From a virus, in the IMG/VR virus record IMGVR_UViG_3300031963_000004, positions 62,001 to 126,000 of that record: a stretch of 64,000 bases of DNA; one strand, written 5' to 3'. The notes under the pieces were generated by a model. The model did no database searches. It saw only the letters and a program-made list of their open reading frames with translations, and had not been told where the DNA came from. This document shows, piece after piece, positions 1 to 64,000 of this stretch; within the stretch, counting starts at the first letter, position 1; every line of letters starts with the position of its first letter. Both the position numbers and the translations under genes were made by a program.

Positions 1-1595
1 TTATCAAAAATAATTGCGCTTGAACCACCTAAATCGCCATTGTCGTTAAATTGTATACTATTAACTGGTCCGCTTGGTAACGTTTTAACAATTTGAGTTG
101 GTTCCCATGCAACTGTACCATTGCCTCTTGTTGTTAAAACAAAGTTAGGGCTACCGCCTGTTAATGTTAAATTAGCTGCACTACCTAAATTAACTGGACC
201 TTCAACTGTTAAACTACTTAGATTACCTAAATTAGTAATGTTGGGCTGATTACTATCAGTTAATGATCCTGATAAACTAGCTGCATTAACAGAGGTAACA
301 CTTAAATTATTTGCATTGAAGCTACTACCACTAAATGACAAACCTGTTGGTGTAGCAGAAATTGTTTGCTCACCTAAATATATTGTATTACCTGATAGGT
401 ATATATCTTTCCAACGTTGTGTAGGTGATCCTAAATCATAGGCTATATCTACATTAGGTACAAGCGGTGATCTTACATTGCCTGTTAATGTTAAATCTCT
501 AGCAGTAACTCTACCATCCGCAGAAATATTATTAATAGATAAATTGTTTGCATCAATATTACCATTAGTATCAATACTTCCGCCTATATTTAAATTACCT
601 GCAATATTAGCTGAAGTTGTTGCAGTAATACTTGTAAATGCACCTGAGTTAGGGCTAATAGCACCAATACGACCAATGAAGGTATTGCTTGCTTGTACTG
701 TATTACCTATTACTCTTTGTGTTGATGTAATATTGCCACCAACTTGAAGTTGGTTAGTAATTCTATTGAATGTTAAGTTCGCAGATGATACGAATATACC
801 AGCACCATCTGTAATTTGAATTTGATTGTTTGCACCTGCTGATGTACCTGCACCTGCTGTAAAGAATGAAACTGTTGCAGTACCAGTATAAGGTGTTATA
901 TTACCTAAACTAGGAGAGCTAAAATCTACTTGATCGGCAACGACATCAAACTTGTCTGTTCTAAATAGTTCAAATGTTGTTTCATCAATAACTTTAGCGT
1001 AATACTTGCTGGTTCCTCTTTCACCTGACGTAGCGATTGCATTTAGAATATTAGCATCACCCTCTACACCAACAATAGTTAGTGGTACACCAGTTACAAT
1101 AGAACTAGCCTTAGTTAATGTTACAACAGCAGGGTTAGTTTTACTAATTCCTGCAATTTCATAAGATAAAACACCACTGTTTACAAACTGAAGGTTACCT
1201 TGTCCATCTGTCTGTAGTGCATATCCATTAACACCACCATAAATTTTAACATTTTCTATCTTACCCAAATCAACTACAGTATTTGAAGTAGGACCACCCG
1301 CATTTACCCAAGCTCCGTCCTGTACAGCCAATACCTGACCTTCTTGGACATTATCAATATTGAGCGTTGTGTTGGCAGAACCATCAACTTTAGCAAAGTT
1401 GAGTGTACTAACCTCTGTTAAAATTTCGGTTTGTGTTGTTGTATTACCGTCAGCAGGAGGGTGTAATAAAGGATCGTTCCCTATATACAGTTTTCGTTCG
1501 TCAGTTGCGAACCCTACTTCGCCTTCGGCTAATTGGGGCAGGTCTACGTTAGCCCCTGTACGGTGTTGAATCTTAGATACTTGTATGATTGCCAT
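1..1595 (-). CDS. Tail fibre-like repeat protein (3' end outside window)
   Basis: The reading frame opens at ATG 1595 (MAIIQVSKIQHRTGANVDLP) and stays open to base 1, so the C-terminus is missing. The N-terminus, with the phrase AEGEVGFATDERKLYIGND, is typical of phage fibre or collar proteins that carry short beta-repeats. Further in are Asn/Gly/Thr-rich repeats such as NQPNITNLGNLSSLTVEG, the same unit that is repeated 14 times in the 2166-aa plus-strand protein at 40-46.5 kb. It is therefore a virion surface or fibre protein, probably a paralogue of that gene. A late-type element GATAAATA lies 31 nt upstream. No clear Shine-Dalgarno is seen. Confidence 0.75.
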   Translation of the reverse strand, partial: MAIIQVSKIQHRTGANVDLPQLAEGEVGFATDERKLYIGNDPLLHPPADGNTTTQTEILTEVSTLNFAKVDGSANTTLNIDNVQEGQVLAVQDGAWVNAGGPTSNTVVDLGKIENVKIYGGVNGYALQTDGQGNLQFVNSGVLSYEIAGISKTNPAVVTLTKASSIVTGVPLTIVGVEGDANILNAIATSGERGTSKYYAKVIDETTFELFRTDKFDVVADQVDFSSPSLGNITPYTGTATVSFFTAGAGTSAGANNQIQITDGAGIFVSSANLTFNRITNQLQVGGNITSTQRVIGNTVQASNTFIGRIGAISPNSGAFTSITATTSANIAGNLNIGGSIDTNGNIDANNLSINNISADGRVTARDLTLTGNVRSPLVPNVDIAYDLGSPTQRWKDIYLSGNTIYLGEQTISATPTGLSFSGSSFNANNLSVTSVNAASLSGSLTDSNQPNITNLGNLSSLTVEGPVNLGSAANLTLTGGSPNFVLTTRGNGTVAWEPTQIVKTLPSGPVNSIQFNDNGDLGGSSAIIFD

Positions 1596-1625
1596 AGTAT
1601 AATTCTTATGAAAAGATGATTATAC

Positions 1626-1633
1626 TATTTATC
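1626..1633 (-). promoter_or_regulatory. Late promoter element GATAAATA
   Basis: GATAAATA on the minus strand resembles the T4 late consensus TATAAATA and lies 31 nt before the ATG of the fibre gene ending at 1595. Confidence 0.5.
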
Positions 1634-1653
1634 AATCAAATTTTAATTGGAAA

Positions 1654-2340
1654 CTATAGAAATTTTGAATAATATTCGTCTAATTTGCGAAACCAGATAT
1701 CCACATACCCATCAAATTCAGCTCCCTCAACTATAAATTCTAGGTACTGATTGTCTGCTGTACACATAAAAATCACACCCTTACGGATATTAGTCCCGTG
1801 TAACTCATTATGTGCTGTGGCATACGCTGCGGATTGTACAAAGTAATCTTCAATCCACTCACGCTTCTTGACTTTGTTGCTTTGTTTATGATCCATAATA
1901 GCTTCTTGTCCATCATGTATCCCACAAAGATCCGTAGTCCCTGCATAGACCTTAGGGAAATATAATGGTACTTCTACTCCCCAGGCTTCGTTTACCTTAC
2001 AAAGACCTTTCTCAATGATTGACTTAGCCATATTATGACTTTGTATACTGTATGGATTACTACCCGGCTCTTTTAACACACCCTCTTTGATATAGTCCTC
2101 AATGAACTTGTGCATTCTTGTACCACGCCCTGCTGCCTCAGTAGTAATCTCTTGCGCTCGTTTATGGCCAACACGGTTACGCCACTCCATTAATGCTTTT
2201 TTAGATTCTTCTGATTTAGTTGCGTCTAAGATAGTTGTTACACTGGGAAGTTTTTCTCCGTCTGGAGTAGCGTACTTTCTTGAGCCGTCAATTGTCTCTT
2301 TGCCGATTTTAACGTAGTTGAATTTGTTTGGATTGTACAT
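1654..2340 (-). CDS. PD-(D/E)XK exonuclease, MGME1/RecB-like
   Basis: A 228-aa protein. A GRGTRMHKF segment near residue 76 gives the His seen in RecB/MGME1-type nucleases. It is followed by GVEVPLYFPKVYAGTTDLCG and AIMDHKQSNK, which supply the GTxD and DxK catalytic motifs, and by QSAAYATAHNE, the QxxxY motif. Such nucleases are common in T4-like marine phages and degrade or trim DNA ends; the substrate here is inferred. The start is ATG 2340 rather than the upstream TTG. A sigma70-type promoter ends exactly 6 nt before this ATG and no Shine-Dalgarno is present, so the mRNA is probably leaderless. The next gene upstream is iscA. Confidence 0.8.
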   Translation of the reverse strand: MYNPNKFNYVKIGKETIDGSRKYATPDGEKLPSVTTILDATKSEESKKALMEWRNRVGHKRAQEITTEAAGRGTRMHKFIEDYIKEGVLKEPGSNPYSIQSHNMAKSIIEKGLCKVNEAWGVEVPLYFPKVYAGTTDLCGIHDGQEAIMDHKQSNKVKKREWIEDYFVQSAAYATAHNELHGTNIRKGVIFMCTADNQYLEFIVEGAEFDGYVDIWFRKLDEYYSKFL

Positions 2341-2346
2341 CAAGAT

Positions 2347-2375
2347 ATTGTATTACGTTTTTACTAATAATACAA
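2347..2375 (-). promoter_or_regulatory. sigma70-type promoter, leaderless start
   Basis: Minus strand TTGTAT (2375-2370), 17-bp spacer, TACAAT (2352-2347), then 6 nt to the ATG at 2340. The predicted +1 is the A of the start codon. It lies in the gap after iscA. Confidence 0.55.
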
Positions 2376-2376
2376 C

Positions 2377-2697
2377 TTAAACGGTGAAGCTTTCCCCGCA
2401 ACCACAACGTGCTTTTTCGTTTGGATTTATAAACTCAAAGCCCTCGTTGAGTCCTTTACGAACATAATCAACTGTAAGGCCTTTAACATATACTAGACTT
2501 TTTTGGTCAACTATAATGTTGACACCATGTGTTTCTATTACATTGTCTCCGTCATTTGTATTGTCAACGTATTCAAGTATATACGCAAGACCACTACAAC
2601 CAGTAGTCTTAACACCAACACGAATTCCCATACCTTTACCACGGTGTAGTAAATGTTTAGATATTTTTTTAGCTGCTCGTTCGGTTACTTCAATCAT
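2377..2697 (-). CDS. iscA: IscA/HesB-type iron-sulfur cluster carrier
   Basis: A 106-aa A-type Fe-S carrier, almost exactly the length of E. coli IscA (107 aa). The three ligand cysteines are in place: Cys34 in TTGCSGLAY and Cys98/Cys100 in RCGCGESF at the C-terminus. The family binds a [2Fe-2S] or [4Fe-4S] cluster and hands it to apo-proteins. Phage copies are known as auxiliary genes in marine T4-like phages. The client is unknown; it may be a host enzyme or a phage radical SAM protein (two are encoded at 61-63 kb). The start overlaps the stop of the upstream gene by 4 nt (ATGA), indicating translational coupling. Confidence 0.93.
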
Positions 2698-3029
2698 TTT
2701 GTAGCTGCGCGGTCAGCCATCTTTTGAACAATCTTTGATGCATCGTCAGGAGTCATTGCTCCCATTTGTGCGTTTGGATGCTGACCTTTGAAAATAACGT
2801 TGTCCCCTTTAATATCATCAATCAGATTACTTAAAGGTTCTTTTTTAACCATATCATAGATGTCAGACTTGTCTATGATAATGTCATTACTTTTTAGAAT
2901 TTCTAATAACGCACTTGTGCTTAAAGGTTCAGTACTACCAACGTCAAGGTAACGTGATTTAAGTTGACTGGTTACCGCAGTCAACTTAACACGCAATGGA
3001 TCTTTATCTTCGAACTCAAATAAACGCAT
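2694..3029 (-). CDS. Hypothetical protein, coupled to iscA
   Basis: A 111-aa soluble protein I do not recognise. It starts [10 protein letters not shown] and ends with a Met/Ala-rich tail ([26 protein letters not shown]). The N-terminus recalls the short M[KR]xxEF peptides found on several other proteins here (see 3727, 7040, 28495). The 4-nt overlap with iscA and the 2-nt gap to the upstream gene place it in one operon. Likely a virion or virion-assembly protein, by context only. Confidence 0.7.
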
Positions 3030-3031
3030 TA

Positions 3032-3727
3032 TTAGCGTTTCCCGCGTCCTACTGTAGGCTCTGGAACTTCAGGCTCTTCTTCAGGAACTTCAGGCATTTC
3101 TGCATCCATCGATGGCATCTCTTCACCAGGAACTTCACCCATGCCGCCTGCTGGAGGTACCTCACCGAATGCTGCAGGAGCACCGCCACCTGTAACAACA
3201 TTCATAGCATTTTGCAAACCAAGCTTAGCTTGCTGCAATGCCGAGCCTAATGCGCTAAGTGCGCCTGTAGCTTCATTGTTAAATTGTTCACCTGCGTCAA
3301 CACCAATTTCACTGTTAACACTATCAACCACTGCAGGTAATTCTTTAACTAACATGTCAGAAATATCTTCAATCATTTTCTGTACACTGTCAATCATGTC
3401 CTTAGCGGCTAGAACAACTTGTGCTTGTTCAACACCTTCGTTCTCTACAACAATACGACTGTTATATGCAGGAAGCGCCTTAAGTTCACCGTAATGGTGT
3501 TTTAACGCTTGCTCCATAAATATCAATTTCAAATACGCTGGATTCTGCTCACTAGAATGTATGTCAGGAGATTGTCTAGTTTCACCTATCAACCCTCTCA
3601 CTTTTAGTAGCATATCTTTTGTTTTAGCTAAATCTAGCTTATCAAAGTTATAGTCTGCGTTAAAATTCTCATTCAACGCTCTTTTAGCGATTAGCTTAGG
3701 TTTAGAATTAAATTCGGTAAGTTTCAT
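3032..3727 (-). CDS. Hypothetical protein with Pro/Glu-rich tail
   Basis: 231 aa from ATG 3727, which has a GGGAAAA Shine-Dalgarno and follows a GATAAATA late element. A longer frame exists but begins with TTG inside the neighbouring gene. Sequence: MKLTEFN start, a helical middle (about residues 30-170), then a Gly/Pro/Glu/Met-rich low-complexity tail containing repeated GEVP, MPEVPE and EEPEVPEP. The late-type promoter and the MKLTEF start suggest a virion internal or scaffold-associated protein; I cannot name a family. Confidence 0.75.
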   Translation of the reverse strand: MKLTEFNSKPKLIAKRALNENFNADYNFDKLDLAKTKDMLLKVRGLIGETRQSPDIHSSEQNPAYLKLIFMEQALKHHYGELKALPAYNSRIVVENEGVEQAQVVLAAKDMIDSVQKMIEDISDMLVKELPAVVDSVNSEIGVDAGEQFNNEATGALSALGSALQQAKLGLQNAMNVVTGGGAPAAFGEVPPAGGMGEVPGEEMPSMDAEMPEVPEEEPEVPEPTVGRGKR

Positions 3728-3752
3728 AGTTTTTCCCAAAATGCTTATATTG

Positions 3753-3760
3753 TATTTATC
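3753..3760 (-). promoter_or_regulatory. Late promoter element GATAAATA
   Basis: GATAAATA on the minus strand, 25 nt before ATG 3727, with a leader containing a Shine-Dalgarno. Confidence 0.5.
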
Positions 3761-3770
3761 AAAAGAGGTA

Positions 3771-4247
3771 TTATTTGTAGGAACTTTTCTCAAACTGTCT
3801 GAGCTGCCATTTTTTGGACTTTTCAGCTAGTACTTCAAGTTCGTTAATAACACGCACTCTTTTGCGTTTTTCTTCCGTCAGTTTTGCTTGAAACAATAGG
3901 TTGTTTCCCGTATCCTTAGTTTTTTTAAGCAATTTCTCGTATATTTTAATATTTATTTCTAAACCTGTCAATCTTTGGTCTAGTTCTACTAATTGCTTGG
4001 TGCCCATAATGTCGTTCATGCGGTCCAAAACCACCCAAGTTACTGAATGCTTGAGGCTAGAAAGCAATAGTTTTCCGTGATAGTTGACCTTCTCTATCGA
4101 AAACTCTATGTCTTGTTTTTTAATTATATAGGATTCAAATAATTTATATGAATTACCCTCTTTGGTAATTACAGAATCCTTTACTTTCTCGTAAACTGTG
4201 GATGTTACCAAACTTTCTAAAGCCTGATATACTTTGAGTTTATTCAT
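3771..4247 (-). CDS. Hypothetical helical protein
   Basis: 158 aa from ATG 4247 (MNKLKVYQALES), chosen because AGGTGG lies 6 nt upstream; a longer start at 4262 has no such site. Lys/Glu-rich with a predicted coiled-coil stretch (about residues 90-140, KQLVELDQRLTGLEINIK onwards). Function unknown. It overlaps the end of the upstream gene by 8 nt, so it is co-transcribed with it. Confidence 0.65.
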   Translation of the reverse strand: MNKLKVYQALESLVTSTVYEKVKDSVITKEGNSYKLFESYIIKKQDIEFSIEKVNYHGKLLLSSLKHSVTWVVLDRMNDIMGTKQLVELDQRLTGLEINIKIYEKLLKKTKDTGNNLLFQAKLTEEKRKRVRVINELEVLAEKSKKWQLRQFEKSSYK

Positions 4248-4689
4248 CTTTAACCACCTCAAAATGTATGTTACGCAACTCAGGGCTGGTATCTAAAAAA
4301 GAAGTAAGATTGGGTATATCGTCTAATTTTATCATTGGAACCTGCTCACAGTCAGTGTACAGTCCACCTAGTTCGTGTTCTGAATTTTCAAACACAGCAC
4401 CATAATTTACGTAAAACTTAAAGGACCACATTTTTACTGGTTCGTCACTATTAAGCAAAAAACCAAATCTCTCTAACTTTTCAAGGTTTACTGTTGTTTC
4501 TACGGGATCTGTTATGTTTTCAGGCTGCGCACGTAATGATATAACCTGTATAATAGTATCTAGGTTAGCTTGCATACTACGTTTTTGATACCACTCTGCT
4601 TCGTTACTTGACCCTAGTGGTGCCCTGCGTTGCGTAATTCCTGTCTTTGTTATATTGAACAAAGTACTACATCTTATACTCATTCCCAT
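4240..4689 (-). CDS. Hypothetical protein
   Basis: About 149 aa. Candidate starts are ATG 4689 and ATG 4683; an upstream TTG at 4707 would overlap the terminator hairpin of the preceding gene and is unlikely. The sequence is a mixed alpha/beta soluble protein with no motif I recognise. It is the first gene after the terminator at 4714-4734, so it depends on read-through or on an unseen promoter. Confidence 0.65.
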   Translation of the reverse strand: MGMSIRCSTLFNITKTGITQRRAPLGSSNEAEWYQKRSMQANLDTIIQVISLRAQPENITDPVETTVNLEKLERFGFLLNSDEPVKMWSFKFYVNYGAVFENSEHELGGLYTDCEQVPMIKLDDIPNLTSFLDTSPELRNIHFEVVKDE

Positions 4690-4713
4690 GACAGTATTTA
4701 ATGACAATAAAAA

Positions 4714-4734
4714 ACCCGAGAATAAATCTCGGGT
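4714..4734 (-). terminator. Rho-independent terminator
   Basis: 8-bp stem ACCCGAGA/TCTCGGGT with a 5-nt loop followed by a T-run on the minus strand (TTTTTTATT). It directly follows the gene 4757-5152. Confidence 0.85.
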
Positions 4735-4756
4735 CCTTTGTGATTACTAGTTTAAA

Positions 4757-5152
4757 TTAAGCTAATTTGAAACCGTTGTTTGTTACAACAGCACCAGTTA
4801 ATGCATAACCGTTAACTGTACCTAAAGCACGAACTGCTGCTTGTAGATCGCTAGCTGTCCACGCTGCTGTTGGGTATACAGCGATACTCATGTTATTAGC
4901 TGTACCACTTGCTTCTACTTGATAGAAGTGAACTGTTGCTAATTGTGTGATGCACTTGATAACTGCTTCTACTGCGCCACCAACATCCATTTGTGCTGAT
5001 GGGTCACCACCTAAGTCCATACCGAAGAAGTCTAACTTAGGACCTGCGATTTGAACTGGAACACCTGTTGAAGCACTACCTGAACCGTTTAATTGGTCGA
5101 TTGCGAATACTGGTTTTACATCACCGTTTACTAATTGATTATTATTTGCCAT
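4757..5152 (-). CDS. Small probable virion protein, own transcription unit
   Basis: 131 aa, Ala/Gly/Val/Asn-rich, with a single Cys (IKCITQL), no signal peptide and the composition of a beta-rich capsid or tail protein. It has a strong Shine-Dalgarno (AAAGGAAT), a late-type element AATAAATA 41 nt upstream, a small GAGCC/GGCTC hairpin in the leader, and its own strong terminator. That makes it a single-gene unit, suggesting high expression late in infection. No family recognised; a decoration, tube or abundant internal protein would fit. Confidence 0.75.
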   Translation of the reverse strand: MANNNQLVNGDVKPVFAIDQLNGSGSASTGVPVQIAGPKLDFFGMDLGGDPSAQMDVGGAVEAVIKCITQLATVHFYQVEASGTANNMSIAVYPTAAWTASDLQAAVRALGTVNGYALTGAVVTNNGFKLA

Positions 5153-5192
5153 TTTCTTATTCCTTTAAAAAGTTGAGCCGAGGCTCTAATTG

Positions 5193-5200
5193 TATTTATT
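5193..5200 (-). promoter_or_regulatory. Late promoter element AATAAATA
   Basis: AATAAATA on the minus strand, 40 nt before ATG 5152, followed by a GAGCC-TC-GGCTC hairpin in the leader. Confidence 0.45.
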
Positions 5201-5217
5201 CCTTTTGTAAAAAAAGG

Positions 5218-6363
5218 TTACCTACCTGCTAGATTTTGACGGCTAAATCCTAGTCTATCTACAAATTTAAGCCCATTAGCCACAAATCCCTCTTGTGTCT
5301 GAGTGCCGTCTTGTAGATATCCTTGAATTGGGCCGACTTCTGCTTGCTTAGCTAACTGCTGAACAAGCTCCATCTTAAGTTTATATATGCTTACCCATAT
5401 AATAAATGCTGCTTTTACTTCATTCTTTTTAGCTGTAATGTATTCAGTTAATTTTGCTTTCATCTTATCAGACATAGGTCGTGTACCTAAAAAGTCTAAG
5501 AATTCACTACCCATGTCATTAAGATTTCCTGCTACAATTCTCTTATTAATATAAACTGTAAACAATCCAGAAAACCCTGCTCTAGCCTGCGGTGCGTTAT
5601 TTAATAAATCGTCTACCATAGCACCATAAGTTTGTATTGATGTTGATGCAGATTTTACGCTAGATTGTGATAATTTTAATTTAGGTGGATTGGGCATTGC
5701 ACTAGGAACGATTGCAACTTTTGTTCTATTCTGTAGGTTGCCTATATTCCCGTTCAATGTCTTAGCATCATCTGTACTCGTTGCATCAGGTGCTAGATAT
5801 TGATGCACTGCAATACCTGCAATTTTATTATTAAACAGTTTACCTAAATCACTTGATGCGTCCAATGAATATGATATACCGTTTGGGTTCGCTCTAAAAT
5901 TATACTTACCTTGTTGAGGTTGTAGTGGTTGACTGAATAACAAATCACCCCAATAATAACCTGGCTGTGCAGGGGTCGCCCCTTCTAATTCTTGCCAAAT
6001 ATTGCCTACCAGTTGACTAAGTTCACTTCTATCAACACCTCTTGCTGCATCATATTGTACAAAATGTTCTGGGCTATAGATAGCACGACCTGCACCACCT
6101 GCCTTATTAAACATGTGTTTGTCCATAATAGCAAATCTACCATTTGCATCACGACCAAATATTAATGCTGGATATCCATCCCACTTGATTGTTACAGTAT
6201 TAGGATTACTTGCGGTAGCTTGTATTGCCTGCAATGCACGGCTTGCACCTTGTGATCCTTCAATGAAGATTAAATCTTCAGGATGATCTAAATGTCCCTT
6301 AGCTTCTTTAACTATAGCTAAAGATTTTAGTTTTTCTAAGGTTTCTTTTATTTCGTAAATCAT
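5218..6363 (-). CDS. DUF6267-like protein with KxDG nucleotidyltransferase-like motif
   Basis: 381 aa. The N-terminus HLDHPEDLIFIEGSQGASRAL followed by VTIKWDGYPALIFG matches the family of unknown function common in T4-like phages (from memory, DUF6267). The K60-W-D62-G63 motif, FNK at 85-87 and GDLLF at 139-143 follow the order and approximate spacing of motifs I, Ia and III of DNA/RNA ligases and capping enzymes. A covalent nucleotidyltransferase fold is thus possible, but the later ligase motifs are not evident and the activity is an inference. The start overlaps the next upstream gene by 4 nt. Confidence 0.75.
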   Translation of the reverse strand: MIYEIKETLEKLKSLAIVKEAKGHLDHPEDLIFIEGSQGASRALQAIQATASNPNTVTIKWDGYPALIFGRDANGRFAIMDKHMFNKAGGAGRAIYSPEHFVQYDAARGVDRSELSQLVGNIWQELEGATPAQPGYYWGDLLFSQPLQPQQGKYNFRANPNGISYSLDASSDLGKLFNNKIAGIAVHQYLAPDATSTDDAKTLNGNIGNLQNRTKVAIVPSAMPNPPKLKLSQSSVKSASTSIQTYGAMVDDLLNNAPQARAGFSGLFTVYINKRIVAGNLNDMGSEFLDFLGTRPMSDKMKAKLTEYITAKKNEVKAAFIIWVSIYKLKMELVQQLAKQAEVGPIQGYLQDGTQTQEGFVANGLKFVDRLGFSRQNLAGR

Positions 6364-7040
6364 TTCTTTTCCTGAATCTTTTTCTGCACTTCGCCGACTA
6401 ACTTTTCTAAGTCACCGGTAGTCATTCTATCAAGTAAATTTATTACTGTTGCTAATTTAACTCTTGCAGTTTCAGATGGTTCTTCAGGAACGTTAGGTTG
6501 ATTAAGTTTTATAACATCATAAATGACTTTACCTATTTTTCTAATAGTAGGTAGTCCTCTGTTTATTTGATAGGTACTTGCTACCTGTGCAGTCAATGCT
6601 TGTAGTTCTCCTTGTGACTGAGCAAGATTATATCCGCTAGCGTACTGAGTTATTACTTGCATTAGATATTGTGCCAAATCAAAATCTTGGTGGGTAGCCA
6701 ATGTTCTTTCATATTGACCTTTATATGCGGTATATTGAGGGGTGCCTGGATTTACTTGCTGCCTACCTACTACAATAGGTTTACCTTGATTAATTAGATC
6801 CATCATTTGTTTGGCAATAGCTGCTTCTTGTTGACTTTTCTGAACCTTTGGCCAAACAATACTTAGCATTCCATTCATTTTACCAACGAATGTGTCGATA
6901 AAATGTTCTTCTTCAAATCTTGATTTTGCTCGTTTGGCTCCTATGCTGGATCCGGCAGCACCTGCTAAGCCACCTATTCCTAACTGAACCCATTTTGATA
7001 GGCCTTCGTTGACACTCTCATCAACTTCCTGTAGTTTCAT
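6360..7040 (-). CDS. Hypothetical protein, possible packaged internal protein
   Basis: 226 aa, starting MKLQEVDESVNEGLSKW. A short Gly/Ala-rich hydrophobic segment (LGIGGLAGAAGSSIGA, residues 20-35) is followed by a long helical body rich in Gln/Ala. T4 internal proteins carry a cleaved N-terminal capsid-targeting peptide ending in Glu; the VNE-GL sequence here resembles such a site, but this is inference. Coupled by overlaps to genes on both sides. Confidence 0.65.
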   Translation of the reverse strand: MKLQEVDESVNEGLSKWVQLGIGGLAGAAGSSIGAKRAKSRFEEEHFIDTFVGKMNGMLSIVWPKVQKSQQEAAIAKQMMDLINQGKPIVVGRQQVNPGTPQYTAYKGQYERTLATHQDFDLAQYLMQVITQYASGYNLAQSQGELQALTAQVASTYQINRGLPTIRKIGKVIYDVIKLNQPNVPEEPSETARVKLATVINLLDRMTTGDLEKLVGEVQKKIQEKK

Positions 7041-7275
7041 CGTTTCTTCTTATGCTTTTAGAGAATTTGTCCTGATCTTTGTTTTTTATAGCACTTAATA
7101 GCTTTCTCTCTAGGATAGCTGCTTTTTCAGGATCATAATGTTTATTGATCATTTCGATGAGGTTTATGGCACTTGTTATTATATTATGGGCGCGGCTTTC
7201 TATCATGTGCTTAGTATCACGCTTGTCACCCAATGCTTGCAGTTCCTCAAGCAAACTCTTTGTTTTGCGTTCCAT
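7021..7275 (-). CDS. Small helical hypothetical protein
   Basis: 84 aa, charged and helical. ATG 7275 is preceded by a GGGGATTT sequence and, 19 nt upstream, a GATAAATA late element that overlaps the 3' end of the helicase gene. The 3' end overlaps the next gene by 20 nt. Function unknown. Confidence 0.65.
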   Translation of the reverse strand: MERKTKSLLEELQALGDKRDTKHMIESRAHNIITSAINLIEMINKHYDPEKAAILERKLLSAIKNKDQDKFSKSIRRNDETTGS

Positions 7276-7294
7276 TGTAAAATCCCCGTTTAAA

Positions 7295-7302
7295 TATTTA
7301 TC
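7295..7302 (-). promoter_or_regulatory. Late promoter element GATAAATA
   Basis: GATAAATA on the minus strand between the helicase gene and the gene starting at 7275. It would start late transcription of the 7275-to-5218 gene block. Confidence 0.5.
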
Positions 7303-8722
7303 ACTTCCTCAGACTATTAATCATGCTTTTTAGTCTGACGCTTGGAATGTCTGCTGTCACTTTGGGGAGTTCTATTTTCTCCTCAGGAAGCTCACTGTTA
7401 TGTATAGGGCTCGGGGCTACGGTTACACTAGCACTTCTAAACGTACTAATTATATCTTTTGCGCTAGGTAATGGATTATTAGCTTTGAAATCATCAGTTC
7501 CAGGGTCTGTAATTCTCAATGTTTCTACGTTAAACTCAAGTTCAATCTTTTGCCCTACTCCTGAACTGCTACGTGTTTTCATAAGCTGAATCTGATATTG
7601 ACCACGTTCACGCATACTACGACTTGTAAAAATACCAAACACATTGTCTGCCGTATTAATCTTACTAATACCACCTGAGATATGACTATGATCAAATTCA
7701 ATTTCTTCTACTGCACTACGATTTAACTGACTTGCTGTAACTAGCAGCACGTTCAATTCTTTGGATAGATTACGCAATTCTTCCGACACATATTTGTCTT
7801 TGATAAACAAGTCTGAGGGGCTGACTTTTGCGCTGACGGGCATAAGAAGGTCAAGATAGTCAACACAGAGAAAATCAATCTTTGCCCCTGTCTTAATTTC
7901 ATATTCCTTACAATATGCTCGTAAGTCATTAATTGTGCTTTGAGCAGGTAAATACTTAATCTGTAGTTTACCTGACTTCTTAGCTAACATCTTTACTTTC
8001 ATTTCAACATTCTCAATTTCCTTAAAAATGTCACGGCTGCTAGTTTCTGTCATCATACTATCTATACGCATCGAACAAAGACCTTCTGCTAATTCTAATG
8101 TGACATAGATACCAGTAAGTCCTGCTTTACTCCAGTTAACTGCAAGATTTTGCATGAATAATGATTTACCTGATCCTGAACCACCTGCGAATATTTGTAG
8201 TTCACCTCTATTGAAACCACCATATAGCTTACTATCAACAGTGGGCCATCCTGTACTGATTTGACCATTACTACTCTTAAGTAGCATCAATCTACCACGT
8301 GGGTCAGAGAAATAGTCAGTACCCATATCTTTTGTAATTGATATTTGCACTGCGTCTTTAATTAATTTTTCAACTGGATCAAAATTACCTTTTTCTAACA
8401 AGTCGGCTGATTTTAGAATCGCTCTTTCTAGTTCTTGTCTACGGGTAAAGGCTTCAAACTCGTCAAGAAACCATTCATAGTGTTTATCATCTAGATCAGG
8501 AATGGGTTCTAAAGTTGAATTAGATGCAGCATTTACTTGCTTGATATCTGGAATAACATTATATTCTTCTACATAGGTTTTCAAAAACTTTGCTGCTTCT
8601 CTTAAAGACTTATCAAAGTTTTCATGATTCATAATATTGGATACACGCATATATAGCTCACTGCTAGTGAGCATCATACATAGAAATAAACGCTGTACCT
8701 CTACATTATATTCTTTTAACAA
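7301..8722 (-). CDS. 41: Replicative DNA helicase, gp41/DnaB-like
   Basis: 473 aa. A RecA-fold helicase core has Walker A at about residues 180-187 (GGSGSGKS, preceded by GELQIFA) and Walker B around IDFLCVDYLDLL. The segment LLVTASQLNRSA matches the DnaB H3 region, and HISGGISKINTADNVFGI the family C-terminal motif. The N-terminal 130 residues form a helical domain as in gp41. It would be the hexameric 5'-3' helicase of the phage replisome, working with the primase whose gene lies immediately upstream and overlaps by 17 nt. A Pro/Ser-rich C-terminal tail of about 50 residues is unusual. Confidence 0.93.
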   Translation of the reverse strand: MLKEYNVEVQRLFLCMMLTSSELYMRVSNIMNHENFDKSLREAAKFLKTYVEEYNVIPDIKQVNAASNSTLEPIPDLDDKHYEWFLDEFEAFTRRQELERAILKSADLLEKGNFDPVEKLIKDAVQISITKDMGTDYFSDPRGRLMLLKSSNGQISTGWPTVDSKLYGGFNRGELQIFAGGSGSGKSLFMQNLAVNWSKAGLTGIYVTLELAEGLCSMRIDSMMTETSSRDIFKEIENVEMKVKMLAKKSGKLQIKYLPAQSTINDLRAYCKEYEIKTGAKIDFLCVDYLDLLMPVSAKVSPSDLFIKDKYVSEELRNLSKELNVLLVTASQLNRSAVEEIEFDHSHISGGISKINTADNVFGIFTSRSMRERGQYQIQLMKTRSSSGVGQKIELEFNVETLRITDPGTDDFKANNPLPSAKDIISTFRSASVTVAPSPIHNSELPEEKIELPKVTADIPSVRLKSMINSLRK

Positions 8723-9677
8723 GTTTTTTCCTTTGCATTTCTATTTTTATTTTACTGCTTGTTGCATTTTGTAGTATACTTATAAGTGTTGGTAACTTAC
8801 CATATTTTACTACAGCATCGTTCACATCCTTAACATCATCTGCCCAGTTAGGTAAACTAACGCTGTAACCTACTTCTAATGCTTTGTCTATTGATTCTAA
8901 TCCAGTCTTGTCACGGTCGGGCACAAAGATAACTCTCTTATATAATTGTTTTAATAATTTAGCCTGATCATCATTAATTGTGTTGTGTGTCAATGCACAA
9001 CCGTCTATACTAAGAGCATCAAATATACCTTCAACTAGGATACATACCTCGTAATTAGATTTTTGCATATCGTAGTTGAATACATATCCGGGCTGTTGAT
9101 CGTTTATGTATTTTGGTATTCTGTCATCTAAGTACCTGCTAGTATGTCCTACAATTTTATTCTTGTAAAAGTAGGGTATGATAATTCTTTTACTATTGCG
9201 CCCTTCTTCCTTTGGCGTAACATAAAAGGTGTACTTATTAAAATCGATTTTTCTCTTTACAAGATAATCAACAAATATTTTATGATCTGGATTGTGTACA
9301 TCAATGGATTCACATTCAGGTAAGTTCTTTAAAGTAAAATTGAATGTTTTTTCTTTCTCGTATTTTACAGTAAAGTCTAATAAATCTTTGTGCTGTAGGC
9401 TTTCTAAACTCCATCGTTTTATTTCCTGATCGTCGATTCCCGCATACTTCAGTAAATCAGTTGTCTTTTGACCAATGGGTCTGCCCAATTCAAAATTACA
9501 TGTGAAGTTACAATTGAAACAATGATAAGTCCAATTGTTACCATCAAGCTTTATGCCTCCCCTGCCGCGCTTATCTTGTCTATGTCCTAATGAAGTGCAG
9601 CATATGGCATTAAAGCTGTACCAACCGCTAGGAGTTAATCTTTTCTTACCTGGAATAATAGATAGAATATCAAACAT
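8706..9677 (-). CDS. 61: DNA primase, gp61-like
   Basis: 323 aa from ATG 9677. The N-terminal zinc-binding part has Cys26/Cys27 and a YHCFNCNFTC cluster (Cys53, Cys56). The TOPRIM domain follows, with CILVEGIFDALSI (conserved Glu) and VIFVPDRDKTGLES (DxD). It makes RNA primers for lagging-strand synthesis and pairs with the gp41-like helicase downstream. The start is set by a near-consensus sigma70 promoter ending 6 nt before the ATG; no Shine-Dalgarno is present, so a leaderless mRNA is predicted. A longer reading would begin with TTG inside the promoter. Confidence 0.92.
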   Translation of the reverse strand: MFDILSIIPGKKRLTPSGWYSFNAICCTSLGHRQDKRGRGGIKLDGNNWTYHCFNCNFTCNFELGRPIGQKTTDLLKYAGIDDQEIKRWSLESLQHKDLLDFTVKYEKEKTFNFTLKNLPECESIDVHNPDHKIFVDYLVKRKIDFNKYTFYVTPKEEGRNSKRIIIPYFYKNKIVGHTSRYLDDRIPKYINDQQPGYVFNYDMQKSNYEVCILVEGIFDALSIDGCALTHNTINDDQAKLLKQLYKRVIFVPDRDKTGLESIDKALEVGYSVSLPNWADDVKDVNDAVVKYGKLPTLISILQNATSSKIKIEMQRKKLVKRI

Positions 9678-9683
9678 GCTATT

Positions 9684-9712
9684 ATTATAGCACAAAAATA
9701 CAAGGAATGCAA
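9684..9712 (-). promoter_or_regulatory. sigma70-type promoter, leaderless start
   Basis: Minus strand TTGCAT (9712-9707), 17-bp spacer ending in TGC (extended -10), TATAAT (9689-9684), then 6 nt to the primase ATG at 9677. The predicted +1 is the A of ATG. Confidence 0.75.
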
Positions 9713-9721
9713 TTAATTGGT

Positions 9722-10501
9722 TTATCTGACCAAAATTTTTGTTATGTCGCCGTTAGTAGCAACAAACTCTAATCTGTAGTAAGGATGAATACCCGTATCT
9801 AATTGGTAACCCAGTGTTTCGGACCTATTAGTGTAGGAGAACTCTATATCGTCAATGTCATACCAATCGTCACCTTGTTGCGTAGTGCTTCCTTGAAGCT
9901 TAACCGTACCAGTATAATCATCATAAAATACTTGCATGGTAAACGATCTAGCAGGTGTGCTAAAAACACTAGAGTAAAAGGTAATTGGATTAGACTCAGT
10001 TGGGTATTGATGGTTTGGTATCGTGACCTCATGACTTGGCATTAAGTTGGGTATGACACTATTAACAATTTGAATAGTTCCTCTAGCACCCGAATGATCA
10101 TCTGTATAAATTGGATAACCTGAACCTGTATCACCTGAACTTATAATTTCTAAAGAATATTTGGCAAGTTGTGAGTTGACTATCGCTAATTCAAGTTCGT
10201 TTACTGTGAGGACTGCTATGCCAGTTAATGGGAGTGCCCCGTCTGACGGGCTTGTACTCAGTAGTTTTGTGATTAGTATCTTGTTTCCATCGTCACTAAT
10301 TAGCCTAAACTTTACCTCAGAACCCGTCAAATTAATTGGCTTTTGGTCCTGATTTAGAAACTGAAATTGTAACTTATTTTTTACACCCTTGTGTAGTGTT
10401 AAATTCTTTGCATACACAGTGTCATATCTCCTCGCTGATGAGCCCTGCGACAGGACTACATTATGTCTAGGGATGTAATAATATACTGAAGTTGAGTACA
10501 T
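9722..10501 (-). CDS. Probable virion structural protein
   Basis: 259 aa, rich in beta-strand-forming residues. An early segment (KLQFQFLNQDQKPINLTGSEVKFRLIS) resembles the N-terminal domain of baseplate or fibre-attachment proteins (DxNLTG..VxFxL). Late-type element GATAAATA and AAAGGA Shine-Dalgarno precede the ATG, consistent with a structural gene. Exact role unknown. Confidence 0.65.
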   Translation of the reverse strand: MYSTSVYYYIPRHNVVLSQGSSARRYDTVYAKNLTLHKGVKNKLQFQFLNQDQKPINLTGSEVKFRLISDDGNKILITKLLSTSPSDGALPLTGIAVLTVNELELAIVNSQLAKYSLEIISSGDTGSGYPIYTDDHSGARGTIQIVNSVIPNLMPSHEVTIPNHQYPTESNPITFYSSVFSTPARSFTMQVFYDDYTGTVKLQGSTTQQGDDWYDIDDIEFSYTNRSETLGYQLDTGIHPYYRLEFVATNGDITKILVR

Positions 10502-10517
10502 GCCTAATCCTTTAAGT

Positions 10518-10525
10518 TATTTATC
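10518..10525 (-). promoter_or_regulatory. Late promoter element GATAAATA
   Basis: GATAAATA on the minus strand, 16 nt before ATG 10501. With the plus-strand element at 10552 it forms a divergent pair. Confidence 0.5.
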
Positions 10526-10551
10526 TTATTTTATTTTTGGTTTTTATAACA

Positions 10552-10559
10552 GATAAATA
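10552..10559 (+). promoter_or_regulatory. Late promoter element GATAAATA
   Basis: GATAAATA on the plus strand, 15 nt before ATG 10575; divergent partner of the element at 10518. Confidence 0.5.
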
Positions 10560-10574
10560 TACCAGAGTATCATT

Positions 10575-10952
10575 ATGCATAACGACTTTTTCAAAAACTT
10601 AACTGAAAACCACCCCTTCATTACAGTCTGTAACTATTCCGGTCAGGATTATGTTGGGATTATACAGAACAGGGACGATGTTGTAACTACTATATACGAC
10701 TATGGTTCTATAATAGCGCCAGACTTACGTGAAAAATTCCTAGAACTAGGAGATATTTGGTGGTGGGAGAGCAACAGACTTATACCAATTAACATGTTTC
10801 TTAAGGAAGAATGGATAATTTTTAAGCCCTATCTTAGGACTTTTAACAATAAAAGCTTAAGTATTCTTCATGGACCTATCTGTAGTATCAGTGAATTAAG
10901 TAAACGCAGGTCTAAGAAAAAATCTATAACTTTAGTTCGTAGAATGACCTGA
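10575..10952 (+). CDS. Hypothetical protein on opposite strand
   Basis: 125 aa, one of only two plus-strand genes in the first 40 kb. Aromatic-rich (YSGQDYVGIIQNRDD, DIWWWES) and strongly basic at the C-terminus (SKRRSKKKS). It may bind nucleic acid or membrane, but no family is recognised. Its 3' end overlaps the 3' end of the convergent DnaE-like gene by 21 nt. Confidence 0.65.
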   Translation: MHNDFFKNLTENHPFITVCNYSGQDYVGIIQNRDDVVTTIYDYGSIIAPDLREKFLELGDIWWWESNRLIPINMFLKEEWIIFKPYLRTFNNKSLSILHGPICSISELSKRRSKKKSITLVRRMT

Positions 10953-11513
10953 TTCAATAAGATTCATATGCACTGCAACTAACCAAGCATATCCTATAGC
11001 GTGTGCTTTTTTAAACGTATACCCATCTTCTGCTTTATCCCAAACTGTTTTTGCAACCTCTGACCATGGTAATCCGATTAAATGTTTCTTACCAGGTCTA
11101 ATAATAGCTAGAAACATAGCAAGTCTAGGAATACTATCTATAGGTTCTGGCATTTTTTGTAGTGTGCTATACTGATTAGCCAAATGAATTAATTGCGACA
11201 CAAAAGTTTCTTCTTTTAGTTTTGACCAGTTAGGATCACGCATCAATTCAATAAGATGATTTTCGTCTTTGACTAAACCATATACATGAACATTCAGAAA
11301 ATCTAATTTTGTATATCCTCGTTCTTCTGCTTCTGCATAATCTATATTTGATATGTCATTGATAGCATCGTATGGAATTTCATTAACGTAGATACCTGTA
11401 TTATGTTTGCGAATAGGTTTTACGTTACGCATCGCCGCTGAGATATGTTTGATATGTTTTAATATCTTATCTCTGTCGCCGAAATCAATATCGATATCAC
11501 TATTAAACTTCAC
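10932..11513 (-). CDS. Miniature DnaE (Pol III alpha)-like protein
   Basis: 193 aa with a GTG start overlapping the exonuclease stop (GTGA). Three segments match C-family polymerase landmarks in order: SDIDIDFGDRD (palm DxD), a HNTGIYVNEIP stretch followed by EERGYTKLDFLNV (the third palm Asp in KxDFL), and YTFKKAHAIGYAWLVAVHM (the FxKxHAxxYA fingers helix). Full DnaE is about 1,160 aa, so this lacks PHP, most of the fingers, beta-binding and OB parts. Whether it can polymerise is doubtful; it may be a regulatory or repair derivative. It is coupled to a DEDD exonuclease, mirroring the DnaE-DnaQ pair. Confidence 0.65.
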   Translation of the reverse strand: MKFNSDIDIDFGDRDKILKHIKHISAAMRNVKPIRKHNTGIYVNEIPYDAINDISNIDYAEAEERGYTKLDFLNVHVYGLVKDENHLIELMRDPNWSKLKEETFVSQLIHLANQYSTLQKMPEPIDSIPRLAMFLAIIRPGKKHLIGLPWSEVAKTVWDKAEDGYTFKKAHAIGYAWLVAVHMNLIESGHSTN

Positions 11514-12067
11514 TGCACTAATCCTAACTTCATTAATTTCTTGTATGCTTGTTGCACAACAATAGCTTGCCGTTCAGCATCTTCTACTGCCTTGTGACTT
11601 GTTACATGTCCACCATCTTTAAGTTTAACACCTGCAATTTCAAACAATGTTCTAGTGTCACGAACTGTGTAGAAAGGCCATGGAATAGGATTAGGTCTAT
11701 CTGTTAGTGTTTGACGCATTGCTGTTTCCATTGCAACAACATCGAATGGTGCGCCGTGACTCCATACTGCTCTACGATTCCAACAGAATTTGTAAAGAAC
11801 TTCCATACAATCTTTTAATGACATTCTATTATTATCGCCCATAGCTTCTTCTTGTGCTGCGGCACTTTGAGTAGACCACCAACGTATCGTATCATCATTG
11901 ATGATTCTATTATATTGTTCGGTTTGATCTTCTAACGTAGGACGCAGTTCTAATCTTTCAACTACACCATCACCCTTTGGATCAAAGCGAACTACGCCAA
12001 TAGTAAGTATGACACAATATGGACTTGTGTCAAGACTTTCTATGTCAATCATTATGTCGTTAGCCAT
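11510..12067 (-). CDS. DEDD-family 3'-5' exonuclease
   Basis: 185 aa. Exo I motif MIDIESLDTSP (Asp and Glu) lies at residues 6-16, exo II SHGAPFDVVAMETA (Asp) around 104-117, and exo III SHKAVEDAERQ (HxAxxD) around 157-167. The internal RWWSTQS signature is typical of the phage DnaQ/RNase T-like group sometimes annotated as 3'-5' exoribonuclease. It may proofread or trim single-stranded DNA or RNA ends. Overlap of 4 nt with the DnaE-like gene downstream suggests joint function. Confidence 0.85.
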   Translation of the reverse strand: MANDIMIDIESLDTSPYCVILTIGVVRFDPKGDGVVERLELRPTLEDQTEQYNRIINDDTIRWWSTQSAAAQEEAMGDNNRMSLKDCMEVLYKFCWNRRAVWSHGAPFDVVAMETAMRQTLTDRPNPIPWPFYTVRDTRTLFEIAGVKLKDGGHVTSHKAVEDAERQAIVVQQAYKKLMKLGLVQ

Positions 12068-12076
12068 TTATAAAAC

Positions 12077-12259
12077 TTATTTTTTCTCTTTTGTTTTCAT
12101 CAAACACAAACTTGTATGTTCTTTAACTTTTGTCCATTCTTCTCTAGCGTTCATACATTCTTCATGAGTAGGATATTCTTTTGTGTATACAAATTTAATC
12201 TTTGATGGATTTTCTGTCCATAATTGAATTGTCAGTACCCAAGTTACGATCATTTCCAT
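12077..12259 (-). CDS. Small two-cysteine membrane/exported protein
   Basis: 60 aa: an N-terminal hydrophobic segment (MIVTWVLTIQLW), then EYPTHEECMNAREEW and a second Cys near the end (SLCLMK). It shares this layout with four other short proteins here (12195, 53680, 53884, 54473). A periplasmic disulfide-stabilised or membrane-anchored peptide is inferred. Start overlaps the 3' end of the upstream member. Confidence 0.6.
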   Translation of the reverse strand: MEMIVTWVLTIQLWTENPSKIKFVYTKEYPTHEECMNAREEWTKVKEHTSLCLMKTKEKK

Positions 12260-12413
12260 TTTTCGCCTCTTTTTTTTTGCATTCTACCTGAAAAGGATAT
12301 TCATTGTAAAAATTAGCCCATTTAAGACACTCATCAAGATCAGTGTACTCTTCCCGTATATAAGTCTTTGCAGGATTTGTAGTCAACAATAAAACAGTAA
12401 GTATATAAATCAT
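12195..12413 (-). CDS. Small two-cysteine membrane/exported protein
   Basis: 72 aa: hydrophobic N-terminus (MIYILTVLLLTT), EEYTDLDECLKWA and a second Cys in FQVECKKK. Its last 20 or so residues run through the start of the next family member and are probably dispensable. A GGTGAT Shine-Dalgarno precedes ATG. Paralogue of the gene just downstream; function unknown. Confidence 0.6.
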   Translation of the reverse strand: MIYILTVLLLTTNPAKTYIREEYTDLDECLKWANFYNEYPFQVECKKKEAKNGNDRNLGTDNSIMDRKSIKD

Positions 12414-12414
12414 A

Positions 12415-12693
12415 TCACCCCCATACCAATAAAAAAGCTGTTATTTCTTTTCTATCTTTAAATCTAAACATGTCAAATGATATTCTAACACCGCATTTGG
12501 ATTTTTGACACCACTCTTGTACCGGATCTAAATCTTCTTCCCGTAATCCAGTTGGAGTAATTGCACCATGATCATATACTATGTTAGCCTGTAATACCAG
12601 TGGCTTCATGGGATCTTCATACCAAAACAAACGCTTCGTGCGCATCATTTCTGTAACTCTTTCAACTAGACGGTCAATATCTTCTTGTTTCAT
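12415..12693 (-). CDS. Small hypothetical protein, W-tail family
   Basis: 92 aa if started at ATG 12693, which forms an ATGA overlap with the upstream stop; ATGs at 12699 and 12714 are alternatives. The C-terminus FKDRKEITAFLLVWG resembles the C-termini of the next two genes upstream, suggesting a tandem paralogue family. Unknown function. Confidence 0.6.
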   Translation of the reverse strand: MKQEDIDRLVERVTEMMRTKRLFWYEDPMKPLVLQANIVYDHGAITPTGLREEDLDPVQEWCQKSKCGVRISFDMFRFKDRKEITAFLLVWG

Positions 12694-12914
12694 GTCCATT
12701 TTAATGTGAACCAAGTTGCATGTGCTTCTTTATAAAATACAAATACAGTATGTTCAGGTGCTACATAATCTCCACTCCAGTCTTGGTATTTGGCCTGATT
12801 ATATTTAAAGTCAAAATCTTTGTGCTGTATCATTCCAGCCTCACGCATCTCTTTGACTATCTCAATAATCTCAGAGGGTTTTTTGTATTTTAACACAATT
12901 TCTATCAACTCCAC
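12690..12914 (-). CDS. Small hypothetical protein, W-tail family
   Basis: 74 aa starting with GTG at 12914 (start uncertain). It ends FYKEAHATWFTLKWT, like its neighbours (FxKE...FxLxW). Helical N-terminus, aromatic C-terminus, no signal. Co-transcribed and overlapping on both sides. Confidence 0.55.
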   Translation of the reverse strand: MELIEIVLKYKKPSEIIEIVKEMREAGMIQHKDFDFKYNQAKYQDWSGDYVAPEHTVFVFYKEAHATWFTLKWT

Positions 12915-13120
12915 CTCAATATAAACATGACCAATTCTTCTTCACTTGTATACTCAATTACTGATCCAACAAATGCTTTTTTACCTAAACTTAAATTTTT
13001 TATACACCATTCTTTTAATTCATATTCATAGTGTATCCAATATAAAAAATCTGTCAATACAATATATCCGCTACCGTCTTTAAGTGCGCCATGACTGATA
13101 ACATACGTAGAGTTTTGCAT
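12905..13120 (-). CDS. Small hypothetical protein, W-tail family
   Basis: 71 aa from ATG 13120, which directly follows the stop of the zinc-finger gene (TAAATG). It ends EYTSEEELVMFILRWS, the third copy of the tail motif shared by 12415 and 12690. Function unknown. Confidence 0.6.
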   Translation of the reverse strand: MQNSTYVISHGALKDGSGYIVLTDFLYWIHYEYELKEWCIKNLSLGKKAFVGSVIEYTSEEELVMFILRWS

Positions 13121-13819
13121 TTACCATTTGAGTTCTGTGAGCAAGTTCTTAACTTCTTCTACTTCTTTGGTCATTTTAGAAAACTTGATTGCCCATTGTG
13201 TCGGCTGTATATAGTCATAGACAATTTTAACCTGATCTTCGTTCAGGTCGTCAATGAAGGCTACTCCACTTTCACTTTGATAAAGCATCCAGGGACTTAA
13301 TTTCCCTTTCGTTATCTCATGGCATATCTTGTTACGATTTCCATATCTTAGAAGGTCGTTCGGTTTAGTATTTTCTTGTTCAGCTAAATTCATGCAGGTT
13401 TCTACACTTCGTTGTACTGCATCTAAATGATCTTCTGTCTTAAGATAATTTAATAAAAATTCTGTGTAGACTGAATCGCTTGTCCAAGTATCTATCTTTA
13501 TTTTTTCTTTCAATAAGTAATCAATATATCTAGGTATGTTAACGCAATTGACCTCCATAACATAATTACCAAACTTAGCGAATGCAGTATAGTATGCGGA
13601 GCGAATGTAATCTTCGTAGGTTCTTTCTTTTTTGCTTGTGCTATGTTTTTTATAAAACTCTAGATAGCATTGATACCCTATTTGATTACCTCTACGATCC
13701 TTTTCTAACCACCTGTGCTTATACTCACAAATATGCTTTAAGAAAGATTGCTCTTGTACGAATGACCTTTTGCAAAATTCGCAGGTCATCTTATCATCAG
13801 TTACCTTTTTCTTTTTCAT
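13121..13819 (-). CDS. Zinc-finger protein of unknown function
   Basis: 232 aa. An N-terminal C2H2-type finger reads MTCEFCKRSFVQEQSFLKHICEYKH (CxxC...H...H). The rest is helical with no catalytic motif I can see. A DNA- or RNA-binding regulator is the natural guess; related proteins appear in other T4-like phages of aquatic bacteria. Overlaps the upstream gene by 23 nt. Confidence 0.7.
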   Translation of the reverse strand: MKKKKVTDDKMTCEFCKRSFVQEQSFLKHICEYKHRWLEKDRRGNQIGYQCYLEFYKKHSTSKKERTYEDYIRSAYYTAFAKFGNYVMEVNCVNIPRYIDYLLKEKIKIDTWTSDSVYTEFLLNYLKTEDHLDAVQRSVETCMNLAEQENTKPNDLLRYGNRNKICHEITKGKLSPWMLYQSESGVAFIDDLNEDQVKIVYDYIQPTQWAIKFSKMTKEVEEVKNLLTELKW

Positions 13820-14390
13820 ATTCTTTTATGTGTTCTTCTGTAACAAAATCATTAAGTGCTTCTATGTCAGCCAACTTCATGTCAGGGTATAATTGACCTA
13901 AGTAATATTTTTTCTTTTGCTGTCTTTGTATTTCCTCACTGACCATATTAATCGTTTCTTCTGATTCTCTAGGATATATTTTTTTGTAGTATTCCGTAAT
14001 GTCTTTTAAAGTTGCTTTTTCTTTTAGATTAGTGATTGATTCTTTGATATGAGGTATCCATTGATGAAATTGTTTACCGAAGCTAGGGCTGATAGAGCAT
14101 AACATTAACCATTGTAGTTTAGGATGATCTTTAAGGCTACTATCTAACAAATACATGTTAGCGTTCTCGTTTGTGCTTTGTACATAGTACCTTTGTATCT
14201 CTCCATTGCCTTTAATTGCACTCATCCACTGCAATAACATATACGGTACAAACTTTTTCTTCTGATCTTCTGTTAGTCTATCGTAATATCCATAATCTTT
14301 TTTATCCAGTGCTTCTAATGCCTCAAATAGTTGGAAGTCCACATCAGTGAACTTTTCATCTGCACTAGTTTTAGTCTTTGCCTTTGCCAT
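13797..14390 (-). CDS. Hypothetical protein, possibly gp62-like clamp-loader subunit
   Basis: 197 aa, helical, with FVPYMLLQWMSAIKGNGEIQRYYVQ and a following WLMLCSISPSFGKQFHQWIPHIK. Spacing and composition recall the small clamp-loader subunit (gp62) of T4-like phages, but gp44 is not next to it and the resemblance is weak. It sits among replication genes, coupled to the gene upstream by a 1-nt overlap (TAATG). Confidence 0.55.
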   Translation of the reverse strand: MAKAKTKTSADEKFTDVDFQLFEALEALDKKDYGYYDRLTEDQKKKFVPYMLLQWMSAIKGNGEIQRYYVQSTNENANMYLLDSSLKDHPKLQWLMLCSISPSFGKQFHQWIPHIKESITNLKEKATLKDITEYYKKIYPRESEETINMVSEEIQRQQKKKYYLGQLYPDMKLADIEALNDFVTEEHIKEYEKEKGN

Positions 14391-14890
14391 TAAAATGCCT
14401 GTCTATAATCTACAATCTCACAGTTTCTACTAATCTCTTTAACAAAGTAAACGCATCTGGGCTTGTGCGTATCTTCAATCGGTACGCATAGAAACTGACC
14501 ATTCTTCAATCTAGGAGCATACCAAGTTACGTCATGATATATGTCAACGATTTCTATGTCTACGAAAGAAGGTTTGAAACTACTCAATGGATTAAATTCA
14601 AATACTTTAAACCCACGATCATTAATACTAGTCAACGGTAATGTTTCTAAGTCACCAAGTTCGGGTTCGCCAATCAATACTTGCCAATCAACAGGCATCT
14701 TAATTTTCTTATCGCCTATTCGTAATACTAGTGCAGGGCTGTTGAAGCTTTCTAGAAATATTAATGGTATATAATGGTAATCTACATTCGCGGGATTGTT
14801 GTTGTCTAATATGGCGAACCTTAAGTCATCTATTTCTTCAGGTAATGTTTCTAGGTTATAAGCTTGATTGTCTAATGTTAGTATTTTCAT
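14390..14890 (-). CDS. Conserved phage hypothetical protein, leaderless start
   Basis: 166 aa, mostly beta (MKILTLDNQAYNLETLPEE; PALVLRIGDKKIKMPVDWQVLIGEPELGDLETLPL; DRGFKVFEFNPLS). I believe this family is conserved in T4-like phages of aquatic bacteria, but I know no function. A sigma70 promoter lies immediately before ATG 14890 with exactly 6 nt between the -10 box and ATG and no Shine-Dalgarno, so a leaderless message is expected. Confidence 0.75.
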   Translation of the reverse strand: MKILTLDNQAYNLETLPEEIDDLRFAILDNNNPANVDYHYIPLIFLESFNSPALVLRIGDKKIKMPVDWQVLIGEPELGDLETLPLTSINDRGFKVFEFNPLSSFKPSFVDIEIVDIYHDVTWYAPRLKNGQFLCVPIEDTHKPRCVYFVKEISRNCEIVDYRQAF

Positions 14891-14896
14891 AGTCTA

Positions 14897-14925
14897 ATTG
14901 TATCATGTCTTTACTTGTATGTCAA
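14897..14925 (-). promoter_or_regulatory. sigma70-type promoter, leaderless start
   Basis: Minus strand TTGACA (14925-14920), 17-bp spacer, TACAAT (14902-14897), 6 nt to ATG 14890. It overlaps the last codons of uvsW. Confidence 0.75.
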
Positions 14926-16368
14926 CTTTTCAACTGTAAACGGATAATTAGCCTCTTTATAAAAATCTTTTCGTTTAGCCAAATGCCGTTTACTAAATCT
15001 ACAGTTGCTAGTTATATCCCATATTTGGACGAAATCTTTATCTTCAGCCTTTCGGATACCTCTACCTATCGATTGTATAACCCGAACGAAGCTTTTTCCA
15101 GGTTCAACAAGAATAAGATTAAAGATACGGGGTATATTAATACCCACAGCAGCAACACCGTAAGTCGCAACAATAACCTTATTATTGCTTGTCGCAATTT
15201 CATCGTATTCTTCTTTTCTTTCTGAAAGTTTAGTACCACCGCTGACAAATACAGAATCAGGTATACGGTCAATTAATTCTTTGCCTGCATTTACTCTATC
15301 AACTAACACTAATGTGTTTCCACTTTCTTTAATGTTTAGTATCAATTCAGCCACATTGTCTAATCTAGTTTTATCTTCTAGCAAATGCTTTAATTCACTT
15401 TGATAATCTTTGAATTCAACGTTATCTTGCATTTGAATTACATTAACGTGGCATCTAGCAAGTACACCTTTATCCTGTAATTCGCTTGCTGCTAATTTGT
15501 TTATCACAGGACCTAAACTAACAAACAACGCCTGACTAGCAAACAACTCTTTGGGTATGGTTCCTGTTAGTCCCCAACGAATAGGTATGTGCCCGAAAGG
15601 ACCTGTCAATAGTGTTTTAAGAACATCTGCTTGCGCCATGTGCGCTTCATCGATAATCAAACACACAACATCTTCAATAAACTCACCAATAGGTACCTCT
15701 GCTTCCTTAGCTTTCGTTGCCTTAAGTATGTTATTCAAACTTTGCCAAGTGCATATCGTGTGAGTTCTGCCTATCTCTTTTCTTTCACCGAAGTACACAC
15801 CCACATCAAGCCCTAAGTTAACATAGTCTGCTTCAGTTTGTACGACAAGACTTTTGTTTGGTACTACAACAATACTTCTGCCATATTTTTCTACACTATG
15901 ACTAAGTGCAGCAGTCATTAATGTCTTACCTGCACCCGTAGCTACCTCTTGTACACTTTGTATATTGGCAAGAAAATCATTGACTACCTTTAACTGATAG
16001 TCACGAAACTTAATTGGCTCACCGCATTGCGGATGACCTTTAGGCCATGTATGATTACTAAATGTATCTTCCTGTATTTGTGTGAATACAAATTGATTTT
16101 GTGTAGTTCTTAAATCTTCTATCTGTATATCATACCCTGCACTGTCAATGACTGGTATAATACTTTCTAATAGATTAATGAATGTGCTGCCGCCCAAACT
16201 GAAATAGCTAACCTTGCCGTTCCATCTACCCAATTGGACACTTGGACGAAATCTAGCACCTGGTATTTCATATTCAAACATCTTCATTAACTTCTTTCTA
16301 TCAGTTAATTCCAAACCCGATAGCTTACAGTTAACTTCATCTTGTATAATTATTTTACATTCTTTCAT
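14911..16368 (-). CDS. uvsW: UvsW-like SF2 helicase
   Basis: 485 aa. The N-terminal domain is followed by Walker A at about 143-149 (ATGAGKT), DEAH box at 240-243 (LIIDEAHM), the SAT-equivalent WGLTGTIP, and C-terminal helicase motifs around VATYGVAAVGINIP and VIQSIGRGIRK. This matches T4 UvsW, an ATP-dependent helicase that unwinds branched DNA and R-loops and moves replication from origin to recombination-dependent mode. The start overlaps the upstream gene by 4 nt. Confidence 0.92.
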   Translation of the reverse strand: MKECKIIIQDEVNCKLSGLELTDRKKLMKMFEYEIPGARFRPSVQLGRWNGKVSYFSLGGSTFINLLESIIPVIDSAGYDIQIEDLRTTQNQFVFTQIQEDTFSNHTWPKGHPQCGEPIKFRDYQLKVVNDFLANIQSVQEVATGAGKTLMTAALSHSVEKYGRSIVVVPNKSLVVQTEADYVNLGLDVGVYFGERKEIGRTHTICTWQSLNNILKATKAKEAEVPIGEFIEDVVCLIIDEAHMAQADVLKTLLTGPFGHIPIRWGLTGTIPKELFASQALFVSLGPVINKLAASELQDKGVLARCHVNVIQMQDNVEFKDYQSELKHLLEDKTRLDNVAELILNIKESGNTLVLVDRVNAGKELIDRIPDSVFVSGGTKLSERKEEYDEIATSNNKVIVATYGVAAVGINIPRIFNLILVEPGKSFVRVIQSIGRGIRKAEDKDFVQIWDITSNCRFSKRHLAKRKDFYKEANYPFTVEKLTYK

Positions 16369-17423
16369 TTTATATCGACCTGTTCGTTATTTGTAATTGT
16401 TATTATTTTAGCGGAGAAAGAACTACCGCTTCCTAAATGATTTAGTGATCCATATTTAATCAATACGGGCATAGATAATGTTCTGTCAAACAGTTTGTTA
16501 CCTTCTTTATCGTGCCATGATCCTACATGAAAAGTTTTTATTTGTAAGCTTTCTAGGTCACGCTTTACACTTTCTTTGGCTGTAGATTTAGATGTCAATA
16601 AACTATAATATAGGTAATCACATTCAATATCTTCTAAGTAATATTTTAACTCAAATATATTTTTTTCATCAATAGAATAATGAGTACTGACCGCAAACAA
16701 TAACCTGTTTATACTAAGTTCATCTTTGCATTGACTACTGAGTTCTTCAATTAGTTCCTCATCAATTTTCACACCATGGTATACTAGTTTAGCCAACATA
16801 CTGTAACTAGTATCTAGCTCAATGTTTTTAAATTGTTCATGTACTTCTTCCGTACATGATGCAATGTATAACCTATTTTGCCTTTTTATAAGTGTCGGAT
16901 TCCAATACTTACATTCATCATATGGTAGTAACTCATTTATAATCTGCTGCGTTTGTTCACAGCAACTAAAATTATCGTAATGTTTGGTAACTATATCGAT
17001 GATTATTTTTAAATTATGTAATCCAAGTTTACTTGAATACACTTTATCGGCGTGACTCCAATTCATGACCCTTGCATTTCTAGCATCTTGTACAAAATTA
17101 GATTTAAATGGTGTGCGAACTATAATCCAATCATCCGATATTTTTACTGAGGGAATGGTAAACTCTGATGAACTAGCAATTACTTTGAGTGTCCAAGGCA
17201 ATTCAGAAAGTATTTGAGCATCCTGGCCTACCTTTTGTACTTGCCGTGAATACTTAAGAACAATTTTTTTGAACAATGCATGTTGGTTACTTGTAATGGG
17301 TTTGCCTAACCCAACATTGTTTAACTGTAGGCTATACAAAAATTTCTTATCGTATGTTCCCAAACTTACTTTGTTAATTAGTAAGTCCAAAACATCTTCG
17401 GCATATGTATAGTTCATCGACAT
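16365..17423 (-). CDS. Hypothetical protein in operon with uvsW
   Basis: 352 aa, no recognised domain. It contains a Cys-Cys pair (FSCCEQT) and alternating helices and strands. ATG 17423 lies exactly 6 nt after a CATAAT -10 box, with no Shine-Dalgarno. Its 3' end overlaps uvsW by 4 nt, so it is the first gene of the uvsW transcript and may assist recombination-dependent replication; this is context only. Confidence 0.7.
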   Translation of the reverse strand: MSMNYTYAEDVLDLLINKVSLGTYDKKFLYSLQLNNVGLGKPITSNQHALFKKIVLKYSRQVQKVGQDAQILSELPWTLKVIASSSEFTIPSVKISDDWIIVRTPFKSNFVQDARNARVMNWSHADKVYSSKLGLHNLKIIIDIVTKHYDNFSCCEQTQQIINELLPYDECKYWNPTLIKRQNRLYIASCTEEVHEQFKNIELDTSYSMLAKLVYHGVKIDEELIEELSSQCKDELSINRLLFAVSTHYSIDEKNIFELKYYLEDIECDYLYYSLLTSKSTAKESVKRDLESLQIKTFHVGSWHDKEGNKLFDRTLSMPVLIKYGSLNHLGSGSSFSAKIITITNNEQVDIK

Positions 17424-17429
17424 TTTAGC

Positions 17430-17458
17430 ATTATGATATATTCATAAAAATAAGTCAA
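17430..17458 (-). promoter_or_regulatory. sigma70-type promoter, leaderless start
   Basis: Minus strand TTGACT (17458-17453), 17-bp spacer, CATAAT (17435-17430), 6 nt to ATG 17423. Probable promoter of the 17423-uvsW operon. Confidence 0.65.
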
Positions 17459-17465
17459 CACAAAT

Positions 17466-17494
17466 GGCTAATGGGAGCCGAAGCTCCCATTGCC
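17466..17494 (-). terminator. Hairpin, probable terminator
   Basis: Stem AATGGGAGC/GCTCCCATT with a TTCG loop on the minus strand, extended by GGC/GCC. It follows the AAA+ gene (stop 17508). The U-run after it is weak, so efficiency is uncertain. Confidence 0.6.
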
Positions 17495-17507
17495 TAGTTG
17501 AAAAATC

Positions 17508-18542
17508 TTAACTACGTTTCATACATGTAGTTTCAGCAAGCATCTTCCAGTTTTCGCTAATCTTGACCAGATCAGCAATTTTCAGACACATACGCAAGCT
17601 TAGTTCATGCAGTTTATTTTTGTTAACTGCCATGAATTCGAAAATTTCTTCAGCCTTACCTTCTTCAAAATTGTAGTCGCGGAACAGACCACCATCGCTA
17701 TCACGGTGCACCTGCTTGATGCGCAACATCTTGTCACGCTCGGTGTCAACAGTCAGATCCAAAAAGTGACAACGTGACTGCAATGCCTCGAGGTGATCTT
17801 GCAATTTTTTCGACTTGACGTTTTCAAACTTCAAGTTAGTGATGAAGATTGCAGAACCCTCAAAGTTAAACTGATCAGGGATACCCTCACGGCGCAGCAT
17901 AGAACTATCACTGTTCCAGCAGATACGTCTGCGCTTACCCGAATCAAGTGCTGCCTTAAGAATGTTTAGTGACAACTCGTCCTGAAACACAGAATCACAG
18001 TCATCGAACACCAACACGTTTTTCTTGTCAGAGTATTTGTACAATTGTGCATACAAACCCAGTGCAGTCATAGCACCTTTGACAATTTCAAAACGAACAC
18101 GTTTGCCTGCAAGCTTGTCAAACATGCTAGCTTTTTCTAGCTGAGTTTCAACACCGAAACTCTTACCTACACCTGGGGGACCTGATACAATCATAGCCCG
18201 AATATCGCTATTGATTGCAGCCTTAGTCATTTCATCAAGAATCGAAAATCGCTTAGCGATACGATCCATTGCTTCCTCGTCAGTCTCGACCGACTTAGTT
18301 TCTTTTGCTTTAAATGCAATTGCGTTTTCTGTCACGGCTACTTCTCCATTTGTGAATACAACATCATTAATAGAATTTACTTTTACTTTGACAACATCAA
18401 TAGCAATGTCAAATTGACCATCATTTTTTACAGTAACATAGTTACCTTTTTTACCTGTTTGAAAACCCTTGACAAGTGTGAATTCTTGATTAATAACAGG
18501 CTTGTTACGATACTCACCGAACTTAACAATTACTGTACTCAT
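17508..18542 (-). CDS. AAA+ ATPase
   Basis: 344 aa. An N-terminal beta domain of about 85 residues precedes an AAA+ core: Walker A GPPGVGKS at 121-128, Walker B VLVFDDCD around 177, and a sensor-1-like SAIFITNL. The Walker B glutamate position is Asp-Cys-Asp, not DE, so hydrolysis may be atypical. The gene has a perfect-consensus sigma70 promoter, a strong AGGAG and a hairpin after it, so it is expressed as a single early unit. The client is unknown. Confidence 0.85.
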   Translation of the reverse strand: MSTVIVKFGEYRNKPVINQEFTLVKGFQTGKKGNYVTVKNDGQFDIAIDVVKVKVNSINDVVFTNGEVAVTENAIAFKAKETKSVETDEEAMDRIAKRFSILDEMTKAAINSDIRAMIVSGPPGVGKSFGVETQLEKASMFDKLAGKRVRFEIVKGAMTALGLYAQLYKYSDKKNVLVFDDCDSVFQDELSLNILKAALDSGKRRRICWNSDSSMLRREGIPDQFNFEGSAIFITNLKFENVKSKKLQDHLEALQSRCHFLDLTVDTERDKMLRIKQVHRDSDGGLFRDYNFEEGKAEEIFEFMAVNKNKLHELSLRMCLKIADLVKISENWKMLAETTCMKRS

Positions 18543-18572
18543 ATTAGCTCCTAGTTATCAATTTATTTGATA

Positions 18573-18601
18573 ATTATACAGAATACTGGATTAATTGTCA
18601 A
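18573..18601 (-). promoter_or_regulatory. Consensus sigma70 early promoter
   Basis: Minus strand TTGACA (18601-18596), 17-bp spacer beginning ATTAATCC, TATAAT (18578-18573). Serves the AAA+ gene with a short AGGAG-containing leader. Confidence 0.85.
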
Positions 18602-18887
18602 GTGTTGCAATTGCTCTAATGTAAGTATTTCCACCTGAACGATGATAGAAATTTGTTTCACTTGTTGTCACTTTGACAGGACTATCGTATCCTAAATCTT
18701 GATAGATTTGTTTAAGTGTTGCTAAAATTGCATCAGATTTTAAATCGGATATCATAAATGAAACACTACGACGATTCTTGTCAAACTTAGAAGTCTTGTC
18801 AGTCCAGCAACCTGAATATCTTGCATTATTGACATCTAGTGCAATTTTGATAAGTTTTCTTGCTGTTTTTGTATTTGGGGTATTCAT
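18591..18887 (-). CDS. Small hypothetical protein
   Basis: 98 aa with KTARKLIKIALDVNNARYSG at the start and a C-terminal beta region (SGGNTYIRAIATLDN). ATG 18887 has AGGAGCTT and its own consensus promoter. Early host-directed protein by context; no family recognised. Confidence 0.7.
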   Translation of the reverse strand: MNTPNTKTARKLIKIALDVNNARYSGCWTDKTSKFDKNRRSVSFMISDLKSDAILATLKQIYQDLGYDSPVKVTTSETNFYHRSGGNTYIRAIATLDN

Positions 18888-18914
18888 ATAAGCTCCTAAT
18901 CAGTCAATGAAGCT

Positions 18915-18943
18915 ATTATATACCCAAACTGATTTATTGTCAA
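18915..18943 (-). promoter_or_regulatory. Consensus sigma70 early promoter
   Basis: Minus strand TTGACA (18943-18938) followed by ATAAATCA, 17-bp spacer, TATAAT (18920-18915). Drives 18887. Confidence 0.85.
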
Positions 18944-18946
18944 ACG

Positions 18947-19642
18947 TTACAAAATTAACAACCTCGGATTAACAATCTTGTAAAATTGTAAATCATCTTT
19001 CACAGCCTTCAGAAACTTAGCACTAATGTTAAATTCAGGGTACTCGACCAATGATTCAAACATACTCAATAGTGGATTGTGCTTGTCAATAGAAAGGGAG
19101 TAAAGATGGTTATCTTCATCTGTCAACCAAAATTGGTAGTCTGATCCTGACGCTACTGACCTATATAACTTTTTTTCTAATTTAAGCTTTTTTACACCGA
19201 TAAATGTTTGCAAATTTTCAGAGTTGGCATTATTACGCAAATCATCTATTTCTAGGTCGTAATAGTAAAACTCAGGTAACTTATAAATCATACCCCTATA
19301 TTTTTCAGGGTATTCATTAGTGTAACCATTTGCTAGGTAAGTTGATAAATCTTTTCTAAACTTACTTAACTTTTCACCTTTAAGATTTTTAACCACAATC
19401 TTTTTACTATAGTAGTCACGAATTTGTGCGGCTATTTTATGTTCGTGTTCGGTTACATTAAAACCAGAATGCCTATATTCTCGGTGTTTGCGTTGTAAAA
19501 CACTTAATGCTAAACCATCAACAGGGTCTTTCCACATTTTGTTTTCATCCATTTCAATGGAAGAAAAAATATCATCTAAGGACCAGGTGCGGGCAGTTTT
19601 AGTGTTGACTGCAAGATTGCCCAATAGTGTGTTTATACTCAT
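18947..19642 (-). CDS. Hypothetical protein in UvsY-UvsX operon
   Basis: 231 aa, basic and aromatic, no motif recognised. Start overlaps the stop of the UvsY-like gene by 4 nt, so it is the last gene of the uvsX-uvsY transcript. A role in recombination or repair is a guess from position. Confidence 0.65.
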   Translation of the reverse strand: MSINTLLGNLAVNTKTARTWSLDDIFSSIEMDENKMWKDPVDGLALSVLQRKHREYRHSGFNVTEHEHKIAAQIRDYYSKKIVVKNLKGEKLSKFRKDLSTYLANGYTNEYPEKYRGMIYKLPEFYYYDLEIDDLRNNANSENLQTFIGVKKLKLEKKLYRSVASGSDYQFWLTDEDNHLYSLSIDKHNPLLSMFESLVEYPEFNISAKFLKAVKDDLQFYKIVNPRLLIL

Positions 19643-20094
19643 AGAGTTACATCTTCCATTCCAGCAGTACGTAGTTTAACAATGTGGCCCATTTGCCATT
19701 GTTTGGCATCAAGACCCTTCATAATACCTAACCAACGATTACGCAAGTATGCTACTTCGTTGATTATGGTTTCAAAATCAATAACTTCTTGTTCACCGTC
19801 TACATACTTTTCAGCATCACGGCTAGTTAAGACTCTATTATACGCTTCTAAATATTTTTGAAAATGAGTTCGGCGAATTTTCCTAAGTTTGATATTTAGG
19901 AAATTTAACACCGCTTCAATCTCTTGTAATTGATTAAAACGGTGTTCTGTTACTCCCGGAAGCGCAGATATGCTTTTTTCAAGGTTACCAAAAATCTTTA
20001 CTTCATTTTTGGCAGCGGTTAATTCAGATTCATAGTATGATATAAAATCGGGTATAACTGCCAAATCAGCAGAGATTTTTGTGTACCAATTCAT
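19639..20094 (-). CDS. uvsY: UvsY-like recombination mediator
   Basis: 151 aa (T4 UvsY is 137). The C-terminal half has the signature region TSRDAEKYVDGEQEVIDFETIINEVAYLRNRW then IMKGLDAKQWQMGHIVKLRTAG, which matches the UvsY pattern (DAEKYVDGDxE...YL...I...). UvsY loads UvsX onto gp32-coated ssDNA. Here it lies two genes downstream of uvsX and near gp32, as in other T4-like phages. The preceding LRKIRRTHFQKYLEAYNR is basic and could contact DNA. Confidence 0.75.
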   Translation of the reverse strand: MNWYTKISADLAVIPDFISYYESELTAAKNEVKIFGNLEKSISALPGVTEHRFNQLQEIEAVLNFLNIKLRKIRRTHFQKYLEAYNRVLTSRDAEKYVDGEQEVIDFETIINEVAYLRNRWLGIMKGLDAKQWQMGHIVKLRTAGMEDVTL

Positions 20095-20351
20095 TAGTAT
20101 CTATCCTCATCGTCATAGTCATCGTCATAATAATCTTCATCTTCATCTTGTAGATTACGGTCATCGTATATAGCTAATGCCTTATTGATGTCCTTATCAC
20201 TTCTGAATGAAGATTTTATGTCGCTTGCATCAAAATTATTTTCAATCATATATGATACAAGTTCTTCTGCTGCTTCACTCCTAGAACTCAAATCAATATG
20301 TTGGCGAAGTACATCCCATACTTCAGCAATTACATCTAAATCCATTATCAA
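20094..20351 (-). CDS. Conserved small acidic protein
   Basis: 85 aa: a helical N-terminal part (VIAEVWDVLRQHIDLSSRSEAAEELVSYMIENNF) and a tail of almost pure Asp/Glu/Tyr from residue 68. Found between uvsX and uvsY with overlaps on both sides. The acidic tail could mimic DNA or interact with UvsX or gp32; inference only. Alternative Met at residue 3. Confidence 0.75.
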   Translation of the reverse strand: MIMDLDVIAEVWDVLRQHIDLSSRSEAAEELVSYMIENNFDASDIKSSFRSDKDINKALAIYDDRNLQDEDEDYYDDDYDDEDRY

Positions 20352-21409
20352 GTCTCCTCGGCTACTTCAGCCTCTCTCTGAACAGTAGATTGCCTATTTT
20401 GATATTCTGCCATAACTTTATCTAAGCAACCTTCTTCGTTACTTTCCCAACCCTTACGGAACATTTTAATAACTTCTCCGTCATTGGTCGTATATGAAAG
20501 ACGATTACCTTCTTTACTAAGTAGGCCGTTCTTCTCAAATAAATCAAGTAAGCCACTGTATGGATTCATACCTGTTGCATATGGAATTTTAATCTGAAGT
20601 GATTCAAATGGTTTTGCGTAACGTGTTTTCATAATTTTACACGCAGCACGAATACCATTTACTTCCGAGACTTTATTACCATCTTCATCTTCTTTGAGTT
20701 TCAATTTCTTCATTGCGACAACAATACTTGATGCGTACACAAAACCTTGTCCACCTGAAATTTTATCGTCAGGATCAAACATATCTTGTGATGCATATGT
20801 ATGGTTAGTTGCAACCATTCCAATGTTTAATGCTCCAAACATATTTACACAATTTCTAACTAAAGCAGTTAGTGCTTTGGGCTTACGACCCATATCGCCC
20901 TTTAAATCACCTGCATCAAACTGATTAACATCAGTAGGTGTCAATAGCATACCTAAACTATCTAAAACAAATAGAACTTTAGGTCTATCTTCTGGTGATA
21001 ATGTTTTATAATCAACTACAAATTTACTGACTGTTTTAGCAACATCGTCAATCATTGCCATATTCAGTTTAAGAAGTTTTTCCTCTGAGGTATCTACTCC
21101 TAACGCTTTGAGCCAATCTTCATCCAATGCGTTTTCTGAATCAATGAGTACCACAAAGATACCTTGTTGCTGAGCATGACGTACCAAGTTACCAGAGCAG
21201 ATGTAACTCTTTCCGGAACCAGATTCGCCAGCAAATACAGTGACCTTACCAAGAGGTACGCCTTTGCTAAAATCACCGCTAATAAGATAATTGAGTGCAT
21301 AATTTCCTGTTGAGATCCAGTCGGTCGGATCATTAAAACCAATACTAAGTCCCTCAATGGACTTAGTAATATCTTTTCTAAATTTACTAACATCAAATGG
21401 CTTTACCAA
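20348..21409 (-). CDS. uvsX: UvsX, RecA-like recombinase
   Basis: 353 aa. Walker A GESGSGKS at 61-68, VVLIDSENALDEDWLKALGVD (RecA-like region with Glu), Walker B VLFVLDSLGML, and the L2/GGQG region KISGGQGFVYASSIVVAM. Catalyses strand exchange for recombination-dependent replication and repair. Start overlaps a small gene; downstream genes overlap, giving a coupled uvsX-acidic protein-uvsY-18947 operon. Confidence 0.95.
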   Translation of the reverse strand: MVKPFDVSKFRKDITKSIEGLSIGFNDPTDWISTGNYALNYLISGDFSKGVPLGKVTVFAGESGSGKSYICSGNLVRHAQQQGIFVVLIDSENALDEDWLKALGVDTSEEKLLKLNMAMIDDVAKTVSKFVVDYKTLSPEDRPKVLFVLDSLGMLLTPTDVNQFDAGDLKGDMGRKPKALTALVRNCVNMFGALNIGMVATNHTYASQDMFDPDDKISGGQGFVYASSIVVAMKKLKLKEDEDGNKVSEVNGIRAACKIMKTRYAKPFESLQIKIPYATGMNPYSGLLDLFEKNGLLSKEGNRLSYTTNDGEVIKMFRKGWESNEEGCLDKVMAEYQNRQSTVQREAEVAEET

Positions 21410-21410
21410 C

Positions 21411-21620
21411 TTATCCTCCTTGTTGTCTGTTGTTGATTATATCAGGGCAATGTGAGGCTAAGGTATCAATTTCAAAATCATTTGGAAAATGCCTTAACGC
21501 TGTTCTTGCTCTATCTCTGACTAAACTTGGTACACGTGGTGTCTTACCAGGATCACAGAGTTCCTCAAGTAATTTTTTACTTTGTTTAATAGCCTTATAT
21601 CTATCAAGTGGTTGTGTCAT
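21411..21620 (-). CDS. Small BPSL0761-like protein
   Basis: 69 aa: YKAIKQSKKLLEELCDPGKTPRVPSLVRDRARTALRHFPNDFEIDTLA. The leading helix, the DPG and the RDRARTALRHFP pattern resemble the small BPSL0761 family found mainly in Burkholderiales and other betaproteobacteria. Function unknown. It has a strong AGGAGG site and ends 1 nt before uvsX. A hint, not a proof, of a betaproteobacterial host. Confidence 0.7.
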   Translation of the reverse strand: MTQPLDRYKAIKQSKKLLEELCDPGKTPRVPSLVRDRARTALRHFPNDFEIDTLASHCPDIINNRQQGG

Positions 21621-21668
21621 AATATCCTCCTAATAGTAGGGAACATCCCTGTCCCCCACTTTTGTACT

Positions 21669-22652
21669 TTAGGCTACTTTATTTTGCCTTGCACGGATCA
21701 TTGCTAGAATGTCCTGTGCTTTGTCGCTTGAGGTTGAAGGAACTGCAATTGGTTGATTGGCAACTGATTCATCTTCCCAAGGTGTGGAGTCTGCTATGGG
21801 TGCGGATGCGGGTGCCACTGAAGATTCAGCATGAGGCTCTTGTTTTTCCGCTGTTGCACCTGCAGGTACTTCCAATCCATATGGGCGATAATATGCGCCC
21901 CACTTTTCAGCATCATATGGACGACCATCAACGCTTGCCTCAAACATTTCTTTGATGACACGCATTTCTGCTTCGCTTGGTTTCTTTGGTAAAAAATCAG
22001 CAAGATTGAACAAGCCATGTGTTTCAACTGCCTGCTGTTCTGCATCAGTAAGAGGTGATTCTCTACGACTCCATGTTGAAGTGCTATAATCCGCATAACC
22101 ACCTTTACTGGTTTTGCTAATACGGAAATCTAAACCTTTCATATAGTCAGTAGGCAATTCAGTAAGTTCTGGATCCATCAAACTATTTTTGATAATTACA
22201 AAAATTTGTGGACCAATGATGAATCTACGAATCGGATTCGCTGGTGTAGCATCGTCACCAATTGGGTTCTGACGAACAAAGCCCTGAAAGATATAACTAC
22301 GCTTCTTCCAATATTTGTTTGCCATTTCTTTTAGTGATTCGTCTTTGTACCATGGGCGAACTTCTGCCAAAATTGGGCAGTTCTCACCATACATTTCAAC
22401 ACAAGGTACTTGTACTTGTATTTGCTTTACATTACTGTCTCCCTTAACACCGTTAAAGGGAAGTTTAATGATTTGACGCTCTACCCAGAAAAATTCACTC
22501 TTTGGATTACCATCTGGTAAAAACCTTACTGTTGCTGAAGTGCCTTCAGCCATATTCCAGTGTGGATAGATTGAATTATCTGATTGTGTAGAACCGGTTG
22601 ATTTGTTTTCTTGTGCCGCGATGCGGGCACGGATTTCTGCTAGACTTGCCAT
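21669..22652 (-). CDS. 32: Single-stranded DNA-binding protein gp32
   Basis: 327 aa. The N-terminal SLAEIRARIAA helix is the cooperativity (B) region. The OB-fold core includes SATVRFLPDGNPKSEFFWVERQIIKLPF and a zinc-site region with Cys (VPCVEMYGENCPILAEV). The Ala/Pro-rich C-terminal tail is acidic in parts, as expected for the protein-interaction region. It coats ssDNA during replication and recombination with UvsX and UvsY. Strong AGGAG. A long leader and an inverted-repeat promoter precede it. Confidence 0.93.
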   Translation of the reverse strand: MASLAEIRARIAAQENKSTGSTQSDNSIYPHWNMAEGTSATVRFLPDGNPKSEFFWVERQIIKLPFNGVKGDSNVKQIQVQVPCVEMYGENCPILAEVRPWYKDESLKEMANKYWKKRSYIFQGFVRQNPIGDDATPANPIRRFIIGPQIFVIIKNSLMDPELTELPTDYMKGLDFRISKTSKGGYADYSTSTWSRRESPLTDAEQQAVETHGLFNLADFLPKKPSEAEMRVIKEMFEASVDGRPYDAEKWGAYYRPYGLEVPAGATAEKQEPHAESSVAPASAPIADSTPWEDESVANQPIAVPSTSSDKAQDILAMIRARQNKVA

Positions 22653-22720
22653 AATGTTTCTCCTATAAAAATGTGCCTAAGTTGAGCCTAAATATGCTAT
22701 GTTCGTTGTACGGAGACAAC

Positions 22721-22767
22721 TTAACACACTTACATCCTAGTATAAACTAATTTTGTAAGTGTGTCAA
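22721..22767 (-). promoter_or_regulatory. gp32 promoter with flanking inverted repeat (operator)
   Basis: Minus strand TTGACA (22767-22762), 17-bp spacer, TATACT (22744-22739). A 14-nt arm TTGACACACTTACA at the -35 box recurs inverted (TGTAAGTGTGTTAA, one mismatch) at 22734-22721, just after the predicted start site. The arms are 19 nt apart, about three helical turns centre to centre, as in a looping or dimeric repressor site. A GATAAATA element sits just upstream at 22771-22778. Confidence 0.75.
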
Positions 22768-22770
22768 TAC

Positions 22771-22778
22771 TATTTATC
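22771..22778 (-). promoter_or_regulatory. Late-type element GATAAATA upstream of gp32
   Basis: GATAAATA on the minus strand, immediately upstream of the gp32 sigma70 promoter. It could give a second, late start for gp32. Confidence 0.4.
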
Positions 22779-22800
22779 CCATTAATGGGAAAATAATTTT

Positions 22801-23070
22801 TTAAAACGGTGAATCTATGATGATACCATTACTAGTTGAGTAACTAACAATATCATCTAATGTATCTATATCTGCCTTAACAGCTTCTTGTAATAATTCT
22901 GGGTTAGTATTAAAGGTAAAATGTACTTCATTACCAGAATTAACCACTTGTATATTGTCGCCAATTTTACCTTTTATATTGTTGATAAAATTTTGCCACC
23001 GTGGTGCTAATGTAGGGTCGTCCCAATAAAAGGTTCCACCATGTCTTTTTACAAATTTAACTGTAATCAT
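22801..23070 (-). CDS. Small hypothetical protein
   Basis: 89 aa, starts MITVKFVKRHGGTFYWDD, two-strand/helix pattern, ends IIIDSPF. AAAGGAT precedes the ATG. It lies 3 nt after the 501-aa gene and before the gp32 leader. Function unknown. Confidence 0.65.
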   Translation of the reverse strand: MITVKFVKRHGGTFYWDDPTLAPRWQNFINNIKGKIGDNIQVVNSGNEVHFTFNTNPELLQEAVKADIDTLDDIVSYSTSNGIIIDSPF

Positions 23071-23073
23071 TTT

Positions 23074-24579
23074 TTAATCCTTTATTATACCTGATAAATT
23101 TAAAATTCTATTCAAATCAACACTTTCACTAGCAGAACCTACTAGTTTGCCTTTGAAAGGATGTTGTTTTGATTTTGCGCCTAACACCGGTCCTATACTC
23201 TTTGCCTTGTCAGCACCTTTAACGTAATCACCATCCTTCTGTTCCTCCTGAACCGGTACAGGAGCTGGGGCCGGTGCAGCGACAGGAGCAGGCTGTTGAG
23301 GCATTGCAGCTGGCGCAGGTGTTGATAATTGTTCTACTCTATCTGCTATAGAATGTAATCTATGGTCTTTGGATTTCTTTAAAAAATTTAAAACCTCACC
23401 TCTTACATCTTCATCTGGATCTTCAGCAGATATTTTTTCTAATATGTCCGATAAATCATCATCTTCTAAATGATTCTGTGCCAATAAACTTTTCGCATTT
23501 TTCGCATCAGGACCTACAGGTAATTCATTGGACAATAAATCAACCAATTGTTCTTGTTGTGAATCATTAGATGGCATTAATGCTTCATCAACTAAGTTAT
23601 TTGACCATTCCTCTAATTCTGTTACCTCATCCATTGGTTTCATTGATACTTTTGTGATTCTAGCAATAATCGGTATTGCTGATTCAATTCTAGGATCGAC
23701 ATGGCTTGTCTTAAACGTTTCAGCTAAATCAGGTTGACCGATTGTATCTTCAATTAAAGTCGGGGTCCAACTTTCAAAGTATGCGTTATACCCTCTTTTA
23801 CCTGTCAACTTACGCAATGCTTCTCTCAAATTACCATAATGAGTTACGCCCTCATTAATAAAATCTTGTGCTGATTCATTAAATTGATTATTACGTGTGG
23901 CTCTTACGAACCCAGCCATTTTATTATAATCTTCAACCATCTCATTGATATGATTCCAACGATCATCATTCACTCTACCACCTTCGGCTATATGTCTAGC
24001 ATAAACTCTAGCCAAACCTGGCTTAGTGGTATTGAGTAAGAATCTTTCACCCTCAATATTTTCAAGGTAAATTCTTGCTACATTTCTATAGCGTTGCTCA
24101 CCTTCTTGTATATCTCTAGTATGTTGTAATTTAATTTTAACGGATGGAATGCTGTCATTATAACTTTGGCGTTTACCCAAAGCATGGTATCCTTCGTCTA
24201 ATCTTGTATGTTCTCTTTTGGCCATATCATATTTGAGGTTGTCCTCATCCTTTAATTCAAAACTTAGTTGGTGATTTTTAGACCATTTCTTAAGTTGTCT
24301 AATAAAATCATACCAGCTATTATCTTCACCAGGTCTAGACCCTGATGGACTATTCGCTATAGTATCATTATAATACACCACCAATTTATGTAATCCATCA
24401 ACACTGACTGTTACTGTACCGTATTCCTCTTTATCTTTTTTAAATATAAATTGAAATACCTCAGCATCGTCTGGAACAGCCATTTGCTTACCAGAACTGT
24501 CTAGCATAGTGGGCTGATATCCTCTGCTTTTAAGAAGTCTAAAAAGGTCAGAATTTAGTGTTTCTTGATTGATGGGCAT
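23074..24579 (-). CDS. Large probable virion protein with Pro/Ala linker
   Basis: 501 aa. The N-terminal 120 residues look like a globular alpha/beta domain. The middle is helical and charged, and an Ala/Pro-rich linker (PAPAAMPQQPAPVAAPAPAP) sits near residue 440. The C-terminal 45 residues have a SVDLNRILNLSGI motif. Late-type element 22 nt upstream and the terminase gene directly before it argue for a structural or packaging-related role; family not recognised. Confidence 0.65.
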   Translation of the reverse strand: MPINQETLNSDLFRLLKSRGYQPTMLDSSGKQMAVPDDAEVFQFIFKKDKEEYGTVTVSVDGLHKLVVYYNDTIANSPSGSRPGEDNSWYDFIRQLKKWSKNHQLSFELKDEDNLKYDMAKREHTRLDEGYHALGKRQSYNDSIPSVKIKLQHTRDIQEGEQRYRNVARIYLENIEGERFLLNTTKPGLARVYARHIAEGGRVNDDRWNHINEMVEDYNKMAGFVRATRNNQFNESAQDFINEGVTHYGNLREALRKLTGKRGYNAYFESWTPTLIEDTIGQPDLAETFKTSHVDPRIESAIPIIARITKVSMKPMDEVTELEEWSNNLVDEALMPSNDSQQEQLVDLLSNELPVGPDAKNAKSLLAQNHLEDDDLSDILEKISAEDPDEDVRGEVLNFLKKSKDHRLHSIADRVEQLSTPAPAAMPQQPAPVAAPAPAPVPVQEEQKDGDYVKGADKAKSIGPVLGAKSKQHPFKGKLVGSASESVDLNRILNLSGIIKD

Positions 24580-24600
24580 GGTTTCTCTTTATTAATAGTG

Positions 24601-24608
24601 TATTTATC
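24601..24608 (-). promoter_or_regulatory. Late promoter element GATAAATA
   Basis: GATAAATA on the minus strand, 21 nt before ATG 24579 with an AAAGAGAAA Shine-Dalgarno-like leader. Confidence 0.5.
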
Positions 24609-26157
24609 AACCTAGGACTGCATAGAAGGGTAATGGGGGCAAGAATTCCTCATAATCACGTATTTGTGTCTCCAAATCCTGATGAAAATCTCCTAAATCC
24701 TGCATCATTCTGACTGCTAGAAGTGCTGCCATTACCAAATCATCTGTTTCCCCTATCTTAGCTTTGTAAGACCCGGAGTTTGCTACAAAGGATTTAAGTT
24801 CGGAAACAAAGCTTTTACTATGAATTTTCATCTTTTTGGATTCAATTAAATGCTTCAATTTAGCACAGGCCGCTAGTTTAGTTTTGTTAGTTGTATTATA
24901 CCCTTTACGCTTTCTGATACCTGCTTCAGTCAAAAATATACCCGAAATGTTATGCTCACCGTATTCCTGTAGAGAAATTAATGCTGCTTCACCAATACTA
25001 TTATTTTCAATGCTGTAATAAACATTGTTTGGTTGCTTAGTAATATCAACAATATAATCGGTAATTTGTTTAATTAACCTAATCTGTTCAGGTATAACAG
25101 TTTGATTGTGTTTCCACTCTCCTATTTGTGTTGTCGTATTTGCTTCAAATATTTGTATTGCAGCAGGATCGCCACCAGTACCTAAACTTGGGTCAAGTGA
25201 CACCACATAAATCATATCTTTCTGAGGTTGTTTGTACCAACGAATCTGACCTACTTTGGTAATAGGATCTATACCTTCTAGTTCAAATAGTGTTGAGGGA
25301 GCGATAAGTGTTTCATCAGCAATAATAAATTCACAATCCATTTCACGACGGAAACGATCAGTACCAAGTTGCGCCCGCATTTGCTCGGCCCATGTATCGT
25401 CACGTTCAGGATGTTCTCTCCAAAATGCACGATACGCACGGAAACCATTGACACCAACTTCAGTTTGATTTCCGAATTCATCTTCTGTTTTGTTTGCCTG
25501 TTTCCAAATTAATGCGAATTGATCTTCGTCACTGTTTGGGGTACTTGTAATAATTGCTTTACCACCTGTTGACAATGTAGGGGTAATAGATGTCCAAAAC
25601 TCTTGCGCTATTGTAGGTCTAACGAATGCAAATTCGTCAAGATATAATAATGAGATAGAAAGACCACGACCTGTGTTTTCAGTAGTCGTAGCACTTACTA
25701 TACGACTTCCATTGTCAAAGTCAAGTGAACCTTTGTTATAAGTTACAACCCCTGCTTTGATATGTAGAGGGCAGTTTTCATATGCATATCTGATACGCTG
25801 CATAATTTCTTGAGCACCAGTATATTTGTGTGCAGCGACTAATATAGTGCTGTCAGGAACAAACATAGCATACCATAATAGATAACCAGCAGCACTGGTA
25901 GACTTACCTGTTTGTCGTGGCATAAGACTAATACTGAAGCGGTACTTGTGATACGTTTCAATTAATCTTTTCTGATAGTCCCATGGATGATAAAGCATAC
26001 TACCACGTGTTGGATGCTGTATGTAAAAGAAGTTATCCATAAAATACAAATAACCCATTACAGGGTCACTGCACTTTATAAAATCATCCAATTGATTACT
26101 ATCAGCAAAAACTGTTTTGCTGTAAGGGGTTTTTAGTAAGGTAGGTAAACCACTCAT
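24607..26157 (-). CDS. 17: Terminase large subunit gp17
   Basis: 516 aa. ATPase domain: SLMPRQTGKST (Walker A, about 78-87) and LLYLDEFAFV (Walker B with catalytic Glu, 170-179), followed by the coupling motif AIITSTPNSDED. Nuclease domain: VVSLDPSLGTGGDPAAIQIFE (Asp322), then YSIENNSIGEAAL and TDDLVMAALLA (acidic ligands). It powers headful DNA packaging and makes the cut. A CTAAATA late element ends 6 nt before the ATG and there is no Shine-Dalgarno, so a leaderless late transcript is predicted. Confidence 0.95.
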   Translation of the reverse strand: MSGLPTLLKTPYSKTVFADSNQLDDFIKCSDPVMGYLYFMDNFFYIQHPTRGSMLYHPWDYQKRLIETYHKYRFSISLMPRQTGKSTSAAGYLLWYAMFVPDSTILVAAHKYTGAQEIMQRIRYAYENCPLHIKAGVVTYNKGSLDFDNGSRIVSATTTENTGRGLSISLLYLDEFAFVRPTIAQEFWTSITPTLSTGGKAIITSTPNSDEDQFALIWKQANKTEDEFGNQTEVGVNGFRAYRAFWREHPERDDTWAEQMRAQLGTDRFRREMDCEFIIADETLIAPSTLFELEGIDPITKVGQIRWYKQPQKDMIYVVSLDPSLGTGGDPAAIQIFEANTTTQIGEWKHNQTVIPEQIRLIKQITDYIVDITKQPNNVYYSIENNSIGEAALISLQEYGEHNISGIFLTEAGIRKRKGYNTTNKTKLAACAKLKHLIESKKMKIHSKSFVSELKSFVANSGSYKAKIGETDDLVMAALLAVRMMQDLGDFHQDLETQIRDYEEFLPPLPFYAVLG

Positions 26158-26163
26158 AATTAG

Positions 26164-26169
26164 TATTTA
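26164..26169 (-). promoter_or_regulatory. Late promoter element, leaderless start of gp17
   Basis: TAAATA core on the minus strand with 6 nt to ATG 26157. No ribosome-binding site between. Confidence 0.5.
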
Positions 26170-26189
26170 GTGAACACAGGGAACTATGT

Positions 26190-27080
26190 TTATAATCCGT
26201 ATCTTCCGCGTAGTGCGTTGAAGTTTTGTTGAATTTGACTTGCGTTTAATGCTTGCCCGTAGATAGCAACTGAGCCAATATCACCGCGCCAATAGTTGTC
26301 TGACCGTGCTACTGCTTCTATTCCACTGTTTATAAATTGACTAAATGTTATGCCAGTTGCAGGAGTGCCTATCTGTTGTCCATTGACATAGTAAGTTAAT
26401 ACTCCACTAGTAGTTTGTGTCACAGCTACAACTATCCACTGGTTATCTGTTACGGTAAAAGATGCGGATGATTGGTTAGCCCACGGACTATTAGGACCGG
26501 TGCTAAAATGCAATGTCCAGGTGCTTCCGGACACGTGATACATATAGGTATTAAAGTTGCGATTGTTCCCGTCGCCACCAAACAAGTTACGATAAATGCC
26601 ATTGCCGGTATTGGCATTCACTGTTCTAATTGCAAACATTGTAGTCTTACCTGTATAGGCAACATTCATTTTAGATGTGGTCACAGGAGCAAATTGATTA
26701 GTGCCATTAAAACTAAAGTAACTAGCTGAATCTGCATCGGTAAAAGTTGGCCCGTTGGTCAAGGTAGCATTGTTTTCATAAGTGCTAAGGTCCGTCCAGG
26801 TAGTACCTGAACCAGGATAACTTGCGAGGTCACCTGCATCTAAGTGTAGTAGTAATCCTGAAGTAACCATAGAGTATGATCCTGTCCAAGGACGACCCTC
26901 GACTAATCCACTAGGATGTGATTGAGTGGTTACTGTGTTGTTTGTATAAACAGTTGGTAGTAATGTTTTATCTAATGTGCTTGGGCGACCGTCCGTTGCA
27001 CGTTTAGTAGCTGCCGCAGTTAACTTAGCATCTTGCTTTGCTTGTTTAGTCGATAGTGTTGATATACCATTTAGTGACAT
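26190..27080 (-). CDS. LamG/concanavalin-like virion protein
   Basis: 296 aa. From about residue 75 the sequence MVTSGLLLHLDAGDLASYPGSGTTWTDLS and later GDIGSVAIYGQALNASQIQQNFNALRGRYG are hallmarks of LamG-type lectin domains in phage adhesins. It is probably a carbohydrate-binding virion surface protein. AGGAAAA precedes the ATG. It sits in a block with terminase and a fibre-like gene, all on the minus strand. Confidence 0.8.
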   Translation of the reverse strand: MSLNGISTLSTKQAKQDAKLTAAATKRATDGRPSTLDKTLLPTVYTNNTVTTQSHPSGLVEGRPWTGSYSMVTSGLLLHLDAGDLASYPGSGTTWTDLSTYENNATLTNGPTFTDADSASYFSFNGTNQFAPVTTSKMNVAYTGKTTMFAIRTVNANTGNGIYRNLFGGDGNNRNFNTYMYHVSGSTWTLHFSTGPNSPWANQSSASFTVTDNQWIVVAVTQTTSGVLTYYVNGQQIGTPATGITFSQFINSGIEAVARSDNYWRGDIGSVAIYGQALNASQIQQNFNALRGRYGL

Positions 27081-27081
27081 T

Positions 27082-27363
27082 TTATTTTCCTATTGGCTTT
27101 TCGCCTGTCATGTATGGTAAACTGAACCACAATTTAAACCATTCGGGAGTACCAGGCTGTATGTTATGTTGTTTCATTAATTGACCTTTTTCTGTACCTG
27201 TATAACTTATATTAATCTCACCACCAATCGGGTGTTGTGTTATACCTGAAAGTTTTTTTAAATCTTCTATTGTAGTTTCTTGGTTTTCTTGATATGTTGG
27301 AACGGACTTGAGTTTATCAAATCCGTTCATTACTTGTGCTTGTTTCCATACGTCAAAGGTCAT
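27082..27363 (-). CDS. Small hypothetical protein
   Basis: 93 aa with TPEWFKLWFSLPYMTGEKPIG near the end; the N-terminus is helical. A CTAAATA late element ends 4 nt before the ATG with no Shine-Dalgarno. Probable virion or assembly protein by context; no family recognised. Confidence 0.65.
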   Translation of the reverse strand: MTFDVWKQAQVMNGFDKLKSVPTYQENQETTIEDLKKLSGITQHPIGGEINISYTGTEKGQLMKQHNIQPGTPEWFKLWFSLPYMTGEKPIGK

Positions 27364-27367
27364 GACG

Positions 27368-27373
27368 TATTTA
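27368..27373 (-). promoter_or_regulatory. Late promoter element, leaderless start
   Basis: TAAATA core on the minus strand, 4 nt before ATG 27363. Confidence 0.4.
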
Positions 27374-27375
27374 GT

Positions 27376-28071
27376 TTACTTTACGTCGAGTGGGCGTTTT
27401 TTGGTTGCTAGTAAACAATAGTATTGTTCGTGTACCTCTATTTTATTACCTTCTTCGTCAACACCTATCGTTAAATCAAAGTCAATCTTATCAAATTTGT
27501 CTACATCGAATCCTGCTCTCATTAACAATGCCATTAATTGAGTAGAACCCATAATACTATAATGATTTAGATTAGTTTCATGCTTTCTCTCACAATCCGG
27601 AGCAGGAACTTCAATGTAAATTTTACCGTTGAGTTTTAACAGTCTGTTATATTCCATTAAACTAAAGATAGGATATGGGCTATGTTCAAGTGCGTGTCTT
27701 AGAAAAATAAAGTCTACGCTCTCATCATAATATCCGTCGGCTTGTGGAATAAAACTTAAATCATACTTTTTAATGTTGTGTCCTTTATCTTCACATAACT
27801 TAATGTCACCAGGACTTAATGTTACGCCGACTACATTAGTATATTCTCTAGCTTTCATTTCATCAAGAAAATAACCAGGACCACAACCTAAATCTAGAAT
27901 GACAGAATCTTTTGGCAAATTTAAAGGGTCAACGTAATTTTGAACGGTTTGTGTTGTAAGTTGCTGATGAAATTGGCTTTCGCCCTCATCATAAATGTGC
28001 GCTGAATAAAGATATTCGTTGTAGAATTTTAATTTGATAAGATCAAGGGTATTGTTAATGTCTATTAGCAT
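27376..28071 (-). CDS. Class I SAM-dependent methyltransferase
   Basis: 231 aa. SAM motif I DSVILDLGCGPGYFL (residues 56-69), motif II region VVGVTLSPGDI, then DFIFLRHALEHSPYPI and the LLKLNGKIYIEVP strand, as in small-molecule or cap-sugar methyltransferases. The substrate is not evident. It could modify a glycan together with the epimerase at 31 kb, or a host metabolite; it has no DNA-methylase signature (no DPPY). Confidence 0.85.
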   Translation of the reverse strand: MLIDINNTLDLIKLKFYNEYLYSAHIYDEGESQFHQQLTTQTVQNYVDPLNLPKDSVILDLGCGPGYFLDEMKAREYTNVVGVTLSPGDIKLCEDKGHNIKKYDLSFIPQADGYYDESVDFIFLRHALEHSPYPIFSLMEYNRLLKLNGKIYIEVPAPDCERKHETNLNHYSIMGSTQLMALLMRAGFDVDKFDKIDFDLTIGVDEEGNKIEVHEQYYCLLATKKRPLDVK

Positions 28072-28123
28072 GATTTTCCTAAAAATAAGATAAACTTACT
28101 TATTCAGAAAGTAGCTAATTAAA

Positions 28124-29306
<1,183 letters not shown>

Positions 29307-29327
29307 CTGACGGGACAAATGGTGTAG

Positions 29328-29335
29328 TATAAATA
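29328..29335 (+). promoter_or_regulatory. Late promoter, exact TATAAATA
   Basis: Exact T4 late consensus TATAAATA on the plus strand, 23 nt before ATG 29359, with AGGAG in the leader. Confidence 0.75.
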
Positions 29336-29358
29336 GTAGACTATTTTAGGAGAAAAAT

Positions 29359-29790
29359 ATGAAAAAACTATTACTTTTACTACTAGTTCCAGGACTGGTA
29401 TTCGCTGCTAAAGCCCCTCAGGGTGTTACTTATGATGCACAAATCGTCAGAGTCAACGACGGAGACACAGTTGTTATTGCAGCCCCGTTTTTACCGCAGC
29501 CCCTCAAGCCAGAACTAGCAGTAAGAATATATGGAGTTGACACTCCTGAAAAGGGTCATAGAGCGCAGTGCCCTAGTGAAAATGAGCGTGGTCAAATGGC
29601 AACAAAATTCACTACAAATGCCGTTGCTAAGTCAACTAAACGTCAGGTAATTCTTTATGGTTGGGACAAATTTGGTGGTCGTGTTCTAGGGGATATTGTA
29701 CTAGACGGTCAGAGTTTACGTGCTATGTTAATTCAAAATGGGTTTGCCCGTGAATATTTTGGAGAAGCAAAGCAAAGCTGGTGTAACTAA
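29359..29790 (+). CDS. Exported staphylococcal-type nuclease
   Basis: 143 aa with a Sec signal peptide (MKKLLLLLLVPGLVFA-A). The SNase fold residues are present: VNDGDTVVI (Asp), VRIYGVDTPE (Arg56, Asp61, Glu64) and GGRVLGDI (Arg108). It would degrade DNA or RNA in the periplasm or outside the cell. Encoded alone on the plus strand inside a minus-strand block, behind an exact late promoter, and convergent with the spanin genes. Late export suggests roles in reducing viscosity at lysis, salvage, or blocking incoming DNA. Confidence 0.9.
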   Translation: MKKLLLLLLVPGLVFAAKAPQGVTYDAQIVRVNDGDTVVIAAPFLPQPLKPELAVRIYGVDTPEKGHRAQCPSENERGQMATKFTTNAVAKSTKRQVILYGWDKFGGRVLGDIVLDGQSLRAMLIQNGFAREYFGEAKQSWCN

Positions 29791-30057
29791 TTACTTACCG
29801 ATTTTTTCGTAGATATTTTTTTGAATATTATACCAGTCGTTCCAGCCATTTACTAGTACTGCACATTCATGATATGAAGTATAGTTATTAGTAATAGCAG
29901 TAGATAATTCACTCAACTTAGCGTCCTCCTTTACTTGCTGTAATGGGGGACATTTTTGTTTAAGCATCTCTGGAGCTTCAGGGAACTTGGCAGTCAATGG
30001 TACAGGAGTTGAACATCCTGCTAACATTAGTAAACTAATTAGTAGTATTTGTTTCAT
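29791..30057 (-). CDS. o-spanin-like lipoprotein (Rz1 analogue)
   Basis: 88 aa with a lipobox (LLMLAGCS), so lipidated at Cys15 and anchored in the outer membrane. The mature part is CPPLQQVKEDAKLSELSTAI... followed by NGWNDWYNIQK. Starts 4 nt inside the end of the i-spanin gene, the typical coupled layout. It would bridge to the i-spanin and fuse inner and outer membranes at lysis. Confidence 0.8.
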   Translation of the reverse strand: MKQILLISLLMLAGCSTPVPLTAKFPEAPEMLKQKCPPLQQVKEDAKLSELSTAITNNYTSYHECAVLVNGWNDWYNIQKNIYEKIGK

Positions 30058-30503
30058 TTCGTTGGCTCCTGTGCCGCATCATTGTGAGCCTTAATAAACT
30101 CTTTAGGTATTTCACATGCTCCGCCGGGAGCAAATTTTGCATCGTATTTGACTATTTCTCTGTCAATATACTTTACAATATCTTTACCTCTGGTCTTAAT
30201 ATATTCTCTCTTAACTACAATTTTCTCAACAATTTTGGTATTTTCTTTTGCTGATTGAACTTCTGCTTCTTTAATTTGTTCGGATACCTGGGCGACCCTT
30301 AATTTCCAAGTATTTTCATTTAACATAGCACCTTCCATAAACACCCCGAAAGTAAGTAGTAACAATGACACAAGCTGGATTACAAGCTTGTATTTTTTAA
30401 TTAGAGGTACGAAAGATAAGAGGAAAGCTAGGAATAATCCTGCAACGCCAGCTAAAAGAATTGAATGAAAGACCCAGTCCGGGGTAATTGATAGTATCCA
30501 CAT
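30054..30503 (-). CDS. i-spanin-like protein (Rz analogue)
   Basis: 149 aa. Two N-terminal hydrophobic segments (about residues 12-34 and 40-60), then a coiled-coil periplasmic part (KEAEVQSAKENTKIVEKIVV) ending in FAPGGACEIPKEFIKAHNDAAQ, a tail I recognise from phage spanins of this lineage. Works with the lipoprotein just downstream. CATAAATA lies 5 nt before the ATG with no Shine-Dalgarno: leaderless late start. Confidence 0.8.
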   Translation of the reverse strand: MWILSITPDWVFHSILLAGVAGLFLAFLLSFVPLIKKYKLVIQLVSLLLLTFGVFMEGAMLNENTWKLRVAQVSEQIKEAEVQSAKENTKIVEKIVVKREYIKTRGKDIVKYIDREIVKYDAKFAPGGACEIPKEFIKAHNDAAQEPTK

Positions 30504-30508
30504 AATAT

Positions 30509-30516
30509 TATTTATG
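30509..30516 (-). promoter_or_regulatory. Late promoter, leaderless start of i-spanin
   Basis: CATAAATA on the minus strand; 5 nt to ATG 30503, so +1 would fall on or next to the A of ATG. Confidence 0.55.
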
Positions 30517-30757
30517 CAGAAAGTATACCACTTAGGTACAGAATTGACATAATTATGTTAAGAATCCACATGCTAGGCTGACGCCAAAGAAACCCTAACC
30601 AGCCCCAAAGAAAGGCAGTTAATAGCCCAAAATACTTGTTGATAGGTACAAAATCATGACTGGTAAGATAGACTGTGATTAGTGCGAAAACTGTTGCTGC
30701 CCATTTTACATAAAAATCTATATCTTTTCCAAATAGTTTTATATCACCTTGGTACAT
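30512..30757 (-). CDS. Small membrane protein, holin candidate
   Basis: 81 aa from ATG 30757 (MYQGDIKLFGKDIDFYVKW); an ATG at 30802 is also in frame but lies inside the epimerase gene. Three hydrophobic segments (WAATVFALITVYLT, YFGLLTAFLWGWLGFLW, SMWILNIIMSILYLSG). The family occurs in other T4-like phages. Being directly upstream of the spanin genes makes a holin role attractive but unproven. Confidence 0.7.
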   Translation of the reverse strand: MYQGDIKLFGKDIDFYVKWAATVFALITVYLTSHDFVPINKYFGLLTAFLWGWLGFLWRQPSMWILNIIMSILYLSGILSA

Positions 30758-31709
30758 AGTATGGGCTGTTGATAAACCAGTCGTAGTACTTTTTAAACCC
30801 ATCTTCTACATTAACTTTGGGGGTGTAGTTGAAATCACGAATAGCTTTGTTAATACTTAATCTACCTCGTTTAGGAAAACTTAAATCTCTAGGCCCTACG
30901 ATAAGTTCCCCTTTACCTGCAATTTTAATTGCTAGTTCTGCTGCTTCTTTTAATGTCCAAAACTTATCAGCACTACGGGTGATATTGTATAACTGATTTG
31001 TTGTATTAGGGCTTAAGCTTGCTTGCACAACACCCTCTGCTGCGTCATCTACATAAGTAAAGTCTAACACTTCATCAGGACCATTTACTTTAAGTGTTTG
31101 GCCTCGTATTGCGCCTAGAACAAATTTGCTAACAACTCTATCTTCCACATCAAACTCGCCGTATACAGCACTAGGGCGAATAATAACATATTCAATACCA
31201 GTCCTGCGACTATAATCTTGTACAAGTTTTTCTCCCATAAGTTTAAAGATACCATACTGCCCTATGGGATTACATGGACTATCTTCTGTTACATCATGTT
31301 CAAAGTCTCCATAAACCATGCTTGAACTAATATAGACAAATCTCTTTACGTTATTTTTTATTGAGGCTTCTAATAGATTAGTAAGACCCTCACACATAAC
31401 TTTAGAACCAAGGGAAGGATCTGCCTCTACTGCCTTTTGTCTAGGATAACTAGCACAATGTATAACTAAATCAAATTTTTGTGTTTGAAATATTGTATCT
31501 ACATTTCTTTTATCAGTAATGTCAACCAAATAATTTGTATACTTTGAGATTTTATTCCTACGTTCCTTAAGTAGATAATCTATTTCAGCCTGAGGTATGA
31601 AACCATAATTAGTATGATTGTCTACAATAGACACCTCATGGTCGTTTTCTAGTTTACTAACTATGTTATGACCAATTAACCCCATTCCGCCTGTAATTAA
31701 TATTTTCAT
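30744..31709 (-). CDS. NAD-dependent epimerase/dehydratase
   Basis: 321 aa, extended SDR family. GGMGLIGHNIV (GxxGxxG, residues 7-17), acidic DNHTNYG, VIHCASY, the serine region YISSSMVYG and YGIFKLMGEK (YxxxK). Probably a UDP- or dTDP-sugar 4-epimerase or 4,6-dehydratase. It may supply sugars for virion or host-surface glycans. Stop overlaps the holin-like start; the start overlaps the 78-aa gene. Confidence 0.88.
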   Translation of the reverse strand: MKILITGGMGLIGHNIVSKLENDHEVSIVDNHTNYGFIPQAEIDYLLKERRNKISKYTNYLVDITDKRNVDTIFQTQKFDLVIHCASYPRQKAVEADPSLGSKVMCEGLTNLLEASIKNNVKRFVYISSSMVYGDFEHDVTEDSPCNPIGQYGIFKLMGEKLVQDYSRRTGIEYVIIRPSAVYGEFDVEDRVVSKFVLGAIRGQTLKVNGPDEVLDFTYVDDAAEGVVQASLSPNTTNQLYNITRSADKFWTLKEAAELAIKIAGKGELIVGPRDLSFPKRGRLSINKAIRDFNYTPKVNVEDGFKKYYDWFINSPYYVPR

Positions 31710-31942
31710 TCGTACTTTAACTTATAATATGTAAATTGCTCATCAGTCATCGTAGCTTCAATTGTATATTCCCAACCCCACGATATTGGTCTTGTACCTC
31801 TATGCCAAGTAGGGTCAATAGTATTTTCCATAACCCATTTACCTTTTTCTGATTGCTCAAATTCTACTAAATTTTGTGCAGCCCATAAATCAGGATCTTC
31901 AACGTCTCCCATATGAAATTGATGAACTACTACTTTTTTCAT
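31706..31942 (-). CDS. Small conserved hypothetical protein
   Basis: 78 aa: MKKVVVHQFHMGDVEDPDLWAAQ, then a WHRGTRP...WGWEYTIEATMTDEQ stretch. Overlaps the genes on both sides by 4 nt (thyA upstream). Seen in T4-like phages, function unknown. Confidence 0.7.
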   Translation of the reverse strand: MKKVVVHQFHMGDVEDPDLWAAQNLVEFEQSEKGKWVMENTIDPTWHRGTRPISWGWEYTIEATMTDEQFTYYKLKYE

Positions 31943-32796
31943 ACTGCCATTGTAGCTTTAATAGGCTCATGACATTGATAATCTTCTAAATGAATATCTT
32001 CCATTGTAAATTGTTCAATATCTTTAATATCAAAATTCAAGAATAATCTTGGCAAAGGATATTCTTCTCTTGAAAGCTGTTCTTTTACCTGTTCAACATG
32101 ATCCTTATAAATGTGTGTGTCACCCATACTAATTATTAGTTCACCTACTTTATATTTGCAAACGTGAGCAATCATGTGTGTAAGTAACGCATAACTTGCT
32201 ATGTTAAAAGGTAATCCTAAAAATACATCAACACTACGTTGATACATATGGCAGCTTAATTCATTATTCTTGTTAACGTAAAATTGACTCATTACATGAC
32301 AAGGAGGTAGTGCCATATCTTCTAATTCAGCAACGTTCCATGAACTAAGTATGTGACGCCTGCTATGTGGATCTTCTTTTAATTGAGTTATTAAAGTTTG
32401 TAATTGGTCTATAGCAACACGCACCGGTGGCTTATCAGTTTTTACCCAATCACGCCATTGTACTCCATAGATACGACCAAGATCGCCTTCAAACTTTGCT
32501 TTATGTTTCCAATACGGTGCAAGTGCGTTCCATGTCCATATTGTTACTGCACCATCACGTGTACCGTGTGTTATTTCTGCAAGTCTACGCTCGTCACTTG
32601 AGCCTTCAATGAACCAAAGTAGTTCACCGACGCAAGCTTTCCAAGCCAACTTTTTAGTTGTGATGGCTGGAAAGCCCCTACGCAAATCAAAGCGAATACT
32701 ACGTCCAAACACACTATAAGTGCCAACACCAGTTCTATCATCTCTGACCTCTCCGTTCTCTAAAATATCTTCTAATAAGTCATGATACTGTTTCAT
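31939..32796 (-). CDS. thyA: Thymidylate synthase ThyA
   Basis: 285 aa. All family landmarks: VRDDRTGVGTYSVFG, LGRIYGVQWRDW, DPHSRRHILSSWN, the catalytic Cys166 in ALPPCHVMSQFY, and LPFNIASYALLTHM. Converts dUMP to dTMP with methylene-tetrahydrofolate, raising dTTP for phage DNA synthesis. Operon with 31706 and 32793 through 4-nt overlaps. Confidence 0.96.
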   Translation of the reverse strand: MKQYHDLLEDILENGEVRDDRTGVGTYSVFGRSIRFDLRRGFPAITTKKLAWKACVGELLWFIEGSSDERRLAEITHGTRDGAVTIWTWNALAPYWKHKAKFEGDLGRIYGVQWRDWVKTDKPPVRVAIDQLQTLITQLKEDPHSRRHILSSWNVAELEDMALPPCHVMSQFYVNKNNELSCHMYQRSVDVFLGLPFNIASYALLTHMIAHVCKYKVGELIISMGDTHIYKDHVEQVKEQLSREEYPLPRLFLNFDIKDIEQFTMEDIHLEDYQCHEPIKATMAV

Positions 32797-33089
32797 AATT
32801 TGTTTAGTAATCTATCTGTTTGTGGTTGAACTGCTTTAGCAATATTTTCTACATTAAGAATAAATTCAACAGTAACAATACTTTCGTCTAACTCATCCAA
32901 TTTTCTATTAACAACTTCTTCAACTTGTTCATATTCAAGACCTTGTTTTAATAAGTTTTGAATGTTTATTGTTAACTGTTTTTTCTCTCTGAGTTTGACT
33001 ACTAATTTTTTTAGAAATTGTATGGGAATTTTACTTTTTTCAACATCTTCAAGTATGTGTTCCCATTTCTTATTAAACTCTGAATTCAT
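32793..33089 (-). CDS. Small helical hypothetical protein
   Basis: 98 aa, Lys/Glu/Leu-rich and almost wholly helical with a coiled-coil character. Starts 1 nt after the upstream gene and overlaps thyA. Function unknown. Confidence 0.65.
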   Translation of the reverse strand: MNSEFNKKWEHILEDVEKSKIPIQFLKKLVVKLREKKQLTINIQNLLKQGLEYEQVEEVVNRKLDELDESIVTVEFILNVENIAKAVQPQTDRLLNKL

Positions 33090-33090
33090 T

Positions 33091-33747
33091 TTATGTTGTT
33101 ACTTTGGCCTTTGTTGCTTTAGTTTTTTTCGCAGGTTTTTCAGCTGGCGCCGGCATCATTGCTGCTGCCTCTTTCATTAAACGATCTGCCTCTGCCATCA
33201 AGCCTTTAGCTTCTCGGTTCATTTTTTCTGCTTGGCTTCTAAGATTTGCTGCTAAATCAGCATCACCTAATGCACCTTGACTAGCTTGTGCAGGTGGTGT
33301 ATTTTGTTGACCACGCATTCTTCTTGCAACCTCACCCGGACTTTGTAGTCCTGCCTGTTTATCTAGTTCGGCTAATTTTTTAACAGCAGCCTCACCTTGT
33401 TGCATTTCATTTAGAATTTTGTTTAATTCTTCTAATTTGATTTGTGTACCTGGACTTGGTGTCATCACTACTTGTGATGTTTGGGTTTTCTTTAGTAAGC
33501 CCTCACGGTGTAACATTTGTAATAGCAATTTACCATCTTGTGTAAATGTACGATTGAGTGCGTCAGCAAGATTTTCGCTGTTTTGCCCAATATCGCTTTC
33601 GATACATTTCATTAATGCATCATGAATAATTGCGTTTAATATTTCGGTATAAACTACTAAACACATATGTGGTTCATCAGGAATTTCTCTGAATACCACT
33701 GCTACTTTTCTGTCTCCGATTTTACCTACATGTCTGATAAAACTCAT
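33091..33747 (-). CDS. Conserved T4-like phage protein with Ala/Lys tail
   Basis: 218 aa. The first 90 residues (MSFIRHVGKIGDRKVAVVFREIPDEPHMCLVVYTE then AIIHDALMKCIESDIGQNSENLADALNR) are strongly conserved in cyanophage and related T4-like genomes. After residue 110 it turns into an Ala/Met/Lys-rich coiled-coil and ends in a Lys/Thr/Ala tail. Role unknown. AGGAG and a GTAAATA element lie upstream. Confidence 0.8.
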   Translation of the reverse strand: MSFIRHVGKIGDRKVAVVFREIPDEPHMCLVVYTEILNAIIHDALMKCIESDIGQNSENLADALNRTFTQDGKLLLQMLHREGLLKKTQTSQVVMTPSPGTQIKLEELNKILNEMQQGEAAVKKLAELDKQAGLQSPGEVARRMRGQQNTPPAQASQGALGDADLAANLRSQAEKMNREAKGLMAEADRLMKEAAAMMPAPAEKPAKKTKATKAKVTT

Positions 33748-33819
33748 AATAATCTCCTATGCTTAAGCTAGAGATATTTACTATGAAGATAGTTTACAAA
33801 AATTTATTTCGGGTAAGAA

Positions 33820-34095
33820 TCAATTAGACCCTGACCAATATAATTCGTATAGGGTAGCGTCAGAGGTGCTTTCAAAATACACATAATGTTTATTATAGTC
33901 ACGCATTGATATGGGCATGCCTCTTATAGGCGAAGAGTTATCCATATCAATAGGACCTAATACAAACCTACCTGTTGTTTTATTGCGTATCCAATCTAGA
34001 CTATCTGTAGTAACCGGTGTAGGACACTTGACAAAATGCGGAGGTATTAAGGTTAATTCTCTATCTGAGTACCAAATAGCAGGATTGAGCATCAT
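33820..34095 (-). CDS. Small hypothetical protein
   Basis: 91 aa, aromatic and Pro-rich (WYSDRELTLIPPHFVKCP; YNKHYVYFESTSDATLYELYW). Overlaps the next gene by 4 nt. Function unknown. Confidence 0.6.
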   Translation of the reverse strand: MMLNPAIWYSDRELTLIPPHFVKCPTPVTTDSLDWIRNKTTGRFVLGPIDMDNSSPIRGMPISMRDYNKHYVYFESTSDATLYELYWSGSN

Positions 34096-34430
34096 ACTAT
34101 AACACGTTTTTCCGAATCAGTTGCGCGGTCACTATAAATTTGATGACCGTTTTTACGAATGTAATCTACGATGCCTTGAGGCGCTGCCTCAAAACTTTCT
34201 CGCAACATTGTTTCGGTTACATCTTCTTCAACATCAAAGACATAAATTTCGTAATTTCTTTGAGTGTTATTTCTTGCCCTTAATAATAAATGATTCAACG
34301 GAATTGATTCAGGCAATGGCAGTTCCATTAATGTGTTGTAGGTGCATTCTTGCATATACTGTGTGACATTGAATAGGCTTTCCAGCCCATAACAATCCCA
34401 CACAGCCAAATATTGATTACTCTTGCTCAT
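34092..34430 (-). CDS. Small hypothetical protein
   Basis: 112 aa from ATG 34430 (MSKSNQYLAVWDCYGLESLFN); an ATG two codons upstream is possible. A region of short helices and strands with KEITVFDV-like character (NYEIYVFDVEEDVTE). The start lies inside the 35-aa membrane protein gene. Function unknown. Confidence 0.65.
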   Translation of the reverse strand: MSKSNQYLAVWDCYGLESLFNVTQYMQECTYNTLMELPLPESIPLNHLLLRARNNTQRNYEIYVFDVEEDVTETMLRESFEAAPQGIVDYIRKNGHQIYSDRATDSEKRVIV

Positions 34431-34524
34431 CGTCATTGCCTACTTTACTGACAAAGTAAGAAATACCATAAACAAAAATTCCAATCATACTCAAAGTAAG
34501 TAATACAGTTAAAATATCATTCAT
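34417..34524 (-). CDS. 35-aa single-pass membrane protein
   Basis: ATG 34524 with AGGAG 9 nt upstream reads MNDILTVLLTLSMIGIFVYG followed by ISYFVSKVGNDDEQE and a stop. One transmembrane helix with an acidic C-terminus. The end overlaps the start of the next gene by 14 nt, supporting translational coupling. Function unknown. Confidence 0.65.
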   Translation of the reverse strand: MNDILTVLLTLSMIGIFVYGISYFVSKVGNDDEQE

Positions 34525-34537
34525 AATATTCTCCTAA

Positions 34538-35806
34538 TTATTTGTCATCATAAATTGCGTATGTACCAAACGGGGGATTAGGATTTTTGTCACCGTGAAT
34601 GATCCATGTAGTATCACAGTAATCTGGATCGCCCCAAGTACCGCAAGGATAACCATCTGTGAACACAATCAATCGTTTTGGTACGTTGCCTGCTTCTTTG
34701 AGATAATCAAAGATTACACCAAAGTCTGTGCCACCTCCACCTTGTGGTTCATATTCATCAATCGTATCAAGATTTTCACTTGTAAAATCTTTGCAGTTAT
34801 AAATGTCAGTATCAAAGCAGAATACATGAACTTTGTAACCATCAAATGCTTCCATCATGCCTGCGATTTCACTTAAAAAAGCTTTTGCTTGATGATCACC
34901 AATTGAACCACTCATATCAAGTGCAACAACTACATCAATTTCTTCGCCCGGTGTCATACCTGGCATTACTGCATCCATATGCCAACCTCTACGTGAGGGG
35001 CGCATCCAACTATAGTCAGTACGAATTGCACTAGTCAAGTTAGTTTGAATCAATTCACGCCAGGGCATAACTGGGTTGGTAACATCTTTGATAAGACGTT
35101 CAACACCTTTTGGCAATGAACCTGCTTCGGCACTTTGTGCAGCCTGAAGAATTGCCTGTTTCATTTCTTGGCGGGCTTGTTCACGTTCCTCATCAGACAT
35201 TTTGGGACGCTTACTTTTACCTTCACCTTCTTCACCATCATCACTATCACCATCACCATCCATGTGATCGTCAAGCATTTTATCAATGAGATCATCTAAT
35301 GAAATTTTTTGTACGTTTTTCATTAGGTCATCATAAATTTCTTCGGCTGCTTTACCGTCATACTTTGTTTCGTATAAGCAAGGTACAGTAGTAATAAAGT
35401 CACCGACTTTATGACGTTTTAGGTCTGCGTTTACTGCATAGTCATCAGCAATATTCCAAATCTGAGGATCACGTGTGCCTCGGCGACCCATATGATCGTA
35501 AACAACATGTAACACTTCATGCCCAACAAGAAACTCTACTTCTTTGGGCTTAAGCATCATGATGAATCTTGAATTGTAGTAAAACTTTTTGCCGTCAGTA
35601 GCAGCAGTGCCGCACCATTCATCAGCATTTACAAGTGTAAGCCTTGTTGCAAGATTACCAAAAAAACTATGGCGTAATAGTAGACCAATACGTGCAGTGA
35701 CCAATCGTTCACGGGCTGCATGATCTACTTTTGGATCAGTAGGTCCAATTAGATTGTCGAATTTTTTATTGCGTTTTTTCTTTTTTCCACCGATAACGTC
35801 ACTCAT
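34538..35806 (-). CDS. Metallopeptidase-like plus VWA domain protein (DUF2201-like)
   Basis: 422 aa. Zinc-peptidase motif HEVLHVVYDH (HExxH at 96-100) in the N-terminal half, a long acidic linker (GDGDSDDGEEGEG, residues 184-196), then a VWA-like domain with the MIDAS motif DMSGS at 297-301 and a Gly-rich GGGGTDF. This matches the predicted-metallopeptidase plus VWA-like family whose genes often pair with MoxR ATPases. The MoxR partner is encoded just upstream (36152-37249). Function in phages unknown; a chaperone or remodelling pair is inferred. Consensus early promoter. Confidence 0.85.
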   Translation of the reverse strand: MSDVIGGKKKKRNKKFDNLIGPTDPKVDHAARERLVTARIGLLLRHSFFGNLATRLTLVNADEWCGTAATDGKKFYYNSRFIMMLKPKEVEFLVGHEVLHVVYDHMGRRGTRDPQIWNIADDYAVNADLKRHKVGDFITTVPCLYETKYDGKAAEEIYDDLMKNVQKISLDDLIDKMLDDHMDGDGDSDDGEEGEGKSKRPKMSDEEREQARQEMKQAILQAAQSAEAGSLPKGVERLIKDVTNPVMPWRELIQTNLTSAIRTDYSWMRPSRRGWHMDAVMPGMTPGEEIDVVVALDMSGSIGDHQAKAFLSEIAGMMEAFDGYKVHVFCFDTDIYNCKDFTSENLDTIDEYEPQGGGGTDFGVIFDYLKEAGNVPKRLIVFTDGYPCGTWGDPDYCDTTWIIHGDKNPNPPFGTYAIYDDK

Positions 35807-35834
35807 ATTTTACTCCTATAATCTATTTTTTTGT

Positions 35835-35863
35835 ATTATAGCACCACATCGATTTACTGTCAA
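35835..35863 (-). promoter_or_regulatory. Consensus sigma70 early promoter
   Basis: Minus strand TTGACA (35863-35858) followed by GTAAATCG, 17-bp spacer ending TGC, TATAAT (35840-35835). Drives 35806; the upstream half lies inside the end of the 68-aa gene. Confidence 0.85.
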
Positions 35864-36066
35864 TGCAATTTTTTAGGGTCGATGGGTTCATCAAACATTT
35901 CATCTAATAGTTCCATTTCAATTGGGGTTGCCCTTTCTTCTAGTTCGCCTGATTCGGCTAGCCTTTTAATTTCTTCAACCAATTCATCAAGTTCTTCCTG
36001 TGACCCATCAAAATCATCAAAGCAACCTGGGACAAAAACTACCTTCATTTTCTTTTCTTCAGTCAT
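35860..36066 (-). CDS. Small acidic protein between MoxR and VWA genes
   Basis: 68 aa, very acidic (DDFDGSQEELDELVEEIKRL). AAGG lies upstream. Encoded between the ATPase and the VWA protein, it may be a third component or adaptor. No family recognised. Confidence 0.65.
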   Translation of the reverse strand: MTEEKKMKVVFVPGCFDDFDGSQEELDELVEEIKRLAESGELEERATPIEMELLDEMFDEPIDPKKLH

Positions 36067-36088
36067 AACATACCTTTATAAGAAAAAA

Positions 36089-36114
36089 GGGTGAGAATAT
36101 TTCTACTCCCACCC
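36089..36114 (-). terminator. Probable rho-independent terminator after MoxR gene
   Basis: Imperfect GGGT...ACCC stem followed by TTTTTT on the minus strand. A second hairpin, TGGTATAT-TTAC-ATATACCA at 36118-36137, sits between it and the MoxR stop. Confidence 0.6.
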
Positions 36115-36151
36115 AAATGGTATATTTACATATACCAGGAGCTACCCTAAA

Positions 36152-37249
36152 TTAGTTACCTGCCTCAACAATGTACTTACCATATTTCTTATGGAAGTCA
36201 TCAAAGTTTTTCAATTGACTGGGTTCAATCGGAAGCTTGTAAGTCTTAAGTGCAATTTTTGCACTAACGACAACTAGTTCAGTTTCAAAGTTTGCCATTG
36301 CATACGCAAAGAAATTGTCAGCCATTTCGTGGAACTTTTTCATGTCCACTTTCTTATTGTCAACTGCCTCTTTCAATTCATAGCACATTGAAATTGCCAG
36401 TGAGTACATAGCCGAAACTTCTTTTACTTGCAAATCCTTAACCTTACCGTTGAGAATATCAGTTGGCTCAGGCATCTTACCTGCAAGTTTACGGTGTGCA
36501 GCAAACTTAACTGCAAGACCTTCACCAATCGCACCACTGATAAGATTGAATTGAGTATCAGTGTCCGATGTTTCATCCTGCAATAGATCAGAAACAAAGC
36601 ACCAAGTACGGGGAGTAGCAAATGCGCGGCTACTGGATTTGTTGTCAAAGTCATACAAGTCTTGCTTAGCAAAACTCAAATAGCCAACTACATCCTTGTG
36701 AATTTTCTTGTCAACAGCCCACAACTGCCATGCATTAAAGTCGGGGCGCATTTCAAGGTGAACAAAACGATTCGCAAGCGGCATCGGCATACGATAAGTA
36801 ACACCTTTATCACTATCACGATTACCTGCTGCAACAATCACAACATTGTCGGGAAGTTTATATTTACCTACACGGCGATTAAGAATCAACTGATAACCTG
36901 CAGCCTGAACTGCGGGCGGTGCAGAGTTCATTTCATCTAAGAAAAGAACTACGATAGGATACTTACTTGCAAGTTCCTCATCAGGCAAATCAACTGGGGG
37001 TGCCCAATCCATTTTACCATTTTCTTTATTGAAGTATGGGATACCACGAATGTCAGTAGGTTCCATTTGCGCCATACGCAAATCAATCATAAGACCGCCG
37101 AGTTCTTCTGCGACCTCAGCAACTACCTCAGATTTACCAATACCGGGCGGACCCCAAAGAAAAACGGGTCGTTTAATTTTGAATGCGCTAAGCAATGCTT
37201 TGCGGGTTTGAATACTAGTGATAGTATGATTATCAGATACTTTTGCCAT
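36152..37249 (-). CDS. MoxR-family AAA+ ATPase
   Basis: 365 aa. Walker A GPPGIGKS (33-40), Walker B VVLFLDEMNSA (100-110), sensor-1 region VVIVAAGNRDSD and an arginine-finger region (MPMPLANRFVHLEM). The pattern is that of MoxR chaperone ATPases, which activate VWA-domain partners such as the metallopeptidase/VWA protein just downstream. Consensus early promoter and AGGAG; own terminator, so this pair is a defined early module. Confidence 0.88.
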   Translation of the reverse strand: MAKVSDNHTITSIQTRKALLSAFKIKRPVFLWGPPGIGKSEVVAEVAEELGGLMIDLRMAQMEPTDIRGIPYFNKENGKMDWAPPVDLPDEELASKYPIVVLFLDEMNSAPPAVQAAGYQLILNRRVGKYKLPDNVVIVAAGNRDSDKGVTYRMPMPLANRFVHLEMRPDFNAWQLWAVDKKIHKDVVGYLSFAKQDLYDFDNKSSSRAFATPRTWCFVSDLLQDETSDTDTQFNLISGAIGEGLAVKFAAHRKLAGKMPEPTDILNGKVKDLQVKEVSAMYSLAISMCYELKEAVDNKKVDMKKFHEMADNFFAYAMANFETELVVVSAKIALKTYKLPIEPSQLKNFDDFHKKYGKYIVEAGN

Positions 37250-37294
37250 TTACTGTAGCTCCTAAAAAAAATATAATTTACTGCAGGAATTTGA

Positions 37295-37323
37295 ATTATA
37301 ATATAAGTATGATTTACTGTCAA
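37295..37323 (-). promoter_or_regulatory. Consensus sigma70 early promoter
   Basis: Minus strand TTGACA (37323-37318) followed by GTAAATCA, 17-bp spacer, TATAAT (37300-37295). Drives the MoxR gene. Confidence 0.85.
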
Positions 37324-37339
37324 AACTGTTTTCGCCCAA

Positions 37340-37492
37340 TTATTGGGTCGCTTCCAATTCTTGAATTTGTTTGTAGAGTTTCCAACGCTGGGCATCAAGT
37401 GCTGCATTGGTTTCTTCATCAAAGCAACCAGCCTGCTCATCCAAATGAACCAGTTCTTCGTACAATACATCAATTAAATTTTGGTCAGCCAT
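37340..37492 (-). CDS. 50-aa acidic hypothetical protein
   Basis: Begins ATG 37492 (MADQNLIDVLYEELVHLDEQ) and is almost entirely helical; ends IQELEATQ. A much longer frame extends upstream but is a shadow of the next gene. Unknown early protein. Confidence 0.6.
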   Translation of the reverse strand: MADQNLIDVLYEELVHLDEQAGCFDEETNAALDAQRWKLYKQIQELEATQ

Positions 37493-37496
37493 AATT

Positions 37497-37721
37497 TTAC
37501 GCCTCAAACATAGCAGCAGATTGTGCTGCCAATTTTTTAATTGCACGACCAGCTGCCTCACGGCTATTAGTAAATGCATAATCATCACTGAGACTATTAA
37601 AGCCGTGATACAACTCCCACTTACCATCTACCAACCATTCAACCTTAACATCATATGCAGTATCGAACGGTGAACCGTCATGTACGATACGAACCTTACC
37701 AAAATCATTTGCTACATACAT
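37497..37721 (-). CDS. 74-aa hypothetical early protein
   Basis: Starts at ATG 37721 (AAGGAGA Shine-Dalgarno): MYVANDFGKVRIVHDGSPFD; ends REAAGRAIKKLAAQSAAMFEA. A beta-rich first half is followed by a helix. The longer frame upstream is not supported. Co-transcribed with 37732 from the promoter at 38080. Function unknown. Confidence 0.65.
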   Translation of the reverse strand: MYVANDFGKVRIVHDGSPFDTAYDVKVEWLVDGKWELYHGFNSLSDDYAFTNSREAAGRAIKKLAAQSAAMFEA

Positions 37722-37731
37722 ATTCTTCTCC

Positions 37732-38049
37732 TTATGCCCAAGTAATTTCTTTTGCGGGAAATTCAATCTTACCATCAAACTCAAGTTGGTCACGCTCAAA
37801 CTGTGTGAGGAATTCGTTATCAACCAACTCCCAATCAACGATTGTTTCTATGACATAATCGTCAGCCCGTTCAATTTGTTCACGCAAAACCATTACAGCG
37901 GTTGTTGCTTCTTCCTCATCCCAAATACCAGTGACAACATACTCATCGCCACCCTTAGCTTTCCAATAAGCGTCCTTACCTTTGCCGATAGAACCATCTT
38001 CGTTGAATGCGTAGTTTTCAAAAACTTGGGTATAAATGACTACTTTCAT
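37732..38049 (-). CDS. Hypothetical early protein
   Basis: 105 aa: MKVVIYTQVFENYAFNEDG, then KAKGGDEYVVTGI and a helix-turn-strand ending IEFPAKEITWA. Of a type often seen in aquatic phages; no function. AGGAG and a consensus early promoter. Confidence 0.7.
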   Translation of the reverse strand: MKVVIYTQVFENYAFNEDGSIGKGKDAYWKAKGGDEYVVTGIWDEEEATTAVMVLREQIERADDYVIETIVDWELVDNEFLTQFERDQLEFDGKIEFPAKEITWA

Positions 38050-38079
38050 GTTGTTCTCCTATTGTTTGACTATACCGTT

Positions 38080-38108
38080 ATTATATAACCTTTTGGATTT
38101 ATTGTCAA
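38080..38108 (-). promoter_or_regulatory. Consensus sigma70 early promoter
   Basis: Minus strand TTGACA (38108-38103) followed by ATAAATCC, 17-bp spacer, TATAAT (38085-38080). Confidence 0.85.
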
Positions 38109-38121
38109 CCAAAAAGTGTTA

Positions 38122-38352
38122 TCAATCTAGCAACGTCATATAAGCTTCGGCGTTGTTGTCGATGAACCAATTGATGCCCTTGCGAACACCATTGTAATCG
38201 CCCATCAATTCGCAGCCCTTAAGATAGTCATAAACAGCGACTTCCTCAGGGGTAAGCATACAAGTTTCGCCCGAGAACGGGTTGCGTACTTCAACAGGCT
38301 CAGAGTCCATAATCTTGATACCGGGGAAAATCTGAAAAATTGACTTAGACAT
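38122..38352 (-). CDS. Small early hypothetical protein
   Basis: 76 aa with Cys-containing PFSGETCMLTPEEVAVYDYL and YMTLLD at the C-terminus. AAGGAG and a consensus promoter of its own. Unknown; likely a host-takeover protein by context. Confidence 0.7.
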   Translation of the reverse strand: MSKSIFQIFPGIKIMDSEPVEVRNPFSGETCMLTPEEVAVYDYLKGCELMGDYNGVRKGINWFIDNNAEAYMTLLD

Positions 38353-38382
38353 TTATCGCTCCTTGTTATTGACTATACAGAC

Positions 38383-38411
38383 ATTATATGCCCAAATGGA
38401 TTTATTGTCAA
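38383..38411 (-). promoter_or_regulatory. Consensus sigma70 early promoter
   Basis: Minus strand TTGACA (38411-38406) followed by ATAAATCC, 17-bp spacer, TATAAT (38388-38383). Confidence 0.85.
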
Positions 38412-38608
38412 CCAATGGATTTTGTTGCTTTTTTAGCACGAATTTGCTGACTGAGTTTGCACGGATTGCTTTCTTCCCAGCCCCAAGATTTAGCGTTATT
38501 TTCTGGATTTTTGTTACAATTATTGTAAAGCCTTTTGGCTTGTGTTTTTGACAAGTTAGTTTCGATTCTAGCAGTACCGTCGGCAAACTCAACATAAAAG
38601 TTAAACAT
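38408..38608 (-). CDS. Small early hypothetical protein
   Basis: 66 aa, basic (MFNFYVEFADGTARIETN; CKLSQQIRAKKATKS). CGGAG ribosome site and a near-consensus promoter. Function unknown. Confidence 0.65.
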   Translation of the reverse strand: MFNFYVEFADGTARIETNLSKTQAKRLYNNCNKNPENNAKSWGWEESNPCKLSQQIRAKKATKSIG

Positions 38609-38639
38609 TTAGTAACTCCGTATCAATCACTGTAAAGAC

Positions 38640-38668
38640 ATTATATACCCAAACGGATTTATCGTCAA
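38640..38668 (-). promoter_or_regulatory. Near-consensus sigma70 early promoter
   Basis: Minus strand TTGACG (38668-38663) followed by ATAAATCC, 17-bp spacer, TATAAT (38645-38640). Confidence 0.8.
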
Positions 38669-38674
38669 CCAAAA

Positions 38675-38700
38675 AAAATGTTGCTAATTAGCAACATTTT
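38675..38700 (-). terminator. Terminator after the aminotransferase gene
   Basis: Perfect 13-bp palindrome AAAATGTTGCTAA/TTAGCAACATTTT with A/T tracts on both sides (TTTT follows on the minus strand). Stops transcription from 38725-39891 before the early promoter at 38640. Confidence 0.75.
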
Positions 38701-38724
38701 CAACATTGAAACATTTACAATTTG

Positions 38725-39891
38725 TTAATTATTTCGCCAGTACTCACTAGCAGTGGCGACACCGCTACCTGGGACGACTTTAATACCAGTATCAAGCATA
38801 GCCATTTCTGCTCCGGCTATAGCAGCCATTAAGTGTACTTCATTCATATCACCTAGATGACCTATGCGGAAAAGCTTACCTGCTACTTTACTAAGTCCTG
38901 CACCCAATGATAGGTTATAGCGTTTGTATGCTCTACTAATAACATCACTACCATTAAATCCTTCAGGTACTATAATTGCTGATACTGTGTCACTATACCA
39001 TTTTGGATCTTTGGCACATAAGTCTAGTTGCCAACCGTCAATTACTGCACGGCGAACGCCTTCTGCAAGATAGTGATGGCGTTTAACAATATTATCTAGA
39101 CCTTCTTCTTCAATCATATTAAGTGCTTCTGCAAGTCCATATAACAATGACAATGCAGGTGTATATGGAAAATAACCAGTTGCATTAGAATTAACCATAT
39201 CAGTTAAATCAAAGTAACTGCGTGATGATTTTGCAGATTTGGTTTTATCCAACGCCTTTTTACTAGCACATAATATACCTAATCCAGCAGGTAACATGAA
39301 CCCTTTTTGTGATCCTGTTACTGCCATGTCAACACCCCATTCATCAAATTTAAAATCTAATGACCCAAGTGAACTTACAGCATCAACAAATAATAATGCA
39401 GGGTGATCACATTCGTTCAGCGCCCAACGCACTTCACTAATACTTGATGTGACTCCCGTAGCAGTTTCATTGTGACATGCTAACACTGCTTTGATTTCTT
39501 GATTTTTATCGTTTGCTAATATTTCAGCAAACTTAGCGGATGGGATACCTGTACCCCACTCGCAGTCTACGATTTCTACATCTAATCCATGTTTTAAACA
39601 CATTTCTATCCAGAGATGACTGAACTGGCCAAATCGTGCAGCTAGAACTTTGTCACCGGGACTTAGTGTATTTGTTATTGCGGCTTCCCAGCATCCTGTA
39701 CCAGATGAGGGGAAAATAAAGGGTGTTCCGTGTTCTGTACGGAATACCTTCTTTAATTTTGGAAATAATTGTGCCGAAAGTTCAGGAAACTTCGGTGAGC
39801 GATGGTCTTCCATAGACACCATCATTGCTCTCATAATACGATCAGGGATGTTTGTAGGCCCAGGTACAAACAAGAAATTACGACCAGCCAT
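38725..39891 (-). CDS. Serine/alanine-glyoxylate aminotransferase-like enzyme
   Basis: 388 aa, class V PLP aminotransferase, full length. Starts with the family signature FLFVPGPTNIPDRIMRAM. PLP-site residues: SSGTGCWEA (62-70), HNETATGV (140-147), Asp170 in LFVDAVSSLGS, and Lys196 in TGSQKGFMLPAGL. Closest to betaproteobacterial serine-glyoxylate aminotransferases from memory. It would transfer the amino group of serine or alanine to glyoxylate, giving glycine plus hydroxypyruvate or pyruvate. An unusual auxiliary metabolic gene; AGGAG, own terminator, no late element. Confidence 0.9.
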   Translation of the reverse strand: MAGRNFLFVPGPTNIPDRIMRAMMVSMEDHRSPKFPELSAQLFPKLKKVFRTEHGTPFIFPSSGTGCWEAAITNTLSPGDKVLAARFGQFSHLWIEMCLKHGLDVEIVDCEWGTGIPSAKFAEILANDKNQEIKAVLACHNETATGVTSSISEVRWALNECDHPALLFVDAVSSLGSLDFKFDEWGVDMAVTGSQKGFMLPAGLGILCASKKALDKTKSAKSSRSYFDLTDMVNSNATGYFPYTPALSLLYGLAEALNMIEEEGLDNIVKRHHYLAEGVRRAVIDGWQLDLCAKDPKWYSDTVSAIIVPEGFNGSDVISRAYKRYNLSLGAGLSKVAGKLFRIGHLGDMNEVHLMAAIAGAEMAMLDTGIKVVPGSGVATASEYWRNN

Positions 39892-39992
39892 AGTATTCTC
39901 CTATGCTCTAAACTAGCAGCGAGATAATACTTAGTTCTGTTAAAACTCTAAAAAATATAAAATTTGACCAAAGCTGTCCTAACCAAATCATA

Positions 39993-40000
39993 GATAAATA
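39993..40000 (+). promoter_or_regulatory. Late promoter element GATAAATA
   Basis: GATAAATA on the plus strand, 23 nt before ATG 40024, with AAGGAA in the leader. It begins the plus-strand fibre operon. Confidence 0.55.
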
Positions 40001-40023
40001 CTAAAATCAATAAGGAATAACAG

Positions 40024-43000
40024 ATGAGTTGGCCAGCCAATCCAGTAAACGGACAAAGAGTTCAGATTAACGGTGTTTTATATGAATTTAACGCAGCGAA
40101 TGAAACCTGGGATAGAATAGGTGGGTATCCTGATAACTTTATAGTTGAGTTCTTACAAACTCCTAATTTAGTAGTCACCGGTAGAGCGACCTTTACTGAT
40201 GCCGGGAACGTTAAAATTCAAGGTGGTTTCGCCAACTATGTCTTAGTTACAGACGGATCCGGTAATCTTTCTTGGCAACCACAAGCTGATGTTTCAGCAG
40301 CGGGTGTAAACAATGAGGTTCAATTTAATACAAATGATGCACTTGATAGTTCTGCATCATTTACTTTTGACAAAACATCAAATACATTAACTGTCCCTAG
40401 GATAGCGAGTACCCTTACTACATCCGCACAACCAAATATTACTAGTGTTGGTACACTAACAAGTTTAAATGTTAGTGGTAATGCTACCTTTAGCAACAAT
40501 ATTACTGCTAACAATTTTGCTGGCAACTTCTCAGGAAATTTTACAGGAAATTATCGTAGTCCTGGTTCCAACACAGAATTATTATTCAATAACCAAAGTA
40601 ATATTGGTGCTAGTAACAAACTTACATTTGATGGCACTACGCTAAATGTTCAGGGTAATGTCACTGCAACTAATGCTAATTTAGGAAACTTAGTTACTGC
40701 TAATTTTATAAATTCAACATTAACAGTTGCCAATCAACCTAATATTACTAGATTAGGAACTTTAGTAAATCTAACATCATCAGGTAACATCGTAGCACCT
40801 AATTTTGTAGGTAATATAGTAGGTGGTAATATATCAGGTAACTTTGTTGCGCCTGGTTCTAATACACATATGTTACTTAACTATCAAGGTAACATAGCAG
40901 CTACCTCCAATATTACTTTTGCTGATGGATTAATGAATGTTGCAGGTAATATTAATGCAGCTAACATAACCGCTGTTAGTGACATTACTGCAACTACACT
41001 AACAGGTAGTTTGAAAACTGCAAGTCAACCTAATATTACTAGCTTAGGTACACTAACAGGATTAAATGTAACTGGTAATGCTACTATATCAGGTAATGTT
41101 ACTGCTGCCAATTTAAGAGGTAATGTAATTGGTGGTACAATTACAGGTACATTTAGTGCTCCAGGTAATGTTACAGAAGTAGTTTATAACAAACAGGGTT
41201 CATTAGGAACAAGTAGTAATTTTAAATTTGATAATGAAACACTTACTGTAACTGGTAACACGATTTCAGGTAATGTATATGCTAACAGTGGTACGATTGG
41301 TGCTAGTTCTATTGTAGGTACAATTGCAACAGCTAACCAAACAAGTATTACAAGAGTTGGTACATTAGTAAACGCAGCGGTAACTGGTAATGTTACAGCA
41401 GGAAACGTTTATGCTAACATGGGAACAATTGGTGCGGGTTTCCTAACTGGTACGTTAACTACAGCATCACAACCTAATATTACAAGTGTAGGGACAATTA
41501 CTTCTTTAACTGTATCCGGTAACTCAACTTCAGGCAATGTATATGCTAACAGTGGAACTATTGGTGCGAATAGAATAACAGGTAATCATTATACTGCCCC
41601 TACTAATTCGTCTAACACGCAGATATTAATAAACAATCAAGGTAATATCACCGGTTCAAGTAATTTAACATTTAACGGAACTGTATTAAATGTTGCAAGT
41701 AACGTAAACGCAGCAAACATTACAGCAAGTAATGTAACTGCAACTTTATTTACAGGAACATTAACTACACCTTCGCAACCTAATGTAACTAGTGTTGGCA
41801 CACTAACAAGTTTGAATGTTGGTAGTAATGTAGATGTAGCGAATGTTCTAACTGCTAATAAGATAATAGCGAATAGTATTGAGACTGATGTAATACTGGG
41901 TCAATTAACTGCGCCTGCAGGACTAGCAGCAAACAATCAGGTCTTGTTTAATTTAAATGGTGTAGTAGATTCTAGTTCAAAACTTGAATTTAATCCTATA
42001 GGTACAGCTACTTTAACATTAAATGGTAATTTAACTACAGGAAATGCAAATTTAGGAAACAGAGTTACTGCTAATTATATTCAAGGTAGTATTTTACCTA
42101 TTTCAAGTTCACAACCTAACATCACAACAGTTGGCACATTAACTGGACTTGGTGTAGATGGGCCTATTAATATAGCAAATAGTGTAATTACTATTGACAG
42201 TAACTCATATATTGTAGGTAACTTAATCCCTGTAACATCTCCTACAAGCGCAACTGACACATTTACAGGTGACGGTGTACAAACATTATTTGTATTGTCC
42301 GTACTACCTTACCCTGGTGACATAGTAAACATTACAATTGATGGTGTTGCAGAAAATCCTCTAAATTATACAATCCTTAATAAGGACTTAACATTTAATA
42401 CTGCTCCGGCAGTTGGAGCAGCAATTGTAGTACAAATGCAGTTAAATACTCCAATTTATGATTTAGGATCTCCGACTGCTAGATGGCGTGATTTATGGTT
42501 ATCTGGTACTACTATTAAACTAGGTACTGCTACAATTACAAGTACAGATACAGGTACAATTGATACAGGAGGTGGTGAGTTCCAATCTGAAGTTTTAACT
42601 TCTACTGCTACTGATATTGCTCCATTCATTGTTTATAGTAACGTAATGGTTGGTAATTTAAATGTACAATATCTACATGGTTATGAACCATCTACAAGTA
42701 ATCTAGCAAACACGATTGTATTAAGAGATGAATTTCATAATTTTGAAGCAAATGTAATTACAGCAAGATTAGAGGGTAATGCTACAAGATCAAATACAGT
42801 AATTAATCCAGCGCAACCAAATATAACAAGTGTAGGTTTACTCACACATTTAGACGTAGATAATAAACTTACCGCAGCTAACATAGAACTATCATCAAAT
42901 ATTAGTGCAGAATATTTTAAGGGTAGCGGAGCTGAATTATACAATATTAATGGTGCTAATGTAAGTGAAGTACCGTTAGCTACATTCGCTACTGATGCAC

Positions 43001-46000
43001 AAGATGCAGTATTCGCAGTTGATGCAGAAACAGCACAGTTTGGCGTAAATGTAACAGGATGTTCTCAACCAAATATTACAAGTGTAGGCACATTAATATC
43101 TCTTAAAGTTACAGGACAAATTGAAGCAGGAAGTATTGATGCTTCATTAGGTAATATTAAAGGTGCTAATTTCATTGGTGGTAATGTAAGTGGTAATATT
43201 TCAGGCACATTTAGAGCTCCAGGTGGGATAGCATCAAATACGGAAGTTCTTTTCAATAAAGAAGGAAATATCGGCGGAAGTGAAGGATTTAAATTTAATA
43301 GTTTAGTTAATTCGTTGACTATTACAGGTAAATTTAATTCTATTGATGCTAATTTAGGTAATCTAGTTGACGCAAACTTCTTTAGAGGTTCCGGTAATAA
43401 CTTAAGTAATATTCGTGGATCTAACGTTAACGGTGAGGTAGCGTTTGCTGCAACTGCAAATAGTGTAGCCGGTGCTAATGTTTCAGGTCAAGTAGCTAAT
43501 TCGTTAGTTGCAGGTACTGTTTACACTGCTGCACAACCAGCAATCACTAGTGTTGGTACATTGACTGACTTAAATGTTAATTCAGGAACCCTAGTAACAA
43601 GTAATCCAATAGACCTATTGCAAACATGGAATAACAGCAGTGTTGCATTTACTGGTATAAAACAAGTTGTTACTGATACACAAAGTTCAGCAGAATCATT
43701 ATTAATAGACCTACAACAAAACGTAGGTGGTGTAGCTACAAGTAGATTCAAAGTTAATAAAATAGGTAATCTTACTACAGGTAATGTTATTACTGGAAAC
43801 ATTGAGGGTACTATAATTACAGGTGCGCAACCTTTTATTACAAGCTTAGGTACACTATCAACATTAACTATATCTGCAAATATTCAATCAGGTAATGCTA
43901 ATTTAGGTAATCTAGCTAGAGCAAACTTCTTTAGTGGTGATGGCTCATTGTTAACAAATGTTCCTGCAGGTAACAGATTACAAAACGGTACAAGTAACTT
44001 GCAAATAGTTAACAATGGAAATATAAACATTGCTATTGATGGCACAAACGATGTCTTAACATTAGGAAACGTGTCTGGGGTCTACGTAGCTAACCTCAGA
44101 GGCAATCTACTTTCAGGTAATGCAAACTTAGGTAATTTAGTAACTGCAAATTTCTTTGCAGGAAACGCAAGTAATTTATTTAATATAGTTGGTGCTAATG
44201 TTACCGGTACAGTATCAAATGCAACTCATGCGTGTACAGCTAATACAGTAACAAATGCAACACAAACTAATATTACAAGATTGGGTACATTAACCGAACT
44301 TACACTATCAAGTATAGCAGACCCAAGCTTAGGTAATAATGTAACTGCAAGTTTCTTTACTGGTGTAATTACTCAAGCAGCATCAGCACAACCTAACATT
44401 ACAAGTGTAGGTAGATTGACTGGTCTAACAGTAGGAAATGCAACTGCAAACACTGTATTTGGTAACGGAACCATTACTGCTGCTGGAAATATTAGAGGTG
44501 CTAATATTGAGGGTAACCTAGTAGGCAATGGTAGTGGCATAACATACTTAAATGGTGGTGTAGTTAATGGTGATGTTCCGAGTGCTGCTACTGCTACTAC
44601 AGCAGGAACTGTACTTTCATCTTCACAACCAAATATAACAAGTGTTAATACTTCAAGTGGTTTAACATCATTAAAAGTTTCAGGCGAAACTGATTTAATA
44701 GGTAATGTAATAATTAGAAGTAATCTTACTGTACAAGGTACTACGATTACAGCTAATGCAACTACAATGAATGTTAGAGATCCTATTATACAAATAGGTG
44801 GGAATACGTCAGGTGGTGCGTTACCAAACGACGACGGAAAAGATAGAGGAATTTTACTACATTATCACAACGGAGTAACACCAGTTGATGGATTTATGGG
44901 TTGGGATAACGATTTAGAGCAATTTACTTTTGCTAGTAGAGTAAGTGTAACCAATGAAGTTGTTACATTCTCAGAATTAGGTAATATAAGAGCAAGTTAT
45001 TTCTTAGGTAACGGTTCTCAGTTAGAAGGTTTACCTCCACCAAACGAAATATTTAAAGGTACAAGTAATGTAAAAATTCCTGATTTAGACGGTAATGTAA
45101 CTATATCTGCAAACAGTGTTGCCAACATTGTACAAATACACGGTAATAGACCTAGTATAGGTAATGGAGTAATTGTTGCAGGTAATCTTACTGCAACAAG
45201 ATATTTTGGTGACGGAAGTCAATTAACGGGAGTAACAACAACAGCGATTTCCAATGGCACAAGTAATGTTACTTTTGCGGGTGCAGGTGGAAACATTACA
45301 ATGGCAGTTGGTGGCGTTTCTAATGTATTACAAATTGATAGTGTTGGTAACGTAGAGATAAAGGGTTTATTAAAAACAGGTACAGGTTCAGGTGGTAACA
45401 TTGCAGGTGCGAATGTAATTAGTGCAAATACATTTATCGGTAATTTAGCCAATGGTACAAGTAACATAAGAATTACACAAAATGGCAATGTCGGTATATC
45501 CTCTAACGGTGTATCAAATGCTGTAATAATTGCCGGTGGACTTGCTAATGTATTGACTGTAGCAGGTAATATTGATATTGGAAGTAATTGGTTTAGAGGT
45601 AACGGTGCGTTGTTAACTAGTTTACCAACTCCTACTTCTATGACTAACGGTACAAGCAACATTGTTGTTGGGTCAAGCACTGACGTAACTATTAGCGCAA
45701 ATGGTCAATCATCAATTATTGCCGTAAAAGGTAGCGGAACAGCGGGCGCAACTGGTGCAAATGTCAGTGGTTATCTTTCTGTATCCGGTATAATTACCTC
45801 AACAATTGCAACCGGCACAGCACCATTGACTGTAACAAGTACAACACGTGTTGCTAATTTAAACGTTAACTATGCAAACGTAAGTGACTTTAATGTAGTC
45901 ACCGCACAAACAACTGGAACATTATATCCTGCATTGATAAGTGGTGCTACTTCAGCAAATTATGCTTTAGGTGCAAACGCAGGTTTATCGTTTAATGCTG

Positions 46001-46524
46001 CAACTGGTGCATTGACTGCAAGTTCTTTTGTTGGTACAGCGACTGGACCATTGGCGAATGGTACAAGTAACGTCAGTATTGCATCAAGTGGCGGCAACGT
46101 AACTGTTAGTGCGGGCGGCACTGCAAACTTATTAACAGTTACAAGCACAGGTATATTAGGCACATTTGTAAATAGTTCGGATGTTATAAGAGATTACGCA
46201 ACTGTAAGTGTATCGCATGATTATAACCTAGCATCTGTTTTATATGTAAGTGGAGTTACTGGTGCATTGTCCTTAACATTCACAAATATTCCTACAACCA
46301 ATAGCAGGGCACTTGTTATTCCTGTTATTGTTGCACATGGTGCTACGGCTATGACTTATCCAACTTCAATATCAATCAACGGGGTAGGCGGACAAACAAT
46401 TAATTATTTACAAGGTACGACCCCAACTGCTAGAACTAACAAAACAGAAGTATTAGGATTAACATTAATTAGAACAGCTTCTAGTACATGGGTAGTTTTA
46501 GGTTTAGTTTCAAGTTACGGATAA
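40024..46524 (+). CDS. Giant repeat-built tail fibre/adhesin (2166 aa)
   Basis: 2166 aa. The N-terminus MSWPANPVNGQRVQINGVLY is a typical fibre start (PxNGxxVxxNGVxYxF). The body is built from a beta-repeat containing QPNITSVGTLTSLNVSG and NANLGNLVTANFF; the first phrase recurs 14 times in recognisable form (SQPNITSLGTL, AQPNITSVGLL, NQPNITRLGTL and so on), with elements such as GNVTAxN and SNTELLFNxxxNIG between. The C-terminus (ATAMTYPTSISINGVGGQTINYLQGTTPTARTNKTEVLGLTLIRT) looks like a fibre-tip domain. A long trimeric tail fibre is likely. The next gene starts 3 nt on. Confidence 0.85.
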   Translation: MSWPANPVNGQRVQINGVLYEFNAANETWDRIGGYPDNFIVEFLQTPNLVVTGRATFTDAGNVKIQGGFANYVLVTDGSGNLSWQPQADVSAAGVNNEVQFNTNDALDSSASFTFDKTSNTLTVPRIASTLTTSAQPNITSVGTLTSLNVSGNATFSNNITANNFAGNFSGNFTGNYRSPGSNTELLFNNQSNIGASNKLTFDGTTLNVQGNVTATNANLGNLVTANFINSTLTVANQPNITRLGTLVNLTSSGNIVAPNFVGNIVGGNISGNFVAPGSNTHMLLNYQGNIAATSNITFADGLMNVAGNINAANITAVSDITATTLTGSLKTASQPNITSLGTLTGLNVTGNATISGNVTAANLRGNVIGGTITGTFSAPGNVTEVVYNKQGSLGTSSNFKFDNETLTVTGNTISGNVYANSGTIGASSIVGTIATANQTSITRVGTLVNAAVTGNVTAGNVYANMGTIGAGFLTGTLTTASQPNITSVGTITSLTVSGNSTSGNVYANSGTIGANRITGNHYTAPTNSSNTQILINNQGNITGSSNLTFNGTVLNVASNVNAANITASNVTATLFTGTLTTPSQPNVTSVGTLTSLNVGSNVDVANVLTANKIIANSIETDVILGQLTAPAGLAANNQVLFNLNGVVDSSSKLEFNPIGTATLTLNGNLTTGNANLGNRVTANYIQGSILPISSSQPNITTVGTLTGLGVDGPINIANSVITIDSNSYIVGNLIPVTSPTSATDTFTGDGVQTLFVLSVLPYPGDIVNITIDGVAENPLNYTILNKDLTFNTAPAVGAAIVVQMQLNTPIYDLGSPTARWRDLWLSGTTIKLGTATITSTDTGTIDTGGGEFQSEVLTSTATDIAPFIVYSNVMVGNLNVQYLHGYEPSTSNLANTIVLRDEFHNFEANVITARLEGNATRSNTVINPAQPNITSVGLLTHLDVDNKLTAANIELSSNISAEYFKGSGAELYNINGANVSEVPLATFATDAQDAVFAVDAETAQFGVNVTGCSQPNITSVGTLISLKVTGQIEAGSIDASLGNIKGANFIGGNVSGNISGTFRAPGGIASNTEVLFNKEGNIGGSEGFKFNSLVNSLTITGKFNSIDANLGNLVDANFFRGSGNNLSNIRGSNVNGEVAFAATANSVAGANVSGQVANSLVAGTVYTAAQPAITSVGTLTDLNVNSGTLVTSNPIDLLQTWNNSSVAFTGIKQVVTDTQSSAESLLIDLQQNVGGVATSRFKVNKIGNLTTGNVITGNIEGTIITGAQPFITSLGTLSTLTISANIQSGNANLGNLARANFFSGDGSLLTNVPAGNRLQNGTSNLQIVNNGNINIAIDGTNDVLTLGNVSGVYVANLRGNLLSGNANLGNLVTANFFAGNASNLFNIVGANVTGTVSNATHACTANTVTNATQTNITRLGTLTELTLSSIADPSLGNNVTASFFTGVITQAASAQPNITSVGRLTGLTVGNATANTVFGNGTITAAGNIRGANIEGNLVGNGSGITYLNGGVVNGDVPSAATATTAGTVLSSSQPNITSVNTSSGLTSLKVSGETDLIGNVIIRSNLTVQGTTITANATTMNVRDPIIQIGGNTSGGALPNDDGKDRGILLHYHNGVTPVDGFMGWDNDLEQFTFASRVSVTNEVVTFSELGNIRASYFLGNGSQLEGLPPPNEIFKGTSNVKIPDLDGNVTISANSVANIVQIHGNRPSIGNGVIVAGNLTATRYFGDGSQLTGVTTTAISNGTSNVTFAGAGGNITMAVGGVSNVLQIDSVGNVEIKGLLKTGTGSGGNIAGANVISANTFIGNLANGTSNIRITQNGNVGISSNGVSNAVIIAGGLANVLTVAGNIDIGSNWFRGNGALLTSLPTPTSMTNGTSNIVVGSSTDVTISANGQSSIIAVKGSGTAGATGANVSGYLSVSGIITSTIATGTAPLTVTSTTRVANLNVNYANVSDFNVVTAQTTGTLYPALISGATSANYALGANAGLSFNAATGALTASSFVGTATGPLANGTSNVSIASSGGNVTVSAGGTANLLTVTSTGILGTFVNSSDVIRDYATVSVSHDYNLASVLYVSGVTGALSLTFTNIPTTNSRALVIPVIVAHGATAMTYPTSISINGVGGQTINYLQGTTPTARTNKTEVLGLTLIRTASSTWVVLGLVSSYG

Positions 46525-46527
46525 TAT

Positions 46528-49500
46528 ATGGCAAGATTCGGTTCTACTGCGAGTACGTTTGGTTTAACTTTTTCAGGTAGTTTTACACCAACCTCGACTA
46601 TAACTCCTTCAGCTTCATCAGTCACAGAAAATAGTTCAGTAACTTTTACAATAACAAGCAATTTAATAAGTAAGACAATTAATTGGCGCATAGTTCATAG
46701 TAATACTACCAACGCTGATTTTTTAAACTCCATTGGATCTGGTACAGTTACTACAAATGGTTCAGGGGGAGCATCATTAGTTATAACACCTATTAATGAT
46801 TTACTCTTTCATGCTGCTCCAAAATCTTTCACAATTGTTTTAAGTTTTGAAAGCAAAGATATATCTACCAGTTCAAGCGTTACTATCATTGATGCTGCTA
46901 CTGTATCATTTAGTAGTCCACCCTCAAGTATTAATGAGGGAGTCACAACTACATTTAATGTTACTACGACTAGCCTCTCTAATACAACACTATATTGGAG
47001 TATAGATTTATCTGGTGGTATTACTGCAGGTGATTTTTCCGCCACTTCAGGTCCTTTTTCAATAACAAGTGGTTCAGGATCCTTCAGTATCACCACAACT
47101 CCTGATATGACAACAGAGGGAGGAGAAGCATTTGTATTAAGTATTAGAACTGGTAGCGTTACTGGTACTGTAAGAGCGCAAACTACTGTAAGTATTGCGG
47201 ACACAAGTCTTACAAGAACATATGCATTTGGTACTATACCAACATCTATTAACGAAGGTAATACAGGTATATTTAATGTTAATACTACAAATATACCTAA
47301 CAGTCCAACTACAACATTATACTGGACCATAGTTAATACTTCTACAACTAATCTAGATTTTTCAGCAACATCAGGTTTTTTCTCTATAACGAATAACGCA
47401 GGATCGTTTTCTATAACACCTACACTTGATATGACCAAAACCGGTGTTGAAAGTACAGAATCATTTTATGTGCAAATAAGAACAGATAGTACATCAGGTC
47501 CTGTTGTAGCCACAAGTAACAACGTGAATGTCGTTGATATGGTACCAACTTATTCCGTTGGTCCAAATGTAACTTCTGTAAATGAAGGTGGCACTGTTAC
47601 ATGGACAGTTACAACTAACCATGTTGTTAACGGTACTGTTTTATATTGGAGTGTCAACTTAGCGTTTGGTATGAGTGTTAGTGATTTATTAGACAATGCT
47701 AATGCGACAGGTTCTGTAACTATCAATGACAATATAGGCACTTTCACAACTACTTTAAGAAATGACCAATCCACAGAAGGATCAGAAACTCTTTATGTTT
47801 GGTTATGGACTGATTCGAACAAAACTCAAGGACAGCATGTCGCCCAAAGTATTAACGTTACAGTTACCGACTCAAGTACTGCAATTGTACCATTTGTAGA
47901 AGTTGGTTACACAATCTATCAAGATGTGACTAGTGCGACCTTTACGCAACCTGCAGGTTCTTCATCAGCATTTATCATTGCACAAGGAGGCGGCGGAGGT
48001 GGTGCAGGTGGTTACGCAGTTCCAAACTCTTACGCTGCTAGCGGTGGTGCAGGAGGCGGCGGCTCTGTGGTTAGAGCCTTAGTTAATTTACCTGCAGGTT
48101 CAACACTATCAGTATTTCCAGGAACAGGCGGTGCAGGTAGTTTAGCAGGTAGTACTACTGACGGCGCAGCCGGTGCACCATCCAGTTTAACTGGCACTGG
48201 TATTAGTATATACGCAGCTCCGGGCGGCGGTGGAAAAAATTATAATTTACGAACAGGTGGTGATGGTGGACAATCAATAACAAGTTCTGCAAGTGGAGCC
48301 AATGTAATTGATTTTGGCATAGTATATGGCAGTTCTGGTACTAGCGGCGTATATACTACGGGTTCATTTACTGCGAGTATTGATGGTGGTAGTAGTGCGA
48401 CTACTGCAGGTTCTGGAGTTTATTACCCAATTAGTGGTGGATTAGGAGGACCAGGAGGCGTTACCAATAGCAGTATGTTTGATGCTAAAAACGGAACTTA
48501 TGGTGACGGAGGAGGTGGCGGTGCTGCATACAAAACAACAGGCTCATCTTCATACGGTAGAGGAGGCAATGGAGGTAAAGGAACAGTTATTGTAGTATAT
48601 GGTAACGGTAATGGATTTACAGGAAACCAACCGCAATACACTATAAGTCCAAGTGCAACAACAATCAGTGAAGGACAATCAGTAGTGTTTACTGTAAATA
48701 CTACCAACGTAGCTAATGGCACAGTGTTGTATTGGGATAATGACGTAAACATGCCACATCCCTTCTTCACAACGTCTTTAGATCACACTCAATCAGGTAG
48801 TGTAAGTATAAGCAGTAACACTGCAAGTTTTACGTTAAGTATACCATATGACTCTGTTGATGATAACAATGATAGAATAAGTATAAGGCTATTTAGAGAT
48901 AGCGGAAGAAAATACATGGTTGCAAGGGCAAGTATTGTAACTATAGAAAATTTTGCACAATTAGCTCTAACTCAAAACTGGACTTCAATAACATTCAATC
49001 AAGGCACTGCTGTTACGAATGGACGACCATTTACACCAAGCGGAGGTAGCGGTTCTTATTGGATACTTCCAGACAGTTCCGCTGAAACTGCACTTTCAAA
49101 TGTAGGTTTATCGTGGGATCCTCTCACAGGAACAATAACAGGTACTCCTAATGCTGGCTTAACTGCCTTAACTTTTAATGTACTTTATACTTCAAGTACA
49201 AGTACCGCTAGTCAACAATTATCGAGAACAATAACAGTTAGTGTGGCTTCTGTAGGAGAGTTTACATTGACAGGCAGTCTTAATGACGTTACACAATCTT
49301 GGACAGTACCTGCAGGTGTTACTTCAATATCAATGGTTTGTATAGGCGGAGGGGGCGGGGCAGGCGCATTTGGTTTGCAATATAATACAGCAGGTACACT
49401 ACTTCGCAGATACGGAGGAGGTGCAGGTGGGGGTGGTGCTTTATCATATAGAAATAACTATTCAGTATCACCGGGTTCAACTTTAACTGTAACTGCTGGA

Positions 49501-50193
49501 AAATATGGATCTGGTGCAATAAGTTCTAGGTCAGGCGGCGGTACTGCTGTACCTGATAGATTGGGACCAGATGGTACTGCCGGCGGCACTAGTCAGATTG
49601 TCCTAGGAGCTACTACACTAGTTTCAGCGGGGGGAGGCGGTGCAGGACTCAGAAGCAACTTTTCAGTTAACACATCAGTAACAGGTGGAAGTGGTGGCAC
49701 AAGAAGTGCGATAACAGGTACAGCAGGTGGAAGTGGTGGTAAGGGAGGGAACGGCATTGGTGCTTCATCAGGCACAACTACAGGAATTAGCGGTGGAGAT
49801 GGCGGTGGTGGTGGTGCCGGTGGTTATAGTGGCAATGGTGGTGGAGGGGGAAATGGTAGCACATCTACAACGCAAGCCTCAGGTACAGCAGGCGCAGGCG
49901 GTGGCGGAGGAGGTGGCGCCGGTGGTAGAAATGCTACACCAAGTACAGGTGTTACGACAACTGGAGGCGGAGCTGGCGGAGGTGTTGGTGCATTAGGTAC
50001 TGGTACAAATGGCACTGCCGGGACTTCAACTACACCTAACGGCGGTGGCGGATCGGGAGGTGCTTCAGGTGGACCAAGTGGTGTTGGTGGCAACTATGGT
50101 GCAGGTGGTAACCAAGGTGGTAGAGGTGGACCAGGTTATGTAAGAATTATTTGGCCGGGAACTACAAGAACTTTCCCTAGTGCAGCAACTTAA
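46528..50193 (+). CDS. Large adhesin: five Ig/Calx-beta-like repeats and Gly-rich tip
   Basis: 1221 aa. Five repeats of about 85-110 residues share [SP]xxxSINEGxxxTFxVxTTxxxNxTLYWxI (near residues 30, 130, 240, 345 and 710), like Calx-beta or Ig-like modules. Two Gly-rich stretches (GGGGGGAGGYAVPNS at about 488; a long G-rich region from about 950 to 1200) flank an Ig-like SGSYWILPDSSAETALSN unit. The C-terminus PGYVRIIWPGTTRTFPSAAT is typical of aquatic-phage receptor-binding tips. Gly-rich tip domains in S16-like gp38 adhesins form polyglycine-II bundles; a similar role is inferred. Confidence 0.82.
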   Translation: MARFGSTASTFGLTFSGSFTPTSTITPSASSVTENSSVTFTITSNLISKTINWRIVHSNTTNADFLNSIGSGTVTTNGSGGASLVITPINDLLFHAAPKSFTIVLSFESKDISTSSSVTIIDAATVSFSSPPSSINEGVTTTFNVTTTSLSNTTLYWSIDLSGGITAGDFSATSGPFSITSGSGSFSITTTPDMTTEGGEAFVLSIRTGSVTGTVRAQTTVSIADTSLTRTYAFGTIPTSINEGNTGIFNVNTTNIPNSPTTTLYWTIVNTSTTNLDFSATSGFFSITNNAGSFSITPTLDMTKTGVESTESFYVQIRTDSTSGPVVATSNNVNVVDMVPTYSVGPNVTSVNEGGTVTWTVTTNHVVNGTVLYWSVNLAFGMSVSDLLDNANATGSVTINDNIGTFTTTLRNDQSTEGSETLYVWLWTDSNKTQGQHVAQSINVTVTDSSTAIVPFVEVGYTIYQDVTSATFTQPAGSSSAFIIAQGGGGGGAGGYAVPNSYAASGGAGGGGSVVRALVNLPAGSTLSVFPGTGGAGSLAGSTTDGAAGAPSSLTGTGISIYAAPGGGGKNYNLRTGGDGGQSITSSASGANVIDFGIVYGSSGTSGVYTTGSFTASIDGGSSATTAGSGVYYPISGGLGGPGGVTNSSMFDAKNGTYGDGGGGGAAYKTTGSSSYGRGGNGGKGTVIVVYGNGNGFTGNQPQYTISPSATTISEGQSVVFTVNTTNVANGTVLYWDNDVNMPHPFFTTSLDHTQSGSVSISSNTASFTLSIPYDSVDDNNDRISIRLFRDSGRKYMVARASIVTIENFAQLALTQNWTSITFNQGTAVTNGRPFTPSGGSGSYWILPDSSAETALSNVGLSWDPLTGTITGTPNAGLTALTFNVLYTSSTSTASQQLSRTITVSVASVGEFTLTGSLNDVTQSWTVPAGVTSISMVCIGGGGGAGAFGLQYNTAGTLLRRYGGGAGGGGALSYRNNYSVSPGSTLTVTAGKYGSGAISSRSGGGTAVPDRLGPDGTAGGTSQIVLGATTLVSAGGGGAGLRSNFSVNTSVTGGSGGTRSAITGTAGGSGGKGGNGIGASSGTTTGISGGDGGGGGAGGYSGNGGGGGNGSTSTTQASGTAGAGGGGGGGAGGRNATPSTGVTTTGGGAGGGVGALGTGTNGTAGTSTTPNGGGGSGGASGGPSGVGGNYGAGGNQGGRGGPGYVRIIWPGTTRTFPSAAT

Positions 50194-50444
50194 TTCATTA
50201 TTTGAGCAATGAGTATTAATTTTTGTAGGTGATTAATACTCTTATTAATTTTTTCAATTTGACTTGCCAGCATACTAGTTCTTTTAGTTTGCCTAGCAAT
50301 AACTTCAGACCTACTTAATTCAGTAACCATATCTTCAATATTCTGAAGCATTTTCTTTAAGTCTGGGTTATGACTAACATTCTTCAAGTCTTTCCGTAGG
50401 TTGGCGCTAATGATTTGCCAATCCAAAGCAACTTTGAGTTCCAT
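50190..50444 (-). CDS. Small coiled-coil hypothetical protein
   Basis: 84 aa: MELKVALDWQIISANLRKDLKNV, then helices to QIMN. This protein type is conserved in T4-like aquatic phages. It is transcribed towards the adhesin gene and overlaps its stop by 4 nt. Function unknown; a fibre chaperone is possible but unsupported. Confidence 0.7.
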   Translation of the reverse strand: MELKVALDWQIISANLRKDLKNVSHNPDLKKMLQNIEDMVTELSRSEVIARQTKRTSMLASQIEKINKSINHLQKLILIAQIMN

Positions 50445-50468
50445 AAAATATTTTTAAAAAATGAGGTT

Positions 50469-50486
50469 TTGTAACAGAATTGTCAT
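50469..50486 (+). promoter_or_regulatory. Pho-box-like direct repeat upstream of pstS
   Basis: TTGTAAC, 4 nt (AGAA), TTGTCAT: the 7-4-7 layout of PhoB boxes (consensus CTGTCAT-4-CTGTCAY). It lies 61 nt before ATG 50547 and is followed by an AT-rich region able to hold a -10 box. Suggests PhoB control by the host under phosphate starvation. Confidence 0.65.
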
Positions 50487-50546
50487 ACTATAACTATTAA
50501 ATATTTATTGCAAATGAATATTTTTTATTTAAAGGAGACACACAGT

Positions 50547-51572
50547 ATGAAAAAGGTATTTGCATTATTAACCTTAATGGTTTCACAAGTCGCAATGTCA
50601 GCAGAATTTACTGGGGCAGGTGCGACTTTTCCATATCCGATTTACGCAAAGTGGGCAGAAGCTTATAAAGCACAAACTGGGATAGGATTGAATTATCAGA
50701 GCATTGGTAGTGGTGGCGGTATTCGTCAAATCAAAGCAAAAACAGTTGACTTTGGTGCAAGTGATATGCCATTAAAACCAGAAGAACTTGAGAAAGAAGG
50801 ACTAGTGCAATTTCCAGCTATCATAGGTGGAGTTGTTCCAGTTGTAAACTTAGATGGTATACAAGGTGGTCAACTAAAATTAACAAGTGATGTTATTGCT
50901 AACATACATTTAGGTAAAATTACTAAATGGAATGACAAAGCTATTGCCGAAATAAATCCTGGAGTTACATTACCTGCATTAAATATCACAGTCGTACATC
51001 GTGCAGATGGATCAGGTACAACATTTATTTGGACAAATTATCTAAGCAAAGCAAACGCAGACTTTCAAAAAACAGTAGGCGAGGGCACAGCAGTTAAATG
51101 GCCAGTAGGTGTAGGTGGTAAAGGTAATGAAGGTGTAGCAGCGCAAGTTCAGCGCATCAAAGGTGCTTTTGGTTATGTAGAATATGCATATGCTAAAAGA
51201 AACAAAATCGCACATACGCAATTAAAAAATCGTGATGGCAATTTTATTCAACCAGATGACAGTACATTCAAAGCAGCAACAGCTAATGCAGACTGGAATA
51301 ATGCTCCTGGCATGTACTTATTATTAACTTGGCAAACAGGCAAAGACGCATGGCCTGCAACTGGCGCAAGTTTTATTCTAATGCACAAACAACAAGCAGA
51401 TGCATTAACTGGTCGTGCTATTTTGAAATTCTTTGATTGGAGTTACAAAAATGGTAGCAAGATGAGTGAAGAATTAGAATATGTTCACTTACCACAGTCA
51501 GTTATTAAGTTGATACAAGAAAACTGGCGCCGTGACTTCAAAGGTCCAGATGGTAACGCAATTTGGAAATAA
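50547..51572 (+). CDS. pstS: Phosphate-binding protein PstS
   Basis: 341 aa from ATG 50547 with AAAGGAG. Sec signal peptide MKKVFALLTLMVSQVAMSA. Mature start EFTGAGATFPYPIYAKWAEAYK, then NYQSIGSGGGIRQIKAKTVDFGASD, HRADGSGTTFIWTNYLSKA, GNEGVAAQVQ and FGYVEYAYA are all PstS signatures with the phosphate-contacting Ser/Thr/Asp/Arg residues. It captures phosphate in the periplasm for the host Pst ABC transporter. Known auxiliary gene in marine cyanophages; here followed 9 nt on by a porin gene. Confidence 0.95.
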   Translation: MKKVFALLTLMVSQVAMSAEFTGAGATFPYPIYAKWAEAYKAQTGIGLNYQSIGSGGGIRQIKAKTVDFGASDMPLKPEELEKEGLVQFPAIIGGVVPVVNLDGIQGGQLKLTSDVIANIHLGKITKWNDKAIAEINPGVTLPALNITVVHRADGSGTTFIWTNYLSKANADFQKTVGEGTAVKWPVGVGGKGNEGVAAQVQRIKGAFGYVEYAYAKRNKIAHTQLKNRDGNFIQPDDSTFKAATANADWNNAPGMYLLLTWQTGKDAWPATGASFILMHKQQADALTGRAILKFFDWSYKNGSKMSEELEYVHLPQSVIKLIQENWRRDFKGPDGNAIWK

Positions 51573-51581
51573 GGGAAAATC

Positions 51582-52988
51582 ATGAAAAAATTTGCAAAAT
51601 TAAGTATTATATTAGCATTAGCAACTGCAATACCTGCTTTTGCTGATGAGTACAAAGAAACATTAAGTATTCTTAGAGATAAAGGCATTCTTACACAACA
51701 AGAGTATAATTCTAAACTCCAAGCATATGAAGAAAGAGAAGAAAACAAAAAGTTTGCAGAACAAAGAATCGACAAAGATGTTAGCGATAACAACAAGTGG
51801 AGACAAGCTAGAGCAAACGATGGTTCAGTTACCGAAAACGGGATCGGACTCAAAAGTAAAGATGGAAACAATACCATCCAACTTACAGGTAGACTTCATA
51901 TGGACTATCGTCAGTACGACCCCGCTTATGGTGCAGGTCAAACCACAGATTCGTATCAGAACCTAGCAGAAGTTCGTCGTGCTAGATTTGGTGTACGTGG
52001 ACAGTTCGCCAAAGACTTTAGATATCAGTTACTTGCTAACTTCGGCAATGAAGTAGGTGCCTCTGCAACTACTACAACAGCAGATGAAATGTGGGTAAAC
52101 TATGCTGCTAATCCTGAAATGCAATTTCAGTTTGGTTTGTTTAAAATGCCTTTTAGTTTAGAACAATTAACAAGCTCTAACAATATTGATTTTATGGAGC
52201 GTAGTTTAATTGGTAATACTGATGGTGAGTTTATACCAGGAAAAGAAACTGGCTTTATGTTACATGGTATTCCTAAGCCTGGTCTACTCTATCAAGTAGC
52301 ACTAAGCCGTGGTCGTGCTAACAAAGATGCATCTAATGATGGCTTTGATTACATCGGTCGTGTTGTAACAAACGTAGCCGAATTACAAGGTAGCAAAGCA
52401 TATGTATTACACTTAGGTGCAGCATATAGCACAGGCGAAGTTAAAGGTGGTGTTACACCAGCAAGCGGTAGAACAGAATCACGCAGTCAATCAGCATGGT
52501 TCACAGGTCCAGCGTTAAGTGGTACTACTACAAGAACACGCCAAGGTCTTGAAGCAGCATTTGCTTATAATGGTCTAAAGGTACAAGGTGAACAGTTCCA
52601 ATTCAATTATGATCCTACTACAGGTAACGATCAGAAAATAAATGGATACTATGTGCAAGCTTTGTATAACTTGACAGGCGAAAGTCACAACTACAAAGAT
52701 GGTATCTTTAATTGGATCAAACCTAACAACCCAACTGATAAAGGTGGTAAGGGTGCATGGCAGGTAGGTGTGCGTATCAGCGAGTTTGATGCTAGTGATA
52801 TTACTGTAGTTACTGGCAAATCAAATCGTGCTACTGCTATGACTTATGGAGTTACTTGGTTCTGTACAGATAATCTACGCTTTATGTTAAACTACGTAGA
52901 CACAAAGTTTGACAGTCTTGTAGGTAGCTCAGGTAGTCGTGTAAACGGTGACAGAGCAATCATGTTCAGGAGTCAGTTAAGCTTCTAA
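51582..52988 (+). CDS. Phosphate-selective porin O/P family outer-membrane porin
   Basis: 468 aa with a Sec signal (MKKFAKLSIILALATAIPAFA). An N-terminal coiled-coil EYKETLSILRDKGILTQQEYNSKLQAYEE is followed by beta-barrel strands: IQLTGRLHMDYRQYDPAY, RRARFGVRGQFAKDFRYQLLANFG, GLFKMPFSLEQLTSSNNIDFMERS. It ends RSQLSF with a terminal Phe, the barrel-assembly signal. These match the OprP/OprO porin family (Porin_O_P). It would let phosphate or polyphosphate across the outer membrane to PstS. A phage-encoded porin is unusual. A strong terminator follows; the two genes form one operon. Confidence 0.88.
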   Translation: MKKFAKLSIILALATAIPAFADEYKETLSILRDKGILTQQEYNSKLQAYEEREENKKFAEQRIDKDVSDNNKWRQARANDGSVTENGIGLKSKDGNNTIQLTGRLHMDYRQYDPAYGAGQTTDSYQNLAEVRRARFGVRGQFAKDFRYQLLANFGNEVGASATTTTADEMWVNYAANPEMQFQFGLFKMPFSLEQLTSSNNIDFMERSLIGNTDGEFIPGKETGFMLHGIPKPGLLYQVALSRGRANKDASNDGFDYIGRVVTNVAELQGSKAYVLHLGAAYSTGEVKGGVTPASGRTESRSQSAWFTGPALSGTTTRTRQGLEAAFAYNGLKVQGEQFQFNYDPTTGNDQKINGYYVQALYNLTGESHNYKDGIFNWIKPNNPTDKGGKGAWQVGVRISEFDASDITVVTGKSNRATAMTYGVTWFCTDNLRFMLNYVDTKFDSLVGSSGSRVNGDRAIMFRSQLSF

Positions 52989-52991
52989 AAT

Positions 52992-53012
52992 AAGCCCTTC
53001 GGGGCTTTTTTA
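52992..53012 (+). terminator. Rho-independent terminator after porin
   Basis: AAGCCC-TTCG-GGGCTT hairpin followed by TTTTT, 4 nt after the porin stop. Confidence 0.9.
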
Positions 53013-53017
53013 ATGGA

Positions 53018-53025
53018 GATAAATA
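53018..53025 (+). promoter_or_regulatory. Late promoter element GATAAATA
   Basis: GATAAATA on the plus strand, 8 nt before ATG 53034 and just after the terminator. It marks the following gene as a new late unit. Confidence 0.5.
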
Positions 53026-53033
53026 GACATATC

Positions 53034-53678
53034 ATGCTCCCAACAATAGCTTTATTTTTACACCAACCTAAGTGTTCAGTGCAAAGCGGAAATGGGATTA
53101 TCAAAGCATTAAGCCCACACTTTAGATTCAAGATTTTCACAAAACATGAACTAGAGGATGACTTTTTTGATGATGTGGATATTATTGCAGTTCCCGGAGG
53201 AATCGGAGACAGCGATACTTACAAATATCTGATGAAAATTCATGCTCAGTCCATACGGAACTTTGTCGCATCAGGTGGAAAGTACTTAGGAATTTGTATG
53301 GGTGCTTATTGGGCCGACACTGAATACTTAGGGCTATTGAATACGACAAGAGTGGTTCAATATATAAAAAGACCAGGTACCGACACACGCCGACCCCACG
53401 CAAAAAACATTCAAATCACATGGGAAAACAATCCTATGAATATGTACTTCTTTGACGGGTGTGCTTTGGTCGGGGATGAGAGTAAATTTGAAACTATCGC
53501 TAGATACAAGAACGGCGATCCAATGGCTATTATTCAAGATAATGTCGGATTAATAGGTTGTCATCCAGAGAGTGAAAAGCATTGGTATGATGGTTATAGT
53601 TGGATGCGTAGACATTATCATAACAACACTCATGGTAAATTATTGTTGGATTTTACATATCGCTTACTAAAGAAATAA
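53034..53678 (+). CDS. Class I glutamine amidotransferase-like (BPL_N) protein
   Basis: 214 aa from ATG 53034; a start at 53013 would lie between terminator and promoter and is disfavoured. Rossmann-like: VPGGIGDSDTYKYL, the nucleophile elbow GGKYLGICMGAYWA (Cys88) and GLIGCHPESEKHW (His177, Glu179), which form a Cys-His-Glu triad. This is the layout of type 1 GATase-like or biotin-ligase N-terminal-domain proteins. The substrate is unknown and no synthetase partner is adjacent; a stand-alone peptidase or amidase is possible. Confidence 0.82.
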   Translation: MLPTIALFLHQPKCSVQSGNGIIKALSPHFRFKIFTKHELEDDFFDDVDIIAVPGGIGDSDTYKYLMKIHAQSIRNFVASGGKYLGICMGAYWADTEYLGLLNTTRVVQYIKRPGTDTRRPHAKNIQITWENNPMNMYFFDGCALVGDESKFETIARYKNGDPMAIIQDNVGLIGCHPESEKHWYDGYSWMRRHYHNNTHGKLLLDFTYRLLKK

Positions 53679-53679
53679 T

Positions 53680-53883
53680 ATGTGGGTATTACTTATAATC
53701 GTTCTTAGTTCTGAACCTCCTTATAGACATAAAGGAAGTGTTAATAACTTTTATCTTACTGAAAGTGAGTGTAGGAAAGAATTGACTAAGGCTATGCAAG
53801 CACTATATTTAAAAGACACACAAATATCAGGAAATTGTACTTTTAAAGATTATCTTACACCAAACAAAACATTTGATCAATAA
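53680..53883 (+). CDS. Small two-cysteine exported protein
   Basis: 67 aa: hydrophobic start MWVLLIIVLSS, then FYLTESECRKELTKAM and SGNCTFKD. Same pattern as the 12077, 12195, 53884 and 54473 proteins. Starts 1 nt after the GATase-like gene. Function unknown. Confidence 0.6.
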   Translation: MWVLLIIVLSSEPPYRHKGSVNNFYLTESECRKELTKAMQALYLKDTQISGNCTFKDYLTPNKTFDQ

Positions 53884-54084
53884 TCAACCACCGGGTGAAT
53901 TGTAATATTTAATGTAGATACATCTTGGACTTACTCTGTAACCATCTGTATACCAAGTAGCCCTGATTCTTTCTTTTTCACGCATACATGTTTCGTAACT
54001 AGGCTGAGGAGCCTGTATAACTCCCTGACTTTGTGTAAAGCCATAAGATTGTGGCAAATACATACTGATAATGAGAATCCACAT
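53884..54084 (-). CDS. Small two-cysteine exported protein
   Basis: 66 aa: MWILIISMYLPQ, then SYETCMREKERI and SPRCIYIKYY. Convergent with the plus-strand paralogue: their stops are adjacent. A CTAAATA late element ends 5 nt before the ATG with no Shine-Dalgarno. Function unknown. Confidence 0.6.
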   Translation of the reverse strand: MWILIISMYLPQSYGFTQSQGVIQAPQPSYETCMREKERIRATWYTDGYRVSPRCIYIKYYNSPGG

Positions 54085-54089
54085 ACTAT

Positions 54090-54095
54090 TATTTA
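54090..54095 (-). promoter_or_regulatory. Late promoter element, leaderless start
   Basis: TAAATA core on the minus strand with 5 nt to ATG 54084. It sits just downstream of the tmRNA terminator. Confidence 0.5.
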
Positions 54096-54101
54096 GTTAA
54101 A

Positions 54102-54123
54102 AATAGGGACCGAAGTCCCTATT
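54102..54123 (-). terminator. Terminator of the tmRNA gene
   Basis: 9-bp stem AATAGGGAC/GTCCCTATT with a TTCG loop followed by a T-run on the minus strand. Confidence 0.85.
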
Positions 54124-54433
54124 ACTATTTTTGGTAACAAGGGATAGTTCCCCCGGAGATCATGCTGCTAGAGCAAAAACCTCATCGTTAGCTGCGTTTG
54201 CAGTTATAATTTTGCTTGATTTACGGTCATCGCCTACCGTGCTGTCCACTCGCCTACTCTTGACCCTGTCGAAACCATGTCTGGCCCATCAAAAGCAAGT
54301 TGGAGCTACTTATTATACCAACATTCAGGAACCGTAGCGGCCGCACAGTATCCGAAGCCATTTGCTTTTGGTGGACCAGGCGGGAGTCGAACCCGCGTCC
54401 AGAACCCTTTTGGGGTTGCTTCATACAGCAATA
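54124..54433 (-). ncRNA. ssrA: Circularly permuted (two-piece) tmRNA
   Basis: Read on the minus strand, the 5' segment ends with a T-arm (GCGGG-TTCGACT-CCCGC) and acceptor strand CTGGTCC-A-CCA (CCA at 54371-54369). The 5' half of the acceptor stem, GGGCCAG, starts downstream at 54287 and is followed by ACATGGTTTCGACAGGG, the conserved tmRNA 5' sequence. The two halves pair in 7 bp and place a G3-U70 wobble, the alanyl-tRNA identity signal. The tag frame (54201-54160) encodes ANAANDEVFALAA then TGA. The intervening segment (54288-54368) has complementary AAAAGCAA/TTGCTTTT ends, a likely processing stem. Piece ends are approximate. Rescues stalled ribosomes and tags their products for proteolysis. 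Confidence 0.93.
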
Positions 54434-54439
54434 ACCTGT

Positions 54440-54468
54440 AGTTTATATTTATTCGGAAAGATTGTCAA
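54440..54468 (-). promoter_or_regulatory. Promoter of the tmRNA gene
   Basis: Minus strand TTGACA (54468-54463), 17-bp spacer, TAAACT (54445-54440). The spacer also contains AATAAATA, a possible late element, so early and late transcription are both possible. Confidence 0.65.
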
Positions 54469-54472
54469 CAAA

Positions 54473-54667
54473 TTAGGGTTTCTTAACTTGTTGTTCGGGC
54501 ACACAAAATGCGGTCATGTTTGGTCTATTGTGTGTGATGCTACGTGCGACTTCTAAACATTCTTCCATTCTGTCAAATGTTTTCCATTGACTTTCATGGA
54601 TATGTCCTGAGATAATAACAGCAACAATTAATACATAATTCACATATAATTCCCGGTTATATGTCAT
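54473..54667 (-). CDS. Small two-cysteine membrane/exported protein
   Basis: 64 aa: a polar first 8 residues, then hydrophobic YVNYVLIVAVIISG, TFDRMEECLEVA and TAFCVPEQQ. It belongs to the five-member small-protein set described at 12077. Stop lies 5 nt from the tmRNA promoter. Function unknown. Confidence 0.6.
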   Translation of the reverse strand: MTYNRELYVNYVLIVAVIISGHIHESQWKTFDRMEECLEVARSITHNRPNMTAFCVPEQQVKKP

Positions 54668-54681
54668 TATGTCGAAATAAA

Positions 54682-54819
54682 CTAATCTTCGTAATCGCTC
54701 AGTGGCTTTTCTTTACTTATCCATTCATGGTATATTAAAACACAAGCCAAACAGATACAACCGGTTAATAAAACCCCAAGCAGAAATCCAATTACAAAAT
54801 ATAATCCTTCAACTGACAT
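54682..54819 (-). CDS. 45-aa membrane protein, leaderless late gene
   Basis: ATG 54819 reads MSVEGLYFVIGFLLGVLLTG followed by CICLACVLIYHEWISKEKPL and SDYED. One long transmembrane segment containing three Cys, then a charged tail. An exact TATAAATA lies 5 nt before the ATG with no Shine-Dalgarno. Function unknown. Confidence 0.65.
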   Translation of the reverse strand: MSVEGLYFVIGFLLGVLLTGCICLACVLIYHEWISKEKPLSDYED

Positions 54820-54824
54820 ATAAT

Positions 54825-54832
54825 TATTTATA
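54825..54832 (-). promoter_or_regulatory. Late promoter, exact TATAAATA, leaderless start
   Basis: Exact late consensus on the minus strand with 5 nt to ATG 54819; overlaps the gap after the 1220-aa gene. Confidence 0.65.
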
Positions 54833-54834
54833 AA

Positions 54835-57800
54835 TTACGGGTATAAATTATCGTAGTACTCTTTGATCCAAGCCCAGTCATAGGTTAATCTTAGTTTCTC
54901 AAAGTCACCCTTAACACTTTCATAATACTTGACCGCTTCGTTTGCACCCTTCAAGCAATATTCGCTGTATTCTCCGGTAGCCACGGTAAGCCAAATGTCA
55001 AGTCTTTCTTTGTTTTCTTCAGATCCTATAGTTTCTACGCTATGCTTAAGTTTGACTACTTCTCTAAAAGCAGTTCTCCAAGTATCCCATTTGCTTGTAT
55101 TAAACCGACTAATCCCTGAATTAATATTAACAACTTCGTGTTCACTGTCAAGTGTAAAGTCTAGACCCTTAACAATAGTATTAAGTGTCAACTTTTTATT
55201 GTTGGCGACAATAGCTTGGTGACCATATTCTAATCCATTTAATGGGTTAGTAGCAGTAAAGATATAATGCTTTGGTATCTGTAATCTATCTGGTTGCCAA
55301 TCAAAATTAAAATCTTCATTGACTTTAAGCTTTGCGTTCACTAAGAAATACCAAGGTGTGTTTGACATTCTAGCTGCTTCATGTTGACTAGCTACACGAC
55401 CTTTAATACCATCAACACCTACTACTATGTTAGGCAAGTCTTTTGCTATATTCAACAGATGTTCGTAGTTTTCTTCCGCGCAAGCTTCACCATTACTAAA
55501 GAAAACAATATCTAATGGTTTGCTTTGCGATAATTTTTTACTTGTGATTATATATGGATAATCGTAAATTTCTTTCTTAACAAACTTACTTGTTTCTTTG
55601 GGAGCAATGATTCTACTTGCACCTGTACTTGTGATTATAACAGTTTTATCTTCTGCTTTCCATAATGACATTGTATCAATATCTTCATGCCTCATGTTTT
55701 TATTATCTGCTGTAATAAGAACTTGATATGGAAAGTCTACTTGATTGTGAATGCTATTAACCAAAGTATCATCATCTACTATAGTAACAGGAGCAGGCAA
55801 TCTTGGAACTGATTGCTCACCTTTAAAATTTATTTCAGGGTAATCATCTAACTTTTTAATAATTGGTAAAAACATTCTTAATTCATTCACATTTACTAAG
55901 AATGTGTCACCGAACTTTTGATTATTACTAGCAAACACATACATCTGTTCGCTTGTACCTGTATCAAACGTCTGAGTAAAATCAAAATTACTATAATCAC
56001 AAATTGAACTACATATCCAAATATAATGCTCGTTCTTAGTAGGCAATGATTCTACAATAGAAAAGAACGTCTGATAGTAATCTGTGTCGTGTGGGATAAC
56101 TGTGATATTTCTGTTTGGAACTCTGTCTTTTAAAGTTTCTAAACAAGTGTGTTGATTGCCAAAATCAATTAGATAAATGTCATGCAATGATTCTTTTATC
56201 TTAGCCTCTTTGTTAACAAAGTTTAGCATAGACATATCTTCAAGTAGTTTATCTTTTTTATATTCAATAAGATATGAATCCTTATTTACAAGATAAGTGT
56301 AACCCCACTGAGTCCATTGGGTCTTAAATACGTGAAGCATTCTTGTTTGCCAAATACTAGGATAGTAGTTAAAATCAAAATCAGCATAATCAATCTCGCT
56401 ACTTAAAACCCAAAACAGTTTAGTTTTAGACTTGTTGGCACAACTAGCAATTACTTCAGCCCAGCCGTTAGCGAATCTTGTTTTCTTTATTTGAGGAAAC
56501 TTTTCTTGTAGTATTTCAAAATTTTCTAAACTATCCTTATTCATTCTATCAATATAAAACATATCTAGTTTAGAATCTACATCAATTTCTAGTTCAGAAA
56601 CATAATTATACTGTATTTTTTCTTTACAGTGTTTTTCAATAACAAAGTACGTCTGTAGGTCTAGGCTCTCTTTGTTTCCAAAAACATGCACATATGGGGA
56701 TTCATAATCTTCGGGTTCCCAACTAAAATCAAACTTGTCGTAATTTAATTCAGCGTTTAGGGCCCAAAACATTTCATCAGGATGTTGTTTAATTAAATCC
56801 TCAAGTGTAGTTTCAATATAATATTTTTTGATGTTTTTGTTAATTAATTTTACAATAGGATTAGCAACAAACTTTGTCTGCGTTGCACCTTCTATTTTAT
56901 ATTCTAACACATATTTTAAATTATCTCTATACTCATTTTTGACTCCAAATTTGTAGATATAGGGAGGGTCTCTATCATCATGATGCCAACTATAATCGAA
57001 TAAAATTTCATCAGTAGTTAACTTTGTAAATCTTGATTCATCCGGCAATTTGATTGCTGCTTGAAATGTTTGATATTTAATACCTTCATAATCAGCAACC
57101 ACATAAACAGGACCACCCGTATTTTGCCATTGTGTGCCAAACATATGTAAGTAAGGTTCGTCTTTTCTTGGTTCCCAACTGAAATCAAACTTACTTACAT
57201 CTAGACCTTTAGGCACTGCCCAAAAATTATCTTCAGGGAATTCATTTATTAAATCATCTAAATCGGTTTCAATATAATGAATTACCGTATCAGATGATTT
57301 TTTTGCTATCTGAAATGTTTGATATTTTACTCCCATATAATTAGGAACGATAAGTGCAGGTCCTGCATCTTGATTCCATTGCGTACCAAACTGATGTAAA
57401 TACGGAGGTTCTCCTATAGGAGGTTCCCAACTATAATCAAAATCTTCATCATTTAAATTTTCAGGTACTACCCAAAAAGTTTCAGTTCTATGTTCAGATA
57501 TTATTTTTTGTAACGTATTAATTTTATCTAATGTATATTTTTTAAGTGGTATTTTAGCTGCTAAAGGATAATCATGATACTTGTAACCTTTATTAGAAGG
57601 TACTACATATGCAGGTCCATCTGATGTATTAAATCTCGTACCGAATTGATGAATATAAGGAGGGTCATATCTGTTAGGTACCCACGTAAAATCAAATGAT
57701 TCTTTGTCTATATTGTTAGGTACTGCCCAAAATGCATCACTAGGATATTCGTAAATTAAATCCTCAACTGTCGTAGTATCATCTATTTCATAAATAGGAA

Positions 57801-58497
57801 CCATACACTTTCGTAATGCTTTTTGACTTTGCTGATACTTAGTACCTTGATTATTCGGTACTACATAGCAAGGTCCTCCATCAGAGTCCCATTGTGTTCC
57901 AAATACATGAACATATGGAGGTTCATGTTTATTCGGCATCCAACCAAAGTCAAAGTTTGATACATCTACGTTAACAGGCACAGCCCAAAATTCTGTATCA
58001 AAGTATAAGCTAACTAACTCTTTGAATTCTTTTTGAGAGGAAAATGTAAGGATAGGAGGAATTTTATATTTTAAGTCTATTGAAATATACTTTTGTTTTT
58101 CAGCGCCCTCTACATGATATTCTGCAACAATTTTTTCTTCTTCATCTATTGAACCAATAAAAATATACACGAAGGGTTCTTCAGTGTCATCAGGATGCCA
58201 GCTAAAGTCAAAATCTAATTTATCATTTTTAATAAAAAAGTTTTCTTTATGTTGCAAATGTCTTACTGTTTGAAAGTCATGGTACTTAACACCTTCACTT
58301 TCGGGAATTACAAACTTAGGTCCGCCAGTTTTCTGCCATTGTGTTCCAAACTGATGCGTATAAGGTCTGTCATAGTAACTAGGTCTCCATGAAAAGTCAA
58401 AGCCCTCAGTATCAACATTATCGGGGATAACCCAATAACCTTGTTCCCATAACTTAATTCTTTCTTCTATATCGTAATCTTTTTGTTCTACCATCAT
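54835..58497 (-). CDS. 1220-aa protein with eleven FDFxWxP repeats, GT-like C-terminus
   Basis: Start ATG 58497 (ATGA overlap with the carbamoyltransferase stop, AAAGGTG upstream). Eleven copies of a unit containing FWAVPxNVDxxxFDFSWxP then PPYxHxFGTQW and GGPxYVVPxxxGxKYQ can be seen. Two copies are a variant type (HPDDTEEPFVYIF, HHDDRDPPYIYKF, each followed by EGA). The C-terminal 260 residues (VGVDGIKG...WYFLVNAKLKVNEDFNFDWQP, then SKWDTWRTAFREVVKL) align with the glycosyltransferase-like gene at 63-64 kb, but without its DGD motif. So the repeats look like multiplied, non-catalytic copies of one module. Function unknown. Confidence 0.8.
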   Translation of the reverse strand: MMVEQKDYDIEERIKLWEQGYWVIPDNVDTEGFDFSWRPSYYDRPYTHQFGTQWQKTGGPKFVIPESEGVKYHDFQTVRHLQHKENFFIKNDKLDFDFSWHPDDTEEPFVYIFIGSIDEEEKIVAEYHVEGAEKQKYISIDLKYKIPPILTFSSQKEFKELVSLYFDTEFWAVPVNVDVSNFDFGWMPNKHEPPYVHVFGTQWDSDGGPCYVVPNNQGTKYQQSQKALRKCMVPIYEIDDTTTVEDLIYEYPSDAFWAVPNNIDKESFDFTWVPNRYDPPYIHQFGTRFNTSDGPAYVVPSNKGYKYHDYPLAAKIPLKKYTLDKINTLQKIISEHRTETFWVVPENLNDEDFDYSWEPPIGEPPYLHQFGTQWNQDAGPALIVPNYMGVKYQTFQIAKKSSDTVIHYIETDLDDLINEFPEDNFWAVPKGLDVSKFDFSWEPRKDEPYLHMFGTQWQNTGGPVYVVADYEGIKYQTFQAAIKLPDESRFTKLTTDEILFDYSWHHDDRDPPYIYKFGVKNEYRDNLKYVLEYKIEGATQTKFVANPIVKLINKNIKKYYIETTLEDLIKQHPDEMFWALNAELNYDKFDFSWEPEDYESPYVHVFGNKESLDLQTYFVIEKHCKEKIQYNYVSELEIDVDSKLDMFYIDRMNKDSLENFEILQEKFPQIKKTRFANGWAEVIASCANKSKTKLFWVLSSEIDYADFDFNYYPSIWQTRMLHVFKTQWTQWGYTYLVNKDSYLIEYKKDKLLEDMSMLNFVNKEAKIKESLHDIYLIDFGNQHTCLETLKDRVPNRNITVIPHDTDYYQTFFSIVESLPTKNEHYIWICSSICDYSNFDFTQTFDTGTSEQMYVFASNNQKFGDTFLVNVNELRMFLPIIKKLDDYPEINFKGEQSVPRLPAPVTIVDDDTLVNSIHNQVDFPYQVLITADNKNMRHEDIDTMSLWKAEDKTVIITSTGASRIIAPKETSKFVKKEIYDYPYIITSKKLSQSKPLDIVFFSNGEACAEENYEHLLNIAKDLPNIVVGVDGIKGRVASQHEAARMSNTPWYFLVNAKLKVNEDFNFDWQPDRLQIPKHYIFTATNPLNGLEYGHQAIVANNKKLTLNTIVKGLDFTLDSEHEVVNINSGISRFNTSKWDTWRTAFREVVKLKHSVETIGSEENKERLDIWLTVATGEYSEYCLKGANEAVKYYESVKGDFEKLRLTYDWAWIKEYYDNLYP

Positions 58498-59984
58498 GAA
58501 CACACCTTTATTTTATATTTGCTTTGAAATCTATCTGCATCTGCTCTATCATTTACCATTGGTTCACCTTTGATATTAAGTGAGGTGTTTAATAACATAG
58601 GACAACCTGTATGATAATGCCAAAATTCTAATAACTCTCTAATACCTGATCCGTCTTTAGGTACAGTCTGTACTCTACTTGTATTATCATGGTGTACGAT
58701 AGCAGGAAACTTTTCTGGATATTTACAGTTAGCAACTATTTGCATGTATCTACTATCTACCCAACATTTAGGCATATCAAAATATTCATTTGCATATTCT
58801 TCTAATATTACGGGTGCAAATGGTCTAAACTTTTGCCTACGCTTAATTTCATTTACTTTATCTTTTATTTCATTCCCTCTAGGATCAGCTAATAAACTGC
58901 GATTGCCTAATGCCCTAGGTCCAAACTCAGCACGACCTGAAGCTACACCCACTATCTTGTTTTTCTTAAGTTCATCATATAAATCTACAGTAGGATAATG
59001 CCCTTTTATGTTATGACCAAGATAAGCATTCTTCCAATTTAAATTACGCCCATAACCTAGTGCTGCTGCTCCTAAACTGCTACCTGCATCACCTGGATTA
59101 GGCATAATCCAAACTTTGTCAAAATATTTACCTAGTATTCTGTTAGCCAAACAATTTAATGCAACGCCACCACCGTATACTAAGTTATTACTATAACCTT
59201 TTTCTTTGCACAGTGTTAACGCTACTTCTAACATTTCTTCTAAAAACTTCTGCGCACTAGCTGCTATATCCATTTCATTAGCATGATGCAAGAAGCTATG
59301 GCGTTCGTCTATACCAGTATGTAAGTTTTCTTTGAATTCAAAATTGTTTTTATCGTATACAAATGATTCAAACATTTGTTCGGTGTATGTAGGGTTGCCA
59401 TAAGCAGCCATACCCATCATAATGTATTCTTCATCCATCGGATGTAAACCTACATGTTGTGTCATAGCACTGTAGAATAAGCCTAAGCTATTTGGATATT
59501 TTTTTGTATACAGATTTTTATATATAGCTTTACCATTACGGTCATAATCTGCATCCCAAATTGATATTGTGTCAAATTCTCCGATAGCATCTATTATTAA
59601 TACCGTAGCATTATTGAACGGACTTGTTTGAAAACCTGCTGCTGCATGGCTTAAATGATGATTGTGATAGTGTAACTTTTTCTTACCTAATCTTTTTTGA
59701 ACTTCTTTACCTATTAATCTTGTTTTACTAAAAACAGAGAAATCTAGTGGTTCACCTGATCGCAATGACCTTAAGAATCGTAAATAAGGTCTTTCGTAAT
59801 AATGTAAATCATGCCCTGAGGAAGAATGTTTTAGTACGTCCGTAATTAAATGAACGTTTAAGTTTGGGTCATTTTTAATTTTGCTATATCTTTCGCTGTG
59901 ACCAGCGAAAAGAATATTACCACGGTCGTCTATTAAACTGACCGCTGCATCATGAAATCCGTTGCTTATGCCTATAAAATTCAT
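58494..59984 (-). CDS. Carbamoyltransferase (NodU/TobZ/HypF-like)
   Basis: 496 aa. N-terminal Kae1-like half: MNFIGISNGFHDAAVSLIDD, HHLSHAAAGFQTSPF (metal-binding His) and VLIIDAIGEFDTISIW. Then YGGGVALNCLANRIL, PNPGDAGSSLGAAAL and the C-terminal GRAEFGPRALGNRSLLADPR, RPFAPVILEEYA. These are family hallmarks. It uses carbamoyl phosphate and ATP to carbamoylate a hydroxyl of a sugar or natural product. The acceptor is unknown; neighbours suggest a glycan or modified peptide. Confidence 0.9.
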   Translation of the reverse strand: MNFIGISNGFHDAAVSLIDDRGNILFAGHSERYSKIKNDPNLNVHLITDVLKHSSSGHDLHYYERPYLRFLRSLRSGEPLDFSVFSKTRLIGKEVQKRLGKKKLHYHNHHLSHAAAGFQTSPFNNATVLIIDAIGEFDTISIWDADYDRNGKAIYKNLYTKKYPNSLGLFYSAMTQHVGLHPMDEEYIMMGMAAYGNPTYTEQMFESFVYDKNNFEFKENLHTGIDERHSFLHHANEMDIAASAQKFLEEMLEVALTLCKEKGYSNNLVYGGGVALNCLANRILGKYFDKVWIMPNPGDAGSSLGAAALGYGRNLNWKNAYLGHNIKGHYPTVDLYDELKKNKIVGVASGRAEFGPRALGNRSLLADPRGNEIKDKVNEIKRRQKFRPFAPVILEEYANEYFDMPKCWVDSRYMQIVANCKYPEKFPAIVHHDNTSRVQTVPKDGSGIRELLEFWHYHTGCPMLLNTSLNIKGEPMVNDRADADRFQSKYKIKVCS

Positions 59985-60082
59985 TTGTAAATAAATGGAT
60001 CACGTTTTCTTGCTTCTCTTAATTTTTTTCTGTGTAATAATTCTCTGCGAATTTTATTTAAAATCATTCTAATAAAATACAT
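59981..60082 (-). CDS. 33-aa basic peptide
   Basis: ATG 60082 reads MYFIRMILNKIRRELLHRKK followed by LREARKRDPFIYK and TGA, which overlaps the carbamoyltransferase ATG (ATGA). Fourteen Lys/Arg/His residues in 33. Too short for a typical gene but well coupled. It could be a regulator or the substrate of the neighbouring enzymes; unknown. Confidence 0.5.
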   Translation of the reverse strand: MYFIRMILNKIRRELLHRKKLREARKRDPFIYK

Positions 60083-60086
60083 AATT

Positions 60087-60902
60087 TTACCTTAGATGCT
60101 CAACTTTCCAGTCTTGATATGGCAATAACCCTGCATTGACATAATCCATATATTGTTGAATAGTGTTAACAGGTTTTAATAAATTTTTCTTAAATTTATC
60201 CATACTTATATGATCTACTTTTTTAGTTTTTACTGCTTCTACTAACATGTTAGACAAAATTTCAAGATTCGGAATACTCATATGATTATCCCTTAAATCA
60301 ATTTGTGTTTTCTTTATCCAATTATAGTAAGCAGTTTCTGGTTTATCTGAAATTAATTCTTCATTGCATATTGTAAGCAATTCAATGTTTGGTCGTAAAA
60401 AATTATCTAGTTCTTTTGCAAAAGAAACATTTACAGTGATATTACTATTCATGAGAAAGATAAACGTAACCTTAGGTAGTTTTTCTGCGATATTTCTTAC
60501 TAAATGAGTCATTGCCTCATGAGTCACAGTTTCTATATACCCATCTTGATTAGCAACAAACCATTCTAAATATTTTTTATTTTCTCTGTACCATTCATGT
60601 TTTGGTAACTTATAATCTGAGACTGGATGTAAATATACCGCTGCCGTTTCAGGTCTTTCTTTTTGAAATTCTAATTTTAATCTTCCCGGAGTACTTCTGC
60701 AAAATACAACCACATCACCGTCTACAAAACGTTCATAATCTTCAAGTAAGCATTTTAAGGCATGCTCAGTACTACCCCCAGTCATTGCTTTGTTTTTAAT
60801 TTTACATCCTAACTTAATTGCAAATCTACTGGGCCAATCTAAATTTTGTATGGGAGTAGAAGCAGAAGCAAAACTATCTCCATAAACATATACAGTATTC
60901 AT
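60087..60902 (-). CDS. SGNH/GDSL-type hydrolase-like protein
   Basis: 271 aa. Block I YVYGDSFASAS with candidate nucleophile Ser10, a Gly/Asn-type AMTGGSTEHAL segment near 40, and DNHMSIPN (205-212) as a possible block V, though the Asp-His spacing is not canonical. Such enzymes de-esterify or acetylate sugars. It lies between the radical SAM genes and the carbamoyltransferase. Confidence 0.7.
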   Translation of the reverse strand: MNTVYVYGDSFASASTPIQNLDWPSRFAIKLGCKIKNKAMTGGSTEHALKCLLEDYERFVDGDVVVFCRSTPGRLKLEFQKERPETAAVYLHPVSDYKLPKHEWYRENKKYLEWFVANQDGYIETVTHEAMTHLVRNIAEKLPKVTFIFLMNSNITVNVSFAKELDNFLRPNIELLTICNEELISDKPETAYYNWIKKTQIDLRDNHMSIPNLEILSNMLVEAVKTKKVDHISMDKFKKNLLKPVNTIQQYMDYVNAGLLPYQDWKVEHLR

Positions 60903-60903
60903 T

Positions 60904-61845
60904 TCAAATCCATTTACTTATATCAACATCACTAGAACAATGACAAATAGCATTTTTAGTGCAAACTACAGGCTTAGTTGGCCATATAATATCATCTGGT
61001 TTATTGATATTGCCTATAACTCCACCTACCCCGCAATTACCAAGATTAATATCGCCATTCCAATACACAAACATTGCCTTTATACCTATATCACAAGTAT
61101 AGTTGTAAAAGTTTGTCATTCCAGCATTTATGTAATCATTAGCTACTGGCATATAATGTTCTGTGCCATCATCAAAATAATATGTGTTATAATTAATTTG
61201 AGGATCTCTGATAAGTCGTTCTAGCTTTTCTTTTCTGTCTGTATACCCATTATTAGAAAAGAATTCTAATTGGTCTTTGTTATAAAGGTGCGCTTCTCTA
61301 TCTTTTCCAATCCAATCAGTTATTCTTACTGGCTCAACATTTAAACTAGGTATATCTAAAATCTTTTTATATAATTCCATTGACTGATCCCAGTATTTAG
61401 GATGCATCATTACTCTAACAGTTACATTTGTAATTTTACTACTAACTGTTACTTTTTCAATGAAGTCAGGATCAGGGAATTCAGGATGATATGAGAAACA
61501 AATGTAACTCATGTAGTATGCGATTTCTTCCCAATATCTTACAGTTCTTGCTGCGTTACTAGTCATTCCTATGCTATGATTTTTTTCATAGAGCATTTGA
61601 ACTAATTCTTTAAAGAAAGGACTTAAACTAGGTTCGCCACCTGTGATAGTTACATGAATTTTAGGATGTCTATCAAACAACATATGAAAGAATTTTTTAG
61701 CATTCTCCCATTCATAATGATGATTCTTACCCTCATGTAAATCGCTTGGGCAATAACTACACTTGTTTGTACAGATATTGTTTATTACCCAAGTTAAATG
61801 AAACGGTGCGTAATTAGGTTGTTCTATCCTTATTATCTTTTTCAT
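60904..61845 (-). CDS. Radical SAM enzyme with C-terminal Cys cluster
   Basis: 313 aa. CTNKCSYC (Cys25, 29, 32) binds the SAM [4Fe-4S] cluster; TITGGEPSLSP (69-72 GGEP) contacts SAM. The C-terminal third contains TCDIG, GNCGVGG, VCTKNAICHC (Cys295, 301, 303), like an auxiliary SPASM-type cluster region. Reaction unknown; SPASM-type enzymes often modify peptides or sugars. The start overlaps the next radical SAM gene by 4 nt. Confidence 0.88.
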   Translation of the reverse strand: MKKIIRIEQPNYAPFHLTWVINNICTNKCSYCPSDLHEGKNHHYEWENAKKFFHMLFDRHPKIHVTITGGEPSLSPFFKELVQMLYEKNHSIGMTSNAARTVRYWEEIAYYMSYICFSYHPEFPDPDFIEKVTVSSKITNVTVRVMMHPKYWDQSMELYKKILDIPSLNVEPVRITDWIGKDREAHLYNKDQLEFFSNNGYTDRKEKLERLIRDPQINYNTYYFDDGTEHYMPVANDYINAGMTNFYNYTCDIGIKAMFVYWNGDINLGNCGVGGVIGNINKPDDIIWPTKPVVCTKNAICHCSSDVDISKWI

Positions 61846-63173
61846 CTATATTTTCCAGGATACATTGTACGCAAGCACTCTAGCTCAGGTATTGTATCAA
61901 ATATACTTTCATCTCTTACTTGATCCACTTGATAGCTTGTTCTTAAAAACTTAATAGCATCTTTAGGATTATGAGGCTTTTTCAACTCATGTATTATTTG
62001 TGCAAAATGAGGTCCTATATCTGTTGAATACTTTTTATCGTATTCTCCGATATAACCATTGATTCTTTCAATGATAGAATCTTTAAACTCATCTGGTAAA
62101 ATATGAACGTGATAATAACTAGGTTGTTCAAGTAGATTAATGAAGAAGTTTTTATACCAAAGCTTTTCTTTAATAACACCCAACTCTAGCAATTTATCAA
62201 TTATCTCAGGTAGTCTGAATACGTTCATAGCACCAATAGTTAATCCAGGTCTGACTATAAGATTATCCAATTTAGTCATTGCTATAAGATTTTCTTCTAC
62301 TTTAGGCCATATAGTACCGCTGCGAATTAACTCTGCTCTTGCACCTATCTCATCAATACTAGGCCAAATTTCTAACTTACCGTAATCCCATTGACTCCAG
62401 TAATCTAACACATTCTTTTTACCATATTCTAATACTGAACAGTTTGTATTATATGAAAGCTTAACGTCGAAACGTTTACCTTCAACTAACATATCAAGTA
62501 TCTGCCAATGCTCAGGCATTAACAATGGTTCACCACCTGCAAAGTAAATCTTCTCTACATGTTGAACCTGATCCTGTAAGAAATCATAGTTAGTTTGTTG
62601 ACCGACTGCATCAATATTCCAAACTTTTTCCTGATCAGTGTAGCCTAATTTCTTTGCATCAGGTACCCATGCTGAACTATATCTTGGCCCACAGCTACGA
62701 CATTTAAAATTACACAGATTACTAAATCTAAAGTCCCAATACTTTAATTTCATTTCATTACAAGTACCATCTTTTTCTGTAATGACTGGAATCTTTTTTA
62801 ATACTGATTTGAATTCACGGTTGTGATATATTCTACCACTTTCACCTGTAACTTTTTCTTTGTCGTAACACTTTCTACATATCTCAGGCTCCTCGTTGTT
62901 CATCATCTGTACACGGAGATTTTTCATATTGTCGCTGTTCCAAATCTGATCAATTGTTTGATGAGTTAGGTCGCCAGCAAAATAATTATATGTAGAAGTT
63001 AAGCAGCAAGGAACTACTTTACCGTTTGGTTCAAAGTTTAAGTGCATCCACGGGACTGCACATATTTTATTGTCTGTCTCTTTCATTAGCTTTCTGTATC
63101 TCCGTTTAGCATATTTGTACAACTGTGTGTTTAATAAAAATCTTTTAATCTTAACTTTAAGTGGAACTGACAT
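61842..63173 (-). CDS. Twitch-domain radical SAM enzyme
   Basis: 443 aa. N-terminal Cys-rich part: ICAVPWMHLNFEPNGKVVPCC and CRKCYDKE (Cys38, 56, 57, 99, 102), the inserted Twitch-like auxiliary cluster; then FSNLCNFKCRSCGPRYSSAW (Cys154, 158, 161) and YFAGGEPLL (213-216). Fits twitch-domain radical SAM proteins of uncharacterised function. It could share substrate with 60904. The stop of the upstream gene shares one base with its ATG. Confidence 0.88.
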   Translation of the reverse strand: MSVPLKVKIKRFLLNTQLYKYAKRRYRKLMKETDNKICAVPWMHLNFEPNGKVVPCCLTSTYNYFAGDLTHQTIDQIWNSDNMKNLRVQMMNNEEPEICRKCYDKEKVTGESGRIYHNREFKSVLKKIPVITEKDGTCNEMKLKYWDFRFSNLCNFKCRSCGPRYSSAWVPDAKKLGYTDQEKVWNIDAVGQQTNYDFLQDQVQHVEKIYFAGGEPLLMPEHWQILDMLVEGKRFDVKLSYNTNCSVLEYGKKNVLDYWSQWDYGKLEIWPSIDEIGARAELIRSGTIWPKVEENLIAMTKLDNLIVRPGLTIGAMNVFRLPEIIDKLLELGVIKEKLWYKNFFINLLEQPSYYHVHILPDEFKDSIIERINGYIGEYDKKYSTDIGPHFAQIIHELKKPHNPKDAIKFLRTSYQVDQVRDESIFDTIPELECLRTMYPGKYR

Positions 63174-64000
63174 TACCAGCCTTCAATTTTCCGTATAATG
63201 TCCATTTCTCTGACTAAGGGACCTAAATTATATTTATCGGCATTATAGTGTCGTTTGAAGAACTTCGATTGTTCTGCACTTAACGCACACATAGGTAACC
63301 CTAACTTGTCAGACAATAACTCGGCTAATTGTTTAGGTTCATTATGTTCAAATGTGTCCCATAACTTTACTAGTTCATCAAAATCTTGAACTTTGTTATA
63401 GTCCCACTCAGTTAGCATAGTCAAATATGTTCCTAATCTTGCACCATAGATAGCCCATTCACCGTTCTCAACATCCATACCCACATTCTGCCATATAGTA
63501 AGATTATTAAGATTTCTACTCGCTACACTTTCTTTAAATGAACTAATACTTGGTTTATTGCCCACTACTAGGCACATCTTTACACCTTCTCTAAATCCTG
63601 CACGCCAAGCTTGAAATGGTGTATAGTTAGGATACGTGGTTGAATAACAATCATACATGCTCCAGTATATATTGTCACTACTATCTAAACAAAAATCAAC
63701 CGTCGTCGCCGCACCGCCGTCACTATTTTCGTGTGTTCGCATATTCATGACGTAAGTTTTAGTCCAACTACTCATGCCACCATTACCGTAACGTAAACCG
63801 TTAACAGCATTAATTGCTCTCCAACGATATTGTGCGATTTGATAGGTAGGGTGTTTATCAGTGAAATCTAAATCTAAATCAAAGAATGACGGATCAGGCA
63901 TATTGTCACCGTCGATTAATATAAATCTTTCTGTGTCGCTTGCCTCTGCTGCTGCTTTGTGTGCGGCATCACTTCCCTTAACTCCATCTACTCTTTTAGC
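63173..64000 (-). CDS. Glycosyltransferase-like protein (5' end outside window)
   Basis: The frame is open to base 64000; the ATG at 63901 is internal. The visible part begins AKRVDGVKGSDAAHKAAAEA, then RFILIDGDNMPDPSFFDLDL, which places a DGD motif as in GT-A nucleotide-sugar transferases, and continues to RKIEGW. Its AWRAGFREGVKM and following IWQNVGMD region recurs in the C-terminus of the 1220-aa protein, so the two ends of this cassette are related. Likely a glycosyltransferase or derivative. Confidence 0.7.
   Translation of the reverse strand, partial: AKRVDGVKGSDAAHKAAAEASDTERFILIDGDNMPDPSFFDLDLDFTDKHPTYQIAQYRWRAINAVNGLRYGNGGMSSWTKTYVMNMRTHENSDGGAATTVDFCLDSSDNIYWSMYDCYSTTYPNYTPFQAWRAGFREGVKMCLVVGNKPSISSFKESVASRNLNNLTIWQNVGMDVENGEWAIYGARLGTYLTMLTEWDYNKVQDFDELVKLWDTFEHNEPKQLAELLSDKLGLPMCALSAEQSKFFKRHYNADKYNLGPLVREMDIIRKIEGW

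Follow-up and report, generated by a model that had tools for sequence, protein, structure and literature searches.

An intact serine:glyoxylate aminotransferase-like gene acquired by jumbo phages from Burkholderiales, with a probable role in drawing host glyoxylate into glycine

The window analyzed here, i.e. the whole 64,000-nucleotide stretch of viral DNA, covers positions 62001-126000 of a 223,151-bp virus contig (IMG/VR record IMGVR_UViG_3300031963_000004, hereafter G000). It carries genes for a terminase, a UvsX-like recombinase, SSB, a DnaB-type replicative helicase, a thymidylate synthase and virion proteins, with the terminase and a MoxR-type ATPase being closest, at ~50% identity, to those of Pseudomonas jumbo phages such as PA5oct. 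A gene for a PLP-dependent aminotransferase, whose neighbors are a tail-fibre gene and small phage ORFs, has the following features:

38725..39891, minus strand: gene for a predicted serine:glyoxylate aminotransferase of the SGA/AGT1 type; complete 388-aa ORF with an ATG start
39304..39306, minus strand: codon of K196 (in TGSQKG), the PLP-binding lysine, aligned to Lys201 of Arabidopsis AGT1; invariant
39898..39902, minus strand: AGGAG ribosome-binding site 6 nt 5' of the ATG, by direct reading
39924..39952, minus strand: weak candidate sigma-70-like promoter, TTTAGA-17-TATTAT (9/12), in the divergent gap toward the tail-fibre gene
38674..38701, minus strand: intrinsic terminator after the stop codon, with a 12-bp stem, 4-nt loop and U-run (-17.2 kcal/mol, z -3.2)

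The 388-aa protein scores 88.3 bits on the Pfam Aminotran_5 domain, for which the cutoff is 21.5. The complete ORF, this match and the retention of K196 bear out the original prediction, made from the DNA letters, of a full-length PLP enzyme with an intact active-site lysine. As to its further proposal that the gene has its own leader and terminator, the AGGAG element and the 12-bp hairpin with its U-run are present; the sole upstream promoter candidate, at 9/12, is no better than chance, the count of promoter-like sites around the gene not exceeding that expected. A search at the gene for riboswitches and other RNAs returned no match over the family thresholds. Host contamination of the contig was considered and rejected: phage genes flank the aminotransferase both here and in relatives, which makes it a real phage gene.

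A different type of promoter-like element recurs elsewhere in the window. Six perfect TTGACA-17-TATAAT sites are seen against 0.05 expected, and they share the extended motif TTGACARTAAATC:

18573-18601, 18915-18943, 35835-35863, 37295-37323, 38080-38108 and 38383-38411, all minus strand: perfect TTGACA-17-TATAAT sites
38640-38668, minus strand: the same type of site with one change

To judge from their sequence, the TTGACARTAAATC sites are probably the phage's own class of strong promoters; this motif is absent 5' of the aminotransferase gene.

The predicted structure of the protein (AlphaFold model, mean pLDDT 93.9) is closest to that of Arabidopsis AGT1 (6pk1/6pk3), with Z-scores of 59.3-59.4 and an rmsd of 1.0 Å over 387 residues at 52% identity. 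In second place comes a structural family with a Z-score of 50.7 and 29% identity, and the human and Nostoc/Anabaena AGTs are 27-28% identical to the phage protein in the structure comparison. AGT1 is the photorespiratory serine:glyoxylate enzyme, in which Tyr35' and Arg36' hold the serine hydroxyl (PMC6797613). Mapping of its active site by alignment, with an offset of 5, or of 6 past a one-residue insertion in AGT1, equates Lys201 with the Schiff-base lysine K196, Gln200 with Q195, Asp175 with D170, Thr70 with T65, Thr68 with S63, Thr148 with T143, Thr250' with T244, Arg347 with R342, Pro15 with P10 and Gly16 with G11. The protein has the class-V aminotransferase domain along with the PLP lysine K196, the aspartate D170, the glutamine Q195 and the substrate-carboxylate arginine R342. 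Across 22 distinct phage copies, K196, Q195, D170, T65, T143, T244, R342, P10 and G11 are invariant wherever covered; an active-site substitution, which the original prediction had named as telling against it, is not seen on alignment. The phage enzyme and AGT1 are alike in fold and catalytic residues, but differ in that the former lacks a peroxisomal targeting tail and has H30-R31 in place of the Tyr35'-Arg36' pair. The arginine of this pair, on the serine side, is kept in every phage copy, and the histidine that replaces the tyrosine is found in 46 of 53 serine-cycle enzymes and also in all 21 examined members of the related BhcA group (L-aspartate:glyoxylate aminotransferases). Since the H30-R31 pair is common to BhcA, it does not decide the amino donor.

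In a tree of 77 proteins, including Arabidopsis AGT1 (6pk1), the 22 distinct phage sequences and 12 betaproteobacterial ones form a single clade with 100/100 support, which answers the phylogenetic comparison with host-group enzymes suggested at the outset. Within this clade, 21 of the phage sequences cluster with moderate support (91/84), while the remaining one, L021, stands apart and groups with Comamonadaceae (96/86). The AU test does not reject one phage origin (p 0.33), and hence one or two acquisitions are possible. The phage gene nests among Burkholderiales enzymes whose genes adjoin serine-cycle genes or a RuBisCO gene; jumbo phages took it from Burkholderiales, and its ancestry is host-derived. 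The neighbors in the cellular relatives are GlyA (SHMT) and a HprA-type 2-hydroxyacid dehydrogenase, followed by Fch (methenyl-THF cyclohydrolase) and formate-THF ligase, with MtdA, malate-CoA ligase and PEP carboxylase also nearby, as recognized by eye and clustering only; in three Comamonadaceae-type bins the gene adjoins that for the RuBisCO large subunit. These serine-cycle and photorespiratory neighborhoods of the nearest cellular relatives lend support to the earlier idea that the hosts use the serine cycle or otherwise make glyoxylate. SgaA of serine-cycle Pseudomonadota falls in one clade with the phage enzyme, is 58-79% identical to it over the whole protein and has like active-site residues. 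In contrast, the phage version resides in jumbo phages, without glyA, hprA or mtd partners, and its C terminus is ~10-30 residues shorter than those of the nearest Burkholderiales copies.

Two scans of IMG/VR, which amount to the survey of other phages that had been proposed, recovered the gene on 28 viral contigs at 68-100% identity. Most copies lie upstream of a phrog_1250 gene and a DNA helicase; the window's copy is beside the tail-fibre gene, and that of L021 is near a MoxR/VWA pair. Its occurrence at several unrelated sites suggests that it moves singly. Among 80 loci at the phrog_1250 marker, 16 have the gene, 41 with enough upstream sequence lack it and 23 are too short, so that it is present in 16 of 57 informative loci and absent from most relatives. 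All full-length viral copies are uninterrupted and retain the lysine, and pairwise dN/dS among phage copies is 0.05-0.11 (0.06 for the tested bacterial pair), values whose lowness is meaningful but whose exact size is not, because several dS values are near saturation. A decaying remnant, the other outcome regarded beforehand as adverse, was therefore rejected. Taken together, the open copies, low dN/dS and patchy presence point to a gene of host origin that is accessory and kept under purifying selection, in keeping with the accessory metabolic gene originally proposed.

On the basis of its sequence and modeled structure, the phage gene is best read as encoding a serine:glyoxylate aminotransferase (SGA/SgaA): its closest fold is that of AGT1 and it shares a clade with serine-cycle Burkholderiales enzymes, in agreement with the enzyme class and the serine:glyoxylate activity first assigned to it. 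It could instead be a BhcA, which would convert aspartate and glyoxylate to glycine and oxaloacetate in the step that opens the beta-hydroxyaspartate cycle. The two groups are related within one superfamily and share glyoxylate as acceptor, H30 and R31 are also present in BhcA, glycine would be made in either case, and the best NCBIfam match of the phage protein is indeed the BhcA model (NF045640), with 590 bits across the whole length. However, this is below the cutoff of 650, and enzymes of serine-cycle clusters score alike on the same model (Methylorubrum 551, Polynucleobacter 590 and Burkholderiales 611), so that the match reflects kinship only; no NCBIfam serine:glyoxylate model was returned for any of these enzymes. 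Proteins over the cutoff, one of which is confirmed in a bhcRABCD cluster (L158), are just 50-58% identical to the phage protein, and all four of the columns that distinguish BhcA (21 sequences) from serine-cycle enzymes (53) have the SGA residue in the phage copies; BhcA has M and F where the phage protein has Q89 and L329, and is variable where it has E28. Moreover, none of bhcB, bhcC and bhcD adjoins the phage gene, unlike in the true cluster at L158. Given the score, the clade and the absent partners, we rejected the BhcA identity and consider it improbable. An aminotransferase of the human/Anabaena type, general or alanine-using, is a shade more improbable. Serine, alanine and asparagine are all substrates of plant AGT1 (PMC6797613), and hence some side activity of the phage enzyme is likely, but a preference for alanine, the other half of the name first given to the gene, is unlikely given that the serine-using AGT1 (52%) provides the closest fold and that human AGT is ~27% identical, with R31 moreover kept in all copies. 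BhcA itself also uses serine with glyoxylate (KM 2.1 mM, kcat 8.8 per second; PMC9436414), and the donor preference is not readable with certainty from sequence; either way glycine would be the product.

The least probable of the alternatives is that the phage uses the enzyme to some other end, for instance to modify DNA or surface sugars or to dispose of toxic glyoxylate. The gene does stand alone, and a sugar epimerase, a NodU-like carbamoyltransferase and radical-SAM genes are found on the same strand elsewhere in the window; but it has no conserved partner gene, it occupies several unrelated sites in relatives, and sugar aminotransferases belong to a different PLP family. Glyoxylate removal would proceed by the identical reaction and is hence indistinguishable here. 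We favor, with a probability of about 0.75, a working PLP-dependent serine:glyoxylate aminotransferase that jumbo phages acquired from Burkholderiales and that pulls host glyoxylate into glycine; donor preference, activity, expression during infection and metabolic benefit are what we infer. During infection the enzyme would most likely turn glyoxylate into glycine: the amino group of L-serine would be transferred to PLP on K196, yielding hydroxypyruvate, and then from PLP to glyoxylate, yielding glycine. The glyoxylate would come from host glycolate, photorespiration or the serine cycle, with the extra enzyme drawing it toward glycine. This glycine could enter purine synthesis or, via host SHMT or glycine cleavage, provide methylene-THF and C1 units for the phage thymidylate synthase, and the hydroxypyruvate may be returned through host hydroxypyruvate reductase. 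The phage record has a thymidylate synthase; a 221-kb relative (G212) has one as well, together with DHFR. Neither SHMT nor a 2-hydroxyacid dehydrogenase/hydroxypyruvate reductase was found in the phage record, which may be incomplete, and a tblastn search of it with ten families, run without a positive control, found no other serine-cycle genes; matches to PF02826 in G214 and G220 are short. The enzyme must accordingly plug into host metabolism, with serine and glyoxylate going in and hydroxypyruvate coming out. Of the proposed feeding of glyoxylate into glycine and serine metabolism, the glycine part stands, glycine being the product, but the reaction consumes serine and so does not by itself feed the latter. 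A supply of glycine for purines and of C1 units for the phage thymidylate synthase from host glyoxylate is plausible, and purine, nitrogen and C1 supply might in this manner be linked to phage replication, as was suggested at first.

The enzyme type is a known one, but no earlier description seems to exist of its occurrence across a whole set of viruses. Six named phage records contain only remote homologs (24-33% identity), a viral structure library gave no close match (best 11% identity), and the open-access literature searched yielded no serine:glyoxylate aminotransferase from a phage. Phages carry auxiliary metabolic genes such as psbA and pmoC; like these, the present gene is host-derived, intact, accessory and under purifying selection. 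We advance tentatively, at somewhat under even odds, the wider proposal of a virus-encoded serine-cycle/photorespiratory enzyme that steers betaproteobacterial C2 carbon (glyoxylate) to glycine for phage nucleotides, having been acquired on one or two occasions and exchanged among jumbo-phage lineages. If true, the steering of glyoxylate to glycine would be a new metabolic target of phage takeover. An active enzyme would mean that viruses intervene directly in glyoxylate use, which is how many water bacteria consume algal-released glycolate, and this step would be a concrete control point at which algal exudates are connected with one-carbon metabolism and the nucleotide supply of the phage.

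The host itself may be betaproteobacterial. A two-piece (permuted) tmRNA of the betaproteobacterial type, with tag ANAANDEVFALAA and matches to both RF01850 and RF04321, lies at 54069-54482 on the minus strand; its sequence fits such a host without being proof, and a family search for it in 60 relatives pointed to no host genus. The window further has a gene for a PstS-like phosphate-binding protein (50508-51572, plus strand), a second likely auxiliary metabolic gene. At 34538-35806 and 36152-37249, both on the minus strand, are a VWA/metallopeptidase-like protein (DUF2201) and a MoxR-type AAA ATPase, a pair also seen in relatives; the PHROG label 'HNH endonuclease' on the DUF2201 protein is at odds with its Pfam domains. 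The NodU-like carbamoyltransferase shares one gene run, at 58494-63901 on the minus strand, with two radical-SAM proteins, of which one has a SPASM domain. Beyond the window, at 132253-147993 of G000, a single ORF of 5246 aa lies on the same strand as the neighboring long ORFs.

Follow-up and report, generated by a model that had tools for sequence, protein, structure and literature searches.

A tail-fiber-linked viral gene cassette with predicted glycosyltransferases, radical SAM proteins and a carbamoyltransferase paired with a 33-residue peptide

A minus-strand operon that crosses the end of the window (the whole 64,000-nucleotide stretch of viral DNA analyzed here, positions 62,001 to 126,000 of IMG/VR record IMGVR_UViG_3300031963_000004) may glycosylate and further tailor a virion protein, probably a tail fiber, in the cytoplasm. 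This reading is favored tentatively, and we infer the activities, the fiber target and the roles of the peptide and the repeat protein. Glycosylation, carbamoylation and radical tailoring had been proposed in a sequence-only reading of the window, and are supported by the gene families, by tail-fiber linkage and by sugar-nucleotide genes in related loci. The tailoring cassette of that earlier interpretation is retained; its view that such phage systems are unfamiliar is corrected below.

Operon structure and linkage to fiber genes

All seven cassette genes were present in the open reading frame list on the minus strand (Table 1) with intergenic gaps of -10 to +4 nt, so that they look like a single transcription unit, in keeping with the proposed operon of at least seven tightly packed genes. 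Followed past base 64000, the glycosyltransferase-like gene that had been left open from 63173 was closed at 64105, and the minus-strand operon extended to position 66319 through genes for a 100-aa protein (p100), for two proteins resembling glycosyltransferases (267 aa and 266 aa) and for p115, which has 115 residues. Fiber-like genes adjoin it and reach 70089; as far as the 404-aa fiber-like gene the gaps are -26 to +11 nt. At 66326-68215 in window numbering, past the window end, a fiber protein is encoded. Late-promoter-like TAAATA sites lie 18 and 28 nt upstream of the fiber genes, and octamers related to TAAATA are ~25-fold enriched upstream of genes. The carrier is a large aquatic phage, and its capsid protein is closest to those of PA5oct/2.275.O-type jumbo phages.

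Table 1. Cassette genes, coordinates (window numbering) and basis of assignment.
Feature	Coordinates	Strand	Basis
Tandem degenerate GT-A-like repeat protein, 1222 aa, GTG start	54835..58503	-	repeat HMM, AF2
Carbamoyltransferase, 496 aa, Nol/NodU-like	58494..59984	-	PF02543/PF16861, phrog_1601
33-aa basic 'DPFIY' peptide MYFIRMILNKIRRELLHRKKLREARKRDPFIYK	59981..60082	-	4-nt overlap with carbamoyltransferase start
SGNH/GDSL-like hydrolase or acyltransferase, 271 aa	60087..60902	-	motifs only
Radical SAM protein with SPASM/twitch-like C-terminal cysteines, 313 aa	60904..61845	-	PF04055, E 5.3e-12
N_Twi_rSAM twitch-domain radical SAM protein, 443 aa	61842..63173	-	NF033640
GT-A-fold glycosyltransferase-like protein, 310 aa	63173..64000 in window; 5' end 64105	-	DxD, AF2 model

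Rather than being scattered, the cassette genes were found together in dozens of other viral contigs; the compared loci were drawn from one collection and hence are not independent. A block with the order fiber-p115-GT1-GT2-p100-GT-A protein-N_Twi_rSAM, undescribed in the literature searched, was scored in 80 loci (fiber 79, p115 74, N_Twi_rSAM 78, and all 80 for GT1, GT2, p100 and the GT-A protein). Its order was kept in a distant relative (L019), which also carries the carbamoyltransferase and a short repeat-protein homolog. Of 80 repeat-protein loci, only 2 had a fiber gene within 10 kb, and in many relatives the carbamoyltransferase and repeat protein lie away from recognizable fiber genes; the fiber link is thus strong for the glycosyltransferase block but weak for the carbamoyltransferase, peptide and repeat-protein part. 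Sugar-nucleotide genes in related loci encode an epimerase, a DegT aminotransferase and a UDP-sugar (UDPG) dehydrogenase.

Glycosyltransferase-like proteins and the repeat protein

By modeled fold and DxD motif, the 310-aa protein is predicted to be GT-A-fold glycosyltransferase-like, as the initial annotation had it. D65 and D67 of the motif are invariant in 41 relatives. The AF2 model (pLDDT 92.4, pTM 0.90) matched glycosyltransferases and one nucleotidyltransferase at E < 0.001 with low TM-scores, and its best PDB match, again of low TM-score, was the PBCV-1 capsid-glycosylating glycosyltransferase 2p6w (E 2.1e-4). TM-scores of the GT-A model fold matches were 0.24-0.39, and no CAZy or Pfam family was matched by the GT-A-like proteins.

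What had been listed as a 1220-aa repeat protein is indeed one, refined in length and start codon (Table 1) and, judging by its AF2 model (pLDDT 89; repeated alpha/beta modules), in kind: it appears to be a degenerate array of glycosyltransferase (GT-A-like) units. The repeat HMM gave ~11 units, with 1-35 in relatives. A complete GT-A-like domain with AKL in place of DxD forms the C-terminus and matched the 310-aa protein by profile (99.7%, E 1.2e-26), and fold matches of the protein included chondroitin polymerase, SunS and the PBCV-1 glycosyltransferase. Homology of the repeat units to this C-terminal domain by sequence alone was dropped, since an HMM built from the N-terminal repeats alone reached the protein's own C-terminal domain at an i-Evalue of 0.023 and hhalign of the repeats against the 310-aa family returned no match; their kinship with the GT-A domain therefore rests on the structure model. 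The protein matched no Pfam or PHROG family, and an array of this kind is undescribed in the literature searched. An adhesin or cell-surface protein was rejected (no predicted membrane span, a GT-A-like fold instead), as was a bacterial origin (84,980 genomes yielded no confirmed relative). The family is confined to viral-type contigs; where repeat-type proteins occur on MAG contigs (L285, L286, L290 and L292), these look like misbinned phage DNA, phage homologs being present on at least L292.

Radical SAM and SGNH-like proteins

The 443-aa protein, proposed as a twitch radical SAM protein, was confirmed at 356.5 bits against NF033640 (N_Twi_rSAM; cut-off 170). It has an N-terminal SPASM match (PF13186, E 3.6e-15) and invariant cysteines C38, C57, C99, C102 and C154/C158/C161. 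N_Twi_rSAM genes form tandem runs of up to six paralogs in relatives. The 313-aa protein is a radical SAM protein, as proposed, with CxxxCxxC at C25/C29/C32 and five invariant C-terminal cysteines (C251/C271/C295/C301/C303); its SPASM-like label was not matched by a SPASM Pfam domain, only PF04055 and a sub-threshold Fer4_12 being found. A role in anti-phage defense was set aside: PADLOC gave nothing beyond weak matches of viperin type, which covered the generic radical SAM core.

For the 271-aa protein the suggested SGNH hydrolase agrees with the Ser, Gly and His motifs and departs in block III. Its GDS motif, block-II Gly, Arg74 and His207 are invariant across 24 relatives, and the block-III position is an invariant Arg, not the canonical Asn. 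Family searches gave no HMM match for this protein; two of its relatives match GDSL families weakly.

Carbamoyltransferase and the DPFIY peptide

The carbamoyltransferase assignment was borne out by both domains (N domain PF02543, E 1.8e-38, 133.3 bits, cut-off 24; C domain PF16861, E 4.6e-50, 169.9 bits, cut-off 27) and by phrog_1601 (E 3.1e-99). PDB homologs are NovN, GdmN and TobZ. Residues H11, H109, H113, D132 and D299 and the FGPRALGNRS motif are conserved in 7 relatives and were aligned to NovN; by analogy with TobZ, the His and Asp residues presumably have catalytic and metal-binding roles. In the tree the enzyme belongs to the clade paired with the DPFIY peptide. Among 297 Actinomycetota genomes, a close carbamoyltransferase was found in just 1, the search center itself, so that the bacterial version is rare.

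The 33-aa basic peptide, formerly noted only in passing, exists, is conserved and is the most unusual part of the cassette. It ends in RKRDPFIYK, with a nearly invariant C-terminus and a variable N-terminus, and it is under coding (purifying) selection (codon-position entropy 0.74/0.56/1.37). More than 100 viral DNA fragments and a few bacteria conserve it, extending to Actinobacteria and Binatota. The peptide lies near a carbamoyltransferase in 114 of 119 loci, and a second, independent scan placed it upstream of one in 76 of 80, a pairing undescribed in the literature searched; few loci without the carbamoyltransferase have it, and it tracks that enzyme's clade rather than the radical SAM genes. 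Fusions of the DPFIY tail were also seen, to SGNH proteins in Geodermatophilus and Antrihabitans and, in one viral contig (L187), to N_Twi_rSAM. Co-occurrence elsewhere and purifying selection on the peptide together indicate that the gene set is not due to chance. A tblastn search of phage and plasmid records gave no match, the low-complexity filter possibly hiding the Lys/Arg-rich query; the letters DPFIY were absent from the literature searched, and the peptide from the family libraries searched. The hydrophobic moment did not exceed that of shuffles for the phage's own peptide (p 0.42) and did so for the two bacterial peptides tested, which makes an amphipathic-helix membrane anchor just a possibility. 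With some reserve, we suggest that the peptide could be an obligate microprotein or portable tail, serving as a docking subunit or an acceptor/carrier for this phage-bacterial carbamoyltransferase clade and assembling the enzyme with SGNH and radical SAM partners into a glycan-tailoring complex on the GT-A repeat scaffold; it would then mark a carbamoyltransferase system of a new kind.

Proposed function and alternatives

In the proposed mechanism the cassette would be the distal half of a late tail-fiber operon. A glycan would be built in the cytoplasm by three GT-A-type glycosyltransferases (266, 267 and 310 aa), then tailored by the two radical SAM enzymes (radical epimerization or oxidation), acylated or deacylated by the SGNH enzyme and carbamoylated by the carbamoyltransferase. 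The repeat protein, made mostly of non-catalytic GT-A-derived modules, would probably hold the growing glycan or a repetitive fiber substrate, and the 33-aa peptide may serve as a docking tag or small subunit, its C-terminal RDPFIY tail joining the carbamoyltransferase with SGNH and radical SAM partners. The likeliest product would be a decorated virion protein, foremost the fiber encoded just upstream.

None of 1355 ORFs in the own and related spans had at least four predicted membrane spans (controls scored 9 and 12), so there is no Wzx/Wzy/GtrB-type export. O-antigen assembly was rejected on this absence of membrane assembly genes, and the cassette does not correspond to a known O-antigen locus, flippase, polymerase and ligase all being absent. 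That the cassette alters host LPS or capsule during infection, for superinfection exclusion or receptor masking, is unlikely: GtrB and membrane acyltransferases are also missing from the examined spans, and a superinfection block would be of little use from a late fiber operon. Such a role has been proposed for cyanophage LPS-like clusters and for the glycosyltransferase-rich host-recognition clusters of pelagimyophages (PMC7029224); the sugar-nucleotide genes of relatives would suit it, and a bacterial carbamoyltransferase relative adjoins a PAP2 phosphatase and a hexapeptide acyltransferase, fitting lipid-linked sugar chemistry.

It is improbable that the product is instead a peptide-borne small molecule, with the 33-aa peptide a RiPP precursor or carrier that is radical SAM-modified and carbamoylated. 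Two SPASM/twitch-type radical SAM proteins and a tiny conserved peptide adjoining the carbamoyltransferase suggest it, the invariant C-terminal Tyr could be the acceptor, and the repeat-protein fold matches include the peptide S-glycosyltransferases SunS and ThuS. However, a conserved C-terminus with a variable N-terminus reverses the usual leader/core pattern, the DPFIY tail also forms the C-terminus of whole enzymes, the cassette has no transporter or leader protease, and the peptide does not follow the radical SAM genes. DNA hypermodification, in which the carbamoyltransferase would act on 5-hydroxymethylcytosine like the metaGPA enzyme and the glycosyltransferases would decorate bases, is highly improbable, even though a phage carbamoyltransferase with 5hmC activity exists (PMC8670742) and the cassette phage genome has a thymidylate synthase. 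It was rejected mainly because that synthase is of the Asn type (motif LPFN, Asn-177, dUMP; modified contigs mostly have Asp, PMC8670742) and the carbamoyltransferase clusters elsewhere (24.8% identity to the metaGPA enzyme, which is a long branch in another clade). A motif search found no second TS-like ORF, and carbamoyltransferases beside glycosyltransferases were in unmodified contigs (PMC8670742).

With virion-protein decoration as the preferred reading, a vague 'modification cassette' now has testable parts. Many uncultured phages share a gene block in which tail fibers are tied to glycosyltransferases and radical SAM enzymes. Giant proteins of degenerate glycosyltransferase repeats form a family borne by phages, and a 33-residue peptide, absent from the libraries and literature searched, goes with a single carbamoyltransferase clade in phages and as far afield as Actinobacteria. 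Should that peptide prove to be a required partner, it has been left out of the annotation, and perhaps of the expression, of many carbamoyltransferases. Should the fiber prove to be the target, phage host recognition would have a widespread layer, so far unnoticed, of tail-fiber glycosylation and carbamoylation.

Comparison with known systems

Both domains of the phage carbamoyltransferase align with the O-carbamoyltransferases TobZ, NovN and GdmN, whose substrates are antibiotics and for which we know of no partner peptide. The 5hmC carbamoyltransferase from metaGPA shares only the superfamily and has different neighbors, and the cassette phage is without a dCMP hydroxymethylase-type TS. The 443-aa protein scores twice the cut-off of the NF033640 subfamily, from which no difference was found and for which, to our knowledge, no function is known. 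Chondroitin polymerase K4CP and heparosan synthase PmHS2 also have more than one GT-A-like unit per chain. Each has two active domains, whereas chains of the repeat-protein family consist of 1-35 short, degenerate units, and the C-terminal domain of the phage protein lacks DxD. The PBCV-1 enzyme 2p6w, described as involved in glycosylating a virus capsid protein, and RmlT have the GT-A fold in common with the 310-aa protein, but the match is weak (TM 0.24-0.33) and there is no common sequence family.

The Nol-like carbamoyltransferases of P-SSM2, S-SSM7, HTVC008M and Mosig are of the same family by sequence (27-33% identity) but fall outside the paired clade, with no DPFIY peptide beside them. 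In Pelagibacter phage Mosig, an isolate, a DegT-type aminotransferase, a MoaA-like radical SAM protein, the carbamoyltransferase and a methyltransferase lie side by side. Cyanophage LPS gene clusters and carbamoyltransferases have been described (PMC3037559), as have pelagimyophage host-recognition clusters that contain glycosyltransferases and radical-SAM cassettes (PMC7029224); with Mosig similar, the statement that no such phage system was familiar was too strong. Systems of this general kind are known from T4-like aquatic phages, whose host-recognition or LPS-like clusters hold glycosyltransferases, radical-SAM genes and, in some cases, carbamoyltransferases; the cassette matches the host-recognition clusters in its location with tail-fiber genes and its glycosyltransferase richness. 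PMC7029224 makes no mention of a carbamoyltransferase, and the passages searched there report no fixed block, GT-A repeat protein or DPFIY peptide; the pelagimyophage/T4-like cluster that it describes likewise has glycosyltransferases and radical SAM genes in a hypervariable region beside tail fibers.

Operon layout and genomic context

The virus record is 223,151 bases in full (window, 62001-126000), and its major capsid protein matches its nearest relatives, jumbo T4-superfamily phages (e.g., Vibrio phage 2.275.O, Sinorhizobium phage Phosso and Pseudomonas phage PA5oct), at 65-67%. Every cassette gene is encoded on the minus strand, and neighbours either overlap or are almost contiguous (spacing -10 to +4 nt), which bears out the tightly overlapping operon proposed in the sequence-only reading. 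The operon runs upstream past the window end through the 310-aa protein (to 64105) and proteins of 100, 267, 266 and 115 aa; beyond the 115-aa gene lie the gene for a fibre-like protein of 629 aa, in which PF21722 marks a glycine-rich domain, and more fibre/tail genes. Late-promoter-like TAAATA sites were found 18 and 28 nt ahead of two fibre genes, and related octamers (GATAAATA, ATAAATAC) were enriched ~25-fold upstream of genes in the phage's own genome. The operon end adjoins a convergent phosphate/porin region and a tmRNA, whose betaproteobacterial type suggests a betaproteobacterial host.

Coordinates of the cassette and of other features
Feature	Window	Strand	Genome or contig	Remarks
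Cassette	54835-64000	-		
Repeat protein	54835-58503	-		1222 aa
tmRNA	54100-54482	-		RF01850, 134.6 bits; ARAGORN tag ANAANDEVFALAA
Phosphate-acquisition cassette with outer-membrane porin	50508-53678	+		Consecutive PstS-type phosphate-binding protein, OprP/O-type phosphate porin (full-length, PF07396 E 1.7e-54; no PHROG family) and BPL_N/GATase protein
Class-V aminotransferase	38725-39891	-		PF00266 E 6.7e-25; resembles serine-glyoxylate aminotransferase; unusual auxiliary gene
Thymidylate synthase	31939-32796	-		Asn at specificity position
NAD-dependent epimerase	30744-31709	-		
5246-aa single ORF	70253-85993		genome 132253-147993	Baseplate/tail region, beyond window
Desaturase-like ORF			genome 3041-3745	Three predicted membrane spans; sole own ORF of at least 100 aa with at least three
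Tandem N_Twi_rSAM paralogues			L187:3458-11269	Up to six per run; also in other related viral contigs

Enzyme families and the repeat protein

Both Pfam domains are present in the carbamoyltransferase, which falls in phrog_1601; its expected histidines and aspartates are invariant across relatives, and its solved relatives are NovN, GdmN and TobZ. The 443-aa protein is an N_Twi_rSAM member (NCBIfam NF033640), and the 313-aa radical SAM protein has five invariant C-terminal cysteines. The 271-aa protein, a candidate SGNH member, retains the SGNH-type Ser, Gly and His, but its block-III residue is an invariant Arg. DxD motifs are invariant in the 266-aa and 310-aa proteins. The 310-aa predicted structure was confident (pLDDT 92); its best solved neighbours were GT-A enzymes, headed by the PBCV-1 capsid-glycosylation glycosyltransferase, at low TM-scores.

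The C-terminal domain of the repeat protein and the 310-aa protein are homologues (hhalign 99.7%, E 1.2e-26), the former with AKL at the expected DxD position. The remainder consists of short units around FWxVxxxxDxxxFDFxWxP (11 detected); relatives carry 1 to 35 units and range from ~500 to 2784 aa. The final 656 residues were modelled as consecutive alpha/beta modules, with chondroitin polymerase, lysyl hydroxylase LH3, the peptide glycosyltransferases SunS/ThuS and the PBCV-1 enzyme as PDB neighbours. Two unnamed Caudovirales proteins in a viral structure library matched full-length (TM 0.88 and 0.84), followed by giant-virus multi-glycosyltransferase proteins. The short units may derive from the GT-A core, a claim carried by the structure model and weakly supported by sequence. 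Searches of 84,980 bacterial and archaeal genomes and of 50,697 phage records confirmed no relative. Cassette-bearing contigs filed as bacterial MAGs (L285, L286, L290 and L292; Betaproteobacteria, Pelagibacter, Gammaproteobacteria) look like misbinned phage DNA.

Co-occurrence in related loci

Viral loci retrieved through the 310-aa protein (n = 80) contained the fibre gene (79), the 115-aa protein (74), both glycosyltransferase-like proteins of 266 and 267 aa (80 each), the 100-aa protein (80) and N_Twi_rSAM (78), and the 80 fetched with the repeat protein contained carbamoyltransferase in 50 and N_Twi_rSAM in 45; these counts are descriptive, the loci coming from one collection and not being independent. 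One related locus (L019) has the order seen here (fibre, 115-aa protein, GT, GT, x, GT-A protein, N_Twi_rSAM, short repeat homologue, carbamoyltransferase), with proteins 24-52% identical to their cassette counterparts. Some other relatives carry 3-6 N_Twi_rSAM genes in tandem, and an NAD-dependent epimerase, DegT aminotransferase, UDP-sugar dehydrogenase and B12-type radical SAM are common neighbours. Scattering among relatives, which would have counted against the sequence-only reading, is therefore not what the genes show; they make up an island that varies around a fixed core. Homologues of the epimerase and thymidylate synthase directly adjoin the carbamoyltransferase/repeat-protein cassette in L015-L018 and L023.

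The DPFIY peptide

The profile of the 33-aa peptide (C-terminal RDPFIY) matched in 114/119 loci holding a cassette-type carbamoyltransferase. Among distinct tails with a carbamoyltransferase downstream (n = 88), 59 immediately precede the gene, 15 are separated from it by one SGNH gene and the rest by other genes. An independent second scan, seeded by carbamoyltransferase alone, placed the peptide ≤1.8 kb upstream in 76/80 (48 immediately before). Loci without a labelled carbamoyltransferase had it in only 15/165, mostly bacterial loci actually having a carbamoyltransferase or loci cut near the peptide. Entropies at codon positions 1, 2 and 3 were 0.74, 0.56 and 1.37 (D, P and Y belonged to the search filter; third positions did not), so conservation is at the level of the peptide rather than the DNA.

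The peptide precedes the carbamoyltransferase in Actinomadura and a Binataceae MAG. Elsewhere the same ending closes larger proteins as a C-terminal tail: a GDSL-type protein in Geodermatophilus, a DUF6071/SGNH-like protein in Antrihabitans, the last tandem N_Twi_rSAM protein in viral contig L187 (..RIRKQDPFIYE) and, as DPFIYP, a 151-residue protein in L330. Extra or decayed tails (KEPYIYK, ENPYNY) lie upstream of the carbamoyltransferase in L330, L339 and L342. Peptide-paired carbamoyltransferases grouped in a single supported clade (98/99), at the base of which lay phage C48C1, in a tree whose bootstrap was not fully settled and several of whose outgroup branches were long; cyanophage and pelagiphage Nol proteins and the DNA-modifying metaGPA enzyme fell outside. 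In named phage records, the seven Nol loci inspected showed no DPFIY-type tail.

Proposed function

Established are the gene families, their operon, the constant arrangement with fibre genes and the pairing of peptide and carbamoyltransferase; the functional readings that follow are inferred. Assembly of a surface polysaccharide is argued against by the membrane-span predictions: 0/1355 ORFs in the examined spans had at least four (TctA-type and MFS-type controls scored 9 and 12), which also speaks against a known O-antigen locus, the other outcome named as refuting the sequence-only reading. Modification of DNA is disfavoured by a thymidylate synthase of the Asn type, by the distance of the carbamoyltransferase clade from the metaGPA enzyme and by glycosyltransferase neighbours like those found in unmodified contigs (PMC8670742).

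A cytoplasmic protein target is supported by the location in a late operon with fibre genes, by GT-A enzymes lacking export machinery and by a capsid-protein glycosyltransferase as nearest fold. Together this evidence favours glycosylation and tailoring of the fibre or another virion protein, a reading put forward tentatively, at slightly under even chances. In it the peptide would be a docking tag that brings together the carbamoyltransferase with its SGNH and radical SAM partners. Because many relatives carry the carbamoyltransferase/repeat part elsewhere, its link to fibres is weaker.

Comparison with known systems

The family libraries and open-access papers searched contained neither the fixed block nor the GT-A repeat array nor the DPFIY pairing, an absence that is no proof of novelty. 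The overall kind is known, since cyanophage LPS clusters and carbamoyltransferases have been described (PMC3037559), as have host-recognition clusters that are rich, like the present cassette, in glycosyltransferase and radical SAM genes (PMC7029224).
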